DNA of 64,000 bases, taken from the NCBI GenBank assembly GCA_963576475.1, contig OY754982.1:5725201-5789200 (forward strand), written 5' to 3'. The stretch is from Molanna angustata. Lineage: Eukaryota > Arthropoda > Insecta > Trichoptera > Molannidae. Made by a program: the position numbers and the translations under genes. Of this stretch, positions 1 to 64,000 are shown piece by piece (position 1 is the first letter of the stretch; each line of letters opens with the position of its first letter). Under the pieces are notes generated by a model. That model saw only the letters and a list, made by a program, of their open reading frames with translations, ran no database searches and was not told the origin of the DNA.

Positions 1-125
1 ATTCCACAGTGATTTCCTGTTGGAATAACCACCGTTGGCTGTTCGATGATCATTCCACAGTGATTTGCTGTTGGAATATCCATCGTTGATTCTTCGATGA
101 TTATTCCACAGTGATTCTCTGTTCG
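1..125 (-). repeat. Left subterminal 51-bp repeat array (three units visible)
   Basis: ATTCCACAGTGATT starts at 1, 52 and 103, an exact 51-bp period. Each unit has ATTCCACAGTGATT, then TGTTGGAATA, then CGATGAT. Read on the minus strand this is TGTGGAATAATCATCG, the unit that recurs every 51 bp at 12,511-13,342. The array probably continues leftwards beyond the window. It lies just downstream of the stop codon of the DUF4806 gene, as the right array lies downstream of the transposase. Confidence 0.85.
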
Positions 126-287
126 CTATAGGTATAATATTTTTTTTATCATGGACAATAAAACTCAAACGATTCCAAGTAAAATTTCATTACATTTTTT
201 ATTTAAATTAATAAATACAATGTTATATTCAAATAAATCTTAACGTCTCATTATTATTCATATCTTATTAAATATTAAATTAAATTT

Positions 288-2285
288 CTAGTTGTTCACT
301 GTTGGTGAAAATGTTTTCTGACGAAGTGCTCTGCCTCCACATCTATCTTTGGTATATCTGAACCAATTAGCCACCGCATCTTGTATATCAGCATCTGTAG
401 CTGATGCCGTATTTTTATTTCTTCGAACTGCTCCTAAATGAAAAAAAAACATCATTACTTTTAGGTATTAATTTGAAAATGTTTGATTTATTTTTATTAA
501 TTGGGTATTTAAAAAAATGACGTCGCTATTATATTGTTCTCACCGGAAATCAAAGCGATACATTGAAGATTCCGTAGAGCAAATTTGTTATTTTTTCCAG
601 TCCAATTATACCTTTCTGATAACTCGTTGGTGAAAAGTTTTTCGCAAATCCGTCGTACGGTGCTTTTTTCGTTCTTGCCACCAACTAAACTCAGTTTTAA
701 TTCCTGCAAATAAAATACAAATAAGTTATTTAAGAGGTAAGATAGAACGATGTATGACAGGGTCAGAAATGAAGGCATAAGGAAAGAATGTAGGATAAAG
801 AAAGATATTATTAATAGAATGAACGTGAACACATTGAGATGGTTTGGCCACATGGGGAGAATGAATGAGGAACGCCTGACGAAGAAAATATACAGAGCGG
901 ACAGGAATGGAATGAGAGGTCGGGGCCGCCCAAGGAAGGGATGGAACGTCCATGTGAACGGTATTTTGAAAGACGGAAATGTTAGAAGCGTGAACAACAG
1001 ACGAACATGGTATAAGACGATGTATGAATGTTGTCGAGGCGATGAATGTATGCCAAGATAGAAGTAAGTGGCGTTCGGTTCTCTCTGCCTACCCGTGAGG
1101 GACATGGAGTGATAGTATGTATGTAGGTATGAAAGATTTGCATGTAAAATTAAATTATTATGTTAGGTAAAAAAATATTTGATACTTACTAAATTGGAGA
1201 AATTTTCCTTCACTTTCAACCATTCCTCAAGGTTGTGAAGTGTTTCAGTGGTATTGCACGGTAATTCAATCATCAAATTTTTTTCTATGTTTATTGTATT
1301 TGGTTCTAAGATTTGTAATATTCGATATTGGTTATTTATAACTTCATCAAGTTTTTTGTGCAAGTACGCTAAGTGTCTTGCAACTACATCATCTGAAATA
1401 ATTTAACTTAGTATTAAAATGTAGTTGTTGGAAAAAGTTCAATTTTTTAATTTATAAAATTACATGTGGCGTTCGACTTAATTTGCCTACCCTGTGAGGG
1501 ATATGGCGTGATGCTATGTATATTTCAAATTATTTTCAAGTTAGTACAATTGAATTCATACCCGACTTTGAACTATTTTCCAGATTTTTGGGAGTGTAGG
1601 ATTCTGTACCTTCCTTTGAAAAACTTCTCATATCTGTAAACAAATATTTATAAAAAAATTGTGTATGTTTATGTTCCTGTAAAATGAAGCAATTATAATT
1701 ATGTCATTATTGTGATTAAGAAAAATATGTTTTTAATCAAAATCCTTACCAGTCTTGCTTCCAGAAGGTTTTGGAAAAGGAACCGGTGAGTTGTATGTAT
1801 GAGGAGGAGAGGGATAATCGATGGTCTTCCTTTTTTTCCCCATTGAAATATTTAGTACTTCCTCATCACTACTTTCCTCACAGCTACTGTATAATAGCCT
1901 TCTGCTTGGCCTTTTTTTCCGTTTATCTTCGGGTTCTGTACACACATCGGATTCTGTTTCCGCTTGCTTCAACTTCTCTCTTGCTTTAATTATGTCACCT
2001 GAAAAAGGCATTAGATTAATAAATATTGTATGAAAATGTTGACTTCGAAAATAGGATATAATATGTGTAAATATGTAGGTATAATAAACCTGTAGTGTAA
2101 AAAGTTCTCTTTATAGAATGTAGACTCCAATTTTCACTGGGCGATTGTCCTTCACAGAGAAGTTTGTTATACAGATTGGAATTTTTACAATTCGGCCAAA
2201 ATGTATGTTTTTTAGAAGGCGTAACCCATTTGTCGTGAACTATAGCCACGTCACCTTCTTCCGAGAACTCAATAACAGCATACAT
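288..2285 (-). CDS. DUF4806-domain protein, six exons, 341 codons, second gene of the CACTA-like element
   Basis: Exons on the minus strand: 2285-2090, 1998-1750, 1633-1562, 1392-1190, 703-544, 433-288 (TAG at 290-288). All five introns are GT-AG (donors GTTTAT, GTAAGG, GTATGA, GTAAGT, GTGAGA; acceptors end CAG or TAG) and the phases add to exactly 1,026 nt. The start MYAVIEFSEEGDVAIV is the usual opening of DUF4806 proteins, with a conserved tryptophan (WP) near residue 30. Residues 91-99 and 120-123 are basic clusters (KRKKRPSRR, KKRK) suited to nuclear import, with an acidic SSDEE patch at 108-112. DUF4806 covers about residues 214-300: IELPCNTTETL, VRRICEKLFTNELSERYNWTG, then GAVRRN across the last splice. 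The domain is helical and resembles BEN-type DNA-binding domains (inference). A likely role is binding the 51-bp subterminal repeats, as TnpA does in plant En/Spm; this is not shown by the sequence. A LINE scrap sits in intron 4 and another in intron 3 without harming the frame. Confidence 0.82.
740..1135 (+). mobile_element. LINE 3'-end fragment inside intron 4 of the DUF4806 gene
   Basis: Plus-strand reading frame 750-1061 encodes a typical LINE C-terminus: WFGHMGRMNEERLTKKIY, then RGRGRPRKGW, then VNGILKDGNVRSVNNRR. The same peptide is encoded on the minus strand at 3,262-3,501, so both belong to one family. The 3' part at 1,068-1,130 (GGCGTTCGGTTCTC...GCCTACCC) is the family tail seen again at 1,463, 33,824 and 47,246. 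The 5' part of the element is missing. It lies antisense within the intron and leaves both splice sites intact. Confidence 0.8.
1463..1530 (+). repeat. LINE 3'-tail scrap in intron 3
   Basis: TGGCGTTCGACTTAATTTGC then CTACCCTGTGAGGGATATGG matches the tail of the LINE fragment at 1,068-1,130. Only the last ~65 bp are present. It lies between exon 4 (1,392) and exon 3 (1,562) of the DUF4806 gene. Confidence 0.6.
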
Positions 2286-3070
2286 TATTATATAAGAATA
2301 TTTTGAGAATTATATAATCTGTAAGAAAAAAAACACAATTCTAAATTTAATTGTATAAATTTCTAAATTTAATTTTATAAATTATATTTGAAATAGTTAA
2401 TAAGATACCTAATCAATCTATATCGTGTTTAAATAAATAAATAATAAAAAATCACCCACATGGTTTATGGAGTGTTTTTTTTTATTATTTTATTTACTTA
2501 ATTCAAATAAATATTTCCTGATATTGCTTAGGCTTAATTAAACATTAAAAAAATATATTTAATAATAACAACGAATTTATAAACAAAAATAAAACAAATA
2601 AAATACTTACAGAAAGAAAAATCAGCACAAGCAACAACTTTACTATTATATTCTAAAATAACTTAATAAATATATTGTTTACTATAGTTATGATAATGTT
2701 CTAGTAGCACTTGTATGTGTTAGCAGGCCTGAGATATTTTAAGGAATGACGTAAATGTTTTGGGTATAGAACAGAGAATAGACTAGAAGTAGTAAAATAT
2801 GTTAAACACATGTTAAAACCATCCAGACATTGAAGCCCCTTGAGTCGCCCTGAAGATTAATTTATGATCGCCCATAAATGTTCAGGGCCAAAACACCTCC
2901 AATATTATTTGATCTTTCTAATAAACTTTTCATGATAAATCAGATAATTGATTGTATATAAAAATAAATTCTTATGTTAAAAATTCAGATTGGCAAAATT
3001 ATAGTCGATTCTATCAAAAAATGGTGATCAGGTGATCAGATAAATATAATAAATAAAACAACAATTATTA
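2286..3070. other. AT-rich spacer upstream of the DUF4806 gene
   Basis: Very AT-rich with short reading frames only. It should contain the promoter of the minus-strand DUF4806 gene, but I recognise no core motif that I would defend. No repeat of known type seen. Confidence 0.5.
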
Positions 3071-3086
3071 TTTTACTTATCAATCC

Positions 3087-3120
3087 GACGGTTCTATGAG
3101 ATCCATTGGGAAGAACCGTC
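3087..3120. repeat. Small hairpin
   Basis: GACGGTTCT (3087-3095) and AGAACCGTC (3112-3120) form a perfect 9-bp inverted repeat with a 16-nt loop. It lies just past the 3' end of the minus-strand LINE copy that follows and may be part of that element's end; no other role is evident. Confidence 0.5.
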
Positions 3121-3229
3121 AAAAAACCCAATGGCCACTTTTTTGTTTAGTTACATATTTATTATTCGAATAAATTGTAACAATAAAATAAGTATCAATA
3201 TAACATAATTTTGACACGACGATCAAATA

Positions 3230-4622
3230 TCCATACCCATCCATACCATTACGCCATTTCCCTATTTGAGGTAGGCAGACTGAGCCGAACGCCAGACTCC
3301 TCTCTCTTGACATACATTCCTCGCTTCATTCACGTCCATACATCGTCTCATACACGCTCTTCTATTATTCTTACTTCTAACATCACCATCTTTCAAAATC
3401 CCATTTATGTGATCGTGCCAACTTTTTCTTGGCCGACCTCTACTTTTCGTTCCTCTTTTATCAGACTTGTATACTTTTTTTGTCAGACGGTCATCACTCA
3501 TTCTTTATATGTGGCCGAACCACCTTAGGGCATCTTACTTACGATATTTCTTTCAATCATACATTCTCGTCTTATATCCTCATTTCTTATTCTATCATAC
3601 ATCGTTTTACCACACATTCGTCTTAGTGACCTCATTTCAACCGCATTAATTCTACTTTCATGCGTCTTCTGCCATGTCCATCTCTCATTAGCATATATTA
3701 GAGTCGGTGCGACGATACCATTGTGTACCGCGAGCTTTGCTTACCTCGAAATAATTGGGTCAGCCATTACCGGTCTTAATGCACCATTCACTCTATTACC
3801 AGCCGTTACTCTCCTTTCAATATCTTTTTCCAATCTTCCATCACGCTGAAACATGCTTCCTAAGTATAAATATTCATCCACTTGTTCTTATTGTATCTCC
3901 ACTCGTATCTCGCATTTTGTTCGTTTTTCGCTCTTCTCAAAAACCATCACTTTAGATTTAGTTGCATTCATTCTCAATCCATTTTGCATGCATCCATCGA
4001 ATACTATTTTAACCAAACATTCCAAGTCTTCCACGCTTTCAGCCATTAATACTTTGTCATCCGCATACATTAGATCACATACAGTCACACCTTCCAGTTT
4101 CAGCCCAATGTTCTCATTCTTTAGTGCTCTCACACAGTAGTCAATGTATAGATTAAAGAGCCTCGGTGATAGTACGCACCCTTGCTTCATTCCCATATTG
4201 AGAGAGTTTTCAATTCTCACACAGGCTTGGCTTTCCTCATATAGAGATGATATTGCCCCTATCAGCCTGCTACCCGCTCCATACACTGATAGCACGTTCC
4301 AGAGTTTTTCACGGTCTACTTTGTCATAGGCCTTTTCCAGGTCTATGAAAGCGCAGAAAAGCTTCTGGTTTTTTGCCAGAACCTTTTCAGTCGTCATTCG
4401 AAGGGAAAAAATTTGGTCGGTGCATCCTCTACCTCCAACAAACGCTCCTTGTGCATCCCATACCTTGCTTGCTGTAGCCTTTCTCAACTTTTGATCTAGT
4501 ATCCTTGCATACAATTTTCCAACTGAACTCAGCAGACTGATAGCTCGGTAGTTCTTGCAGTCTAGTTTTGACCCTTTCTTAAAGAGGGGCACAATCACTG
4601 CCCTGTAAATAGAGCGGATCAA
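3230..4622 (-). mobile_element. RTE-like LINE fragment, reverse transcriptase half, minus strand
   Basis: Minus frame 4622-3888 (about 244 residues) is a reverse transcriptase: AVIVPLFKKGSKLDCKNYRA, CAFIDLEKAYDKVDREKLW, MKQGCVLSPRLFNLYID and the catalytic box LMYADDKVLM, which is intact. After a frame break the C-terminus appears at 3501-3262 (DDRLTKKVY, SRGRPRKSW, NGILKDGDVRS). The N-terminal endonuclease half is missing; the first codons match exactly where another copy at 15,432-16,884 stops. The upstream border at about 4,612 joins a Helitron-like repeat through the shared string ATTTACAG. Type assigned from resemblance to arthropod RTE/craniofacial-development-protein-2-like elements. 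It lies between the two genes of the CACTA-like element and is probably dead. Confidence 0.85.
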
Positions 4623-4662
4623 AAGTTATAAGGGGTGGAGGACACACAGACACACACACCCT

Positions 4663-4744
<82 letters not shown>

Positions 4745-4938
4745 GAGTAAATCCGTATATGGAACATATATGCTGCGAAGCCTCTAATTTGGTGTTTTTT
4801 GACTTCAAAGTTGGAAAAACCATGAAAAATATAGACCCTGCATACAATCGTGTTCCTTCATACACACGTCTTGGATTTTAACTGCCTCTTCATTCACAAG
4901 AATTTCATTCTCTTGAACGAATCGACAGTTGGATAAAT
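4612..4938 (-). mobile_element. Helitron-like repeat, copy A, 5' end
   Basis: On the minus strand: TATCCAACTGTCGATTCG at 4,934 downward, a hairpin of AAGAGAATG/CATTCTCTT type, a segment with ACTTTGAAGTC, then the CA tract and TTATAACTTTTGATCC. The same order occurs at 32,518-33,132 and 39,014-40,001. The copy stops at about 4,612 where LINE sequence begins. Family evidence is given under the full-length copy at 39,014-40,001. Confidence 0.65.
4640..4741. repeat. (CA)n microsatellite
   Basis: Nearly pure CA dinucleotides interrupted by CCCT at about 4,668 and 4,700. It occupies the same place as the GT-rich stretch found inside other copies of the Helitron-like repeat (17,270; 28,230; 39,210), so it is an expanded internal part of that repeat. 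Confidence 0.9.
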
Positions 4939-5173
4939 ACATTTTGCCCAAGGCGGTCCTGGTATTGAGCCATAAATGACCAACTTGGACTCTTCTTCTT
5001 GCAATGATACAAATATTTCATTAAATAATGAATATCTACGTGAAATAACCTGACACGTTTTTCGAATGACCAGGCTTGGCTTGGCTCGTTTTTTAAAGAT
5101 ATCGATTGCATTAGAACTTGAACCACATGTTCGTTTGTAAGTTGTTGATACATAATGCAGTGCAGTGCAGTGC

Positions 5174-5311
5174 AAAGTTTTAATCGGGAGTCAAATATAT
5201 TTGTATGATATTTGTTTTATCTCAATAGAGACGAAGATGGAATATACATTTTTAAGATGGAATATCGTCTCTATTGAGATAAAAATTTGTCATAAAAACA
5301 AAGTTTTAATA
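5174..5311. repeat. Short inverted-repeat element between 11-bp direct repeats
   Basis: Perfect 17-bp arms TATCTCAATAGAGACGA (5218-5234) and its complement (5265-5281). AAAGTTTTAAT flanks at 5174-5184 and 5301-5311 may be a target duplication but is AT-rich. Related sequence (CTCAATAGAGACGAAGTT and ACTCCCGACAGGG) recurs at 59,400-59,490 and 62,220-62,440, so it is a dispersed family. No coding capacity. Confidence 0.55.
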
Positions 5312-5754
5312 GTAGAATTAGTGATAGAATCTTACATAATATGCTTAATAGAATGAAAAGAACGACAAATTATATACATAGAATGAAGAGAATGACAAAT
5401 TATATAAAATGTAGAACATAACAAAATAATTTTTTTTATAGAATGAAGAGAATGACAAAAAAAATATAAAGAATGTAGAACATAAGATCCAATATGTGAA
5501 ACGAAACTTATGACGGACAGTCTGACCGAAATTCCACCGGACTGCGAGACAAAAACCATATTATTTGGAAAAATTAATATCTGGCACAAATTAAATAGAA
5601 ACAATTGGATATTTGTCCAGTCTTACAAGACTTAAGTGACTATTGACTGTAAAAACAAAAAACTAGAAGAATTCGATATAATTGGTACCAACTGGTATAT
5701 TAACTCTTAATAAACAATGTAAAGTTTATACAAGATTACTACAGTTTATGAATG

Positions 5755-6475
5755 AATGAATGAATGAATGAATAATATATTTCCAACAGTATAAATATTA
5801 CAAAGGAACAAAATACAATTTAATTTATACCTAATTACAGTTTTACAATATATTTTTTTCACACATTTGGAAATTTAACTGCCTCGCTAGACATAGTCTG
5901 TTCTGAGGCAGTACTAGTTTAAAATTGCTATGGCTACTCTGCGATCATATGATTTGTATTCTTTTTTTTTCTTCACATATTCCATTCACTTAGAACATCA
6001 AACAACCAGGATGAAAAACTCTAAAACTCTATCTCAAAAAATCTACCGAGTACCGAGTACCGAGGCAGATCCTTCTCTTCCAATCTGTTTCAGCCAACGA
6101 GTAACGAGGTCTTTGAAGTTTTTCCCATCATGCGATATGTTTTGTTCAATATCTATCATTATTTTATTATAGAGTCTTGGTGCCAAAAAACTATATTGAC
6201 GCTGCGCATGTGTTGTTCTTGGTTGTGGCGGTCTTAGCTGATGTCTGTTTCTAGTGCCATGTATCAATATATAGTCCGGTTGAAACTCAGCAGTGTTTTT
6301 ATGCAAATGAGACAGTATCAGTCTCATATAGAGCTGTCTAACATCCAAAAATCCACTGTCTATATATATTTGTTCTGTGGGGTATCTTTTAGGTCTTCTG
6401 TGCATTACCTTTATTATTGATTTTTGTGTTATGACTGATAACTCTCTACTCAGAATCAATAGCATTCTTTTTTAA
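5755..6475 (-). mobile_element. LINE 3'-end fragment, minus strand, with (TTCA)n tail
   Basis: Minus frame 6465-6043 encodes a LINE C-terminus (TQKSIIKVMHRRPKRYPTEQ, FLDVRQLYMRLILSHLHKN, then LAPRLYNKIM). It matches the C-terminus of the plus-strand LINE at 59,940-61,725 (AQKSLLRVMCRKPYRYPSSQ), so both are one Jockey-like family. The 3' UTR motif GCCTCGCTAG...TCTGTTCTGAGGCAG is also shared. It ends in six TGAA repeats at 5,755-5,775, a plausible 3' tail. The reverse transcriptase core is absent. Confidence 0.8.
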
Positions 6476-7400
6476 ATACCTCTCTTGTGTTGGAGAAGAT
6501 ATCAACTATGTTGGAGTTGCTGTGACTATTGTAAATACGGCACATGCGATACAATGGATTAAAAAATGATATGTTAGATTTACAGAACCGTATGTGAAAA
6601 ATATTTGGGTTTCTTATTGATTTAATATTGACGTTATATTTCAATTCATTGACCAGCTGTGTGTCCATCACGTTATTTATTATATTAAATAAACATGCCA
6701 GTCCGTCACTTTTCGTCGAGTACTTAGCTTAGAAATATTAAAAAAAATCAATCTCTGATTATATGTTAACATGTAACGACCTATACCGGCTCAATAACAC
6801 AGAATTTTCACAAACTTCCTTTGGACAGATTCTAACATTTCAGTGTATACATTATAATGTGGACACCATACAGGTGACCCGTATTCCAGAACACTTCTTA
6901 CTAATGGTTGATAAAGATATTTTAAGCTTTGAGTATTTGTGAAGTTTACAGTGAGTCGAGTTATGAACCCTAGCATCTTCAGTGATTTTTGAACAGTATT
7001 TTCAATATGTGGGCGAAAAGTGAGTTGGGAGTCAAAAGTCATTCCAAGATCTTTATTAATGACATTTACACGTTTGAGAGGTTTATCAGAGAGTGAATAT
7101 ACATTTACAATTTTCTTATGATTTCTAGTAAATGTGATTACGTGACATTTATCAATGTGTAGCTCCATTTCGTTTTTAATGCACCACAAATTTAAAGTGT
7201 CGAGGTCTTTTTGTAATGTTAGACGGTTGTAGGGGTTTTCAATTTGGAAAAGAATATATTTATTCGGATCCTTAAAAGACGGCCGGGTAGTATGAAGTTG
7301 GAAACACAGAATTCGGAAGATCGTTCCACACTCGGGCTGTTGTATAAAGGAGTTCGAGAAGCGACTGGTTCGCATATGTTGAAGGTTTACTACTAGTAGT
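6476..7400 (-). mobile_element. Second LINE fragment, reverse transcriptase C-terminal part, minus strand
   Basis: Minus frame 7375-6791 reads NLWCIKNEMELHIDKC, VNVINKDLGMTFDSQLTFRP, LVRSVLEYGSPVWCPHYNVY, the post-catalytic part of a Jockey-like reverse transcriptase. Frame 6671-6456 adds the extreme C-terminus (SNISFFNPLYRMCRIYN). Both match the LINE at 13,865-15,435. The catalytic palm is lost and there are frame breaks, so it is dead. It directly abuts the previous LINE fragment, giving two families back to back. Confidence 0.8.
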
Positions 7401-7426
7401 AAGTTGTACGAGTTTTACTTAGTAAT

Positions 7427-8030
7427 TTTTATTTAGATGTAAAAAAATAACATATAAATTAATACATCTAGTTTAAACAATAAATAATATACAAATAAAA
7501 ATACTGTGAATGGGTGTTGTGGAGGAGGGTCCAAGGATGCAAGTTCTTCTGGGCAATTCCCGTGGTAGTATCTATCAACTTTGCGTCTTTGTTCTAGTGA
7601 TTGCAATCCATCAGTCAGTGATAGATTGCAATCAAACGTTCGGCAGAGCATTTTTTATTAAAATTTCTAGCTACGCCACTGTATTGGTTATATCCTATCA
7701 TATAAACTGCCAACCCCAAATTCTTCGAAAACAATATAAGGTGAAGAATGTATAGAGTCAACATATGTTTTTTTTTACTCTCCACTACTATGTAATAGTG
7801 GAGAGTCATGATTTCAAAATATTTTAGCGTATTTTCTTACATCAACTCCTCATAGGGTATCTTCTAGAGAGTGCACAGTTTGAACTTCGTCGTGATGTGT
7901 TTGTATGTATGGCGTACGGCGTATCCTTTTTGTAGTAGAAGTAGTAGTCATTTTTAATTAGATGTAAAAAAATAACATACTTACATCTAGTTTAAAAAAT
8001 AAATAATATACAAATAAAACATTATGAAAC
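7427..8030. repeat. Pair of ~80-bp direct repeats with a TAGATGTA hairpin
   Basis: 7427-7507 and 7951-8030 are near-identical: TTAGATGTAAAAAAATAACA, then CATCTAGTTTAAA, then AATAAATAATATACAAATAA. Each holds a hairpin (TAGATGTA/TACATCTA at 7434-7441 and 7463-7470; TAGATGTAA/TTACATCTA at 7959-7967 and 7981-7989). A similar hairpin is at 30,484-30,520. The 440 bp between them is unclassified apart from the terminal repeat at 7,765-7,930. Possibly LINE 3' ends. Confidence 0.55.
7765..7930. repeat. End of a dispersed inverted-repeat family (related to 37,430, 47,850 and 56,335)
   Basis: CTCTCCACTA...TAGTGGAGAG hairpin at 7780-7806, then TCATGATTTCAAAAT, then ACTTCGTCGTGATGTGTTTG at about 7,883-7,905 and GGCGTACGGCGTA. 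The same parts in the same order occur at 47,850-48,050. It is a single arm here. Confidence 0.5.
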
Positions 8031-8809
8031 AGTTTGAAGTAAGAGTGTAACATTAACTAAATTTATGGACATCATGTAAAACTATGGCGAAAATTAGTAG
8101 TTTTTAATAATTATGTACCCAGCCCACGAAAGGTGACAAGACTTGCTGTTTCTTTTATGTTTAATGGTAAACTATTAAACATTTTAAGACCTTTATAGTA
8201 TAAATAAATAAATAATTAGAAATCATCATAAATCATAATATATCAAAACTTTAATATGCGCTCACGGTCTGAAGAAACGATTTTGTTTCAATTTTAAATA
8301 CAAAAGATATACTTTTCGACCAACCTTCAATAAATCTATGGTCTGTAATGTTCAGTGTGTAATTTCATATTTGTATGAAAACTGTACCTACCTACATAAC
8401 ACAGAAGTGAAATGACTTTTGTGTGATAAAGTTGAGTTATATAATTCACATTGTAACGAAAATCACCAAATAAAAATTGTTTATTTAGGAACACATTTAT
8501 TTTACTGCGCTGGCCGATTTACTAATGATATTAATAACAATTAAGCACAACAAATAATAACACTCAATTATTATTATTACCATTATACATTTCCTCAAAA
8601 GAATTAGCAGAGCAATGTGTAAATTGTAAATTATTTAAAAGAGCAAAATAAAATGCAACAAACGCATCATCAAGCTTTCAATTGTGAATAGTTCACCCAT
8701 CCAGGATCTGAGGAGGTCTCTATACTAACTACCTAACAACCCTACTGATTCCCGAATATTAACGTTTAAAGAATCTTTAACGATTCTACATGTATTTATT
8801 ATTACCGTT
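8031..8809. other. AT-rich stretch without recognised features
   Basis: No reading frame of note and no repeat that I can match within the window. A few AATAAATAAATAA runs (8,200) suggest old retroposon tails. Confidence 0.4.
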
Positions 8810-9206
8810 TTTTGCATTTTTGTTATTTAATTTTTCGATAAATCTATAATTTCTAAATTACGGATTAACGATTTTGGAATAATGCCAGTGGCTGAAATAA
8901 TGAACGGTAATATTATTATTTTACGAGAATGCCAAAGTCTTTTAATCTCGTTACCTAAAGCGGTATATTTTCTAATTTTTTCATAAAAGTTTTTATAATA
9001 TTACTAGAATTTGGAATAGCCACGTCGCAAATATATGTTATTTTTTTAATTTTATCATAAATTATTATATCGGGTCTGTTATGTTGAATTGACCGGTCAG
9101 TTAATATTGTTTTATCGCAATAAAGCAAAATATTATTATTTTCTAAAAATGAAATCGGATCATATTCATGTTTATACACTAATATTAGACATATTTGTTT
9201 AGACAT
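8810..9206 (-). mobile_element. Remnant of a LINE C-terminal endonuclease-like domain
   Basis: Minus frame 9206-8955 contains LTDRSIQHNRPDIIIYDK then ITYICDVAIPNSSNI, and after a frameshift at about 8,960 continues YTALGNEIKRLWHSRKI and PFIISATGIIPKSL. The NRPDI...DK...DVAIP pattern is the C-terminal nuclease-like region found after the reverse transcriptase in many animal LINEs of R2-like architecture (family knowledge). The polymerase part is missing. Dead fragment inside the spacer of the CACTA-like element. Confidence 0.7.
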
Positions 9207-9979
9207 TTAAATATTTATTTTCACTTGATTTATTTTAACACTTATTTTTACGTCGTTTTTCATTTTTCAAATTAAACTACATAATCTTTTGTTTTTTTCT
9301 GGTTTGTTCCAAATATTTAAATATAAAAATTATATTCCATCATAACGATAATACTACGCAAGTATCTTCTCAATTTCGTATCAATATTATATATTTTTTA
9401 CTTTACATCTTCTGGATTTTTTAAATATACATTTGTGTAGGAAGCAAATAGAAATGTACCAAAATGGATTTAGGAATTGTCAACCTATAAAAAAGTAAAA
9501 ATGTATACTTACATAGTTTAGTGTTGGCCACAACCCACACGTTTAACAAAATAAAGTTCTTGCCAGAATTTGTAATTTTTCATTGTAACGAGTGTTTAAG
9601 GTTGTGTAAGTATATACATACGCACACTTAATAGTCTTTTGAATACCCTCGTAACTAAATTTTATAAATAAGGTGTTTTTGCAAATATATTGTTTGTGAA
9701 CATTTTATAAAGTAAGTGAACATAATATTTGTATTTTAATAAGTACAATAATATTGTATACAATAATATACCAAAATTCATCACATTATTTTTTTTACAT
9801 ACTATAATATTGCTAATTTATTTTATTTTAATTATTTAGTAAGTTTATCATTTTAATTTTTTAGTAAGTTTGTCATTTTAATTCCCCATTATTAGAATAT
9901 TAATGTTCTAATCATTTATTTTAGATCATAATAATCACACGCACGCCACTTAAGCGACTTTATACAAGAGATTATAACA
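9207..9979 (+). other. Spacer 5' of the transposase gene, possible leader intron
   Basis: AT-rich. A good splice acceptor (TTTATTTTAG) ends at 9,924, 55 bp before the start codon, so an untranslated first exon further upstream is possible. GTTGGCCACAACCCACACG at 9,524 resembles a piece of the repeat at 37,430 and 56,850. Confidence 0.4.
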
Positions 9980-12049
9980 ATGGAATCACACCAGTTAAAT
10001 ACAAAAAAATACAAGCATTGCTTAAACGGAGTATCCAAAAGGACTTATTTTCGTGAAATTGCAAAAATTTCTTCAGTCATCAATGACGAGCTTCAATATT
10101 CCAACCAACTTAGAAGTATTTCTTCCGTTAGTTCAGAGGATCCTATCCGTACCATTAATTTTCATACTGATACAGAACGTACAAGAATTAACGAGAGTAA
10201 TACTTTATTAAATATCAGCGACAGTGTGTTTCACGATTTCTCAAGTGATTCAGACTCACAAGCTGACTCACACAATAATGTAATATCAGAACAATTAATA
10301 TCATGGCATAGACAGCATAATATAACCCAAAAAGCTCTATCACATCTTTTGCAAATTTTGAGACCACATATTACTTGTTTACCTCTTGACAGTCGTACTC
10401 TGTTGCAAACACCGCGTACTATTAATTCAATAACGTGTTGCGAAGGTAGTTATGTGTATTTTGGAGTACAAAAATACTTATTACAAAGAATTAATTCGGG
10501 ACTTAGACCATCTAACTACCCGTTTATAAAAAAACTCGTTAAAGAATATCACCCAAGAAATCTTTTGACAATTTCAATAAATGTAGATGGTTTGCCTTTA
10601 CACTCAAGTACAAGCAAATATTTTTGGCCAATTTTAGGAAGAATGGATCAGTCTGTAAATAAAAATCCTTTTGTAATTGCTTTATACTATGGAGAAACAA
10701 AACCAGCAGACTCAGATGTTTTTTTATACCCTTTTGTTGAAGAATTATCAAAATTAGAAAAATTGGGATTGACTGCTAACAACAATAAATATTTCATTCG
10801 CGTAAGTTGCATTATTGCTGATGCTCCTGCAAGAGCTTTTGTAAAATGTATTATGTCACATAATTCTTTACATGGGTGCGAAAAATGTTGTCAAGAAGGT
10901 ATTTATCAAGGAAGAACGACATGGAAGTATAATTCAACAATGCTTCAAAGAAATGACAACTCTTTTGCCAATTTAGAATATAGTGAACACCAACGAAGCA
11001 GATCAATATTATCAAAACTTCAAATTGGATTAGTTACTCAAGTCCCTTTGGATTATATGCATTTAGTGTGTCTTGGAGTAATGAAAAGATTAATAAGAAT
11101 CTGGGTTGACAAGGGAATAAAAAAGTGTAAACTGAGTAGAAATAATAAAAACATTATATCCGACAGATTGCTTCGAATTGCAAAAAAACATGTTCCATCA
11201 GAATTGTCACGAAAATCACGACCCTTGAAAGATTTTAAATACTGGAAAGCTACAGAGTTTCGTTCTTTTTTACTATATTATGGACCTTCAGTACTTTATG
11301 GTTTGCTTCCTAATCACTTGTACGAACATTTTCTTGTTTTACACTGTGGAATATATATACTAACATCTAGTGAATTAAGCAACGATACTGCATGGATAAA
11401 CTATGCAAATAAATTAATTCATTGTTTTGTAAAAGATCTTCCCGACTTGTATTGCAAAGAGTTGTTGATTTACAATTTTCATAATATTTTGCACTTAGCT
11501 AATGATGTTAAAAATTATGGATGTTTAGACAATTTCTCTGCTTTTCCATTTGAGAATTTTATGTGTAAAATTAAACGTTTGGTTCATGGACCTAATAATC
11601 CTTTACAACAAGTAACTAAAAGACTATACGAGCAAAACAATTTAGATTCTTTATATTCATTAAATTCCGAACCTAAAAAAGAGATAAAAAAACATGGTAT
11701 AATAACATCATTTGTACTTCCCAATTTTTCTAATTGTGTTGCTGGTATCTCTTTAAAAGACTCATGTTTTGTAACTAAAGATTGTAATATCATTATAATA
11801 AAAGAAATAAGCAGAACAAAAAAAATGTGTTCATATGATTTAAAATGTGACATATTTGAACAAAAGAGAGATTACTTTGAGCTGCCCTTGAAAAGTAGTA
11901 AATTAGGAATTTTTGAAGTATTCTCACGCAAAAGTGGTTTTAGTTACTCTTCTTCTCAACTTTATAAAAAATGTTTATTGCTACCTAATTTTAAGAATAA
12001 AAATACCTTTTTATGTGTTCCATACACTAATATGAATTTATTTCATTAA
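9980..12049 (+). CDS. tnp2-type (Transposase_21, CACTA) transposase, 689 residues, intact
   Basis: One uninterrupted frame from ATG 9,980 to TAA 12,049. It should cut and join DNA at the ends of its own element in the nucleus. Family marks in order: a Ser/Asp-rich linker at 80-100; NVDGLPLHSSTSKYFWPIL (201-219) with candidate catalytic Asp203; DSDVFLYPFVEEL (244-256), the usual acidic helix; VSCIIADAPARAF (275-287) with candidate Asp281; a Cys cluster HGCEKCCQ (298-305); PLDYMHLVCLGVMKRLIRIW (356-375), the most recognisable signature; NFHNILHLANDV (499-510); and FPFENFMCKIKRLV (522-535) with Glu525 as the likely third acidic residue. Assigning which acids are catalytic is inference from the D-D-E pattern of the family. 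The start is taken because the next upstream frame is closed and the N-terminus looks like those of hydra and aphid relatives. No introns are needed. No stop or frameshift, unlike every LINE around it. Confidence 0.85.
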   Translation: MESHQLNTKKYKHCLNGVSKRTYFREIAKISSVINDELQYSNQLRSISSVSSEDPIRTINFHTDTERTRINESNTLLNISDSVFHDFSSDSDSQADSHNNVISEQLISWHRQHNITQKALSHLLQILRPHITCLPLDSRTLLQTPRTINSITCCEGSYVYFGVQKYLLQRINSGLRPSNYPFIKKLVKEYHPRNLLTISINVDGLPLHSSTSKYFWPILGRMDQSVNKNPFVIALYYGETKPADSDVFLYPFVEELSKLEKLGLTANNNKYFIRVSCIIADAPARAFVKCIMSHNSLHGCEKCCQEGIYQGRTTWKYNSTMLQRNDNSFANLEYSEHQRSRSILSKLQIGLVTQVPLDYMHLVCLGVMKRLIRIWVDKGIKKCKLSRNNKNIISDRLLRIAKKHVPSELSRKSRPLKDFKYWKATEFRSFLLYYGPSVLYGLLPNHLYEHFLVLHCGIYILTSSELSNDTAWINYANKLIHCFVKDLPDLYCKELLIYNFHNILHLANDVKNYGCLDNFSAFPFENFMCKIKRLVHGPNNPLQQVTKRLYEQNNLDSLYSLNSEPKKEIKKHGIITSFVLPNFSNCVAGISLKDSCFVTKDCNIIIIKEISRTKKMCSYDLKCDIFEQKRDYFELPLKSSKLGIFEVFSRKSGFSYSSSQLYKKCLLLPNFKNKNTFLCVPYTNMNLFH

Positions 12050-12510
12050 ACTAGGTTAAGAATAAAAAAAAATGTGCGAAAAAAACATATATGTACGTAC
12101 CTATATTAAAGAAATATGAGAAGGAAATTCACGTTTTTTTTATTTGACAAAAAATATACCTAAATGAAAATTAATAATTGCATATATTTATTACTCATTG
12201 AACTACTATTTTTTCAAGTTTTTCAAAAAGAGTTTATAATGTGGTACTTATTAATATTGCTTGAAAAATATTCTTATAATATTTAAAATACAAAACACGA
12301 AAGAAAAAAAACAGTGTAAAATACTACATATGAAATAAAAACATACAACCTTAAAATAAAAACAAAATAAAACATAGAAAACTTTTAAAAGGCTAAACGT
12401 TTATCAAAATTTAAACTCTTTCTTTATTTCCTATACATCTGAATAAAAAGTAGAATCTTGAAACTTTCTAATACAATAAGAAAATAAAATCAATATTATG
12501 GAAACATCAC
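12050..12510. other. 3' flank of the transposase gene
   Basis: AT-rich. AATAAAAAA at 12,060 lies 11 bp past the stop and could serve as a polyadenylation signal; others follow at 12,350-12,370. No other feature. Confidence 0.45.
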
Positions 12511-13342
12511 TGAGAAATAATCATCAGGCTGCCGATAGTGAAGATTCTGATATCAATCACTGACGGTGGATATACCCCCAATGATTATCTATGGAATAAT
12601 CGTCGGAGCTCCAACGTTGATTATTCTATCAGTGAGTTACTGTGGAATAATCATCGGGGATCTGACAGTAGGTATTTCCACGGTGAATAAATGTGGAATA
12701 ATCGTCGGCTGCCGACTGTGGATCTTCTAACAATGAATCATTGTGGAATAGACATCGGTATGCCGACAACGGATTTTCTAACAGTGAATCATTGTGGAAT
12801 AAAGATCGATCTGCCGACAGTGGATATTCTGACAATGAATCATTGTGGAATAGACATCGGTCTGCCGACGGTGGGTGTTCTAACAGTAAATCACTGTGGA
12901 ATAATTGTCGGGGATCCGACAGTAGGTATTCACACGGTGAATAAATGTGGAATAATCGTCGGCTGCCGACTGTGGATATTGTAACATTGAATTACTGTGG
13001 AATAATCATCGGGCTGCCGACTGTGTATATTCTCATTGTGGAATAGACATCGATCTGCAGACGGTAGATATTATAACAATGAATCATTGTGGAGTAGACA
13101 TCGATCTGCCGACGGTATATATTCTGACAATGAATCATTGTGGAATAGACATCGGTCTGCCGACGGTGGGTGTTCTAACAGTAAATCACTGTGGAATAAT
13201 TGTCGGGGATCCGACAGTAGGTATTCACACGGTGAATAAATGTGGAATAATCATCGGACGACCGATGGTGGGATTTGTCAATGTGAAGCACTATGGAATA
13301 ATTGTCGAACAGCCGACGGTGGATATTCCTAAAGTGAAATAC
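12511..13342 (+). repeat. Right subterminal 51-bp repeat array, about 16 units
   Basis: TGTGGAATA (or TATGGAATA) starts at 12590, 12641, 12692, 12742, 12793, 12844, 12895, 12946, 12996, 13037, 13088, 13139, 13190, 13241 and 13292, a 51-bp period with one 10-bp deletion. Degenerate units extend back to about 12,511. Most units carry a short palindrome of the type GTCGG-CTG-CCGAC followed by a TGG and AATCATTG block. A block of three units at 12,844-12,995 is repeated almost exactly at 13,139-13,290, so units have been copied in groups. The array is the reverse complement of the one at 1-125. Short reading frames across it are artefacts, because 51 is a multiple of three. Confidence 0.9.
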
Positions 13343-13369
13343 ACCGTCGGTGCCGTTCGTTGGGGATGA

Positions 13370-13860
13370 TATGTTTTGCACTATTGCCGATCACTAGCTG
13401 ACCTTATATTTTTCAATATTTGGCCGATGGTCATATCCACAGTGAATGACTGTGGGAACATATACACCGTCGCCACCCGACTATTACTACACGTTCATTA
13501 ATTACTAAGTTGGTAACGGTAACAAAGTATCGGTATGTGACGGTTAAAATATTACGAAATAATCGGTCGATTCAGTGTCGGCAAAACGGCCTAAAAATTG
13601 ATGGGTGAATAACTGTTGAGCCAATGTCGGCAAATGATAGTTGACCGTTATAGCCGACCGTCGAGTTCTGACATATAAAAAGCGGTCGACGGAACGTCGG
13701 GAAAAGGTACCGAAAATTGGTTGGCAAATAACAGTTGAAGCAACGTCGGCAAACTGACGTCGGCAAAAAATAGTTGGGCCCATTGCAATATATCATTTAA
13801 GAGCCGATCGTCGGTTTGCCCACAGAGCCGACGTAAAAAAGCGGTTGGACCAACGAAGTG
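13370..13860 (+). repeat. Right terminal region of the CACTA-like element with GTCGGCAAA motifs
   Basis: GC content rises and GTCGGCAAA or GTCGGGAAAA recurs at about 13,577, 13,627, 13,698, 13,746 and 13,761, with AGTTG and CGACCGT nearby, unlike the 51-bp unit before it. The stretch ends ...GCGGTTGGACCAACGAAGTG at 13,860, that is CACTTCGTTGGTCCAACC on the minus strand. CACTA elements start with CACT; taking this as the terminus is inference, since the matching left end is outside the window. Confidence 0.55.
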
Positions 13861-13864
13861 TGCT

Positions 13865-15435
13865 ATTAGGGATAATCACTTCAAACAGCTACTCAGTCCG
13901 TCCCAACATGGTTTCATCAATGGGCGTTCTACAACGAGTAACCTGCTGGAATATGTTGACTATCTTAAGTTGACTGTTGGTGGACGCAAACAGGTAGACA
14001 CAATCTATACTGATTTCCGTAAGGCGTTTGATAAGGTTGATCATGGTATACTCTATAAAAAGTTAGAAGCGACAGGAATTCACGGCAATCTTCTAAGATG
14101 GCTGAAATCCTACATAAGTGGAAGAATCCAGACTGTATGTGTGAATGGTTTTGAGTCTTCGCCTTCCACTGTAACGTCGGGTGTCCCCCAGGGTTCCCAC
14201 TTAGGCCCATTATTGTTTAATATTTTCATAAATGATCTCCCGGCCATCCTTAGTTGTGATTGTTTGTTATACGCAGACGACCTAAAGATCTTTAAGAACA
14301 TTAATAACTTCAATGACTGTCTACAATTACAATCCAACCTTGATGCTATCAACACGTGGTGCGAATCCAATAAAATGGAATTAAACATCGAAAAATGTTT
14401 AATTATAGGATTCTCCAGAAAACGCACAACAATTCATTTCGACTATAAGCTGGGCAATATTCCATTGAAAAGGGTTGACTCAATACGGGATCTTGGGGTA
14501 ATATTTGACTCTGGACTGACGTTCAAGTGTCATATAGACGACATTGTGGCTCGCGCAAGCCGAACAGCAGGGTTCGTCTTGAGAACAGCAAAACCTTTCA
14601 AGAGAAATGAAAGTCTGATCACCCTGTTCCGTTCACTGGTGCAGAGCATACTTGAATACAACTCATGTGTTTGGAGTCCTCACTATGGAGTTGACATCGA
14701 CCCGATAGAATCTGTCCAAAAATATTTTTTAAGAGTCATCACAAATAGAGCAGGGCTGTGTAATAGGTTGAGGACTTACGATGAACGTTTAGACTATTTC
14801 GGAACTACTAAACTCGAGACTAGACGACAAATACATGACTTTACTATACTTCACAAAATTGTTAATGGTATCATAGATTCGAGACTTTTACAATACATAC
14901 AATTTAACATTCCTAGAAGATCGTTGAGATTTGCCAATACCTTTCATGTCAGCATGCTTCGTACTAGCTTTATGTATTACAGTCCTATACCGAGAATGTG
15001 TAGACAGTATAATGAGGTGACAAGGGAGTATCCTGATCTTGACGTGTTTGCCGATTCGCTGTCTGCTTTTAAGAAAAAAGTTAAGTTACGCCTGTTGGTT
15101 TAGAATGTCTCCGTGAAATTTAAATTTAAATTGAAATTAAAATTTACTTGATGTTTGAATGCTATTGCATGTTCTGTTAAGGATTTTTTTTTCATTTTTT
15201 ACTGTTTCTTAAAATGTCTAATTGTTGTTTAATGGATGTAGTATATATATATATATATATGTGTAATTAATGCTTTAATTTAATAATAGCTCATGAAATT
15301 TATTAATGTTGTGTGCATCCATTATTGGAAGTCCAGCATACTCATAGATAAAAACAAATATTTTGACATGGAAGTTATAAGCTGGATTTCTGTTGATGCG
15401 CCTTTTTAAATTAATAAAAAATAAAATAAAATAAA
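13865..15435 (+). mobile_element. Jockey-like LINE, 5'-truncated, with open reverse transcriptase C-terminal 400 residues
   Basis: An open frame runs from the 5' border (about 13,860) to the stop at 15,103 without an initiating Met: SPSQHGFINGRSTTSNLLEY, IYTDFRKAFDKVDHGILYKK, VTSGVPQGSHLGPLLFNIFI, the catalytic LLYADDLKIF, then the thumb SRTAGFVLRTAKPF and LEYNSCVWSPHYG and C-terminus RSLRFANTFHV. All reverse transcriptase boxes from finger 2 on are intact. The 3' UTR (15,104-15,410) contains GTGCATCC...GTCCAGCA and ends in an A-rich tail AATAAAATAAAATAAAG at 15,419-15,435. The endonuclease and gag-like parts are missing. Its 5' border abuts the presumed end of the CACTA-like element, and its 3' border cuts a minus-strand LINE. 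No target duplication was found. Confidence 0.88.
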
Positions 15436-16884
15436 GGTACCACGACTGCATTTCTCCAGTCCGCAGGAGTGCGTCCTGCTTCCCAACATAAGTTGAAAAG
15501 AGAGTGGCACCACTCCAACGTCTGCTCGCCGCCATATTTTATAAGTTTAGCTGATACACTATAATATCCGGCAGCTTTTCCCGCTTTCGCGTGTTTTACT
15601 GCTTCAAGCACCTCCTCTCGCGTAATTTCATCTTTTTCGTCTTCACTTACTTGCCATGCTCTCTGAGTCACGCCCCCGCTTGTACCGCTATCGTATAGCT
15701 CCATGAAATCGTTCCATCGTTCTTTCACGCCCTCTTCATCCATAATTATTTTTCCGTCTTTATCATTAATTCCTTGCAATGCTTTCACAGTTCCATTTTT
15801 CCTTTTCGCTACGCCTTTCCAGAACATTTTCATGTTTCCAGGAAAGTCGTTGGCTATTTTCAGGCTTTCTTTTTCTTTCACACAGTCTTTTTCTCTTTTT
15901 ACGGTGTCTTTTACTAGTTTCTTGCACACTTTATACTTCTCTTTTGCTCTCTCTTCACTATCCGATCCTTTCGCAGCTATTAATTCCATCCATGCTTTTT
16001 TTCTTTTCACCCACAGCTAACTTAACTTTCTCATTCCACCATGCGTCGCCTTTCTTTCCACCTCTTTTAGCAACACCACAGACATTCTTCGCTGTCTTGC
16101 ACACGGTCTCTTTCAGGGTCGTCCATGCGTCTTCCATATTTTTTTTTTACTATGTGTTGGTCTAAGAAGTTCGTTTCCAGTCTTTTTTCCATATACATTT
16201 CTTACACTCTCATCTTGCAGCCTTTCAACTTTGGTTCGCTTCGGTGGGTTTTTGAGCGCCAGCCGGTGAACAGATCAATTTTTGATATCACCAAGTAGTG
16301 ATCAGTCTCCAGCTCCGCGCCCCTATACACTCTAGTGTCCACTGTCGCTTTCCTCAGTGCGGCATCAACACATACATAATCAATAATCGACCTTTCATTC
16401 CCTCTTTCCCATGTATACTGGTGCACTCTTTTGTGGCTTAATACTGAGTTCGCCACAAATAAATTCCCTTCCGTGCACACTTCTAGTAGCCTCTTTCCAT
16501 TGTCATTCACTCTAATATAGCCGTGGGGGCCGAGGACAGACTCGAAATCTTTCCTGCGGACACCCACCCATCCATTTAGATCTCCAGCCAGAATCACTCT
16601 TTCATTATCCTTCCTCTCGTTCATTATTTCGATCACACTGTTCCAAAAATCATCCTTTTAACTTTCACTGTCGGAGTTCCCAGGCGCATATCCTACTATT
16701 AGAAATACGCTTGTTATTCCAATCTTCACCCTTACCCACATCAGTCTAGGCCTTGCAAGCTTGTACTCTTTCATACATTTCCCCATTCGTTTCGCTAGAA
16801 TCACACCGACCCCTTTGCATGCAAACTCGTCACTCTTCACTCCCGACCACAGCTCTATCATACCATCATTCCTAACGTTCATCC
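15432..16884 (-). mobile_element. RTE-like LINE fragment, endonuclease half, minus strand
   Basis: Minus frames 16918-16658 and 16636-16202 form an endonuclease/exonuclease/phosphatase-type domain: FACKGVGVILAKRM, VILAGDLNGWVG (catalytic GDLN), SIIDYVCVD and ETDHYLV (SDH-type end motif). Frame 16010-15411 is the linker and reverse transcriptase start (EEVLEAVKHAKAGKAAGYYS, WCHSLFNLCWEAGRTPADW, NAVVVPLF). The element stops exactly where the copy at 3,230-4,622 begins, because the plus-strand LINE tail at 15,435 interrupts it. Stops separate the frames, so it is dead. Same family as 3,230-4,622 by the shared junction peptide and style of sequence. Confidence 0.85.
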
Positions 16885-16922
16885 CTATTGACAGTTGGAT
16901 CTCATGTGTTACCTGCAACTAG
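16885..16922 (+). mobile_element. 3' end scrap of the Helitron-like repeat
   Basis: CCCTATTGACAGTTGGATCT then CATGTGTTACCTGCAACTAG, ending in CTAG followed by T. It is joined directly to the endonuclease half of the LINE on its left. Confidence 0.65.
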
Positions 16923-16939
16923 TTTATGTATCTCTTACT

Positions 16940-17100
16940 TGTGTAACTTATGTGAATGAATATGAGCTCATGTAAATTTGTGTGCATCCTTAATTGGACG
17001 TCCAGCACTCAATATAATAATAACCAATATTATTTTCTTTTTATGAAAATTGTAAGCTGGATGTCTGTCCATGTACCCTTTTTAATAAAATAAATAAATG
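16940..17100 (+). mobile_element. LINE 3' UTR fragment
   Basis: GAGCTCATGTAAATTTGTGT then GCATCC and GACGTCCAGCACTC, ending AATAAAATAAATAAAT, parallels the 3' UTR and tail of the LINE at 15,290-15,435. It is a 5'-truncated copy of the same family that has inserted into the Helitron-like repeat which resumes at 17,097. Confidence 0.7.
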
Positions 17101-17515
17101 TGTTTTTTAGAAAACTAAATACCTTAAAATATTCAATAATTTGGATTTATAGTTACTTATTTTTCAACTATACATACTATCGCTATTGATAGTTGGATCT
17201 CATGTGTTACATGCATCTAGGTTCTATATACGGATTTACTCAGAATTCAGAGTAAAAAATTTAGTATGTCTGTCTGTGTGTGTGTGTGTGTGTCCGTCAC
17301 CCCCTTATAACTTTTGATCAGCTCAATTTACAGAGCCCAAAATTTCAGAAAGTATAAATAATTATAGACCTACAAAACTTTTATATTCAGAATTTTGAAT
17401 TTTTGTTTCAGTCAGCCGCCTATATGCAATATCTAAGAAGACTCAATAATTTGATACTTAAGCTCCAAACATACATACATACCATCATACTGTTTTCATA
17501 TTCTGGGTAGGAAAA
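17097..17515 (+). mobile_element. Helitron-like repeat, copy B, rearranged
   Basis: 17,097-17,220 is the 3' end (ATACTATCGCTATTGATAGT, CATGTGTTACATGCATCTAG). Directly after it 17,221-17,515 is an internal part (CGGATTTACTCAGAATTC, the TG tract, CCCCTTATAACTTTTGATC, CATCATACTGTTTTCATATT). The order is therefore permuted with respect to other copies, and two copies or a tandem arrangement are likely. Confidence 0.65.
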
Positions 17516-20133
17516 TAAAAGTAATCAAAATAAGCACACATTTTATTACCATATAGGTATTATTATAAAATATAAACTATAACTTAACTTTATTTATACA
17601 TCCATTCTTAAAATACTATCCATGAATATTGAACTGGCCACATTTTTATATCATAATGCAAAAGAAATAAACGTAAGTAAATATAGTAAATTGTTTGATA
17701 ACTGTTGCTAAAAAAAACATCACTTGTAAACAAATTATTGTATTTAACTTAATGTTCATCTCCCAATATAACACTACCATGAGACCATAAATAATGTTGT
17801 ATATCGATGTTTAGGGACAATATCAAAAGAATGTTAAAATAAACAGTACTATATAGATGAGCATCCACATAAGCGCAGTGGACTCCATATAGCAATTCAT
17901 GCGCACGCATCAAATTGTCAGCGGCAATAATGACGTTGTTGCTAGAAAATGAAAATCCGATCCGTCTGCTGCTTACCTGTGGACACTAAGCTTTACAGTG
18001 TCTTTTTATTTTATATTAAAAGGTATGTAATTAGTAAGGCTTAAATTAAAATGAGATAATTATGAATAGTTTCATAATTTTAAATTCAGTTTAATGGGTT
18101 TATCCTTAAATTGTATTTTAATATTTGAATTCTGCATTTTAAGTAAATATACAACATTCTTAACTAAACAGGTAAACTGGAAAGAATACATATATTGATA
18201 ATTGACATTATTAACCACACAATAATAAAGGATAAATATATATGAAATTAAACATTACAATGTAAGGCAGTAAATAACAAAAACTATCAATGGATGATGA
18301 CAACTTTATTATAAATATGGATGCATAGAATATTATTATGCTCAATATTAATTTAATCTAGAATAACTGAATCAATTCAATTTTACTATTTTAACGTCTT
18401 ATAATATAATGAACAGTGATACAATAAATTTGAATAAAAAAAATGAGAATATATAATCTTTGAAATACAAACAAATAAATTCAAATGCGTTCTTGAGACT
18501 GGATTTGATCATCATTCAGTCTTGAGATTGAGACTCATCCAAACCGGTTATTACAAAGGGTGTATGGATTTAAAAAAAATCATAATTAATACAAGCATAT
18601 TATGCTTATATTAATTATTTACTTGTACTTAAAGTATAAATCATGTTTAGAAATATTAAATGAATTATTTGTATGGCTATTTTTTACTTAAGCATAATAT
18701 TTTTCACTATTTTAGATACAATTAATACACATTGATACATATTTCAGACATAAAAGACAGTTTTGTCTGCATGAAATGAATTAAAACACAAAGTTGGAGC
18801 CCTGGTATACTGCAGACTTTTTAATCGGTCAATAGTTTGGTCAAGTTGGACTGCTTGCTAGTTTTTGTCAGATCGGCAGACTCTGAATAATTTTAATATG
18901 CTCACTTCCATACATCTTCATAATGATTAAAAGCCTGACCAAACAATCGATCGATTAAAAAGTATGTTTATTATTGTGAAATAATAAATATACCTATACT
19001 TATGTATTATAATTATTAAATTTTCATGCAAACACATTTCACAATAAGAAATAGAATTAAACAAATTCAAAATTCTTTTAGATCATTTTCTGAAATATTT
19101 TTGTTCTATTCACTGTTTTTTAATCGATAATTGAATTTTTTCAGTTTTTTTATTATTATTTGTACCTTAACATGAGAATGCATACAACCACTGGAAAACT
19201 AACTATAAATTTGATACAGAAAATTATTAGAAACTCTAAATTACATATAAGTATACTCCAGTACATTATATAAATGCAACACACAACATTTAATGTCAAT
19301 TAAAAATCTTACATTTCTAATTAAAACTTACACAATCAATAAAATGGCATAGCTAGTTTTCTAAATTAATATTATAAGTTTTAAAAACAAAACAATGGTA
19401 TCATGCTTGTGGACGGTGAATATTTAAAACTAAGATGGCAGTTTGTATTTAATTATTTTATCACAATGTGTCTCCAATCTTGAAAAATTATATTGATATA
19501 GTTATCGCTAAACATCTAGAAAAATCTGAAAAGAAAACTTTTTGTTTTTGATTGGTTGACAAGCTATTATACTATAACAATGATACAAAGGAATTTTCCT
19601 GTTAAATAGGTACTTATTTTATTGCAAGAACAAAAATATATTATAAAATAGTAAATTTATTTCAAGTCCAAGATTAAGTACCGTCCAAATACTTTTCAGT
19701 CACAACTTGTCAATTTAATTTAACTCTATGTAAATATATGGCTGATTCCAGTACGCTATACCTAACACACAATTTTCCCTTCGAGTTTTTATAGATTCAA
19801 ACATAAAAACTGTCTAATTATAGACAATAGCATACCTAGTTATCATATTTTAAAAGACTTATTTATTTATCATTGACAAAAGCATATTCTAAACTAGCTA
19901 TGCCATTGCAAATAAAAAAAATGCTTTTAAAAATAACACTTTTTTACAAAACTTACGCTCACATTTGTAACAAAAACTATATACTTAACTATGAAATTAT
20001 AAAAATAGTATTATGACATTTATTTATTTTAAATGAGGGTCATTGGATTTAAAATAATAAGTAGTTATTTATTTTTAAAATGAACAAAGATAATAAAGTG
20101 GTAGATCCATTTTATCCGTGATGATGTCATTCC
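17516..20133 (-). other. Probable long 3' UTR or 3' flank of the four-helix membrane protein gene
   Basis: 2.6 kb of AT-rich, apparently single-copy sequence directly downstream (minus strand) of the optional last exon. No repeats of the families seen elsewhere except at 17,856-18,000. Several AATAAA hexamers exist on the minus strand; I cannot choose the true end. Extent of the UTR is inference. Confidence 0.4.
17856..18000. mobile_element. MITE-like element with GC-richer ends
   Basis: AGATGAGCATCCACATAAGC at the left and GCTTACCTGTGGACACTAAG at the right are partial inverted repeats. The core CCGATCCGTCTGC matches CCGATCCGTCCGC at 31,180 and GCAGCGGACAGAGCGC at 28,770 (reverse complement). 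A dispersed MITE family is likely; the target duplication is not clear. Confidence 0.45.
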
Positions 20134-23100
20134 TTACTTGGCCATTGGCTGAAAAATTAAAATACAATCATAAATATTATATATTTTGATACATTATTAT
20201 CTAAGAACATAATAAAAAAAAATCAATAGTATTATGGAACTGTCGGCCGCTTTAACTTAGGTACCTACATCAAATATCAAATAGTTGAGTATGTGCAGTA
20301 CTATGCCGAAAGCTGTCATTGTTCTCGATGTTAGTTGCCAATAAAATTATACATATAGTTCAAAGTCTCTAAATGTGAATGAAATAGAATAAATACAAAA
20401 ATTCAAGAGAGCTGTAAAACATGTTGATGATTAGTTAAATCTACTAATTACTGAGTTGATGCGCAGTGCGCTGTAAGTTTAGTGAAAAGAAATTTTGCAC
20501 TGAGCTCATCTAAAAATTTAGTTTTTGTTAAGGAACCTTGGTGAAATTAACATTACCTAAGTATTTGGTCAAGGAACCTTGGTGAAAACGAGACTACCTA
20601 ATTGTTTTGTTAACGAACCTTAGTGAAATTGACAGTATAACCTAAGTGTTTTGTTAAGCAACCTTGATGAAATTGATAGTACCTAATTGTTTTGTTAAGG
20701 AACCTTAGTGAAATTGACAGTACCTAAGTGTTTTGTTAAGGAACCTTGATGAAATTGATAGTACCTAATTGTTTTGTTAAGGAACCTTAGTGAAATTGAC
20801 AGTACCTAAGTGTTTTGTTAAGGAACCTTGATGAAATTGATAGTACCTAATTGTTTTGTTAAGGAACCTTAGTGAAATTGACAGTACCTAAGTGTTTTGT
20901 AAAACCAAACTTTACAAAACACTTAGCAAGATTCGAACCCGCTTTATAAACTTCAGATATGCTTTTCCGAATATTATCCTTCAAATTTTGATCTCAATAT
21001 GAGTTAATTTGAGCATTATACCTATAGCGCATGATACTGTTTAATCATTTCAATCAATTTTTCTTTTTCATAGCAATAGTCAAGTAACAGTCTCGGTCTC
21101 TTTTCCCTATCTCTCTCGCGCAGTGAACAACTAACCTTATATACAGAACTGGGTATGGAATCCAGGATTGGTTATATTACAGATATACATCCTGATACAT
21201 TCAAGTTGGGCAGATGTGCCTGTTCTGTGAGTGAATAGGAATTTGTCTCAACTGGGAATAATGCATTAAATAAAATTGTGTTTTTCTCTAAAATTGAACA
21301 CCACTCACATCACGATTTTCTCCAGCAATTTCTTTTCTGAAACTGGACACCACGATGATGAAGTACATCTGCACAACTGCAAATAAAAAAAAAAGTATTT
21401 AGTGTTATATAATTAATGTCAAATAGATTGACAAATAATTTTTCTATATATTGCATTTTATAATATAATATAAAATTTTTATAGACAAATTAACTATTGT
21501 TGCATCTCTCAACAATAAATAATTGATATTTTTTATTGAGTACCATAAACTCTAGTGGCAAAAATAATTATTTATGATTATCTTCTAAATTGTGTATAGT
21601 TTTCAATTAAAGTTATAACCAAAATTATAACCTCTGTATATTTTATAAATAATGTGTGTACTTACGGATTACAATTGCTCCAATAACCAAACCACTCAAG
21701 CCTGCTCCGATTGCACCAGCAACCAAGAACATTATTGATTGTATGGCGGTTGAAATGCCATAGATAATTACTCCGACCATAGCCACTACTACCCAAATGT
21801 TGACATATTTTGGGAGACTCTAAAACAAAAAAATACATTATTTTTTTAAATGAAAAAATAATAATAGGCCTCGAGTAAGTCGATATACAGCACAATTTTT
21901 GTGAAAATGCACCTCAATAGCGCTATATATTCTAAGAAAACTAATGAATTACAATCATCCACATATATATTTACAAACGTATATCAAATTTTAACAAAGG
22001 CTTAAAAGCAAGCAAACCATATTATAATATTATAACATTTATGCCATGAAGCTGTCTAGGATGATAATGTTATAAAGTAGGTATGGGCCAACTTTAGAGT
22101 TGCAGGCTACAATTTTAGGAAAAAATAAAGACGCTGGCAGTAGATAATCGGAGTACGGGGTGGCGCAAAAGTATAACCTCATAGAAACCTTATATTGCCT
22201 CGAATGGGTATACCTTATTCTCTATGTGGCTACACTTGAGCCATTGTTTTAGGTAGTGAAAAATGTGAGAGTATATAAATACATCTATGATAACTCTAGT
22301 AGTGGTATTAACATATTGGAGTGTGTTTATATATTGGTTTGGAAGATAATCATAGTGGTGGCTTCCATTTGCATGACCATGAGTGACGTCTGAATAAAAT
22401 CAACCATGTTGTAGAAAGTTTGTAGGATGTAGAAATGTCTTCAATAAGTAAAAGATAATGATATTTTTTTATCTTGCTAATACAATTAATTAGTAAAAAT
22501 TACCCTATTGGCACCGATAATCAACATCATCGCGATGATTAAGTGAAAGACGAAAATCAAGATTCCGATAACACCAGACCCAACTGACATCTCTGTACCA
22601 TCGTGAGACTTTGATCCTGATCCCGTCACAAGGGCTGAAATGACACCGATGATTCCAAGAACAGAAAAAACCTGAAACAAAATTAATGAAACTGAAAATT
22701 CCAATAATCTATATAATATATAAAAATGGATTTACGTATATTTGTTTGTTCGCGATGAACTCCTAAACCAACCATCCGATTGCGATGAAACTTTGGGAAT
22801 TTTTTCAGCTCATTCAGGAGAAGGTTTATGCATTATAATTTATTTATTTATTTATTCGATATCTAAAAAATGGTATTGAATTGATATTTAGTGGGTTTAT
22901 TTAGCAAAAATCCTATATACCCATACATAAAATGGTATCTATATATATAAAAATGGATTTACGTATATTATAAAATTTTCTTCTTCTTCTTCATCATCGG
23001 GTATTAGGTCATTTTACCTATAAAGGTGGACTATCCTGGGAACCGTTCATCCAATTGCAATGAAACTTTGACGAATTGTCGAGCCTATGCCCGGAATGGT

Positions 23101-25823
23101 TTCTCAATTAAAAAAATTTTGTTCTTCTTCATCGAGTATTAGGTCATTTTACCAATGAAGGTGGACTATCCTGGGAACCGTTCATCCGATTGCAATGAAA
23201 CTTTGGTGAATTGTTGGGAGTATGCCCGGGATGGTTTCTGGATAAAAAATTTTTTCTTCTTCTTCTTCATCGGGTATTAGGTCATTTTACCTAGATCCAT
23301 CTGTCCTTCTATCTCTTCCCAGGTCCTCCAGGATAGTTTCTGGATTTAAACTTTTTTCTTTTTCTTCTTCGTTTTCATCGTGTATTTGTGTATTTACCTA
23401 TGAAGGAGGAGTATCCTGGGAGAATTAGGTCCAACTGTCCTTCCATCTCTTCGCAGGTCTTCCAGGAAGGTTTCTGGATTCAAACTTTCTTCTTCTTCTT
23501 CTTCTTTATCGTATATTTGTTCATTTTACCTATGAAGTTAGAGGATCCTGGAAAAAGAAGGTCCAACTGTCCTTTCATCTCTTCGTAGGTCTTCCCAGTA
23601 TTGTTTCGGGAATTAAACTTTTTCTTAACCTACTGAATGCTAGACCACCAAGTTGACGGCGGACGGTCTCTTCCCCGCTGAATAGTTGGTATGTCAAGGC
23701 TTTTTCTAACGATGTGATTTTCATCCCGACGCATAACATGACCATACCAATGTAGCCTTGTTTCTTTTAGTTTGTCCGCTATCAGTGCCACTTTAAAACT
23801 TCCTCGAATGTAGGTGTTTCTGATTTTATCACTTCTTGTAACACCGCTAACCCATCTAAGCATTTTCATTTCGCCGTTGTGGTATTTCTTGGTGGTCCAG
23901 CACTCAGTTCCAGACATAATCACCGGTCTGAGAGTTGTCTTATATATAACATTCTCTTTGTTCATACGGGCATTTTACTGTTACAGAGTACCCCAGAAAG
24001 ATTTCTCCACTTCATCCATGCCATGTTTACCCTGTGTTATACATCACTGTCCACGTTGGCATCATTTGTAAACATTGATCCAAGGTATTTATATTGGTTT
24101 ACTGGGTTATCCTCAATATACAGTTGTTTAGTGCATGTTCTTTCAAACTCGCATACTGTGTATTCTCTCTTATTCCGGCTTATCCGCAGACCATTATCAT
24201 CTCCAAGTATTAAGGTTTTCCTGCAATAGGATGGTCAAGTCTGAGATTAGAAGCGCATCATCTGCATACAGGATACACCACGGCAATGATGTATGTGCAT
24301 TTCTTGTAATGACCAGGTTGAAAAGGAAAGGACTGAGAGCAGACTCTTGGTGAACTCCAAAATTTGACCTCAAAATTTTTGCGAAGTCCTGCTGGACTTT
24401 TGATTCTGGTAGTGATACATATCTTGTATCAATTTAATATATTCTTTGGGTATTCTTTGTGCTCTTGCTGCTTGCCAGACCAGTCAACGCGGGACTCTGT
24501 CAAATGCTTTTTCCAGATCAATGAAGAGTAGATGAAGATTTTTGCAATCTGTACAATGTTTCTCCATTAGTATTCTTATCACCTATATAACATCTATAGT
24601 AGATTTGCCTTGAGTAAAGGCAAACTGATTTTCTGTTATATTGGATATTTTGCATATTCTGTCATTTAAAATTCTCTCCCAAATTTTTAGTGTATTTGAG
24701 GTCAGCTTGATGCTTCTGTAGTTCTTACATCTTCTTCTTCTTCGTCAGCCCTCTTTCGTCCAGTAATGGGCATATGCCTCCCCCTGAGACCTCCACAGTT
24801 CCCTATCCTGGGCAGACCGCATCCATCCGCCTCCAGCTACTCTTCTGATATCATCAGACCACCTGATTAGAGGCCTTCAAACACTTCTCTTGCCCATTCT
24901 AGGTCGCCATTCCAGCACTTTTTAGTCCATCTGGAGTCCGTGGTTCGGGCGATATGCCCTGCCCAGCTCCATTTCTGGTTTGCAACCTTTTGGACAGCGT
25001 CGGTTACTTCTTACATCTTCTAATGTCTCCCTTATTTTTATAGAATGGTAATAAGTAGCTTTGTCACCAGTCATCTGGTATTTTTTGGGTGTAGGTTATT
25101 AGGTTTAATAAATTGGTTAGATATTTCCTTAGCTTTTACCAAATATCAGCCGGGATCCCATTTGGTCATATAGATTTTTTATTTTTGAGATAGCAAGCTG
25201 AACCTCACTTTGGCTAATTTCTGGTATTGGGCCCAACTGAAATTCTGACAATTCCAATAATAGAAGATAATTATATAAAATGAAATGACACTGATAATTC
25301 CAATAATAGAGAATGGTTCTGATATTAAAAAAATATTATGCAAAATAAATATGAAATGTAAAAGTATACTCCTTTAAGAGTTTGTACGACTCTATGGCAG
25401 GAGTGAGTGATTGTTGTTGTTGGGGGGGTTGCTAGTTCTGACAGTTTGACTTGATACACAGTTTTAAGATCAGACATATGAGCTTGGCTGGCTGTCTTAT
25501 AATAAATAATCCATTAATAAAGAAAAAAATCTGAGAATTGCCACCAAAAAATGGTTCGGACGTACAATGAAAGGGAATAAATGTAAATTTAAACAATATG
25601 TAAAGATAATATAATAATAAGCCTTGGTTATTTAAAAATAGGAGACATCCATATCATATCATTCATCTCTTAATGCAATGCAAGGTGAAATTCAATTAAT
25701 TTGTCAAAATTATGACTGAATGATTAAAAAAGATATACTTACAACTTCAACCCATCCAATGATGAGAGACCCGGTTTTGAGTGTGCATCCACAACAGCAA
25801 GTATTTACTACTGGAAGCGGCAT
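20134..25823 (-). CDS. Insect small four-helix membrane protein (DUF4728-like), 161 or 163 residues
   Basis: Minus-strand exons: 25823-25743 (MPLPVVNTCCCGCTLKTGSL...GWVEV), 22671-22504, 21819-21666, 21376-21309, 20148-20134. All junctions are GT-AG and in phase (486 nt). The fourth exon ends at a strong donor GTGAGT and a small last exon adds PMAK and TAA; if that donor is skipped the frame runs on to a TAG at 21290-21288 and ends DVSGVQF (163 residues). Four hydrophobic helices: about 19-43, 61-81, 89-109 and 114-146. The Cys-rich start followed by LKTGSLIIGW is the hallmark of insect DUF4728/LAPTM-like membrane proteins (family knowledge; no firm biochemical role). Acceptor TTTCTTTCCAG at 25,836 just before the start implies an untranslated first exon upstream. 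Intron 1 is 3 kb and packed with LINE and tandem repeats. This is the only gene here that I take for a normal host gene. The coordinates cover coding exons of the spliced form. Confidence 0.8.
20530..20925 (+). repeat. 41-bp minisatellite ending in a perfect palindrome
   Basis: Nine units start at 20530, 20571, 20612, 20656, 20697, 20738, 20779, 20820 and 20861. Two variants alternate (AAGGAACCTTAGTGAAATTG and AAGGAACCTTGATGAAATTG), giving an 82-bp higher-order repeat. The array runs into a perfect 15-bp inverted repeat, TAAGTGTTTTGTAAA at 20889-20903 and its complement at 20911-20925 with a 7-nt loop. It lies in the last intron (or 3' flank) of the membrane protein gene. Confidence 0.92.
22740..23625 (+). 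repeat. Degenerate ~100-170-bp tandem repeat with TTC runs, intron 1
   Basis: Four to six imperfect copies of GTATTAGGTCATTTTACC, then GGTGGACTATCCTGGGAACC, then GATTGCAATGAAACTTTGG, then a CCCGGGATGGTTTCTGG block, separated by TTCTTCTTCTTC runs. GATGAACTCCTAAACC and CGATTGCGATGAAACTTTGG at 22,757-22,795 belong to the first copy. Origin unknown; a similar phrase (GGATGAAATTTGCCAT) is at 29,138. Confidence 0.65.
23630..25240 (-). mobile_element. LINE remnant (reverse transcriptase and C-terminus) in intron 1, minus strand
   Basis: Reading the minus strand from 25,210 down: GIPADIW and NLLNLITYTQK, KNKGDIRRCKNYRSIKL (interrupted by a nested LINE at 24,736-25,007), ITENQFAFTQGKSTIDVI, LLFIDLEKAFDRVPR, then after stops the C-terminus 23965-23630: SGTECWTTKK, EMKMLRWVSGVTRSDKIRN and LHWYGHVMRRDENHIVRKSL. 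Stops and frameshifts are frequent. It is an RTE/R4-style LINE by its C-terminal WYGHVMRR signature. Same strand as the host gene, inside its first intron. Confidence 0.8.
24736..25007 (-). mobile_element. Nested LINE 3' end with perfect 14-bp target duplication
   Basis: TTCTTACATCTTCT occurs at 24722-24735 and again at 25008-25021. Between them the minus strand encodes RPLIRWSDDIRRVAGGGWMR and SAQDRELWRS, the C-terminus of another LINE, ending in GAAGAAGA at its 3' side. Removing the insert and one duplicate restores KGDIRRCKNYRSIKL of the host LINE, which proves a precise insertion. It is related to the LINE C-terminus at 55,170-55,330 (TRWSDDIKKVAGPEW). Confidence 0.88.
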
Positions 25824-25835
25824 CTTGGATCAGAT

Positions 25836-26690
25836 CTGGAAAGAAAAAATGGTTTGATAGGAAAGTAAGAATAAATTGCCCTCCGATGTATGTGGACAAA
25901 GTTCAGGGTCATGACATTCATTCATACAATCACGTCATATCCCTGTTATTGGGTAGACAGAAAGAACCGAGTGACATTCACTTGTTTTTGAATAAATTCA
26001 TCACATCACTCACGTTCCTATATGCTCATCTCTTAATGAAACTTTCAGTAAATCATATACCATGATAAAACTCATAGTATGTGTTCTCTACATGATATCC
26101 TTTGGAAAATTGATGTAGAAAAATATGAATTTAAAAATCATAAACCTAGCTCCACAATTGCAAAGAACTTTAAAATCCTATTTAATGTGTTTATAACAAA
26201 GTGATTCAAACCTCAGAAAAGATAAATTTATAAAATGATATTTATAAAGCAAAGAGCTTATGACTACCAAACTTAGATCATAGTATAAAGACAGTTTTTA
26301 TTTCTATATAACAATATTACACCAGTAAACAAATATTGGATACTACGAACCCTGAGTTGTGGTGGCTTTGGCTAGTAACAGCCTTCGATATATGGAAAAT
26401 TGCTATTTGAATAATTCAGTTAACAATATGAAGTGTTTTCAGCAGTTTTCAATCTGTCAATTGATGCGGCTTCCAAATTGTAGAATTCCATAATAATAAT
26501 TATGAAAAATATGAACACATACCTACATTCTGAAATATTTGACAACAACGGGTGTGCATATTATGGTAGAAATAATATTAGAATAATAACATATCAAAAT
26601 TTACTGTATCAGTTTATACTTTTGTGTTTAAGATATTGGTAACTATGTAATATTGTAATTTACTGTGTTGTGATGTCTGGTGTCCGCTCT
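25836..26690. other. Upstream region of the membrane protein gene
   Basis: AT-rich. Should hold the 5' UTR exon(s) and promoter of the minus-strand gene; none can be placed with confidence. 26,480-26,532 (AAAAATATGAACACATACC) is an inverted match to 26,928-26,952, so it may be the left arm of the element whose core is the hairpin at 26,841-26,926. Confidence 0.4.
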
Positions 26691-26840
26691 ATGTAACTAT
26701 GTATAACCAAAATGTCAAATATTTGGCTTGGTAAAATTGTAAACTGCTAGCCCTAGAACAGGGTTACCTAGTTGGGCAGCAGTAATCTTCATAATAGTCT
26801 TTGTGATAAAGGTGTGAAAAATAAATAAATAAATAAATAA
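26690..26840 (+). mobile_element. Short retroposon 3' end with (AATA)n tail
   Basis: CTGCTAGCCCTAGAACAGGG, TTACCTAGTTGGGCAGCAGT, then GTGATAAAGGTGTGAAAAAT and an (AATA)n tail. A copy in the opposite orientation is at 45,237-45,345. Probably a LINE 3' UTR; no coding part present. Confidence 0.6.
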
Positions 26841-26926
26841 ATTCTACAAAGAATTTATTCAACTTCCGACGACCGTTTCGGCTTGTAAGGCCATAATCAA
26901 CCAGTTGAATAAATTCTTTGTAGAAT
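26841..26926. repeat. Perfect 24-bp inverted repeat
   Basis: Arms 26841-26864 (ATTCTACAAAGAATTTATTC + AACT) and 26903-26926 are exact complements with a 38-nt loop containing CGACGACCGTTTCGGCTTG-like sequence. It follows directly on an (AATA)n retroposon tail. Confidence 0.85.
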
Positions 26927-27094
26927 GTATGTGTTCATATTTTTGATAATCATGAAGTGTTAGTATAAAGCATGATTTTTTTATATCATCTATGGAAGAC
27001 TATAATTCAGGTCTTCCATTAACATACACTTTAGTTGGTGGAAACCCCTCCGACAGACACCTTTTAAGTTTAACATATTGTTAGTGCCCACAAC

Positions 27095-27340
27095 CATGGC
27101 ATAGTTGGTAAGCCATTTAGCTTCTATGCGGACATCCTGGGTTCGATACCCAGCAGAAAAGAAATTTATTTAAATTCATTTTTCACTCAAATATTGTTTC
27201 TCTGGCCACTGTTTTGTTTCAACACTGTATTGAACATTGTATTGTTTCAACACTGGTTAGTTGAAAGAAATTGTCACATGGAAATAAACTCGTCACTTGC
27301 GCAGGGTGAAAGGAAGTGTTTATTATTATTATTGTACTTA
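27095..27340 (+). mobile_element. tRNA-derived SINE, family 1
   Basis: Box A-like TGGCATAGTTGG (27,105) and box B GGTTCGATACC (27,141) at tRNA spacing, followed by the family body (AAATTTATTTAAATTCATTT, GTTTCTCTGGCCAC, ACACTGGTTAGTTGAAAG) and a TTATTATTATTATTG tail. Other copies: 29,775-29,992 (minus), 31,365-31,500 (remnant), 36,850-36,965 (minus), 54,715-54,895. Confidence 0.82.
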
Positions 27341-27536
27341 CACATAAAAAAAAAATCTTTTATACTATGACGTAAATTTGACGGTCACAGGCTCAAAATT
27401 TGGAAGTAAAAACAAATTGATTCAATTTTTGCGTAGAATTGTATCATTTTGTTTGTGAATTTTAATTTTGTAATAAGATAAATAATAAATTAACAAACAC
27501 ACAGATTGACCACATGATATTTTTTACTAGTTGCAT

Positions 27537-28626
27537 GTAACACATGAGATCCAACTGTCGAAGGCGATAGTACTAATGTATAATTGAAGAATATGTACCA
27601 AACTATTAACACAAATTAATAAATATTTTAAGATATTTTGTTTTCTATATAAAACATGTAGTTATGTATGACAGAATAGGATAGTATGGAGGTCAGTGTG
27701 TTTTTCCTACCCAGAATATGAAAACAGCATGATGTTATGTATGTATGTTTGGAGATTAAGTATCAAACTATTGAGTGAGATATTGTGTAGTGTATACTGT
27801 CTTACAAATTGTATGAAACAATGTCATCACTAAATTAAATTTTATGTAGTCACTAAATTTAATTATATAGAAAATTAAATTATCTAGTTGGGGTGTTTCA
27901 GCTTCTTTCGATATTTTTAAAACTTTTTAAAAGGCAGTTGAACACATAAATTTATCATAAAAAAATGTTTGATTAACTCTGGAACTTTTTAAAAATAATA
28001 AATTTGAGATCAAATTTATACCAACTTTCGGCGCTCTAGCTTTTATAATTTTTGAGATATTATATGGAAAAATAAAGTAAAAATTGAAAAGTTGTTAACC
28101 CCTGACTGAAATAAAAATTCAAAATACTGAGTATAAAAGCTTTGTAGGCATATAGCTATCTATATATTCTAAAATTTTGGGCTCTGTGCGTTGAGCGGAT
28201 CAAAATTTATAAGGGGGGGACGGATACACACACACAGACACACTAAGGCTGTGTTTCTGAAACAAAGATTAAAGTAAAAGTATAGTTAAAATACTTTGAT
28301 TTCATAAAATTGTGCAATACTGTTGGTTGCTTCAATGAAATCTAATACCGTCAAACGGCACAATTTTGAACAATTTTATGAAATCAAAGTATTTTAACTA
28401 TACTTTTACTGATACTTTTGTTGAAACAACCCAGCCTAAATGTTCTACTCCGAATTCTGAGTAAATACATATTATATGGAACATATATATGTTGTGAAAC
28501 CTCTAAGTTGGTGTTTTTCGACTTCAAAGTTGAAAAAATCATGAAAAATTTAGACCTGGCATACAAATTCCGCGTATCTTGGTCGATATGTTAAGAGAAA
28601 TAAATTCTCTAGAACAAATCGACAGT
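27537..28626 (-). mobile_element. Helitron-like repeat, copy C, near full length
   Basis: On the minus strand it starts near 28,626 with GACTGTCGATTTGTTCTAGA and a hairpin of AGAGAA/TTCTCT type, and ends at 27,537 with CATGTGTTACATGCAACTAG followed by T. The middle has the CA tract, TTATAAATTTTGATCCGCTC and CATATTCTGGGTAGG. It is interrupted by a PIF-like MITE at 28,247-28,436. Confidence 0.72.
28247..28436. mobile_element. PIF/Harbinger-like MITE, 190 bp, TSD TAA
   Basis: TAA at 28244-28246 and 28437-28439 flank inverted repeats about 70 bp long. They start GGCTGTGTTTCTGAAACAAA on the left and GGCTGGGTTGTTTCAACAAA on the complementary right end, then share GTAAAAGTATAGTTAAAATA. The 3-bp TAA duplication is typical of PIF/Harbinger. 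It sits inside copy C of the Helitron-like repeat, so it is the younger of the two. Confidence 0.82.
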
Positions 28627-28730
28627 CTGTTGGAAAACACGGGAATCATGCTATATTTATTGCAGCTATTCAGGCGTTTCTTTCTTTTACATACGATCGG
28701 CCAAGATTAGCTGACGATGCCCGAGCATAT

Positions 28731-28790
28731 TAAAGGCTAGCGTCAAGCGTCAATACAGGCGCCGCAGCGGACAGAGCGCATCAGACGGAT
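28731..28790 (+). repeat. MITE-family arm (inverted partner at 31,157-31,217)
   Basis: TAAAGGCTAGCGTC, ATACAGGCG, AGCGGAC and GAGCGCATCAGACGGATTT recur as the reverse complement at 31,157-31,217. GCAGCGGATGGAGCGCACG at 28,876 is a third partial match. Either one 2.5-kb element with long ends or two separate copies in opposite orientation. Confidence 0.55.
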
Positions 28791-29155
28791 TTTAGAATAA
28801 TTCTTTGTATATTCATACAAGTACGTCCACTTTACAGTATACATTTATCTTTATTCTATGCGTCCACTGATCGGCAGCGGATGGAGCGCACGTGTCGGAT
28901 CGTTACTAGGAGAAGCAATAATCTCGGATCCGTCATTTTTGTATATTATGCATTTCTTTATGTTGATGTCATATCGCCTTTTCTATGGGAAATTATCATT
29001 TAATTTTTTTATAAACTATATTTTATTACTTTGTATAAACCACATTATTCTAATTGCGACCGGTTTCGTAAGTAACCGATCCCAATAATATTATAATTAG
29101 AAGTATCTCAATCACGCGAAAACGGCTGAGAGATTTAGGATGAAATTTGCCATTT

Positions 29156-29681
<526 letters not shown>

Positions 29682-29774
29682 TAGGAAAGGCTATGGGCTA
29701 TATATTTTTTACATTCGTCCTTATTAATTTTCATTAAATATTTTCATTGGATAAAATCGAAATCGAAAAAAAAT

Positions 29775-29992
29775 AATAAAGAACACTTCCTTGCACCTTG
29801 CGCAAACGGCGAGTTTATTTCCGTAGTATGGCAATTTCTTCCAACTAACCAGTGTTTCCAGCCCAGAGAAGCAACATTAGCGTGAGAAATGAATTTAAAT
29901 GAATTTCTCCTCTGCTGGGAATCGAACCCAGGACGCCCGCACAGGATCCCAACGGTTTAACACTGTGCCACGGCGGTCGGCACACTTTTTTG
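29775..29992 (-). mobile_element. SINE family 1, minus strand
   Basis: Minus strand: CCGTGGCACAGTGTTAAACC (box A), GGGTTCGATTCCCAGC (box B), then the family body GAAATTCATTTAAATTC, GAAACACTGGTTAGTTGG and a 3' end GGTGCAAGGAAGTGTTCTTT. It directly follows the long (TA)n tract. Confidence 0.85.
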
Positions 29993-31156
29993 TATTATTA
30001 ATACAAAAAAACTTTTTTTGTATTAATAATACAAAAAACTTTTTGTATTATTTTTTTAATTTATTAAGAAATTTAACAGCTATACAATAATTAATTTTTA
30101 ATTATAAATATGTATATAAAAAATAAGTCAATTAGAAAGTCTCACTTAATTACATTATAATTGTGTAAAGGAGGCGTCTAGTCTTGCCTCTTTTCGTCGC
30201 TTAGGTGCTGAATACATAAAACAAAAGTTTTTTTTAAAAATCGTGTGTTTCTATTGTTTATATATTATGTTCTAAGATTCTATAATATATGTTTTGCTTG
30301 TTTTGATACTACATAATTATATTGTTGTTTTTGTTTCATGTTGTTTGATGTCTTCTATTGTGGTAGTGTGTTTTCCTTTTGTGTTTAATTGTTATTGATA
30401 GGTACGTGTCGTTTTTGTGTGTTCATTTAGTCATCCGATGTTGATTTGTTTATTTTTATTGTTTGTTTTTATTTTCGTTTGTACTAGATGTAAGAAATTG
30501 TATTTTTTTTACATCTAAATAAAATATATACAATACAATACAATAATATATAGATTTTGAGTAGTTGAGTTATTGTATGATGGTGAGTGTATGCGGGGGA
30601 AAGGGAAGGGTAATGGATATAGGAAAGCGTTGATAAGGAAGGGATGAAGGTTTAAGGAAGATAGTAGGGTAATAGATTTTCATCCCTTTTTTTTGTTATA
30701 TGCACAATTTTTATTACTTTTCATTGTTTTATATATGCTTCTCTATATTTACTTTGTACTTTTTATTGTTGCTTCTTTATGCTTTTATAGGTTTTGTATA
30801 ATTATGTCTTATTTTTAAAGTTTTTTTATTACTGCTTTTATCTTGGATATTTTAATATGTTTGTGTAAATAATTTATGAACTTCGCATGTTGTGTTCACT
30901 TCCAATTGGATATTGACATTATGTAAAATTATTATGATATACTTTCTTGTATGCGATTGTCAATGTCTGTAAGTGTCCCAAATAAAATAAAATAAAAATA
31001 AAATATGTTTGATTTTTAACCAACAACATTACCAATAACTGCGCGTAATTGACGTTTCATCGATTTGAATTTTCAATGGGAAATTGTCAACAAATGCAAA
31101 TGACAGTTGTGTCGGCAATACGATTGGTGCGCCTCTGTGGACGCACTGCCATAAAC
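29993..31156. other. AT-rich stretch, probable LINE 3' UTR debris
   Basis: Contains a run of TTTTTTGTATTAATAATACA-type sequence at 29,985-30,050 that folds back, the TAGATGTAA hairpin at 30,484-30,520, and CCCAAATAAAATAAAATAAA at 30,978-31,000, a likely retroposon tail. No coding sequence recognised. Confidence 0.45.
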
Positions 31157-31217
31157 AAATCCATCTGATGCGCTCCTTCCGATCCGTCCGCTACGCCTGT
31201 ATGGACGCTAGCCTTTA
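31157..31217 (-). repeat. MITE-family arm (partner of 28,731-28,790)
   Basis: AAATCCATCTGATGCGCTCC, CCGTCCGCTACGCCTGTAT and GACGCTAGCCTTTA are the reverse complement of the arm at 28,731-28,790, with about 80 percent identity by eye. Confidence 0.55.
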
Positions 31218-32177
31218 TAATACTACGACCGATGACGGACTAGGTGTACTACACGAAGCGTGACACAGCCCTTAAAATATTAGTATCATAACTTTTTAAT
31301 CGTATACCATTTAATTTGTGGTTTAAAAAAAATATTTGGTGCGCAATCACGGGGCACGTCCTCGCCTGATACCAATTTGCGATCGCTGCGCTAGTTTACC
31401 GATTTCTTCGACTGGGAACACAGGTTAGTTGCAAGAAATCGTCATTTGCCAAAAACTTGGCACTTTTACGGGATGCAAGGAAATGCTTATTATTTACGAA
31501 GTAAAAATCATTTAACGTTATCATTTAATTTTAGTTAAGTTATATTGCAACATGTATGTACCTAGGTACCTACGTGTTATCTAATGAGCACATTATTCAA
31601 TATGAGATACCCACAAAAAACATATGTACTTATATAATAATGTAATATGAAAAGCAACCTTGAACAAATGGAAATACGATTTTAATCATGGAGATCTATG
31701 CCGACACTTTGATAGTTTTAAAACATCTGTATAAAGCAGGGGTTAGTAACATTTTATTTAAAAGAATATAACAGCAAAAAAATATATAATTTTTTTTATT
31801 TATTTTAATTCTTTACACTTGTTTTTTTTATTTTTTTATGTGCGACCGACACTGGGAACATACCCGTGTCGGAGCGAGTATCAAAATGATAATTTTTATA
31901 GTTCTAATTATAATTCCAACATGTATATGTTAAATGTATTATTAATACATTAAATGTATTCTGACATTTTAATTAAACGGTTATATTTAAAGAGTTTAAT
32001 GTTTAAACTAAATAAAATATCTAACATGACGAGTATCTAAGGTTTAGATGAATCAGGTATAATTCCGACTAATAAATGATCATAAACATTATAACGTTGT
32101 CTGTCTGTATTTTGATCTCTCTCAAGTTGGCCACACGTACTGCTTTGCCTGACATTCAATACAGCTGTAATATGTCC
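31218..32177. other. AT-rich stretch with a decayed SINE family 1 copy
   Basis: 31,365-31,500 retains GGGAACACAGGTTAGTTGCA, AGAAATCGTCATTTGCC and GGATGCAAGGAAATGCTTAT, the 3' half of SINE family 1. The rest has no recognisable feature. Confidence 0.5.
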
Positions 32178-32515
32178 GCAACACACACAAATATCAATGG
32201 CTTATTATGATAATACCAAACACACACAAACATCAATGGTTTATTATGATAATACCAAACACACACAAACATCAATGGTTTATTATGATAATACCAAACA
32301 CACACAAATATTAATGACTTATTATGATAATACCAAACACACACAAACATCAATGGTTTATTATGATAATACCAAACACACACAAACATCAATGGTTTAT
32401 TATGATAATACCAAACACACACAAATATTAATGACTTATTATGATAATACCAAACACACACAAACATCAATGGTTTATTATGATAATACCAAACACACAC
32501 AAACATCAATGGAAT
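32178..32515 (+). repeat. 39-bp minisatellite with AAB higher-order pattern
   Basis: About 8.5 units of ACACACAAACATCAATGG, then TTTATTATGATAATACCAAA. Every third unit instead reads AAATATTAATGACTTATT, so the real repeat is a 117-bp trimer. The open frames on both strands (YYDNTKHTQTSMV; YYHNKPLMFVCVW) only reflect a period divisible by three. Confidence 0.93.
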
Positions 32516-32517
32516 GG

Positions 32518-33132
32518 AGTCGATTTGTTCAAGAGAACTTTGTTCTCTTAACATATCGACAATGTTTCAAGCCAGGATACGCGAGAATTGTATGTAGGGT
32601 CTATATTTTTCACGGCTTTTCCAAATTTGAAGTAAAAAAAACACCAACTTAGAGGCTTCACAGCATATATGTTCTATGAGTAGAACATTTAGTGTGTCTG
32701 TCTGTCCCCCCCGTCCCCCCCCCCCCTTATAACTTTTGATCCGCTCAATTTACAGAGCTCAAAATTCAGAATATATAAATAGTTATAGGCCTACAAAACT
32801 TTTATACTCAGAATTTTGAATTTTTATTTTAGTCAGGCGTTATCAACTTTTGAATTTTTACTTTATTTTTCCATATATCTCAAAAACCATAAAAGCTAGA
32901 ACGCTGAAAATTATTATTTTTAAAAAGTTCCAGAAATCTCAAACATTTTTTTTATAATATTATGTGTTTAACTGCCTATATTTCCAAAGTTTTTAAAAAT
33001 ATTGAAAAAAGCCGAAACACCCCAACTACAATTTTCATAAAAATTGAATTTAGTTACGACATTGCTTCATACAATTTGAATGGCAGTCGCCTATACACAA
33101 TATCTAAGAAGACTTAATAGTTTGATACTGGG
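32518..33132 (+). mobile_element. Helitron-like repeat, copy D, 3' truncated
   Basis: Starts GTCGATTTGTTCAAGAGAAC with the hairpin AAGAGAAC/GTTCTCTT, continues through a C12 run (32,705-32,726), TTATAACTTTTGATCCGCTC and AACACCCCAACTACA, and stops within TTTGATACT at 33,130. It directly follows the minisatellite. Confidence 0.7.
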
Positions 33133-33709
33133 AGCCTAGTATGAACGATACGGAATCGATACTTGTCACCTAATAATTGGGAGATCCGTGTGATACCTAT
33201 TACTTGTCACAAAAGTTAAAATGGTAGTATGAGCTGAGTGAATTCGTAAGTGAAATTAAATCCGACCGATAGGAGGCGCGGCGGCGTGGTGAAATTATTA
33301 TTTTTTTTTTAAGTAAGGCAGCCAGTCCCTATACAGGACTATTTGTGCCAAGCGGTGAAATTATGAAACATACAACTTTTCAGCGTTTCTTAAAAATGCC
33401 GCATTTGCATTACGTTTTGGATTTTTTTATTGACTCAGGAAGAAAATGAAGATAATCCAAATGAATATTACATTCAACAAAACATTATACCTCGAAGAAG
33501 CGATTCGTTTTTAATACCTAAATGAAACTATAATTTCGAAATGGTTGATATTGGTTTTTACTCGGTTCATTATATTCAATAATATGCATCAATATTTTAT
33601 ATAAATACAATAAAAGTGCTGCGCTACTAACACATATAATAAAACAAAAGTTTTAATAAATGTCTTGACCCAATTACATAAGACGAGTAGGACGGACAGT
33701 ATTTCCCGA
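33133..33709. other. No gene recognised
   Basis: AT-rich with a GC-richer patch at 33,265-33,290. No repeat matched inside the window. Confidence 0.4.
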
Positions 33710-33717
33710 TGTAAATA

Positions 33718-34072
33718 CAGGGCCGGATAAATCATAGAACAATCAGGAACAAGAAGTCTGGGCGGTAGTCTTAAAAAGGGCGCTTGAAATTCTAAAATGT
33801 TATATAAATTAAAAATCCACAGGTATGGCGCTCGGTTCTCTTTGCGTACCCGGATAGAGGCTCAGCATGATGGTGTAAATATGTAATATTATTATGAATC
33901 TCCAATTGCTGTGGCTATTTTTTTGTAAAAAACTATATATAGGTAGGTTAATGTAATATTAACAAATTAATTATTTAGACCCGATGTAATACTATATAAT
34001 TTTGTTCTACGGGGGGGGGGGGCGTATTCAAATATATTGCTACGGGCGCAAAAACACGTTTATCCGGCCCTG
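33718..34072. mobile_element. hAT-type MITE, 355 bp, 8-bp TSD
   Basis: TGTAAATA flanks at 33710-33717 and 34073-34080, a perfect 8-bp duplication. Ends are CAGGGCCGGATAAA and its complement TTTATCCGGCCCTG, typical of hAT elements. Inside are a LINE tail scrap (ATGGCGCTCGGTTCTCTTTG at 33,824) and a run of 12 G at 34,011. No transposase. Confidence 0.9.
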
Positions 34073-34184
34073 TGTAAATATACAGTCTTTTTTAATCACG
34101 TTTTAATTTAATATAATAACGGTTAAAAAAATCGATCGATGTAGATATATCATAAAATGATCCAAGATAAACAAAGATCAAATA

Positions 34185-36175
34185 TACTGAAAGAACGGGA
34201 GGCGCTGAAGGAACGGGAGGTGCTGAAGAAACAGGAAGCGCCGAAGAACCGGGAGGTGCTAAAGGGACGGGAGGCATTGAAGGGACGGAAGGTATATATG
34301 ACAGGAGGTTGAAAGGAAGGATGATAGGCACTGAAGGGACGGGTAGCGCAGAAGGTGCGGGAGGCGCTGAAGAAACAGGAAGCTCTGAAGAAATGGGAGG
34401 GGAAGCATTGAAGGGACGGGAGGCTGATAGAACGGGAAGCTGAAAGGCGCCGAAGGGACGGGAGGCGCTGAAGGAACGGGAGGTGCTGAAGGAACGGGAG
34501 ACACTGAAGGAACGGGAAGCGTTGAAGAGACGGGAGGCACTGAAGGGCCTGATAAGATGAAATGTTCTGATGGGCCTGAAGAAACGGGAGGCGCAGAATG
34601 ACCTGATGGGACGAAATGTACTGATGGGCCTGAAGACACAGGAGATACTGAAGGGCCTGAATAGAGTGGTAACACTGAAAGGGCGACAGACACTGAAGGG
34701 ACGGGAGGCGCAGAGAGCACTGTAGGGACGGGATGAACTGAATGGCCTGAAGGGACGGGAGGCACTGAAGGACGGGATGCATTGAGCATAAGTGAGGCAC
34801 TGAGCCGAAGATAGGCACATAAGGGACAGGGAATACTGAAGGCACTGCATGGAAGGGAGGTACTGAATGGCCTGATGCGATAGGAGGTCCAGAAGAGACG
34901 GGGGCGTGAAGGGACGGGGGGCGCAGAAGGGGTGGGAGACGCTGCAATAACAGGGGTGCTAAAGGGACGGGAGGTGCTGAAGGGATGGGAGGTGCTGAAG
35001 GGGCGGGAGATGTTGAAGGGGCGGAAGGCACTGAAGAAACAGGAAGCTCTGAAGAAATGGGAGACGAAGAAAGGAGGGGAAGCATTGAAGGGACGGGAGG
35101 CTAATTGAACGGGAAGCTGAAAGGCGCTGAAGGGACGGGAGGCGCTGAAGAAACGGGAGGTGCTGAAGGGACGGGAGACACTGAAGGAACGGGAAGCGTT
35201 GAAGAGACGGGAGGCACTGAAGGGGCTGATAAGATGAAATGTTCTGATGGGCCTGAAGGGACGGGAGGCGCAGAAGGACCTGATAGGACGAAATGTACTG
35301 ATGGGCCTGAATAGAGGGGTAACACTAAAAGGACGGAAGGCACTGAAAGGGCGACAGACACTGAAGGGACGGGAGGCGCAGAGAGCACTGTAGGGACGGG
35401 AGGAACTGAATGGCCTGAAGGGACGGGAGGCACTGAAGGACGGGATGCATTGAGCGTAAGTGAGGCACTGAGCCGAAGATAGGCACATAAGGGACGGGGA
35501 ATACTGAAGGCACTACAGGGAAGGGAGGTACTGAATGGCCTGATGGGATAGGATGCTCAGAAGAGACGGGGGCGTGAAGGGACGGGGGGCGCTGAAGGGG
35601 AGGGTGACGCTCAAGGGATGGGAGACGCTGCAATTACAGGGGTGCTGAAGGGACGGGAGGTGCTGAAGGGGCGGGAGGTGTTGAAGGGGCGGAAGGCACT
35701 GAAGGGACGGGAGGCACTAAAGAGATGGGAAGCGCTGAAGGGATGGAGGCGCTGAAGGGGCGGAAGGCGTTAATGGGACCGGAGCTGCTGAAGAGACGGA
35801 CGGCACTGAGGGACGCGAGGCACTGAAGGAACGGGAGGCACTGAAGGGATGGGAGGATCTGAAGGGACGGGAGGCACTGAAGGGATGGGAGGTTCTGAAG
35901 GGACGGGGGATACTGAAGATCCTGAAGGGACTGAATGTACTGAAGGGCCTGTTACAACGGGAGGTACTGAAGGGCTGAAGGGACGGGAGGTACTGAATGG
36001 CCTGAAGGGACGGGGGATACTGAAGGTCTTGAAGGGACGGGAGCTACTGAAAAGCCTATAGCAACGGAAGTTACTGAACGGCCTGAACGGACGGGAAGCC
36101 TTCCCTTCAGTACCTCCCGTACCATTAATACCGCCAGCCCCTTTAGTACCTCCCGTCCCTTCAGAGCGCATAATG
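34185..36175 (+). repeat. 2-kb G-rich 18-bp minisatellite with a ~673-bp duplication and an inverted end
   Basis: Variants of GAAGGGACGGGAGGCACT repeat every 18 bp. The segment 34,437-34,900 (with the rare variant GATAAGATGAAATGTTCTGA) is repeated at 35,110-35,560. At 36,098 the orientation flips: CTTCCCTTCAGTACCTCCCG and CTTTAGTACCTCCCGTCCC run as the complement to 36,170. GC content is far above the flanks and purines lie on one strand. Long open frames on both strands (for example a 409-residue Pro/Ser/Ala frame on the minus strand) follow from the period being a multiple of three; I do not call them genes. Confidence 0.92.
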
Positions 36176-36849
36176 TAATATGTATAACCATATAAACGAT
36201 TTATAAATATTGATGTATAATTTTCGCCAAACATCTTGAAGGAGCTCCCGGTTGCGCAAAGCGTGAATTTGTGTCTTTTTACTTCGTTGGTTTACATGCA
36301 AATCACCCACCTTCTCGACTAAAAGTTCAAGATGTTTTTCTACAACTTTACGTACATAATTATATTAGTTTTATCGAATTTTTAATTTTCCCACTGGCAA
36401 CACTGTAGAAGTACAAGTACATTTTTTTCATGTGCCCACACCTCTGACACCACTACACAAATGACATAATATTATTTATAATAAGTTTACTCCTATATTA
36501 TCTGTGTTTATAATTAATGGAAATATGTCGCATCATATAATCATTTAATTAACTAAACAAAAAACGTTTCCGAAAAGTTTAAATTATCCGCGAAAGTGTG
36601 TGTTTTTGAGCAAAGCGTATCCGTAATTGAAAAAGGTTAGTATTTGTTTAATTTAAGAAGCACGATATATTTTAAACGATTCCATTAAAATCATATTTTA
36701 TATTGAAAAAGTTCAGTTTAGTATTGTAAAAGTATTTACTTTTTAGTGAAATATGCAATTTTAACCAACTGAACTTTAATCCTAGGAAATTTAACGATCC
36801 TAATATTTATTTTGAGTTAGGTTAGGTTCAAATGACACATACATGTTTT
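36176..36849. other. AT-rich spacer
   Basis: No gene or repeat recognised. GTTAGGTTAGGTT at 36,816 is too short to be a telomeric TTAGG array. Confidence 0.4.
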
Positions 36850-36965
36850 GCAACATTTCCGTGAGGAATGAGTTTAAATCAATTTCTCCTTTGCTAGGAT
36901 CGAACCTAGGACGCCTGCACAGAATTCAAACTGTTTACCAAACGGTGCTACTGCTGTCAGCAAGT
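36850..36965 (-). mobile_element. SINE family 1 head, minus strand
   Basis: CTCCTTTGCTAGGATCGAAC then CTAGGACGCCTGCACAG and TTACCAAACGGTGCTACTGC are the complement of the SINE head with boxes A and B. Body truncated after about 110 bp. Confidence 0.7.
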
Positions 36966-37429
36966 CATATTTGTACTTGTTTCAAGTACCTACTCATTCC
37001 TTGCGTAAAAACAGAAATAATTCTATGTCAGTCTTAACAGATATTATGCCTTGGTCACAGTTGGTCATGTTTAGTGCTCAACTAATTTTTTTCTTTCAGA
37101 ATTTAACCATCTTCAGAGAATGAACTGGGATAAGGCGAGTGGAGAATCTATTCTGGGCTGATAATCGAGGGATGTATCCTCCGGGGAACAAAAGAAAAGA
37201 AGAAGTCTGAGATCTACTCGTCAAATATGTTCAACGACATATTTTTTTTGTTTTTTTTTTATGTACCTACATATTATTATGTTTGTGTCAAAATATTTAA
37301 CATTGGCATTATTGCCATTTAACAATTCCTTCCAATCAGATACAAAGGCAACAAATTTTGTGTAGTTTTGTAAATTGTTCAAATACAATTATATAAATTA
37401 AAATGGTAAAAGAAAATCATCACAAACTA
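36966..37429. other. No supportable gene
   Basis: 37,082-37,210 has a good acceptor-like TTTTTTTCTTTCAG and a GC-richer stretch, but no consistent frame or donor. AT-rich otherwise. Confidence 0.35.
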
Positions 37430-37975
37430 AACGAGTGGGTTGTGGCCAACGCTAAACTCCTCACTAACAAGTCATTCTATAAAGTATTCAAATTTTATAT
37501 GGAAAATATTCAGCATTTTCAGGAAATGAGTTTGTTTTACTATTTTTTATTAAAATATTTTATTATGAAAACATGATATTTCTTCAATGACATTTTATGA
37601 AAGTGATGTGCCTTTTTACCAATTTGGACATAAAAATTTCAAATTTTAAGTTTCCTGAGCTTGGGGTCACGTTGAAATATTTGATAGTTAATAAAAATTG
37701 AGAAGCACTATTCAGATATCCTTCAAAATTTAATGGGGTTTAATCAGATATACAGATTTGAAAAAAATCGAATGAGTATTTTAGTTTATAATCGATATAG
37801 TAAAATAAACACGCCATACATAGCACATAGCACACACGCAGATACATTGTGATGAAACTTTCAGAATCGAATCTCAGCATGATACTAGTTGATAATCTGT
37901 AGTAAAAAAATAGCCTTAAAATTGCGAAATTATAACTTCCCACTATATCCCCTTGGGTTAGTGAGGAGTAAAAAT
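37430..37975 (-). repeat. Dispersed ~540-bp repeat, copy 1
   Basis: Copy 2 lies inverted at 56,335-56,880. Shared blocks: GAGTGGGTTGTGGCCAACGC, TTTCTCAA...TTAACTNTCAAAT (hAT-like phrase), GATTCTGAAAGTTTCATCAC, TATCAACTAGTATCATGCTG, GGGAAGTTATAATTTCGCAA. Short inverted ends ACTCCTCACTAAC (37,456) and GTTAGTGAGGAGT (37,957). The outer parts resemble 7,780 and 48,020. Confidence 0.7.
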
Positions 37976-38439
37976 ACATACAAAAATATATAAATAATGT
38001 TTATAATGAAAAAAGCATTTCAATAATATAAACAAAATTCGTAATACTTCAAAGAGTACCTATGTGTTAACAAATATTTTTTTTTTAGAGAATAAAGTGA
38101 AGGGCAATTGTGGTTTCACTTCGTCCACGAATCCAGGGCCACGAGCACAGGTGACTAGAATAGACGAGCCAAATGGGCTTGCGACCATGTGTGAGGGCTT
38201 AAAGGGATCCTTTATGACTTGAGTCACGTTCACCACTCAGCAACCAACCTACGATTGATACTCCACTCCCCTGCGGAACCAAATCAAATCGGACGCGGAT
38301 AATGCTGCTTTTACCACTCTATCCAAATTTTCTTATATTTACCTCTACGGAGACTTAGGTCCTTAAAATAGGAATTTAAAACTTTGTAGGCAGGCCTCTC
38401 GCCCCCACCTCTACAGCATATATATTTGTGTTAAAGCCA
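37976..38439. other. Unclassified spacer
   Basis: Contains a GC-richer stretch at 38,120-38,330 with in-frame stops in all frames. Possibly an older LINE; not assignable. Confidence 0.35.
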
Positions 38440-38640
38440 TTTTAAACTGTTTTATCTACCAGTTCCTTGTACTTGATTAGCTTGTATTAGTGGTCTTTTG
38501 TAATATTTGTGTCCCATGGAACAGTCAGCTCCACATAAATAGCTCTTTTCAATGAAAGAGAGTAAATTGTCAAGTCAGGCCTAAGAGATGAGTTGCAGAT
38601 CTCCTTTGGAAGCCTCTCACAATTTCAAGCACCTTATAAA
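38440..38640 (-). mobile_element. LINE C-terminal domain remnant
   Basis: Minus strand reads SSLRPDLTIYSLSLKRAIYV then ELTVPWDTNITKDH, a stop, and YKLIKYKELVDK. RPDL...ELTVPWE is the C-terminal domain found after reverse transcriptase in some animal LINEs. Only about 65 codons remain. Confidence 0.7.
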
Positions 38641-39013
38641 ATTGCAATTGAAGATGTTATATCCAAACTAAGACTATACCAGATATTCATAGATTATTCA
38701 TATAAGTTATAATGAATTCAGATGTTATAATGAATACAATTTTTTATTTAACAAAAAAAATATATACACAGTTTACAGGTTCAGATGATATGGCCACATT
38801 TTAAGATGACCAACAGTCACTGATCTAGCCCAGGATAGGCGAGATTGGAGTAGTTGAATTTAAAGGAGAGGCAATCCCAGTTAAATTGGACCACAGACAA
38901 AGCGAAGAAGACAATGCTTAATTGATTTTTTTTATATTTTTAAATTATTGATAATACTTTCAATATACAGTTCTGATATATAACTAGCATCGTCAGAATT
39001 GATTTATCCAACT

Positions 39014-40001
39014 GTTGATTCGTTCATGAGAATTCAATTCTCTGAATGAATCGACATTATTAAGCCAAAATGCGCGTACGAAGGAACATTTTGAATGGCG
39101 TAGTGGACTTTTTGCATGCTTATAACACCAACTAGAGGCCTCGCAGCATATATGTTCCCATACATGGATTTACTCAGAATTCGGAGTAGAACATTTTATG
39201 TGAGTTTTGTGTGTCTGTGTGTGTGTGTGTCTGTCCCCCCCCCTTATAACTTTTGATCCGCTCAATTTACAGAGCCCAAAATTTCAAAATATATAAACAG
39301 TTATAGGCCTACAAAACTTTTATACTCAGAATGGTGAATTTTTGTTTCAGTCAGGGGTTATCAACTTTTGAAATTTTGGTTTATTTTTCCATATATGTCA
39401 GAAACCATAAAAGCTAGAACGCTGAAAATTGGTACAAACAGACAAATACAAAAACTCAAATTAGTTTTTTCAAAAATATTCCAGGGTTTCTCAAACAATT
39501 TTTACTAAGAATTTTTTTTTTTTTATTTAAAATTTATGAGTTTACCTCCCTATATTTCCAAATAATTTAAAAATATCGAAAAAATCTAAAACACCCCAAC
39601 TAGATCATTTAATTTTCTATAAAAAATATCAACATTGTATTAGCTTATCTCAATTTTTTTTTAACAATTTTTGTAAAAATTGAATTTAGTGACGACATTG
39701 CTTCATACAATTTGTATGGCAGTCGCCTACACACAATATCTAAGAAGACTTAATTGTTTGATACTAATCTCCAAACATACATACATACCATCATGCTGTT
39801 TTCATATTCTGGGTAGGATCAAAGGAATGCCCTCCATACTATCGCTATCTTGACATACATACCTACATGTGTTGTATAGAAAACCAAATACCTTAAAATA
39901 TTAAATAATTTGTATTTATGGGTTTATAGTTTGGTACTTATTCTTCAACTATACATACTATCGCTATCGACAGTTGGATCTCATGAGTTACATGCAACTA
40001 G
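39014..40001 (+). mobile_element. Helitron-like repeat, copy E, best full-length copy (988 bp)
   Basis: Starts TTATCCAACTGTTGATTCG at about 39,003-39,021, followed by a hairpin (CATGAGAATT-C-AATTCTCTG), and ends GCTATCGACAGTTGGATC, then CATGAGTTACATGCAACTAG and T. CCAACTGT(C/T)GAT at the start is the complement of ATCGACAGTTGG near the end, a subterminal inverted repeat; the terminal hairpin CATGNGTTACATG lies 3 bases before CTAG. In five of six copies with this end, CTAG is followed by T. These are features of non-autonomous Helitrons or Helentrons (family knowledge). No Rep/helicase is encoded. Assignment is inference. Confidence 0.7.
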
Positions 40002-41574
40002 TATTTGATTTAACATCTCAGTCTTTTTTGTATACTGAATAAAGTTATGTTGATATTTTTTTTAAATAGTATAGCCTCACTAGATATTCAACTTTTAGTT
40101 TCTGTGATAAAGTTACATATAAAATGTATTAAGTATATGTTTCTACAATTAATTATATATTAAAAATGAACCACAAAGATAAAAACACGATATTTGATAA
40201 TATAAATTTATTATATTATTTAAATGAAATTAAAAAAAAGTACTAACATAAGAATCTAATCTCTCAGTTCTTCCATAAGTTCAGTATAATACAGTGTGAG
40301 TTTTATAGACATGAGATAACAAAGTATCATAATATTATGAACTTGCAGATTTATATTTTTCTATTTATTTTTGTTCCCAAAAAACAAATATTGTATTGAT
40401 ACTAAATAATTATAATATAAATAATTAATTGTCTAAATGTATCTATTAGTGAATTTTTAGATTACAATGTTTCTGTATGAATGCATAAAAAATTCTGTAT
40501 GGATGTGCATTTATATAAATTGAAATGACTAATAGAAACAGCAACTTTACAAATTTGTGGCACGTTTCAGAACACTTTAATCAGGTGAAGCAAATATCTC
40601 TTAATTATAGAATTGGTGTAAATAATAAAATAAAGTGTAGGTATTTTACAATTTTGAATTCTGCATATATTAAATTGTTTTTTGAAGAGTTTTAATTTTT
40701 TTCCTGATATATAATGATACCTACATTATTTACTTGTGTATTTTATGTTCATAAAATAAATAAATCTCTACCAATCTATTAATTGAGTTTTTATTTAACG
40801 TTTGGTATGTCATAAAGAATTTCTTAAAAAGTTGTTCTTGAAATGTCAATCAGCCAATTATAATTCTTTCAATGCTCATCATCAGCAATGGTGCTACAGC
40901 CCGGTGAGGGCCTTGGCCTCCTCAAGAAACTGCCTCCATCCCGCCCTGTCGACAGCAAGCACTTTCAATGGTAGGTATGTATAAATTAATGAAGGGTGTC
41001 AAATTTGAAATTTGTGTGTAGAAATTTTATAAATAGATATAGGTACCTAAGTGCTATGTCATATCACCCCGTGCAATTTTCACATGTTTGTACGTTCCAA
41101 CTTAAGGGAAAGCATTCAAATGGTTATACCATATTTTTCTTGAATGACTTTTACTTCTTATCTTCCATTCCTTCTGTTTGACCATATTTATTTGTTAATG
41201 ACATTTTTACTTGATTCTCATTTGTGAACCTGTCATAGGTTAGAGAACCGAGCATCACATCCTTTATTTTTGCATACATTATTAGCTTCATACATGTATG
41301 TCTATAAATTAAACTTCTTTCAGAATATAAAACAGTCGTGTCAATTTTTCTTTCATATTACTAAGCGTTTATGTAGTTTCATTCTGTTTACTACATCTTT
41401 CAAGTTAATAATGGACTTGCAACTTCCAGAGCTCTAAATCACAGGAAAACTGCCTGCAGCTACTCGTCTTATGTTAACGGCTCACCTCATAATATTATAT
41501 TATCAAACAGTTCAACAACAGATTTTACTATAGTGTCTCAGATGATTATTTTATGTGTCTTCGTTCCTATAACA
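40002..41574. other. AT-rich spacer with one LINE 3' scrap
   Basis: 40,872-40,965 (CATCATCAGCAATGGTGCTA, CAGCCCGGTGAGGGCCTTGG) is GC-richer and looks like a LINE 3' end; TTGGCCTCCTCAAG follows. The rest has no recognisable gene or repeat. Confidence 0.45.
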
Positions 41575-41960
41575 TTATGAGCCTCGAAAAGAGACGACGA
41601 AACTTAACAGATATCATATTCCTCTACAAAATACTTATTGAACTCTCCAGAGCTAACAGAATCAATCAATTATAGAGACCCACTCGACAATATAACTTTT
41701 CAACTTAAGCAAATGTAAAATTAACGCATATAAACTCCTTTATTAATCGCAGTTGCAACTCATACAATCAGAAATACTAAACGATTGATCCATTTTACGT
41801 TAATCTTGACTGCTTCAAAAAAAAGTAACTGCTATCTACGTTACAACAGTAAATTTATTATCATACATACACCCTCCCACAAAACCCACATACATACTTC
41901 CATATTTTACTTCATCGTCACCGTCCTATTAGACATAAAGAAATGCAAACTTATTTTCTG
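41575..41960 (+). mobile_element. LINE C-terminal remnant
   Basis: Plus strand reads SLEKRRRNLTDIIFLYKILI then ELSRANRINQL, stop, RPTRQYNFST, and further on LIHFTLILTASKKSN. SLExRRxxxxxxFLYKIL is a conserved stretch of Jockey-like LINE C-termini (compare YEERLDY...DFTILHKIVNG at 14,780-14,870). Dead. Confidence 0.65.
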
Positions 41961-42302
41961 TGTTATCTGTTAACCATATTATACCGTTTAACTTTTTTCC
42001 TTGTAATGTTTTCATAAGAGGCCGGTGTGGAGATAGATCACCCGTGCGTTAAAAGTACAGTGACCAAAGGACAAATAATACCTCACCATACTAAATATCA
42101 ATGTATTGGGGCGACTGTATTGGCACAATTATACTTTATTTATACTTATGTATGTATATTGAATATCTACCTACCAAATTTACTTAACTATTCTCAGCTT
42201 TTAAAATAATATAAGACATCTCTATAATTGGCTTTGATATGTGTAATTCTTTTAAGCAATTTGTGAAATAGCTGTTGTGATGAAATAAAATATTGTTTTA
42301 TT

Positions 42303-42420
42303 GTAGTGGTTCTTAACATGGGTTCGATCGAACCCCAGGGGTTCGGTGAGTCAGTCTCGGGGGTTCGGTGGAGGTCAAGAACCCCGACTTATGATTCGTG
42401 GTGACACCTTCCTTTATTAT
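42303..42420 (+). mobile_element. hAT-like terminal fragment
   Basis: AGTGGTTCTTAACATGGG then a perfect 16-bp palindrome GGGTTCGATCGAACCC (42320-42335), GGGGTTCGGTGAGTCAGTCT, GGTTCGGTGGAGGTCAAGA. The AGTGGTTCTTAAC opening is typical of hAT ends in many animals (family knowledge). The other end was not found. Confidence 0.55.
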
Positions 42421-42614
42421 AATATATTATATTCTTGTCTCAACTGTATATTATGTCTATTTATTTATTCATCTTTCTGTACATAATATAAACAAATATA
42501 TTGTACACTGGCGGGCTTATTGATATTAGGCAATTTCTTCCAACCAACCAGATTACAAAGTATGACAAAATTGTGTAACAAAAAAAAAATAAGAGTAAAA
42601 GTAAACCTTCCTTG

Positions 42615-42845
42615 TCGCCCTTCGTGGCTCAGTTGGTTGGGTATCAGACTACTGATCCAAAGGTCCCGGGTTCGATTCCCGGTGGAACCACAGTTTTGAA
42701 TTGTGTTTTCAGTCTGAATCTGTGAGACGATTAATATCGTTGTCTCCAGAATGTGGTAACTTGTTATTGGGTGCGTGTTAAATTAATATTTGACATAGTA
42801 CCTGGTAGTTGCCCGAGAAGCAATATTAAATAAATAAATAAAAAC
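42615..42845 (+). mobile_element. tRNA-derived SINE, family 2
   Basis: Box A TGGCTCAGTTGG and box B GGTTCGATTCC at tRNA spacing, body GTTTTCAGTCTGAATCTGTG, GTCTCCAGAATGTGG, AACTTGTTATTGGGTGCGTG, tail AATATTAAATAAATAAATAA. Other copies: 50,214-50,446 (minus) and 63,175-63,385. Confidence 0.88.
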
Positions 42846-42896
42846 AAAGAAAATATATGTAACACTAAGATACTATTAAACAAAAAAAATAATAAT

Positions 42897-43365
42897 TCAT
42901 AGCAAAAAAATGATAGAGTAGGGACAAGGAGAGGAAATTGGGATCAGGTGTTCAGGGATTAATATTCCTTCTTTAGTTTTTTTCTTGAAAATATAAAGTG
43001 AGTTGGGCAACACAATTTCCGCACTAAGGCTATTCCATAATCTTTCTGATTGTACTTCGAACAAAGAGCTGAGAAATTCTGTATTATGGAAAGGGATGGA
43101 TAGAGTTGTACGTTCAGCAGATCGGAGTGGAAGTCCATGATTGGATAAATAAGTGAATTTGCTTTTGAGGTACTGTGGCAGGTTTGGATTCGAGAGAATA
43201 GTGACAAAATGTGTATATTGCGCCCCTGGCGTATCCTGGACCAACAAAGAAGATTGCGGTAAGATGATCAAATTTTTTTAACCCAAAGATGAATCTGATA
43301 CATTTATTCTTGTGATGTTCAAGTTTATTGAGATGCACTTCATTAGCATACATCGGCATAATCAA
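42897..43365 (-). mobile_element. Jockey-like LINE C-terminal remnant, minus strand
   Basis: Minus frames contain LNKLEHHKNKCIRFIFGLKK and FDHLT, then (frameshifts) NPNLPQYLKSKFTYLSNHG, LPLRSAERTTLSIPFHNTEF and SERLWNSLSAEI, the standard thumb-to-C-terminus order of insect LINEs. Catalytic part missing. Confidence 0.8.
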
Positions 43366-44566
43366 ACAATGGAAGAAGAAATGATTGAGCTAGAGTTATT
43401 TTACAACGGAATGGAAGAAATATTTAGTACTACTAAATGCATTGTTATTTAGTACTACTAAATGCATTGTGTATGGAAAATTAAGCTTCATTACTGGCAT
43501 AAGTGCTTTATTAATTTTATTTCCTAATAACATTCTGTTTTATATTCTCATTGAATAACTATGTAGGTATATAAAAATATTTGTTAACATATTTATGTAG
43601 GTACTTATATTTATTTATTTCATTTCAGTAAACTACAGCTTTGTAAATTTGTGGTTACATATTATATGGTGCTATTAAAATTAGTACAGGCCAATGATGT
43701 TTTCTTCTAATTAAAACAATGAAGTAGAAATAATATTTAAATAATTAGGTATGTTGAGCAGTAGGTAATTGAATAACAATACCTAATAAGAGAAAAATAT
43801 GATTGATATAAAAAAAACAATACAAAATAAGAATAAAATAAAGAAATAGAGGGATTATTGATGTAAAGGAAAGAGCTTGTTTGAAGGAGTTAGGGAACTG
43901 GTTTTAAAATCTTTATTTGTAAATATCTTTATTTTTTACGGTAAGTTTCTAAGGAGTCATGGAAAATGTCTGTGTGATTAAATATTAGATTGTTGTCACG
44001 TTGAATTATGTAAATATTCGAGTTATATCTGTAATTAGTATGGCAAGTAGGTAGGTAGATGAAATACATTTTTCAAACGGGTGTGCCTGTTATAATAATA
44101 TTATAGAACTAAACAATATTGCTTCACCACCATTTTTAAATCATGTTAGTTCGTCATGAGAGTAAATTTAAATCTAATGCTGTACAAATAGTTTTTTCTT
44201 TAAATTAAACATCAGACAATTTTAAAAATCGCTTATTTTGCGGCATTATATTTATATTTGTAAAGATTTTAGTTATTTTCGTTTTCCTCGTAAGTAAATC
44301 AATATGAAATACGCCACATTAACCTTGACGAAACGTCAAACAACTGTGATTTGTAGATTCGACCAGCCCTCTACCAGACGAAATTATTCCGTTGACATTG
44401 CCTTATAATCACCTGCGGAATTCGCTCATACTACCACTTTTAAGATTTTAGTGATATGGTATAAGAAATTGTATACCCGAAACGCTCGTACTACGACATT
44501 GTGACTAGTCAAACCGTTTCCGTTGGGGATATGGGAGAAATCTCACTGTATCTCGTACTACGCGCC
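43366..44566. other. AT-rich spacer with one 25-bp tandem duplication
   Basis: TATTTAGTACTACTAAATGC followed by ATTGT is present twice in tandem at 43,419-43,470; each unit is itself a hairpin. Nothing else recognised. Confidence 0.5.
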
Positions 44567-44569
44567 TTA

Positions 44570-44749
44570 GGCCCTGAGTCAAATTGAAAACGCTGTTCGT
44601 TATCGCCAAGCGCTATTTTTTTTTGTATGTGATTTGACGTTTGTTGTAGAAATTTTTTCTTCAATAACAAACAACAAACGTCAAATCCCATACAAAAAAA
44701 AATTAGCGCTTGGCGATAACGAACAGCGTTTTCAATTTGACTTGGGGGC
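44570..44749. mobile_element. PIF/Harbinger-like fold-back MITE, 180 bp, TSD TTA
   Basis: TTA at 44567-44569 and 44750-44752. Arms about 75 bp: GTCAAATTGAAAACGCTGTT, CGTTATCGCCAAGCGCTA, GATTTGACGTTTGTTGT and their complements. The arms nearly meet, so the element is almost one hairpin. 3-bp TTA duplication fits PIF/Harbinger. Confidence 0.85.
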
Positions 44750-44774
44750 TTAATCACCAAACGTACGTATATAA

Positions 44775-44987
44775 GCATCATGCTGTTTTCATATTCTGGG
44801 TAGGAAAAAAGGACTGACCTCCATACTATCCTATCTTGACATACATACCTACATGTGTTGTATAGAAAACAAAATATCTTAAAATATTCAATAATTTGGA
44901 TTTATGGGTTTATAGTTTTGAACTTATTCTTCAATTATACATACTGTCGCTATCGACATTTGGATCTCATGTGTTACATGCAACTAG
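44775..44987 (+). mobile_element. Helitron-like repeat, copy F, 3' end
   Basis: CATCATGCTGTTTTCATATT, CTGGGTAGG, ACTGTCGCTATCGACATTTG, then CATGTGTTACATGCAACTAG and T. 5' truncated next to the MITE at 44,570-44,749. Confidence 0.72.
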
Positions 44988-45236
44988 TTCAGGCAAAACT
45001 GTAACACGCCTATGAAATAATTTTCAATGGTTGTCGATGAATCAACATAAGTATATTATACCTACCATCAATAACATTAATACGAATACTAAATACATAT
45101 ATAAAATTATATAGGTATGTAGTATTCGTACATCTGCATAGAATGACTAAATTTGTTAACATACATACATACCTACATCTAAACAATAAATTATAAGTAT
45201 CGTCTATTGTCAACGTGCATGTAGCGGAAAAATATT

Positions 45237-45345
45237 TAATTTTTATTTATTTATTTATTTATCACACAATTTAAATAATCGTCATAAAAATAGATAACTG
45301 CTGCCCAACTAGGTATACCTGTTCTAGGGCTAGCAGTGTACATAT
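45237..45345 (-). mobile_element. Short retroposon 3' end, minus strand
   Basis: (TTTA)n tail, then AACTGCTGCCCAACTAGGTA, TACCTGTTCTAGGGCTAGCA: complement of 26,745-26,840. Confidence 0.6.
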
Positions 45346-47554
45346 TATTATATTTCACAGGAGACATATAGGTTGTACCTATTTGCATTTTTTTTAAGTA
45401 TTTATTTATTTATTTCTTTCTTTATTTTATTTTGGGAAACAAAACAGCTAAACAATATAAACTTAAATAAAAGTATCTAAACAATATAAACTTAACTATT
45501 GTAAACAGATTAAAAAATGGAATTGGAGTCATCATGATATGCATACATGTACATATATATTGTGTATATATAACATGTAGGTATATTATAATTTTTATTT
45601 GTTATTTACACAAATAATCTGAAATAGTATATCTTGGGAATACTGAATTGACAGAGCATAGATGTGATATGATCCGTCAGTCATATCTTTATTCAGTCGA
45701 GTCTCAGATCAAATCAAGACAACACAAAATTTATAAAACAATTAGGATTTTTACAATATACCTTATTTATAAACAATATATTGTATGATTGTTAAAATAA
45801 CGTTATTTTATTTATTTTATCACGTGTAAAAAGGATAATCGACTGTTTAAAAAATACGTATTGCAGGGAAGGTAAACGAATAACATATTGTATCTTTCAT
45901 ATTAAAAAACCGACTTCAAAATGAATGTACATATATAAAGATATAAAAATGCGGTGTTCAGACATGGCGTGATGGTATGTATTTATGTAGTACCTAATAT
46001 TATTATCTTTCATACAATTCGCCTCTATCTACGCAAATCCTTCGCAAATTGATGAGTTTCATGATTTCTATCATCAGACCTTATAACCTTAAACCTTATA
46101 ATCAAACCTTTCTATCATCAAAGCTTATTCAGATGGAACCACCCCAGAAGTAATAAGTCTTTGTAATGATTGTAATGAAAAAGAAATCATCAAATTCGGA
46201 CGACTCACGACGTAGTAAAGAATTATTAATAATTGCAGACGACTTTGCAAATTGAAGAGTTTGATATTTTTCTCCCGTGAGTTCCATCATCAGAACTCGA
46301 TGAAATTCATATGTGTGATCATCTCTGAAGCAATCCCTTCCTATTAAAAAAATATGAAGTGAAAATTGAAGAGCTCGATGAATTTCTTATGGATCCCATG
46401 ACCATTCCTTGACCAAATTGAAATGGGACCAATCGGAAGATATTCCCTTTCTAATGGAAAAAAAAATTTCGAATTCTGTCAACGTGGTAAAAAGAAACTG
46501 AATTGTTAATATTGTTAAATAAACCCACGCGTTGACTTTATACACAGTTTATTAATGAATACAGTAATTAGATATCATAGAGTGAAGTACAATAATAGTA
46601 TATAGATATGAACCACAACGTGAGAGCACTATATCATCGATCAAAACCCCATCAATCCACACCCAGACATTCCTTTATATTTATATCAATCTCCCTACTC
46701 CCGAAGATTGTCGATCTCCCGTTCGTTCAATCTCGTAAACTGCTATACAGATTGCCTGTTGGAAGGCGCAACATCAATACAAAAAAAAAAAACTGGCAGA
46801 TATTGCCAAAGCAGATATTTCGGGAAATAAGTCCGCCACATCATTTAAAACAATAAAATACTTTAATTTTCATATAACTATAGCTTTAATGTCCTGCCGT
46901 TGGCCAAGAATGTAAATATGTGAAGGAAAAAGCAATTGTCACACAAAATTTCAGTAAGTGATTAAAAATTTGGTTGATTTATAAGCATTGTAAATAAAAA
47001 TCTCTAAATGCATTTTTATGAAGTAAATTTCTATTAGATTTTTAAACAAATATAAGATTACCAGAGGATAAAAGTATTCACAATACACGATACACACAAA
47101 AACATTGTCACGAAACTCATAGTATGTACTTTCTACGTGATACCTGATGAGAAATTTATGCAAAAAATGCATAACTATTAAGATGAGCATGTATGATACA
47201 GTGTATCAATGTTGATGAGGCGATGGATATGTGTCAAGATAGAAGAATGCGGTGTTCGGTTCTCACTGCCTACCCCTTGAAGAAGATAAAAGTGTTGAGT
47301 AAAAAATACACTTGTCTATAGAGACACATACAATGTAATTATGAAGTTGATAGCTCAATTTTCCCATACGGAAGCTATTTTACTTCTGTTAATATTAAAT
47401 TTATTTCAAATTGATATTGCAGATCACAGAGTATTTCTTAAAATTTTGACAACCTTGAATGCATTTTTGAAAACTGTATTTTTATTGTATCAAAAGTTCT
47501 AAAAATACCTCGATTTGCCAGGCAGTGAGAAAATTTTCAAAATTTTGTCAGGTG
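45346..47554. other. Long AT-rich stretch without a recognised gene
   Basis: Simple TTTATTTATT runs at 45,395-45,430, a duplicated TAAACAATATAAACTTAA at 45,450-45,495, a LINE tail scrap at 47,246-47,275 (GCGGTGTTCGGTTCTCACTG). Short frames at 46,608 and 46,951 have no family resemblance. Confidence 0.4.
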
Positions 47555-47830
47555 AAATCATAAAGAAGAAATTAACGGAAATCTATAGAAAACTAATCAG
47601 TTCTATGTTTACGGACTTTGCATAATGACGTCAATTTGAAGTCAATTTGGACTTATAGTTTGGGCTGTAGAGAGGACACAAAAAAACAACGCAAATGATG
47701 AAATCATAGAAAAGAAATTAAAAGTTGTCTGTGGAAAACTAATCAGCTCTAGGTCTATGCACTTTACACATATGATGTTAATATGAAGCCGATCGGACTT
47801 ATAGTTTGGGCTGTAGAGAGGACACAAAAA
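47555..47830 (+). repeat. Two-unit ~140-bp tandem duplication
   Basis: GAAATCATA(A/G)A, GAAAACTAATCAG(T/C)TCTA and GACTTATAGTTTGGGCTGTA followed by GAGAGGACACAAAAA occur at 47,555-47,684 and 47,697-47,830. It leads into the palindrome at 47,850. Confidence 0.75.
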
Positions 47831-47849
47831 GGATAATTCGTACGGCATA

Positions 47850-48050
47850 CACTGTGAGTTTCGTCGTGATGTGTTTGTATGTACGGCGTACGCCGTACGG
47901 CGAACACCTATAACGCCGTACGCCGTACGCCATACATACAAACACATCACGACGAAACTCACAGTGTGCACTCTCTACATAATAATATTACGCTTAAAAA
48001 TTGTGAAATCATGACTCTCCACTATTCCTTAGTGTGGAGAATAAAAGGAG
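47850..48050. repeat. 53-bp-arm palindrome and adjoining family terminus
   Basis: Arms 47850-47902 and 47914-47966 are complementary with two mismatches around an 11-nt loop. The outer part is CACTGTGAGTTTCGTCGTGA; the inner part is itself built of TACGGCGTACGCCGTAC. 47,967-48,050 (GTGAAATCATGACTCTCCAC) matches 7,780-7,820 and 37,930. The same arm is present once at 7,883-7,925. Confidence 0.9.
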
Positions 48051-48715
48051 ACAAATAAAAATAGGTTATGTTCGATTTTTATAATAATAATAATAATAAT
48101 AAGTAGGTTATATAGCGCCGTTTAATGATTTAAAATCATTGCAAAGGCGCTGGTAGCTCAATCGTGTAATGCTCTGCGAAACAAAGTGTTTTTTAGTTTT
48201 TTAGAGAAGGTGTCTTTGCTTTGAGCACCACGGACATCAGGAGGTAGTTTATTCCACTTTAATGGGCCACTCACACTAAAGCATTAAACACTATCGGACA
48301 GATTTTGTAGTAAATTCGTTCTGGACACTTCAACCAGTGCAGTTCGTTAAGAAGAGGCGTTATATGACAATGTTTATTTTGCTGTAAATTAGCCTAGCCG
48401 CTGCATTAAACACCATCTGTAATATTATATCGAACTGATACTTGGCCAACCCAGCGTAGCATATATACCTACCGTTGCAGTAATCAAGTTGAGATACGAC
48501 AAATGCAATGTTCCGGATTCAATTTTATTACGAGGAAAAATTACTTCAAAATTTTCTAATGCAAATATAACATTTTCTCTGGTCTGGAAATACTGGTATT
48601 TCAATTATGTGTATACTTAATTATTAATGCTACAAAAATAATTTGAGAGAGAAACTCTATATGTAAATTTATTGCGCCAGGTGATGAAAATCATAAAATT
48701 GAATTGAGTGTATTT
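48051..48715. other. Unclassified repeat-like stretch
   Basis: 48,110-48,530 is GC-richer than its surroundings (GGCGCTGGTAGCTCAATCGT, GAGCACCACGGACATCAGGA) and preceded by (AAT)n at 48,085; this looks like a 3' UTR of a LINE in minus orientation, but no coding part is present. Confidence 0.4.
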
Positions 48716-49242
48716 TAGTGATGGCCAATAATAGTCTTGGTCTTGCGAGACTTGCAAGACAGAGACCAAATGTGTCGCTGCAAGACTAGAGGGTGCTAGA
48801 CCAAGACCAGGGGGGCTTCTCATGAAACGGTCTTAATAAGTTCGTATCTTTGTTTAATCTTAAAAATGTATAAAACAGTCCTCGATCATTATTATTTAAT
48901 TAATTTTAACCTCAAAGATTGCTTAAGTCTGAAGCTGATCTTAAACTTATTTTAATCAACTTCATGAGTAAACCTGCAGGCATTGCAGGACTTAATGTGA
49001 GAATATTGCCGTTTGAACTACGTACCTACTATCGACATAATACTATTTCATATTTTATATTTTGTCATGTTTCATTGCATTTAAACAGGAAAATACAATT
49101 AAAAAATTGGAAAGTTGCAAGACTAATAATGGGTATGTAAGGTCAAGACTCGATCAAGGATGTAAGACCAAGATCAAGACCACATAATATTATGTAAATG
49201 CCAAGACTGGGTGTGCAAGACCAATACATTTGCTCATCACTT
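48716..49242. mobile_element. hAT-type MITE, 527 bp, 8-bp TSD
   Basis: GTGTATTT at 48708-48715 and 49243-49250 flank the ends TAGTGATGGCCAATAATAGT / AAGTGATGAGCAAATGTATT (complement), followed on both sides by TTGGTCTTGC. TAGTGATG-type ends and 8-bp duplications are hAT features. Interior has several AAGACCAAGA motifs and no transposase. Confidence 0.82.
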
Positions 49243-49250
49243 GTGTATTT

Positions 49251-49844
49251 CAAAAATGGATTTTAAAACTCACATTTAACGCGAAACGGTTTCATAATAT
49301 TGCACATTCGTCGTCACTTGACATCAAATCTCATTTTACGGTGCCCCTAAATATATTTATTATTCTAGAAATGATGCAAATTTTTGGCAAAGATTCAAAT
49401 ACCTACTGAAGTTATCGATTCTTGTCGATACATATATATTTATCACAAACTAAGGTCACACATTATTTTACTGCTTATAAAGAGATGGTCAGAATATCCA
49501 GATGTCGCTCACCTACATGGAGTAACCTTGTGTCAAGTACCTACTCAATAGGATCTACAATTGCGATGGTCTTCGATCCGTCCATGAACCGTTCTACCCT
49601 GTGTTCAGATTAGTTCAGATACAATACTCGATGTCGAGTGTCGGATTTACTTGAAGTTGCAGATTATGGAGTTTTTCAAACCAATCTCACTGAACGCTTT
49701 CGAGCGGCGTTTCAATCTGAACGTAAAATCGAGCGTTTTAAATGACAAATGTCATTTATCACACAACATGTGTTTTATAGGTTATATTTTCATCGAAAGA
49801 CAACAATTGGGCAGTGGAGTAAATAATGCACTCAGACATGCATA
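49251..49844. other. No gene recognised
   Basis: Short frames at 49,422-49,875 without family resemblance. Ordinary composition. Confidence 0.35.
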
Positions 49845-50470
49845 TTACCCCGTATTCAGTAACTATTGTAACTAAATTAGGAATGTTCTAAATGTAGATT
49901 TTAGATTTTCGGTCTTATTTCAGCGTTATAAAATATCAACTTGGACTAAATGGAATAGGAACGTACCTATATTGGCTGGAACGTTATTAAAAAGTTACTG
50001 AATTAGGCGTATTTTGAATAATTATGAAAATTATGAAATTTTTATCATTTTCATAATTATTCAAAATACGTCTAATTCAGTAACTTTTTGAGAACGTTCC
50101 GGTCAATATAGGTACGTTCCTATTCCATTTAGTCCAAGTTGATATTTTATAATGCTGAAATAAGACAGTAAATCTAAAGTGTACAATTTTAGTATGTTCC
50201 TATTTTAGTTACAGTAGTTTATTTATTTATTTATTTAATATTGCTTCTCGGGCAACTAACAGGTACTACATATGTCAAATATTAATTTAACACGCACCCA
50301 ATAACAAGTTGCCACATGCTGGAGACTTACGATATTCATCGTCTCACAGATCCAGACTGAAAACACAATTAAAAACTGTGTCTCCACCGGGAATCGAACC
50401 CGGGCTCAGGAGTCAGATATCTAACCAACTGAGCCACGAAGGCCGTAGTTACTGAATAGGGGGTATTGTT
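49845..50470. mobile_element. Long fold-back element with a SINE inserted in its right arm
   Basis: Left arm from about 49,845 (ACCCCGTATTCAGTAACTA) to 50,037; right arm its complement from 50,045 to 50,215, resuming at 50,447 (TAGTTACTGAATAGGGGGT). Arms match for nearly 200 bp (TTATTTCAGCGTTATAAAAT, TATCAACTTGGACTAAATGG, GGAACGTACCTATATTG) with few mismatches. The SINE family 2 copy at 50,214-50,446 splits the right arm. Confidence 0.85.
50214..50446 (-). mobile_element. SINE family 2, minus strand
   Basis: Complement of the family 2 sequence: tail TTTATTTATTTATTTATTTA at the left, AACACGCACCCAATAACAAG, then GGGAATCGAACCC (box B) and CCAACTGAGCCACGAAGG (box A). GTAGTT occurs at both borders and may be the target duplication. 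Confidence 0.88.
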
Positions 50471-50559
50471 TTCATAAATAATGTTCACTCTTGTCAACTG
50501 AAAAAATAGATACCTACCACAGAATCAAATAGAAGTCATCATACACCACAGATAAAATA

Positions 50560-50833
50560 GAAGTCTCACACTTCTATACAAGGTCTTAAACAACCCCATC
50601 ACTCCAGTTTATCTACGAAATTTCACTTCCTCTAAAAATACAGGTTGCTTCTTCGTTTAAATACTGAAAGAATGCCCATAATTCCAGTACACAATACTTT
50701 CTTTTTCACCACCACCTTCTCCGTACAAGCAGACAGACTTTGGAATCAAATCCCATCTCGACTTCGAGTTTCATCGACACTCCCCGCTTTCAAAAGAATT
50801 CTGAGGAATCATTTCTTTATACATAACACTTAA
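50560..50833 (+). mobile_element. LINE C-terminal remnant
   Basis: Plus strand: KVLNNPITPVYLRNFTSSKN, then in another frame MPIIPVHNTFFFTTTF, SVQADRLWNQIPSRLRVSST and LPAFKRILRNHF. LWNxIPxxLR...FK is the usual LINE C-terminus. 3' UTR probably continues to about 51,040. Confidence 0.75.
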
Positions 50834-51540
50834 ATTTGTCTCCTTATCATATCCTTGTCCCCTCTCCTCTCTTCTCCGTCTTTACATTATTACCTACTCA
50901 CATAAATTGGTACGTGTCATTAATACAATTTACCCCATCACATGGATATGGTTGGTTGGAAGATATTGCCATATGACAATAAGCCCGCATTTGTACATTT
51001 ATTATGTAATGTGTGTAAAATATTTAAAATGAATAAAAAAATATACCTGTTGAGAAATACGATGTAAAAATATGCTCAAAAATTGTGAAATTATATCTCT
51101 TCACTAAACATACCATAGTACCATAAAATACCATAAAATACTATGACATTGGTAGGTATATTCTTTTTTTCTGATTAATTCTTTTAAGGTCAGGGTAGAA
51201 AGGTAATGAATATGAAAAAGGAAAGTAGGTAACACATAAAAGTTTTGACCTTGTATTGGTCTTTATGGAACACCAAGACACTTACAAATCACCTTTGAAA
51301 ATAAAAATTTGTTTAAGATGTTATAATCTATATATATTTTTAGAATTGACATATTTTTTACATAATTTTTAATTATTCATATACTAATGCTATCAAATAT
51401 TACTTCATGCAATAAATAAGTTTATCAAATATTGTTATCTTAGCCTTGTTGAGTTGACCCCAACCGAATATATATACCAATATTAACATAATTTCAAATC
51501 AACCTATATACTTAATTGTATAATTTTATAGATTTAAGTA
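50834..51540. other. AT-rich spacer
   Basis: GGCAATAAGCCCGC-type phrase at 50,975 (ATGACAATAAGCCCGCATTT) also occurs at 57,505 and 42,507, so it is a LINE 3' UTR. 51,060-51,120 resembles the repeat end at 48,000. Nothing else. Confidence 0.4.
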
Positions 51541-51866
51541 AACAACTCAGGCACCGGCACCGGCACCGGCGGTGAGGCACCGGCTTAGAATAGTGCTTCC
51601 ATTCTTTTAAATCATTGTTTTCGAGTGTCCCGTAAGAGCCGGGTAATCAAAAATACAACAGGTGACAATAACATCTTACATAGTTCAGCAATGAGGTTCA
51701 CCACCCATTCTGAATGTAGTGCCTTTTTTGGTGAAATGAGACTGGTGTGTGGGTATACATAGATGTGTTGTTCTCCCTTTTATAAGGCAATGCACACCCG
51801 CACACCTTTCGCTGGTTACCCCACATTGAGGGATATGCCGTGATGGTATGAATGAATGAATGAATA
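51541..51866 (-). mobile_element. LINE 3' UTR repeat, minus strand, with (TGAA)n end
   Basis: (CACCGG)n-like start, CTTAGAATAGTGCTTCCATT, GTAAGAGCCGGGTAA, AGTTCAGCAATGAGGTTCAC, GGTTACCCCACATTGAGGG. It is the complement of 55,340-55,560 and matches 63,480-63,790. No coding part. Confidence 0.75.
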
Positions 51867-53822
51867 AGTAAAAACTATATGATTATTTCTGTGTATAATA
51901 CTATTTGTGCATGTATAGTACCTACATTTGTATCATATGTCACCACTACCAAGTTTCTTTGAAAAGTATTCAAATTTTGTATGAAAAAATTCAGCATTTT
52001 CATGAAATTGTTTCGCTCCTTTGTGATGATGACATCAACCTGAAACTAGGTCAAAGGATGATCTAATGCTACGCATGGTAGGTCCTGCTCTACGGTGTTG
52101 AGGCATGGAAACGTTCTAAATGTGGATTCACCGTAAAATGCTAAAGCGCACGAGGTTTTCTGCGGGGTCCAGGTTTTCAATAGGTTTTTCAACGCGGTGG
52201 GAAAAAAAATAGAATGTACCTATTCTATTTTTCAACGCGTTTTGTATCGATTTTCGTAAAACAGAAATCTGTAAAATTATTCGTTGCCGACGAGTCAACA
52301 TGGCTGCCGTTTGTGTTGTGTTGAGTTTGACGTTAGCGTTATTTATTTTGCACCTTTCGACCAGAGAGCAATGTTTTAAAACAAAAAGTGAGGGTCCAAA
52401 AAAAAAACGTGTCCAATTCAAGTCAAATGCTGGGTAGTCAAAATGCAAAGTCAAAGGAAGAAAACGAGAGAAAGATAAAACACTGTTGAACGAAACGCGG
52501 AACAAGCGAAAAATAAAATGTTGCTATTTTTTAACATATTATGTAAATGGCATATTTAATTTTTTCGTAATTGCAATAACAGAGGTAGCAAATAAAGCAG
52601 AAAATAATACTCGTGTTGAGCGATGTTTTGAGTAACCTGTATTTTGGATGCTGTTTTAAGCGTTGAACACCTCGTTCGTGCAAAGTGCGTTTAACTATTA
52701 TGGCCCGAGATATCAGTTGGCCCTTAAATCGTTGGATTTGGTAATCCAAGTTTAAAGTTTAGGGAAGATTAAATTTCATTCGCGTATTTCAGTGCAAAAT
52801 GAAACGTCAGTTACGTAATCTTCAACTATAGATATATTTTACGTTTATCTATGGTTATTGTCTATAACGCATCTGTCAAAATTGTAATAACCTTAATTGA
52901 TACGTGACGCGAAGCTGTGACTAAATATTATTTTATGATTATAACAATACATTATTTTATTTGTTTCATTACACAGCATGTTACTTTTTCAATTTTTTAT
53001 ACCGATCGATGTTTTTTTTTAATTAAAATCAAACATTGTATTGAAAAAATGTCATTGAATATGTACTACGTACGTAGTACTACAATGCAAAGTGTATATA
53101 CATTTTACAGATGGATATGGAACTAAGTGATAATGGTAAAATAGTGTCTTATGTAGAAAATTTAAGAATACACATTATATATATAGAAACAGGTTGGATC
53201 AATTTAAAAAGTGGGATAAAAAAACATCGCAAAAATAAAGTTGCGTGCCTGACGTTTCATTATGGCTGACAGTTTATTGCGTTTGTTGTCAGGCAATACA
53301 TTATAATTATGTAAAAAAGAAAATAAATATTAAATACATTAACCACTTCTATATCAAGTCTTTTATTTTAACAACAAAAATAAATCATGATTATAATTAT
53401 TATGCATAGTTATTTGTAGTATAAAATGAAATGAAACATTAAAGCGTGCGGCGATTAGTACGTCACCTGGCGAAAAAGACTAGAAACAATACTTAACTCA
53501 AGATTAAGACACGCGATCCGCCCGAAACGTTGAGTTAAATATTTGTCGTTTAGTGACGTATTTAAGGGAAGATTAGGTACTGAAATACGCAATATTTTTG
53601 TTAAACTTGAGTTAAACTCCTAAGGGCCGACTGAAATACACATGTGCTGTTTCTCTCGCACTTATAGAGATATTGTACTGATAATTGGAGACGAAATGAA
53701 TATTGATAAACACAACATTTCTGCAAGTCTTGCGTAAAGCTAGTACTGACAGAACAGTCAAGCAGTAACCTCTATAAGACTTCGTATTTAGGTCCACACA
53801 ATGAGAGGAGAGAAATGAGAAT
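51867..53822. other. AT-rich stretch with a possible MITE, no gene
   Basis: 52,690-52,790 (TATCAGTTGGCCCTTAAATC, AGGGAAGATTAAATTTCATT) and 53,565-53,635 are rough inverted matches (GGGCCGACTGAAATAC), hinting at a ~940-bp MITE. The 125-residue minus frame at 52,505-52,128 has no family resemblance and overlaps a hairpin (AATAGAAT/ATTCTATT at 52,209-52,231). Confidence 0.4.
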
Positions 53823-53995
53823 TAGATGGGTGGTGGCACAGTGGTTAGCACACTGGGTTAGTAATCCAATGGTCGAGATTTCGAATCCTGCCATGACCGA
53901 TTTCGTTCACAAGCATTTATGCTTAGTTTAGGGAACGTATGAATATGTATATGTACTTTTTTCAAGAACATATTCATAATTTAAAAGTACTTGAT
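53823..53995 (+). mobile_element. tRNA-derived SINE, family 3
   Basis: Box A GTGGCACAGTGGTTAGCAC, GGGTTAGTAATCC (anticodon-arm-like), box B-like TTTCGAATCC, then TTTCGTTCACAAGCATTTAT, GCTTAGTTTAGGGAACGTA and TTCAAGAACATATTCAT. A second copy is at 62,951-63,115. Confidence 0.8.
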
Positions 53996-54303
53996 CCTTC
54001 CGTTGATCATAATCGAAATATTTAGGGCCGTATAGAGGAGTTGGCAGGAAGCAGCTATCCTGACAACAAGAAATTTTGGAATGGACCGGAATGAGGCATG
54101 TGAAAGACTTGTCCCACACCGCACAAGACTGAGGGAGTTTCTCCCATGTAAACGTAAACGTCGGAGGGACTCAACAGTAAACACGAAGAAGAAGACCGAT
54201 ATGAAAGCATTGACACGATCATGAAAACAGAAAGGATAAAAGATAATAACTAGCTTTTATTACAGAAGTGCATGAATGAGACGATGTACGAATTTGAACG
54301 AGG

Positions 54304-54460
54304 TAAAATATTATATGCTAAGATGAAACGTGCCAAGATATAGGCCCTCTTTACCTTAGTGATGAGCAAATTATATTATATGCTAAGATATAAAATGTCA
54401 AGAAATAGGCCCTCTTTTCCTTAGTGATGAGCAAAACATATATGCTAAGATAGAAAAGTG
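54304..54460 (+). repeat. ~64-bp tandem repeat, 2.5 units
   Basis: ATGCTAAGAT...CAAGA(A/T)ATAGGCCCTCTTT, CCTTAGTGATGAGCAAA repeats with starts near 54,315, 54,380 and 54,442. GTGATGAGCAAA recalls hAT ends, but no duplication is visible. Confidence 0.75.
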
Positions 54461-54714
54461 TCAAGACACAGCTTGTGACTACGTGTCAAATTATATATGC
54501 GAATATTAATTAATTACTCTTAGCAATCATAAGATTAAAAGGTTCACATTCCAGATATGCACACGGCATCCCATACGTTTAATATGGCATAGTCGTACCG
54601 TACCTATCAATTAATGAAATGTGGGTAGACGACATGGCGTACCTTCAGAGCAATATTTATGAAAAAATGTAATAAATTTTCGATTTCGAGAATTAAATCG
54701 ATAGATATGATAGT

Positions 54715-54895
54715 TGGTAAACAGTTTGATTTCTGTACTGGCGTCCTGGGTACGATTGTCAGCAGGAGAACGATTTATTAAAATTATGTATTTCTCACGT
54801 AAATTTGCTTCTCTGAGCTGGTAACACTGGTTAGTTGGAAGAAATTGCCATTCGCCATCAAGCTAAGTAAGAAAGTGTTAATAAATAAATAAATT
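54715..54895 (+). mobile_element. SINE family 1, 5' part eroded
   Basis: GCGTCCTGGGTACGATTGTC (box B with a change), CTCACGTAAATTTGCTTCTC, GGTAACACTGGTTAGTTGGA, AGTAAGAAAGTGTTAATAAA tail. Confidence 0.75.
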
Positions 54896-54913
54896 CATTC
54901 ATAACATAACATC

Positions 54914-55560
54914 ATGGCATATCCCCCTTGCGTACTTCCTGTGCTCACTTACGGCTTTGAAACATCCGCATTGACTAAGAGAATTATGGAAAAGCTAAGG
55001 GTGACACAAAGAGCGATGGAAAGAAGAATGTTGAATATCTCGCTAAGGGACCACAAAACTAATGAATGGATTAGGAAGAACACAGTGGCCAAAAGAATAG
55101 CGGAGTTAAAGTGGAGTTGGGCGGGTCATATATTTTGTCCACCTTTCGGACGAAAGAAGGACAAAAGTTGTGATGGACTGGAGGCCAAGAACAGGAAACA
55201 GAAGCGTGGGAAGGCCCCAGACCAGATGGTCCGATGACATCAAAAAAGTGGCAGGTCCAGAATGGCACAGGATAGAGATCGGTGGAGGTCTAAGCGGGAG
55301 GCCTTTGTCCAATACTGGACTCAAGAAGAGGCTGAGTAAGAAAGAGAAAGTATATCCCCCAATGTGGAGTAGCCAGCGACAGGTTTGGGAGGCGCTACAA
55401 AAAGGCACTACATTCAGAATGGGTGGTGAACCTCATTGCAGAAATAGGGGAGAAGTTATTTTGACTATTGAATTTTCGATAACCCGGCTCTTACGGAATA
55501 ATAGAAAATAGTCGAAGCACTATTCTAAGCCGGTGCCTCACAGCAAAATAAGTTGTTTTA
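54914..55560 (+). mobile_element. LINE C-terminus and 3' UTR
   Basis: Frame 54914-55237: LPVLTYGFETSALTKRIMEK, LRVTQRAMERRMLNISLRD, RIAELKWSWAGHI; after a frameshift at about 55,140 the other frame gives DWRPRTGNRSVGRPQTRWSD and DIKKVAGPEWHRI. This is a very common arthropod LINE C-terminus. 55,340-55,560 is its 3' UTR (ATGTGGAGTAGCCAGCGACA, CTAAGCCGGTGCCTCA). Confidence 0.85.
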
Positions 55561-55572
55561 ATAAATATGTGA

Positions 55573-56017
55573 CCTTCCTTAACTTAACTGTCTCGCTCGG
55601 CAGTGACTCGTCAAACTGTGGCGAATGTTGTTGTGTGGTTCGGGCACACCGCCGGCGCAGACGTCGGGTCAGACATCCTGTGTTGACAACTAGATGTCAA
55701 ATCTGACAGGTGATGATTGCGTCGGATGCCCCCGGTGTTAGCCCGCGGAACCTTCGGACGCCAACACGAGGACCGAGGGGTCGGGGTACAAGCCCCTCCG
55801 ACTTGAAACGGAGTGTACATAGCGGCCGATTTTGAGACCAATCGGAGGCCCTGACGTCTGAGGTTGGATTCTCGGGGGCAGTGGTTGAACCCGATGGATG
55901 GTGGATATTTTGTGTTTGTCCGATGTTGCGGCCGCGTACGGTGGTGAACAGGGCCAATGGGCTCTATAGCGGTCGCCGGCGTGGAAGTGGATCGCGATCT
56001 CCCTTCCTTAACTTAAC
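55573..56017. mobile_element. GC-rich 413-bp insert between 16-bp direct repeats
   Basis: CCTTCCTTAACTTAAC occurs exactly at 55573-55588 and 56002-56017. The 413 bp between are GC-rich (CGCCGGCGCAGACGTCGGGT, GCGGCCGCGTACGGTGG) in an AT-rich setting. A minus frame of about 86 codons covers half (residues such as SGSTTAPENPTSDVR) without a recognised family. Neither side has an A tail. Most likely a retroposed or 5'-LINE-derived fragment; identity unknown. Confidence 0.75.
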
Positions 56018-56334
56018 ATAGCTTGGAGGAGTCGCCATTTTTAACGCCAAATACAATGAAACTTTACAACCCACACTAACAAACATCCCAAAAAGTATGT
56101 AGTAAGCTGTGAGATATACGTATTATATGATTATATACACATATTATAATCTCCTTATATGTATATATAATAAAAAAAAACAAAACGATTTGGTTTTACT
56201 ATGAAAGCAAAACAGGTTCCTAGATGAGACCAACCCAGGACCGGATTTACAGTTTTCGGCGCCTGGGGTAATAAATCAAATAGACGCCCGCCATGTTTTT
56301 AGAAATAAACCATGTTATCTATGATTTTTTATTC

Positions 56335-56880
56335 TTCACTACCACAAGCCGATATAGTAGGGAGTTATGAATTCGCAATTATTAAGATTATTTGTTTATT
56401 GCAGATTATCAACTAGTATCATGCTGAGATTGTACTCCGAAAGTTTCATCACAATTTATCTGTGTGTGCGTGTGTGCTGTATATTCTACTTTATCGATTG
56501 TATACTAAAATACTCATTCGATTATTTTCAAATTTGTAAGTCTAATACTCGCTTAGACCCCATTAGACTTCGAAGGATATCTGATCAGTGTTTCTCAACT
56601 TTTTTAACTGTCAAATAATTCAAAGCTACCCCTACCTCAGGAAACTTAAAATTTGATATTTTTTTTTCAATTTGCTAAAAAGACATCACTTTCATAAAAT
56701 GGCATTTGAAGAATTATCAACTTTTCATAATAAAATATTTTGATCAAAATTAATTAAAACACTCATTTAAGGAAAATGCTGAAAATTTTCCATACAAAAT
56801 TCGAATAATTTGTTGAGTGATTTGGTAGCGAGGAGTACAGCATTGGTCACAACCCATTCGATTAATATTAAACCTGTCCA
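56335..56880 (+). repeat. Dispersed ~540-bp repeat, copy 2
   Basis: Inverted copy of 37,430-37,975. Contains GATCAGTGTTTCTCAACTTT at 56,582, a hAT-like end phrase, and CATTGGTCACAACCCATTCG at 56,841. Preceded at 56,235-56,290 by GACCGGATTTACAGTTTTCG, another MITE-end-like phrase repeated in part at 56,998-57,020 (GGCGCCTGGGGTAA). Confidence 0.7.
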
Positions 56881-57599
56881 TGGGACTTTGTGATCATTCT
56901 GCGATGTAACCACATCTCAAAAGCATCCAGCCTGTTCAACCAAAATACTTATTTCTTTTTAATTTTCAGTCTTTTATTCTTTCGGATTTGGCTCCCCAGA
57001 TATCTTGGCGCCTGGGGTAACTGTACCATTTGAAACTATGGAAGATGCGACCCTGTTATGACCTTTTAGCAAAGCGCTGAGCAAATCTGTTTTAAAAACT
57101 TAACATCGATTTCGATGTTATTTTATTACAAGTTTTATTATGTACATCAACTCTATTATAGACAAAACGGCAAGAAATTGTTGGGAGATCAGTGAAAAAT
57201 TCCAATAAAATTACTTAGTTATTTTTTGATTGATGTATAATTATTCAATTTAATTAAAAATAAAAATATTGTTATCGAGGTTATATAGTATATTTAACAA
57301 ATTTCAGCTCAATTGGATATTGGGAAATAGATGCGAAATTTGCAGGCGTTGTGTTTACAATATGAAGATTGATAAAAGGCTAAAGCAAAAATATCTAGCT
57401 GATAATACTTGATTTTTTCTTCCTGTTCTCTTCCTCTCATAATCTATTTGTTTTCCTTATTTTACATTTAAGTTTATCATGGTTGGCTGTAATAAATTTC
57501 CGCTAGGCAATAAGCCCGCCAGTGTACAAATTACATGTACAAAAGTTACAAATAAATAGCAGTTTGCATCGCATCTGCAAAACCTGGTCAACTTGATCA
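56881..57599. other. AT-rich spacer, LINE 3' UTR debris
   Basis: GGCGCCTGGGGTAACTGTAC at 57,008 repeats 56,259. 57,480-57,560 contains the AGGCAATAAGCCCGCCAGTG phrase of LINE 3' ends. Confidence 0.4.
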
Positions 57600-58320
57600 A
57601 TTAATTTGGAAAGGAATTTCGCCTTAAAACGACTGTTCTCAAAACAAAAACTATGTTAGTAAGCAAACGGAGATCCATCAATATAAGTATCTCTATTGAA
57701 CCCAGATTCCGAAATAAAGACCAAGATTGAGATGGCGATATCCACCTTCCAGAAAATGCAAAAACTGCTGTGTAGCTAAGCACAAGATAGAGAGCTGTTT
57801 GCTGAAAGCATACGTGTTGCCGGTACCTACTATGAGGAAAAGTCGCAGTCACCTACCCCACTTCATAGGGAACGTTAAAAAAACGTTGGTACTTACTATT
57901 GTATCAAGTGGAAGTTTGGACTCTCAAAATTTCAACAATAAATAAAATTGAAGCATTTGAGATGTGGCTATTACAGAAGGTTGATGCGCGTCTCATGGGT
58001 CGATAGAGTTTCCAATGAAAGAGTTCTGAATATGATGGAGAAAGCGAGAGTGTTGAGTGTTACCACTGTCAAGAGACGCAAAGCCGCATAATTTGGTCAC
58101 ATATTCCGTGATAATAAATATGCCCTTCAACAGTTTACAGTGGAGGGAAAGATAAAGGGAAGACGAATTATGGGGCGTAAAAGAATATCGTTGCTTAAAA
58201 ATCTCAGGCAATGGTTGGGATTCTGGATGAGGCGTCACTAATTTAGGTTGGCGCAAGATCGGGATGAGTTTGGTCTGATGGTCGCCAACCTCTGTTAGGA
58301 TCGGCACAAGAAGAAGTAGA
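57600..58320 (+). mobile_element. LINE C-terminal remnant
   Basis: Plus strand with several stops: KTKIEMAISTFQKMQKLL, RRLMRVSWVDRVSNERVLNM, FGHIFRDNKYALQQFTVEGK, IKGRRIMGRKRISLLKNLRQ, WLGFW. This is the standard C-terminus of RTE-like arthropod LINEs. Dead. Confidence 0.8.
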
Positions 58321-58689
58321 GTTACATTTAAAGGCGGGTAATAAAATAACAACGTACTACGTAAGAAAGTTACATCTATTACCAGAAAAAAATTCTATTA
58401 TAAAATGATTAAGTCCTAATATCCTCATACATTCCCTAAATTTAAAAAATATAATACATTCATTCTTCAGGCACAAATTATGCGCAGCATTCTTTAATAT
58501 ACAGAGCATGCATAAATTATGATTCTATCTTTCATGACATCGTTCGCTTCAACTCATCTCATAGAGGATTTAAATAATCCATTTTGGCCACGTTCCCTCA
58601 TCACTCTTAAGTGATCTTCTCGCAACCCTCCATTTCCTTTCAAATTCCTTCTTCTACAGCACAAATTTTTTTTTTTATACCAAAACATG

Positions 58690-59080
58690 GAAAGATCGTG
58701 GCATCACCAAAAACATCAAGGTAAAGTTAATCAAGACTATATTCACTACGGCGTAGAGACATGGACTATAAGAGAGTGTTGCCTTTGAGATGTGGTCTTG
58801 GTGGAGAATGTTGCGAATACCATGGACTGCTAGACGAACCATACTAAATGAACTGTGCTGATAAAAGATCGCTTGTCAACTATCTACCTTCAGCGAATCC
58901 TTCAGTATTTTGGAAACATTGCCAGAAGGGCCCCAGAAAACGTCGTCGTAATTGGAGGCGTGGAGGGTAGAAGATCCAGTTGTCAATCACCGACTCGATG
59001 GAACGACCTTGTCGCACTGAAATTCTGTTACCGACCGATCAAAGACTCGATAACCTTCAAAATTACATTAAGCCATTGAA
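58690..59080 (+). mobile_element. LINE C-terminal remnant, related family
   Basis: RGITKNIKVKLIKTIF, AFEMWSWWRMLRIPWTARRT, KDRLSTIYLQRILQYFGNIA, RRAPENVVVIGGVEGRRSS and SPTRWNDLV, with stops between. Same domain order as 57,600-58,320 but a different family. Confidence 0.8.
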
Positions 59081-59399
59081 TATTTCGATTATACGTAACA
59101 ATTTTAACTCGAAACACATCATAATATATTCAATTAAAAAACACGTCATGTATTCAAACACACACATTGCATCAGTGGATATGTGAAGAATGATGCATAA
59201 ATTACTATCAAAACGGCGACCATAACATTCAAGTTTAGCTTATTTAACTGTTGTCTATGATGTCATATCTATTTGTAATAATATTATGGTGTCCTCGAAT
59301 GAACTGTGTGCATTTTATCGTCGCCATTAAAATACTAATGACAGCATAATCTCATAATCATCATCAGTGGCTCCACAGCTCAGGATGGGCCTGGTTATT

Positions 59400-59490
59400 C
59401 TATAATATTACAACTTCGCCTCTATTGAGATGTTGAAAAATTGTCAAAAATATCATTGACTCCCGACAGGGAAAAATCCAATGTTTGTGT
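59400..59490 (+). repeat. Dispersed repeat related to 5,174 and 62,220
   Basis: ACAACTTCGCCTCTATTGAG, then TTGTCAAAAATATCATTGAC, TCCCGACAGGGAAAAATCCA. Confidence 0.6.
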
Positions 59491-59939
59491 ATGTATATGC
59501 AGCTTGTAAAAAATATACGATTTATATTTAGTTAATGTACAAAAACAAGCATTTGGCTTTGTTGATATTTTCTTAGTAACTTAATTTAGAGATTGTAGTG
59601 ATACCAACTATATATTGCACTTCACGATCTTCAAAAACAAAACGTACTTGTTAAAGAATATGAGAGACTATTCAAACATCCCGAGCTTCCGAGCGGCACA
59701 GATCTGGATTACCTCTTAAACCAGCAACGAGGTCAGATCAATAAATTCCTCGGTAAAAACAGACAAAAAATTACATGACTCTAATTTTAACACAGTAGAG
59801 ACATGGAGGGCCAGATGGGAGGAAGTCTCGGACCCAGTAAATCACTGCTTGCCTTGTATATTTGAATGAAACCACCGGACAGTACCAAAGCATAGAGGAA
59901 TTTATCTACGATTGTTTTTATGACTGGATGAATTTAAAA

Positions 59940-61725
59940 ATACGTAGCTATTCATTATAAATATATGAATAGCCGTGGGCACATTTCCTGAACATTTAAA
60001 AAGGCGTATATTGTTCCAATATTTAATAAGGATGGTGATCCTATAGATCCAAGAAATTATCGACCAAAAGCACTCTTAAATATACTGTCAAAAGTATATG
60101 AAAAAAAATAAACATACAACTTATACATTTCTTGAATCACCACAAATTACTTACTTCGCAACAATTTGGATTTCGACCTGTATTAGGAGTCAACGATGCT
60201 GTTCTAAATGTTACAGAATTTATAACAAAGTCACTGGATGCAAAAATAAATGTATTGGAGTTTATTTAGACCTTGCCAAAGCATTTGATTCTATCTCACA
60301 TAAAATATTAATCCAAAAAAATAGACAAAAAATCGGAAATGAGTTGACTATAAAACTGTTTCAGTCATATTTAAGAAACAGAATACAGGTGGTCAGATTG
60401 GGTGACGTAATTAGTCAATTCTCTCTAATTAAATATGCGGTACCCCAAGGTAGTGTATTGGGAACAACATTGTTTCTTCTTTTTATAAATGATATCAATA
60501 AATTGGATACTGGTGGTTCCATATTTTTTTTTGCTAAAAACACTGTTTATTGTTTAGTTCATTGGGTTCAAGTGCATTCTGATGCGGAGCAGGGAATGAA
60601 CATTGTAAAAAAAATAGCTGGACTTTAATTTACTGAAATTAAATATTGGAAACACCAAATATATGACATTTAGCATAGATACTCGACAGCAATCGGAAGA
60701 TTCTTCTTCGTCTATTACTATACATTATTACTGTGATTTGTCTTTAATCTCCTCTTACCCTAAAGAGTCAGTAGTTACAAATATTTTGGTATAACAATTG
60801 ACAGAAATCTTCGATGGATAGCACATGTAGAGATAATTGCACAAAAAAACGTCAAATTATATATGTATTTCGAAATATAAGAGAAATATTTGACATGAAT
60901 ACATTGAAAGTGTTATATTATGCTCTTGGACAAACGTCAGTCTTTAATGGGATTGTGGGTTGGGGTGGTTTAGCTAAGACAAATCTTTTTCCCATTTCAA
61001 TAGCGCAAAAATCACTACTCCGGGTCATGTGTCGAAAACCTTACAGATATCCATCAAGCCAGCTGTTTTCGGAATTCAAGGTCCTGGATGTTAGACGACT
61101 CTATATTAGAACAATAATCATACAACTACAAAAAATCCAGCAATAATATACCACAATATACCCTGACTTTCAATAAACGAAACAGACATTTGCTGCAACC
61201 GACACATACACACATTTGCACAGACTAATAGAGTTGTATCTGATATCTTTGACTTAGTCCAGCTGAGTTGACATAATTTTGGAAAGCTGGTTATTGACTG
61301 GTTGATTTGGAGAGGGAGAGAAGAGTCAGAGAGAGAATTGACGTTTGTTGATGTGTGTTCTAAGATGATTTTTCCACTCCGAAAGAGATTGTTTTTTACG
61401 CCATTATACATCCTTACTACATATATACCCACATTGTCCTATAACACCTGTAAACACACCATCCATTGCACCCTCATATAAATACACTTGTTTTTTGGTC
61501 TACTTTTTTAGTTATTTATTGTTCTTTATATATTTTTTTATACTTTTTTTGATTTTATACTTTAATTTTATACTATTGAAAATTTATGTATCAAAAATGT
61601 ATTTCATAATTGATGTTAGTATTACTTCAGAACAGGCTTCGCCTAGTGAGGTAATGAATTCCATTATAATATTTAAATTTTTGTTATATATTTATTATAT
61701 TATGGCAATAAATAAATAAAAAAAA
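59940..61725 (+). mobile_element. Jockey-like LINE, dead reverse transcriptase
   Basis: DGDPIDPRNYRPKALLNIL (60,033), then frame 60098-60628: GVYLDLAKAFDSISHKILI, YAVPQGSVLGTTLFLLFIND and, at the catalytic position, SIFFFAKNTVYCL in place of FADDT, so both catalytic aspartates are lost. The thumb and C-terminus follow at 60814-61146 (SIAQKSLLRVMCRKPYRYPS, LDVRRLYIRTIII). The 3' UTR includes TTACTTCAGAACAGGCTTCG and ends in GGCAATAAATAAATAAAAAA at 61,704-61,725. Same family as 5,755-6,475. The upstream part to about 59,640 may belong to it (endonuclease not recognised). Confidence 0.82.
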
Positions 61726-62219
61726 TAGATTTTCCAGCAAAGGCACTGAAAAGTTTTTATTCGTCAAAAATTTTGTGGACTTCTCTGATTATAATCCTCA
61801 CTGGACATGGACGACGCAACTACTTCATGGAAAAGAGGGTCATCGCTCCATCTGTAGCGTTTGCAGACTGGTTTGTAGCCCTGACCTAAATATGTGATCA
61901 CATAGTACCTATCTCTTTATAACAACTTGAGATTTATATTCATATTTATATCCATAAATCATTGATCCATATGCCAAATATATGTTAAACATTCACATTT
62001 TTTTTAATCTGATTCTATAGTCAAAAGGGAAATTGACAAAAAGATCGCAGATACAGCCTCTTAAGACCTGGGTATGGCTGTAATGCACTGTTGAGGTAAT
62101 GATGTTATATGGATACTTTTTAAAAAGTCATTCTTGTGAATTCAAAATTAGACATTATAATTTATAATGTTTTTTCTTAATCTCTAAGCACGTCTATTTT
62201 ATTTTTATTGATAAACTTT
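61726..62219. other. No gene recognised
   Basis: AT-rich with a GC-richer patch at 61,800-61,890; no frame or repeat identified. Confidence 0.35.
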
Positions 62220-62440
62220 TTAACATCTCAATAGAGACGAAGTTGGGATATTATAGAAGAACCAGGAACTCAAGGCACCTACAGGGCTAACTACCTGTCG
62301 TCGGCTGGTTTACGTGACCACTCTATGCACTTGCGCAACCTTCACCAATTATGCCTTCTTATTGAGTTTGTTAAAAAAATTGTCAATAAAAATATCATTT
62401 GACTCCCGACAGGGAAAAAATCCAATATTTGTGTATATGC
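62220..62440 (+). repeat. Dispersed repeat related to 5,174 and 59,400
   Basis: AACATCTCAATAGAGACGAA at 62,222 and ATTTGACTCCCGACAGGGAA at 62,396 bracket about 150 bp with a GC-richer middle (CTAACTACCTGTCGTCGGCT). Confidence 0.6.
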
Positions 62441-62506
62441 AATCAAAAAAATATTCGACGTCTATTTCATTTTGAAAACTCTCTATGGGAAATAATGTGA
62501 TTACAA

Positions 62507-62901
<395 letters not shown>

Positions 62902-62950
62902 ATGAATAATGTGAACAGTGTGAATGTTTGAGAATACAGAAATAATTTAG

Positions 62951-63115
62951 GGTCGATAGTAGAGCGGTTAGCGCTTTGGGTTTAGTAATCCAGTGGTCGC
63001 GAGTTCGAATCCTGACTCGACCCATTTCGTTCACCTATAGCACAAGCATTTATGCTTATTTTAGGGAACGTAGGAAGATGTATATGTACTTGTTTAACAA
63101 GGACATATTCATTTA
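62951..63115 (+). mobile_element. SINE family 3 with a nearly intact tRNA-like head
   Basis: 62,951-63,024 is 74 nt whose first and last seven bases (GGGTCGA, TCGACCC) pair perfectly, like a tRNA acceptor stem. AGCGGTTAGCGC and GAGTTCGAATCC are box A and B. The D and T stems do not pair well and the anticodon loop is one base long, so I call it a SINE head, not a tRNA gene. The body (TTTCGTTCACCTATAGC, CAAGCATTTATGCTTATTTT, AGGGAACGTA) is the same as at 53,823-53,995. Confidence 0.82.
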
Positions 63116-63174
63116 AAAAAAAATAGGTAATTGTCTCGAATATAAGCATCTAAAGAAATAGTTGCTTAAGTATT

Positions 63175-63385
63175 TGATTTCTGAGCGTTAGATTCCGGGT
63201 TCGATTCCGAATGGACACAGTTTTTTTAAATATTGTTTTCAGTCTGGATCTGCATGTGAGACTATAAATATCACAAGTCTCCAGAATGTGACAACTTGTT
63301 ATTGAGTGCGCGTTAAATTAATATTTGACATATTATCTGTTAGTTACCCAAAAAATAGTACCTACAAAATAAATAAACAAATAAA
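63175..63385 (+). mobile_element. SINE family 2, 5' eroded
   Basis: GGGTTCGATTCCGAATGG (box B), GTTTTCAGTCTGGATCTGC, GTCTCCAGAATGTGACAACT, AATAAATAAACAAATAAAG tail. Confidence 0.8.
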
Positions 63386-63479
63386 GCAATAGCTATCGAA
63401 TAAGCAATGAGGATATTGTTATTTTCGATGAATCATGTCAATACTTGCTTGGTGTAAAACGCGTGTACCAAAGGGTTTT

Positions 63480-63790
63480 TGGTGTGGAGCTCCGACTTAG
63501 AATAGTGCTTCCACCCCTCTCTAATCATCGTTTTCCGTCGTTCATCGTCCCGTAAGAACCGGACACCCAATCGAATATACAAGAGGCGAAATAACAACTC
63601 AGCAAGAGTTCAGCAATGAAGTTCACCGCACATTCTGAATGTTGCCTTTTAGGGTGATACGAGACTAGTGTGTGGGCATACACGCATGTGTCGTACTTCA
63701 TTTTTATAAGTTAATGCACACCCGCACACCTGCCTTGGCTGGTTACCCCACACTGTGAGATATGCCGAGATAGTAAATATGTATGTATTT
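63480..63790 (-). mobile_element. LINE 3' UTR repeat, minus strand
   Basis: CTTAGAATAGTGCTTCCACC, GTCCCGTAAGAACCGGACAC, GAGTTCAGCAATGAAGTTCA and GGTTACCCCACACTGTGAGA match 51,541-51,866 and the complement of 55,340-55,560. Confidence 0.75.
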
Positions 63791-64000
63791 ACATATTGTG
63801 TGTATGTATGCGTGACGATTGTATTTACATATATATTTTTATTTTTTATTTTTTCAAATTGAAGCTAACAATGTACAAAGAATAGCATATATGTATAAAA
63901 ATATCAAATATAACAATTATCATCTCCATACATCAATTATTTGCTTACAATACTATCATAATTTATTTCAAAATACAGTCATATATTCAAGATACAAAAT
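63791..64000. other. AT-rich window end
   Basis: No feature recognised. Confidence 0.4.

Follow-up and report, generated by a model that had tools for sequence, protein, structure and literature searches.

The reading that we favour, with somewhat better than even confidence, is that the first 13,860 bases of the window (the whole 64,000-nt stretch of the Molanna angustata contig OY754982.1 that was analysed) hold the greater part of an animal CACTA/EnSpm-like DNA transposon, with a DUF4806 protein as its TNPA-like repeat-binding partner. That the DUF4806 gene belongs to the element is very probable and well supported; its role we infer. From left to right, the order is a left subterminal array, the DUF4806 gene, ∼7.7 kb of intervening DNA, a transposase ORF, a right subterminal array and an end region of ∼500 bp. 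Base 1 of the window falls within the left array, so that what is visible of the element runs from inside this array to the right end. The first-pass annotation had described two intact genes that point outward and are bracketed by inverted 51-bp arrays, and this picture of two intact-looking predicted genes is borne out by tandem-repeat detection, by comparison of the window with itself, by alignment controls and by the gene models. On the strength of its transposase, the residue signature therein, the arrays and the visible right end, we would assign the element to CACTA/EnSpm.

The transposase is predicted as a single ORF of 689 aa on the plus strand (9980–12049), and a protein search returned 1,841 relatives at E ≤ 1e-3, the tnp2 relatives extending down to 46–53% identity across most of the protein. 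Pfam gave no match for the window protein itself; among 22 aligned members of the family, Transposase_21 was detected in 7, DUF1258 in 9 and DUF4218 in 6 (E ≤ 0.01). Residues D203, D281, C300, C303, H501, H505 and E525 are invariant in all 22 aligned proteins, so that a C(2)C and an H(3)H signature stand between the second D (D281) and the last E (E525). Excerpts of PMC12730594 define CACTA/EnSpm by these two motifs in these positions, with H(3-4)H for the second, and the protein is accordingly a tnp2-related DDE transposase carrying the signature of the CACTA/EnSpm (CMC) group. D203, D281 and E525 are the putative catalytic residues, as judged from the motif and from the predicted fold, which is RAG1/Transib-like. 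In sequence, Transib transposase and RAG1 share ∼10–11% identity with it over aligned residues, and their ends and partner protein differ from those of the window element. A PDB sequence search with the tnp2 profile gave two matches at E 0.73, which equals chance. Pattern matches in viral contigs (92) and prokaryote contigs (23) yielded no confirmed relative, as expected for an animal element. The relatives, the conserved signature and the predicted fold therefore uphold the earlier call of an animal CACTA-like tnp2 transposase, which may cut and join the element ends by means of a RAG1/Transib-like catalytic core.

The right end region (13360–13860, plus strand) carries repeated GTCGG/CCGAC motifs and finishes in CGAAGTG, the sequence up to 13,860 being CCAACGAAGTG; in the inward direction the end reads CACTTCG. 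CACTA/EnSpm (CMC) elements have 5′-CAC..GTG-3′ termini with inverted repeats and a target-site duplication of 2–3 bp; here the only end in view reads ..GTG and is followed by TGC, the left end and its flank lying beyond the window. CCGA and TCGG are frequent in the right array and the end region, at 14–16 per kb; the body of the element, its flank and the remaining window have 0.9–2.3 per kb, and the 123 visible bases of the left array contain neither. Directly outside the element lies a LINE reverse transcriptase (13861–15103, plus strand), whose frame is open from 13,862 and whose RVT_1 match starts at the sixth codon, at profile position 33 of 205. Upstream of 13,862, 8 stops interrupt the same frame within 121 codons, the closest of them ∼41 codons away, and by eye no reverse-transcriptase sequence is recognisable there. 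An RVT_1 domain that begins mid-domain at the supposed element end is what insertion of the element into a LINE would produce, and a 5′-truncated LINE landing at 13,860 would give the identical picture. A right terminus at 13,860, as had been proposed, is plausible and coincides with the cut reverse-transcriptase domain.

In the left array (1–123, minus strand), which continues past the left edge of the window, 2.4 copies of a 51-bp unit are visible, inverted with respect to those on the right; the right array (∼12,562–13,344, plus strand) is built of 51-bp units in the opposite orientation. TRF reports a 51-bp period at 1–123 (2.4 copies) and at 12622–13257, with overlapping rows to 13338, and 15 units could be anchored in the right array from 12591 to 13293, at a spacing of 50–51 bp with one of 41. 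An inverted-repeat search of the window gave 20 pairs in total, among them eight arm pairs of the 51-bp arrays (I1–I5, I7, I8 and I11; 71–82% complementary) and the short pairs I13 and I14. When the window was compared with itself by blastn, 12780–12902 paired with 123–1 at 76% identity (E = 1.2e-18). Local alignment of the two arrays scored 66 in inverted and 33 in direct orientation, against a maximum of 19 in 300 mononucleotide shuffles and of 18 in 56 tiles of the remaining window on both strands. Of the 51 bases in the sole full left unit, 43 agree with the consensus of the right array, and the best of 99,898 51-mers from both strands of 14001–64000 reached 28. Thus the left and right arrays are related far beyond chance, and inverted subterminal arrays are present on both sides, a feature typical of CACTA/EnSpm (CMC) elements and not universal among them. 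The arrays and end region have a G+C content of 0.41–0.44, compared with 0.20–0.33 in the body. A dyad symmetry within the 51-bp unit was rejected, the best candidate (8/12) being equalled in 291 of 1,000 shuffles; a less good consensus of the unit led to the same result.

The second gene lies on the minus strand (288–2285) and is predicted to encode 341 aa in six coding exons (2285–2090, 1998–1750, 1633–1562, 1392–1190, 703–544 and 433–288, the last including the stop). Its introns are GT..AG and its frame is free of stops; the first donor, GTTTAT, looks weak by eye. The fourth intron (1189–704) contains a repeat, 743–1131, which has an inverted copy at 3232–3609 with 70% identity. PF16064 (DUF4806) matches aa 214–287 with 31.6 bits, above the Pfam gathering cutoff of 25; the six-exon model and this match confirm the earlier description of a spliced DUF4806 gene between the arrays. 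A protein search at E ≤ 1e-3 found two relatives, P0121 (49% identity over 47% of the query) and P0122, which is Ciona intestinalis LOC144745831 (32% identity over 98% of the query). The Ciona and window proteins share an N-terminal MYAVIEF..W..WP, a KRKKRP stretch and a C-terminal R..KDR.GGR signature; the Pfam DUF4806 model detects P0121 and misses the Ciona protein. There are weak hints that DUF4806 resembles BEN DNA-binding domains: a BEN profile scored a weak 13.9 bits on P0121, and two BEN–DNA complexes stood second and eighth in a structure comparison of 30, again a weak likeness. Foldseek with the DUF4806 model returned nothing at E ≤ 0.001, the DUF4806 profile matched no sequence in the PDB, and NCBIfam offered nothing usable.

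We lean, by a modest margin over doubt, towards a DUF4806 protein that binds the 51-bp subterminal repeats, an analogy drawn from plants. The element-encoded protein would do so through its C-terminal domain, and its binding might gather the ends for the transposase or regulate the element, in the manner of TNPA in plant En/Spm. This role is favoured by the need of plant CACTA elements for a second, repeat-binding protein, as stated in the excerpted plant literature, and by the weak BEN hints. Alternatively, DUF4806 may be a true part of the element with another job, such as bringing the transposase into the nucleus or onto chromatin, or opposing host silencing; the arrays would then be read by the transposase itself. 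We consider this possible and clearly less likely, because the plant CACTA elements with subterminal arrays in the same literature use a dedicated repeat binder, and because no further gene was recognised between the arrays among ORFs of at least 80 aa, beyond pieces of reverse transcriptase.

The first-pass annotation had seen in this element a mirror of plant En/Spm. The likeness holds in its logic, since both have a tnp2-type transposase (TNPD in En/Spm), inverted subterminal arrays and a second, unrelated protein (TNPA in En/Spm) that potentially binds them, but it fails in organisation: in plant En/Spm both proteins come from one alternatively spliced transcription unit, according to the excerpts, whereas the window element has two divergent genes on opposite strands. 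Moreover, plant En/Spm ends in CACTA, in contrast to the inward CACTTCG of the visible end here, and its second protein is not a DUF4806 protein. The second gene had also been called unrelated to the plant one, and it is indeed a DUF4806 gene, but this is less odd than it appeared, because the repeat-binding proteins of plant CACTA elements are described in these excerpts as having little similarity to one another. Among animal elements, the TRC/EnSpm group (SmTRC1 and kin) shares with the window element an animal host and a Transposase_21-type transposase; the portions of PMC1636069 on these elements report that the ends are CCC and the duplications 2 bp long and make no mention of a DUF4806 gene, and the word ‘subterminal’ is absent from the text of that paper. 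The two-gene PIF/Harbinger elements (the ‘Nuwa’ families in excerpts of PMC12730594) likewise combine a transposase with a separate protein of DNA-binding type, but that partner is Myb/SANT, and both the transposase superfamily and the partner domain differ from those of the window element. In the partial texts covered by our literature search, no paper tied DUF4806 to a CACTA element, Repbase lying outside this search and a description there being possible; a search for ‘PF16064’ returned no mention.

What is new here is that 2 of the 120 listed relatives, P0105 and P0065, have DUF4806 sequence attached upstream of their transposase. P0105, a partial predicted protein of 943 aa from the springtail Allacma fusca, consists of ∼300 DUF4806-type residues followed by the tnp2 transposase. 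It scored 38.6 bits against the window DUF4806 protein alone and 46.9 bits (E 2.1e-13) against a profile that combined P0121 and P0122 with the window protein and excluded P0105; the best of 2,000 shuffled proteins reached 7.1 bits. The Pfam DUF4806 model does not report P0105 up to E = 1. P0065 is a metagenome protein whose N-terminus, MARWLRNSTDRNGGRKLR, resembles the signature at the C-terminus of DUF4806 proteins. Its start scored 52, 48 and 56 against the three DUF4806 tails, values attained in none of 5,000 shuffles each (maxima 47, 45 and 48), in a test that is not fully independent given that P0065 was picked for standing out among 120 N-termini; among 2,519 other stretches taken from the relatives, the highest score was 40. 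Against the whole DUF4806 profile P0065 gave just 8.6 bits (E 0.099). For the N-terminal extension of P0067, 33, 114 and 133 of 2,000 shuffles reached the observed scores, and it is not claimed as a third DUF4806 tail. A search for DUF4806 in 2,634 candidate proteins of ∼566–1802 aa gave none at E ≤ 10, a cutoff that P0105 itself is estimated to miss, so this absence says little. In P0105 and P0065 the DUF4806 sequence precedes the transposase on one strand, whereas the window pair is divergent; these joins may be artefacts of gene prediction, yet they would still mean adjacency.

A quick tree was made from 112 sequences, the window protein and 111 of the 120 relatives, with SH-aLRT as the sole measure of support. 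In it, the transposases of the window, P0105 and P0065 fall in separate branches, and three label changes are needed, as forced by the starred branches; a label-shuffle test gave 500/500, which is uninformative with three rows. The DUF4806–tnp2 pairing would thus be either old or have arisen more than once, and either case favours function over accident. A one-gene CACTA-like transposon that picked up a host DUF4806 gene, or was joined by one by chance, would carry it as a passenger. Such an origin would suit the single visible copy, the 7.7 kb with reverse-transcriptase fragments that separate the two genes, and the 118 of 120 listed relatives that lack DUF4806 by these tests, although each of these relatives was represented by one predicted protein, in many cases on a contig just a few kb long, which could not reveal a separate second gene. 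We regard it as improbable, because the pairing recurs elsewhere in the tnp2 tree, on two further branches, and because the DUF4806 gene has stayed open across six exons inside the inverted arrays. It is more improbable still that the left array stems from another copy, or from what a rearrangement left behind, and that DUF4806 is an ordinary host gene beside a transposon. The left terminus does lie beyond the window, but the two arrays stand in opposite orientations, the full left unit agrees with the right array at 43 of 51 bases, and the distance from the left array to the DUF4806 stop codon is 165 bp. Inverted arrays on both sides, this short distance and the pairing in P0105 and P0065 together argue for DUF4806 as a part of the element.

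If the proposed partnership is true, it would give a role to DUF4806, a domain of unknown function, and animal CACTA-like elements, too, would pair their terminal arrays with a second protein devoted to them. The partnership would moreover account for the presence of DUF4806 beside transposase domains in lists of expanded Hydra domains. In the excerpted Hydra table, DUF4806 stands among many transposase domains expanded in two Hydra genomes, with counts of 69 and 54 compared with 6, 0, 1, 0 and 0 in the five other species tabulated; excerpts of a beetle study report DUF4806 as enriched in species-specific genes. In both sets of excerpts DUF4806 figures as a counted domain, and neither deals with a gene carried by a transposon.

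Several other features were observed in the window. The ∼7.7-kb region between the two genes is AT-rich and contains a reverse-transcriptase fragment on the minus strand at 3888–4622 (RVT_1, 113.9 bits) and a second minus-strand fragment at 6791–7375, which has no RVT_1 Pfam match and aligns as DNA to the right-flank reverse transcriptase with 70% identity over 70 nt. Farther to the right, 20514–20926 and 32141–32569 are minisatellites with units of ∼41 bp and 39 bp, the latter retaining an open frame. A long array of repeats in a 9/18-bp register, probably also a minisatellite, spans 34169–36234, and its minus-strand open frames are rich in Ser, Pro, Arg and Phe. Finally, a near-perfect palindrome at 49890–50188, possibly a foldback element, consists of two 149-nt arms that are 91% complementary and separated by 1 nt.
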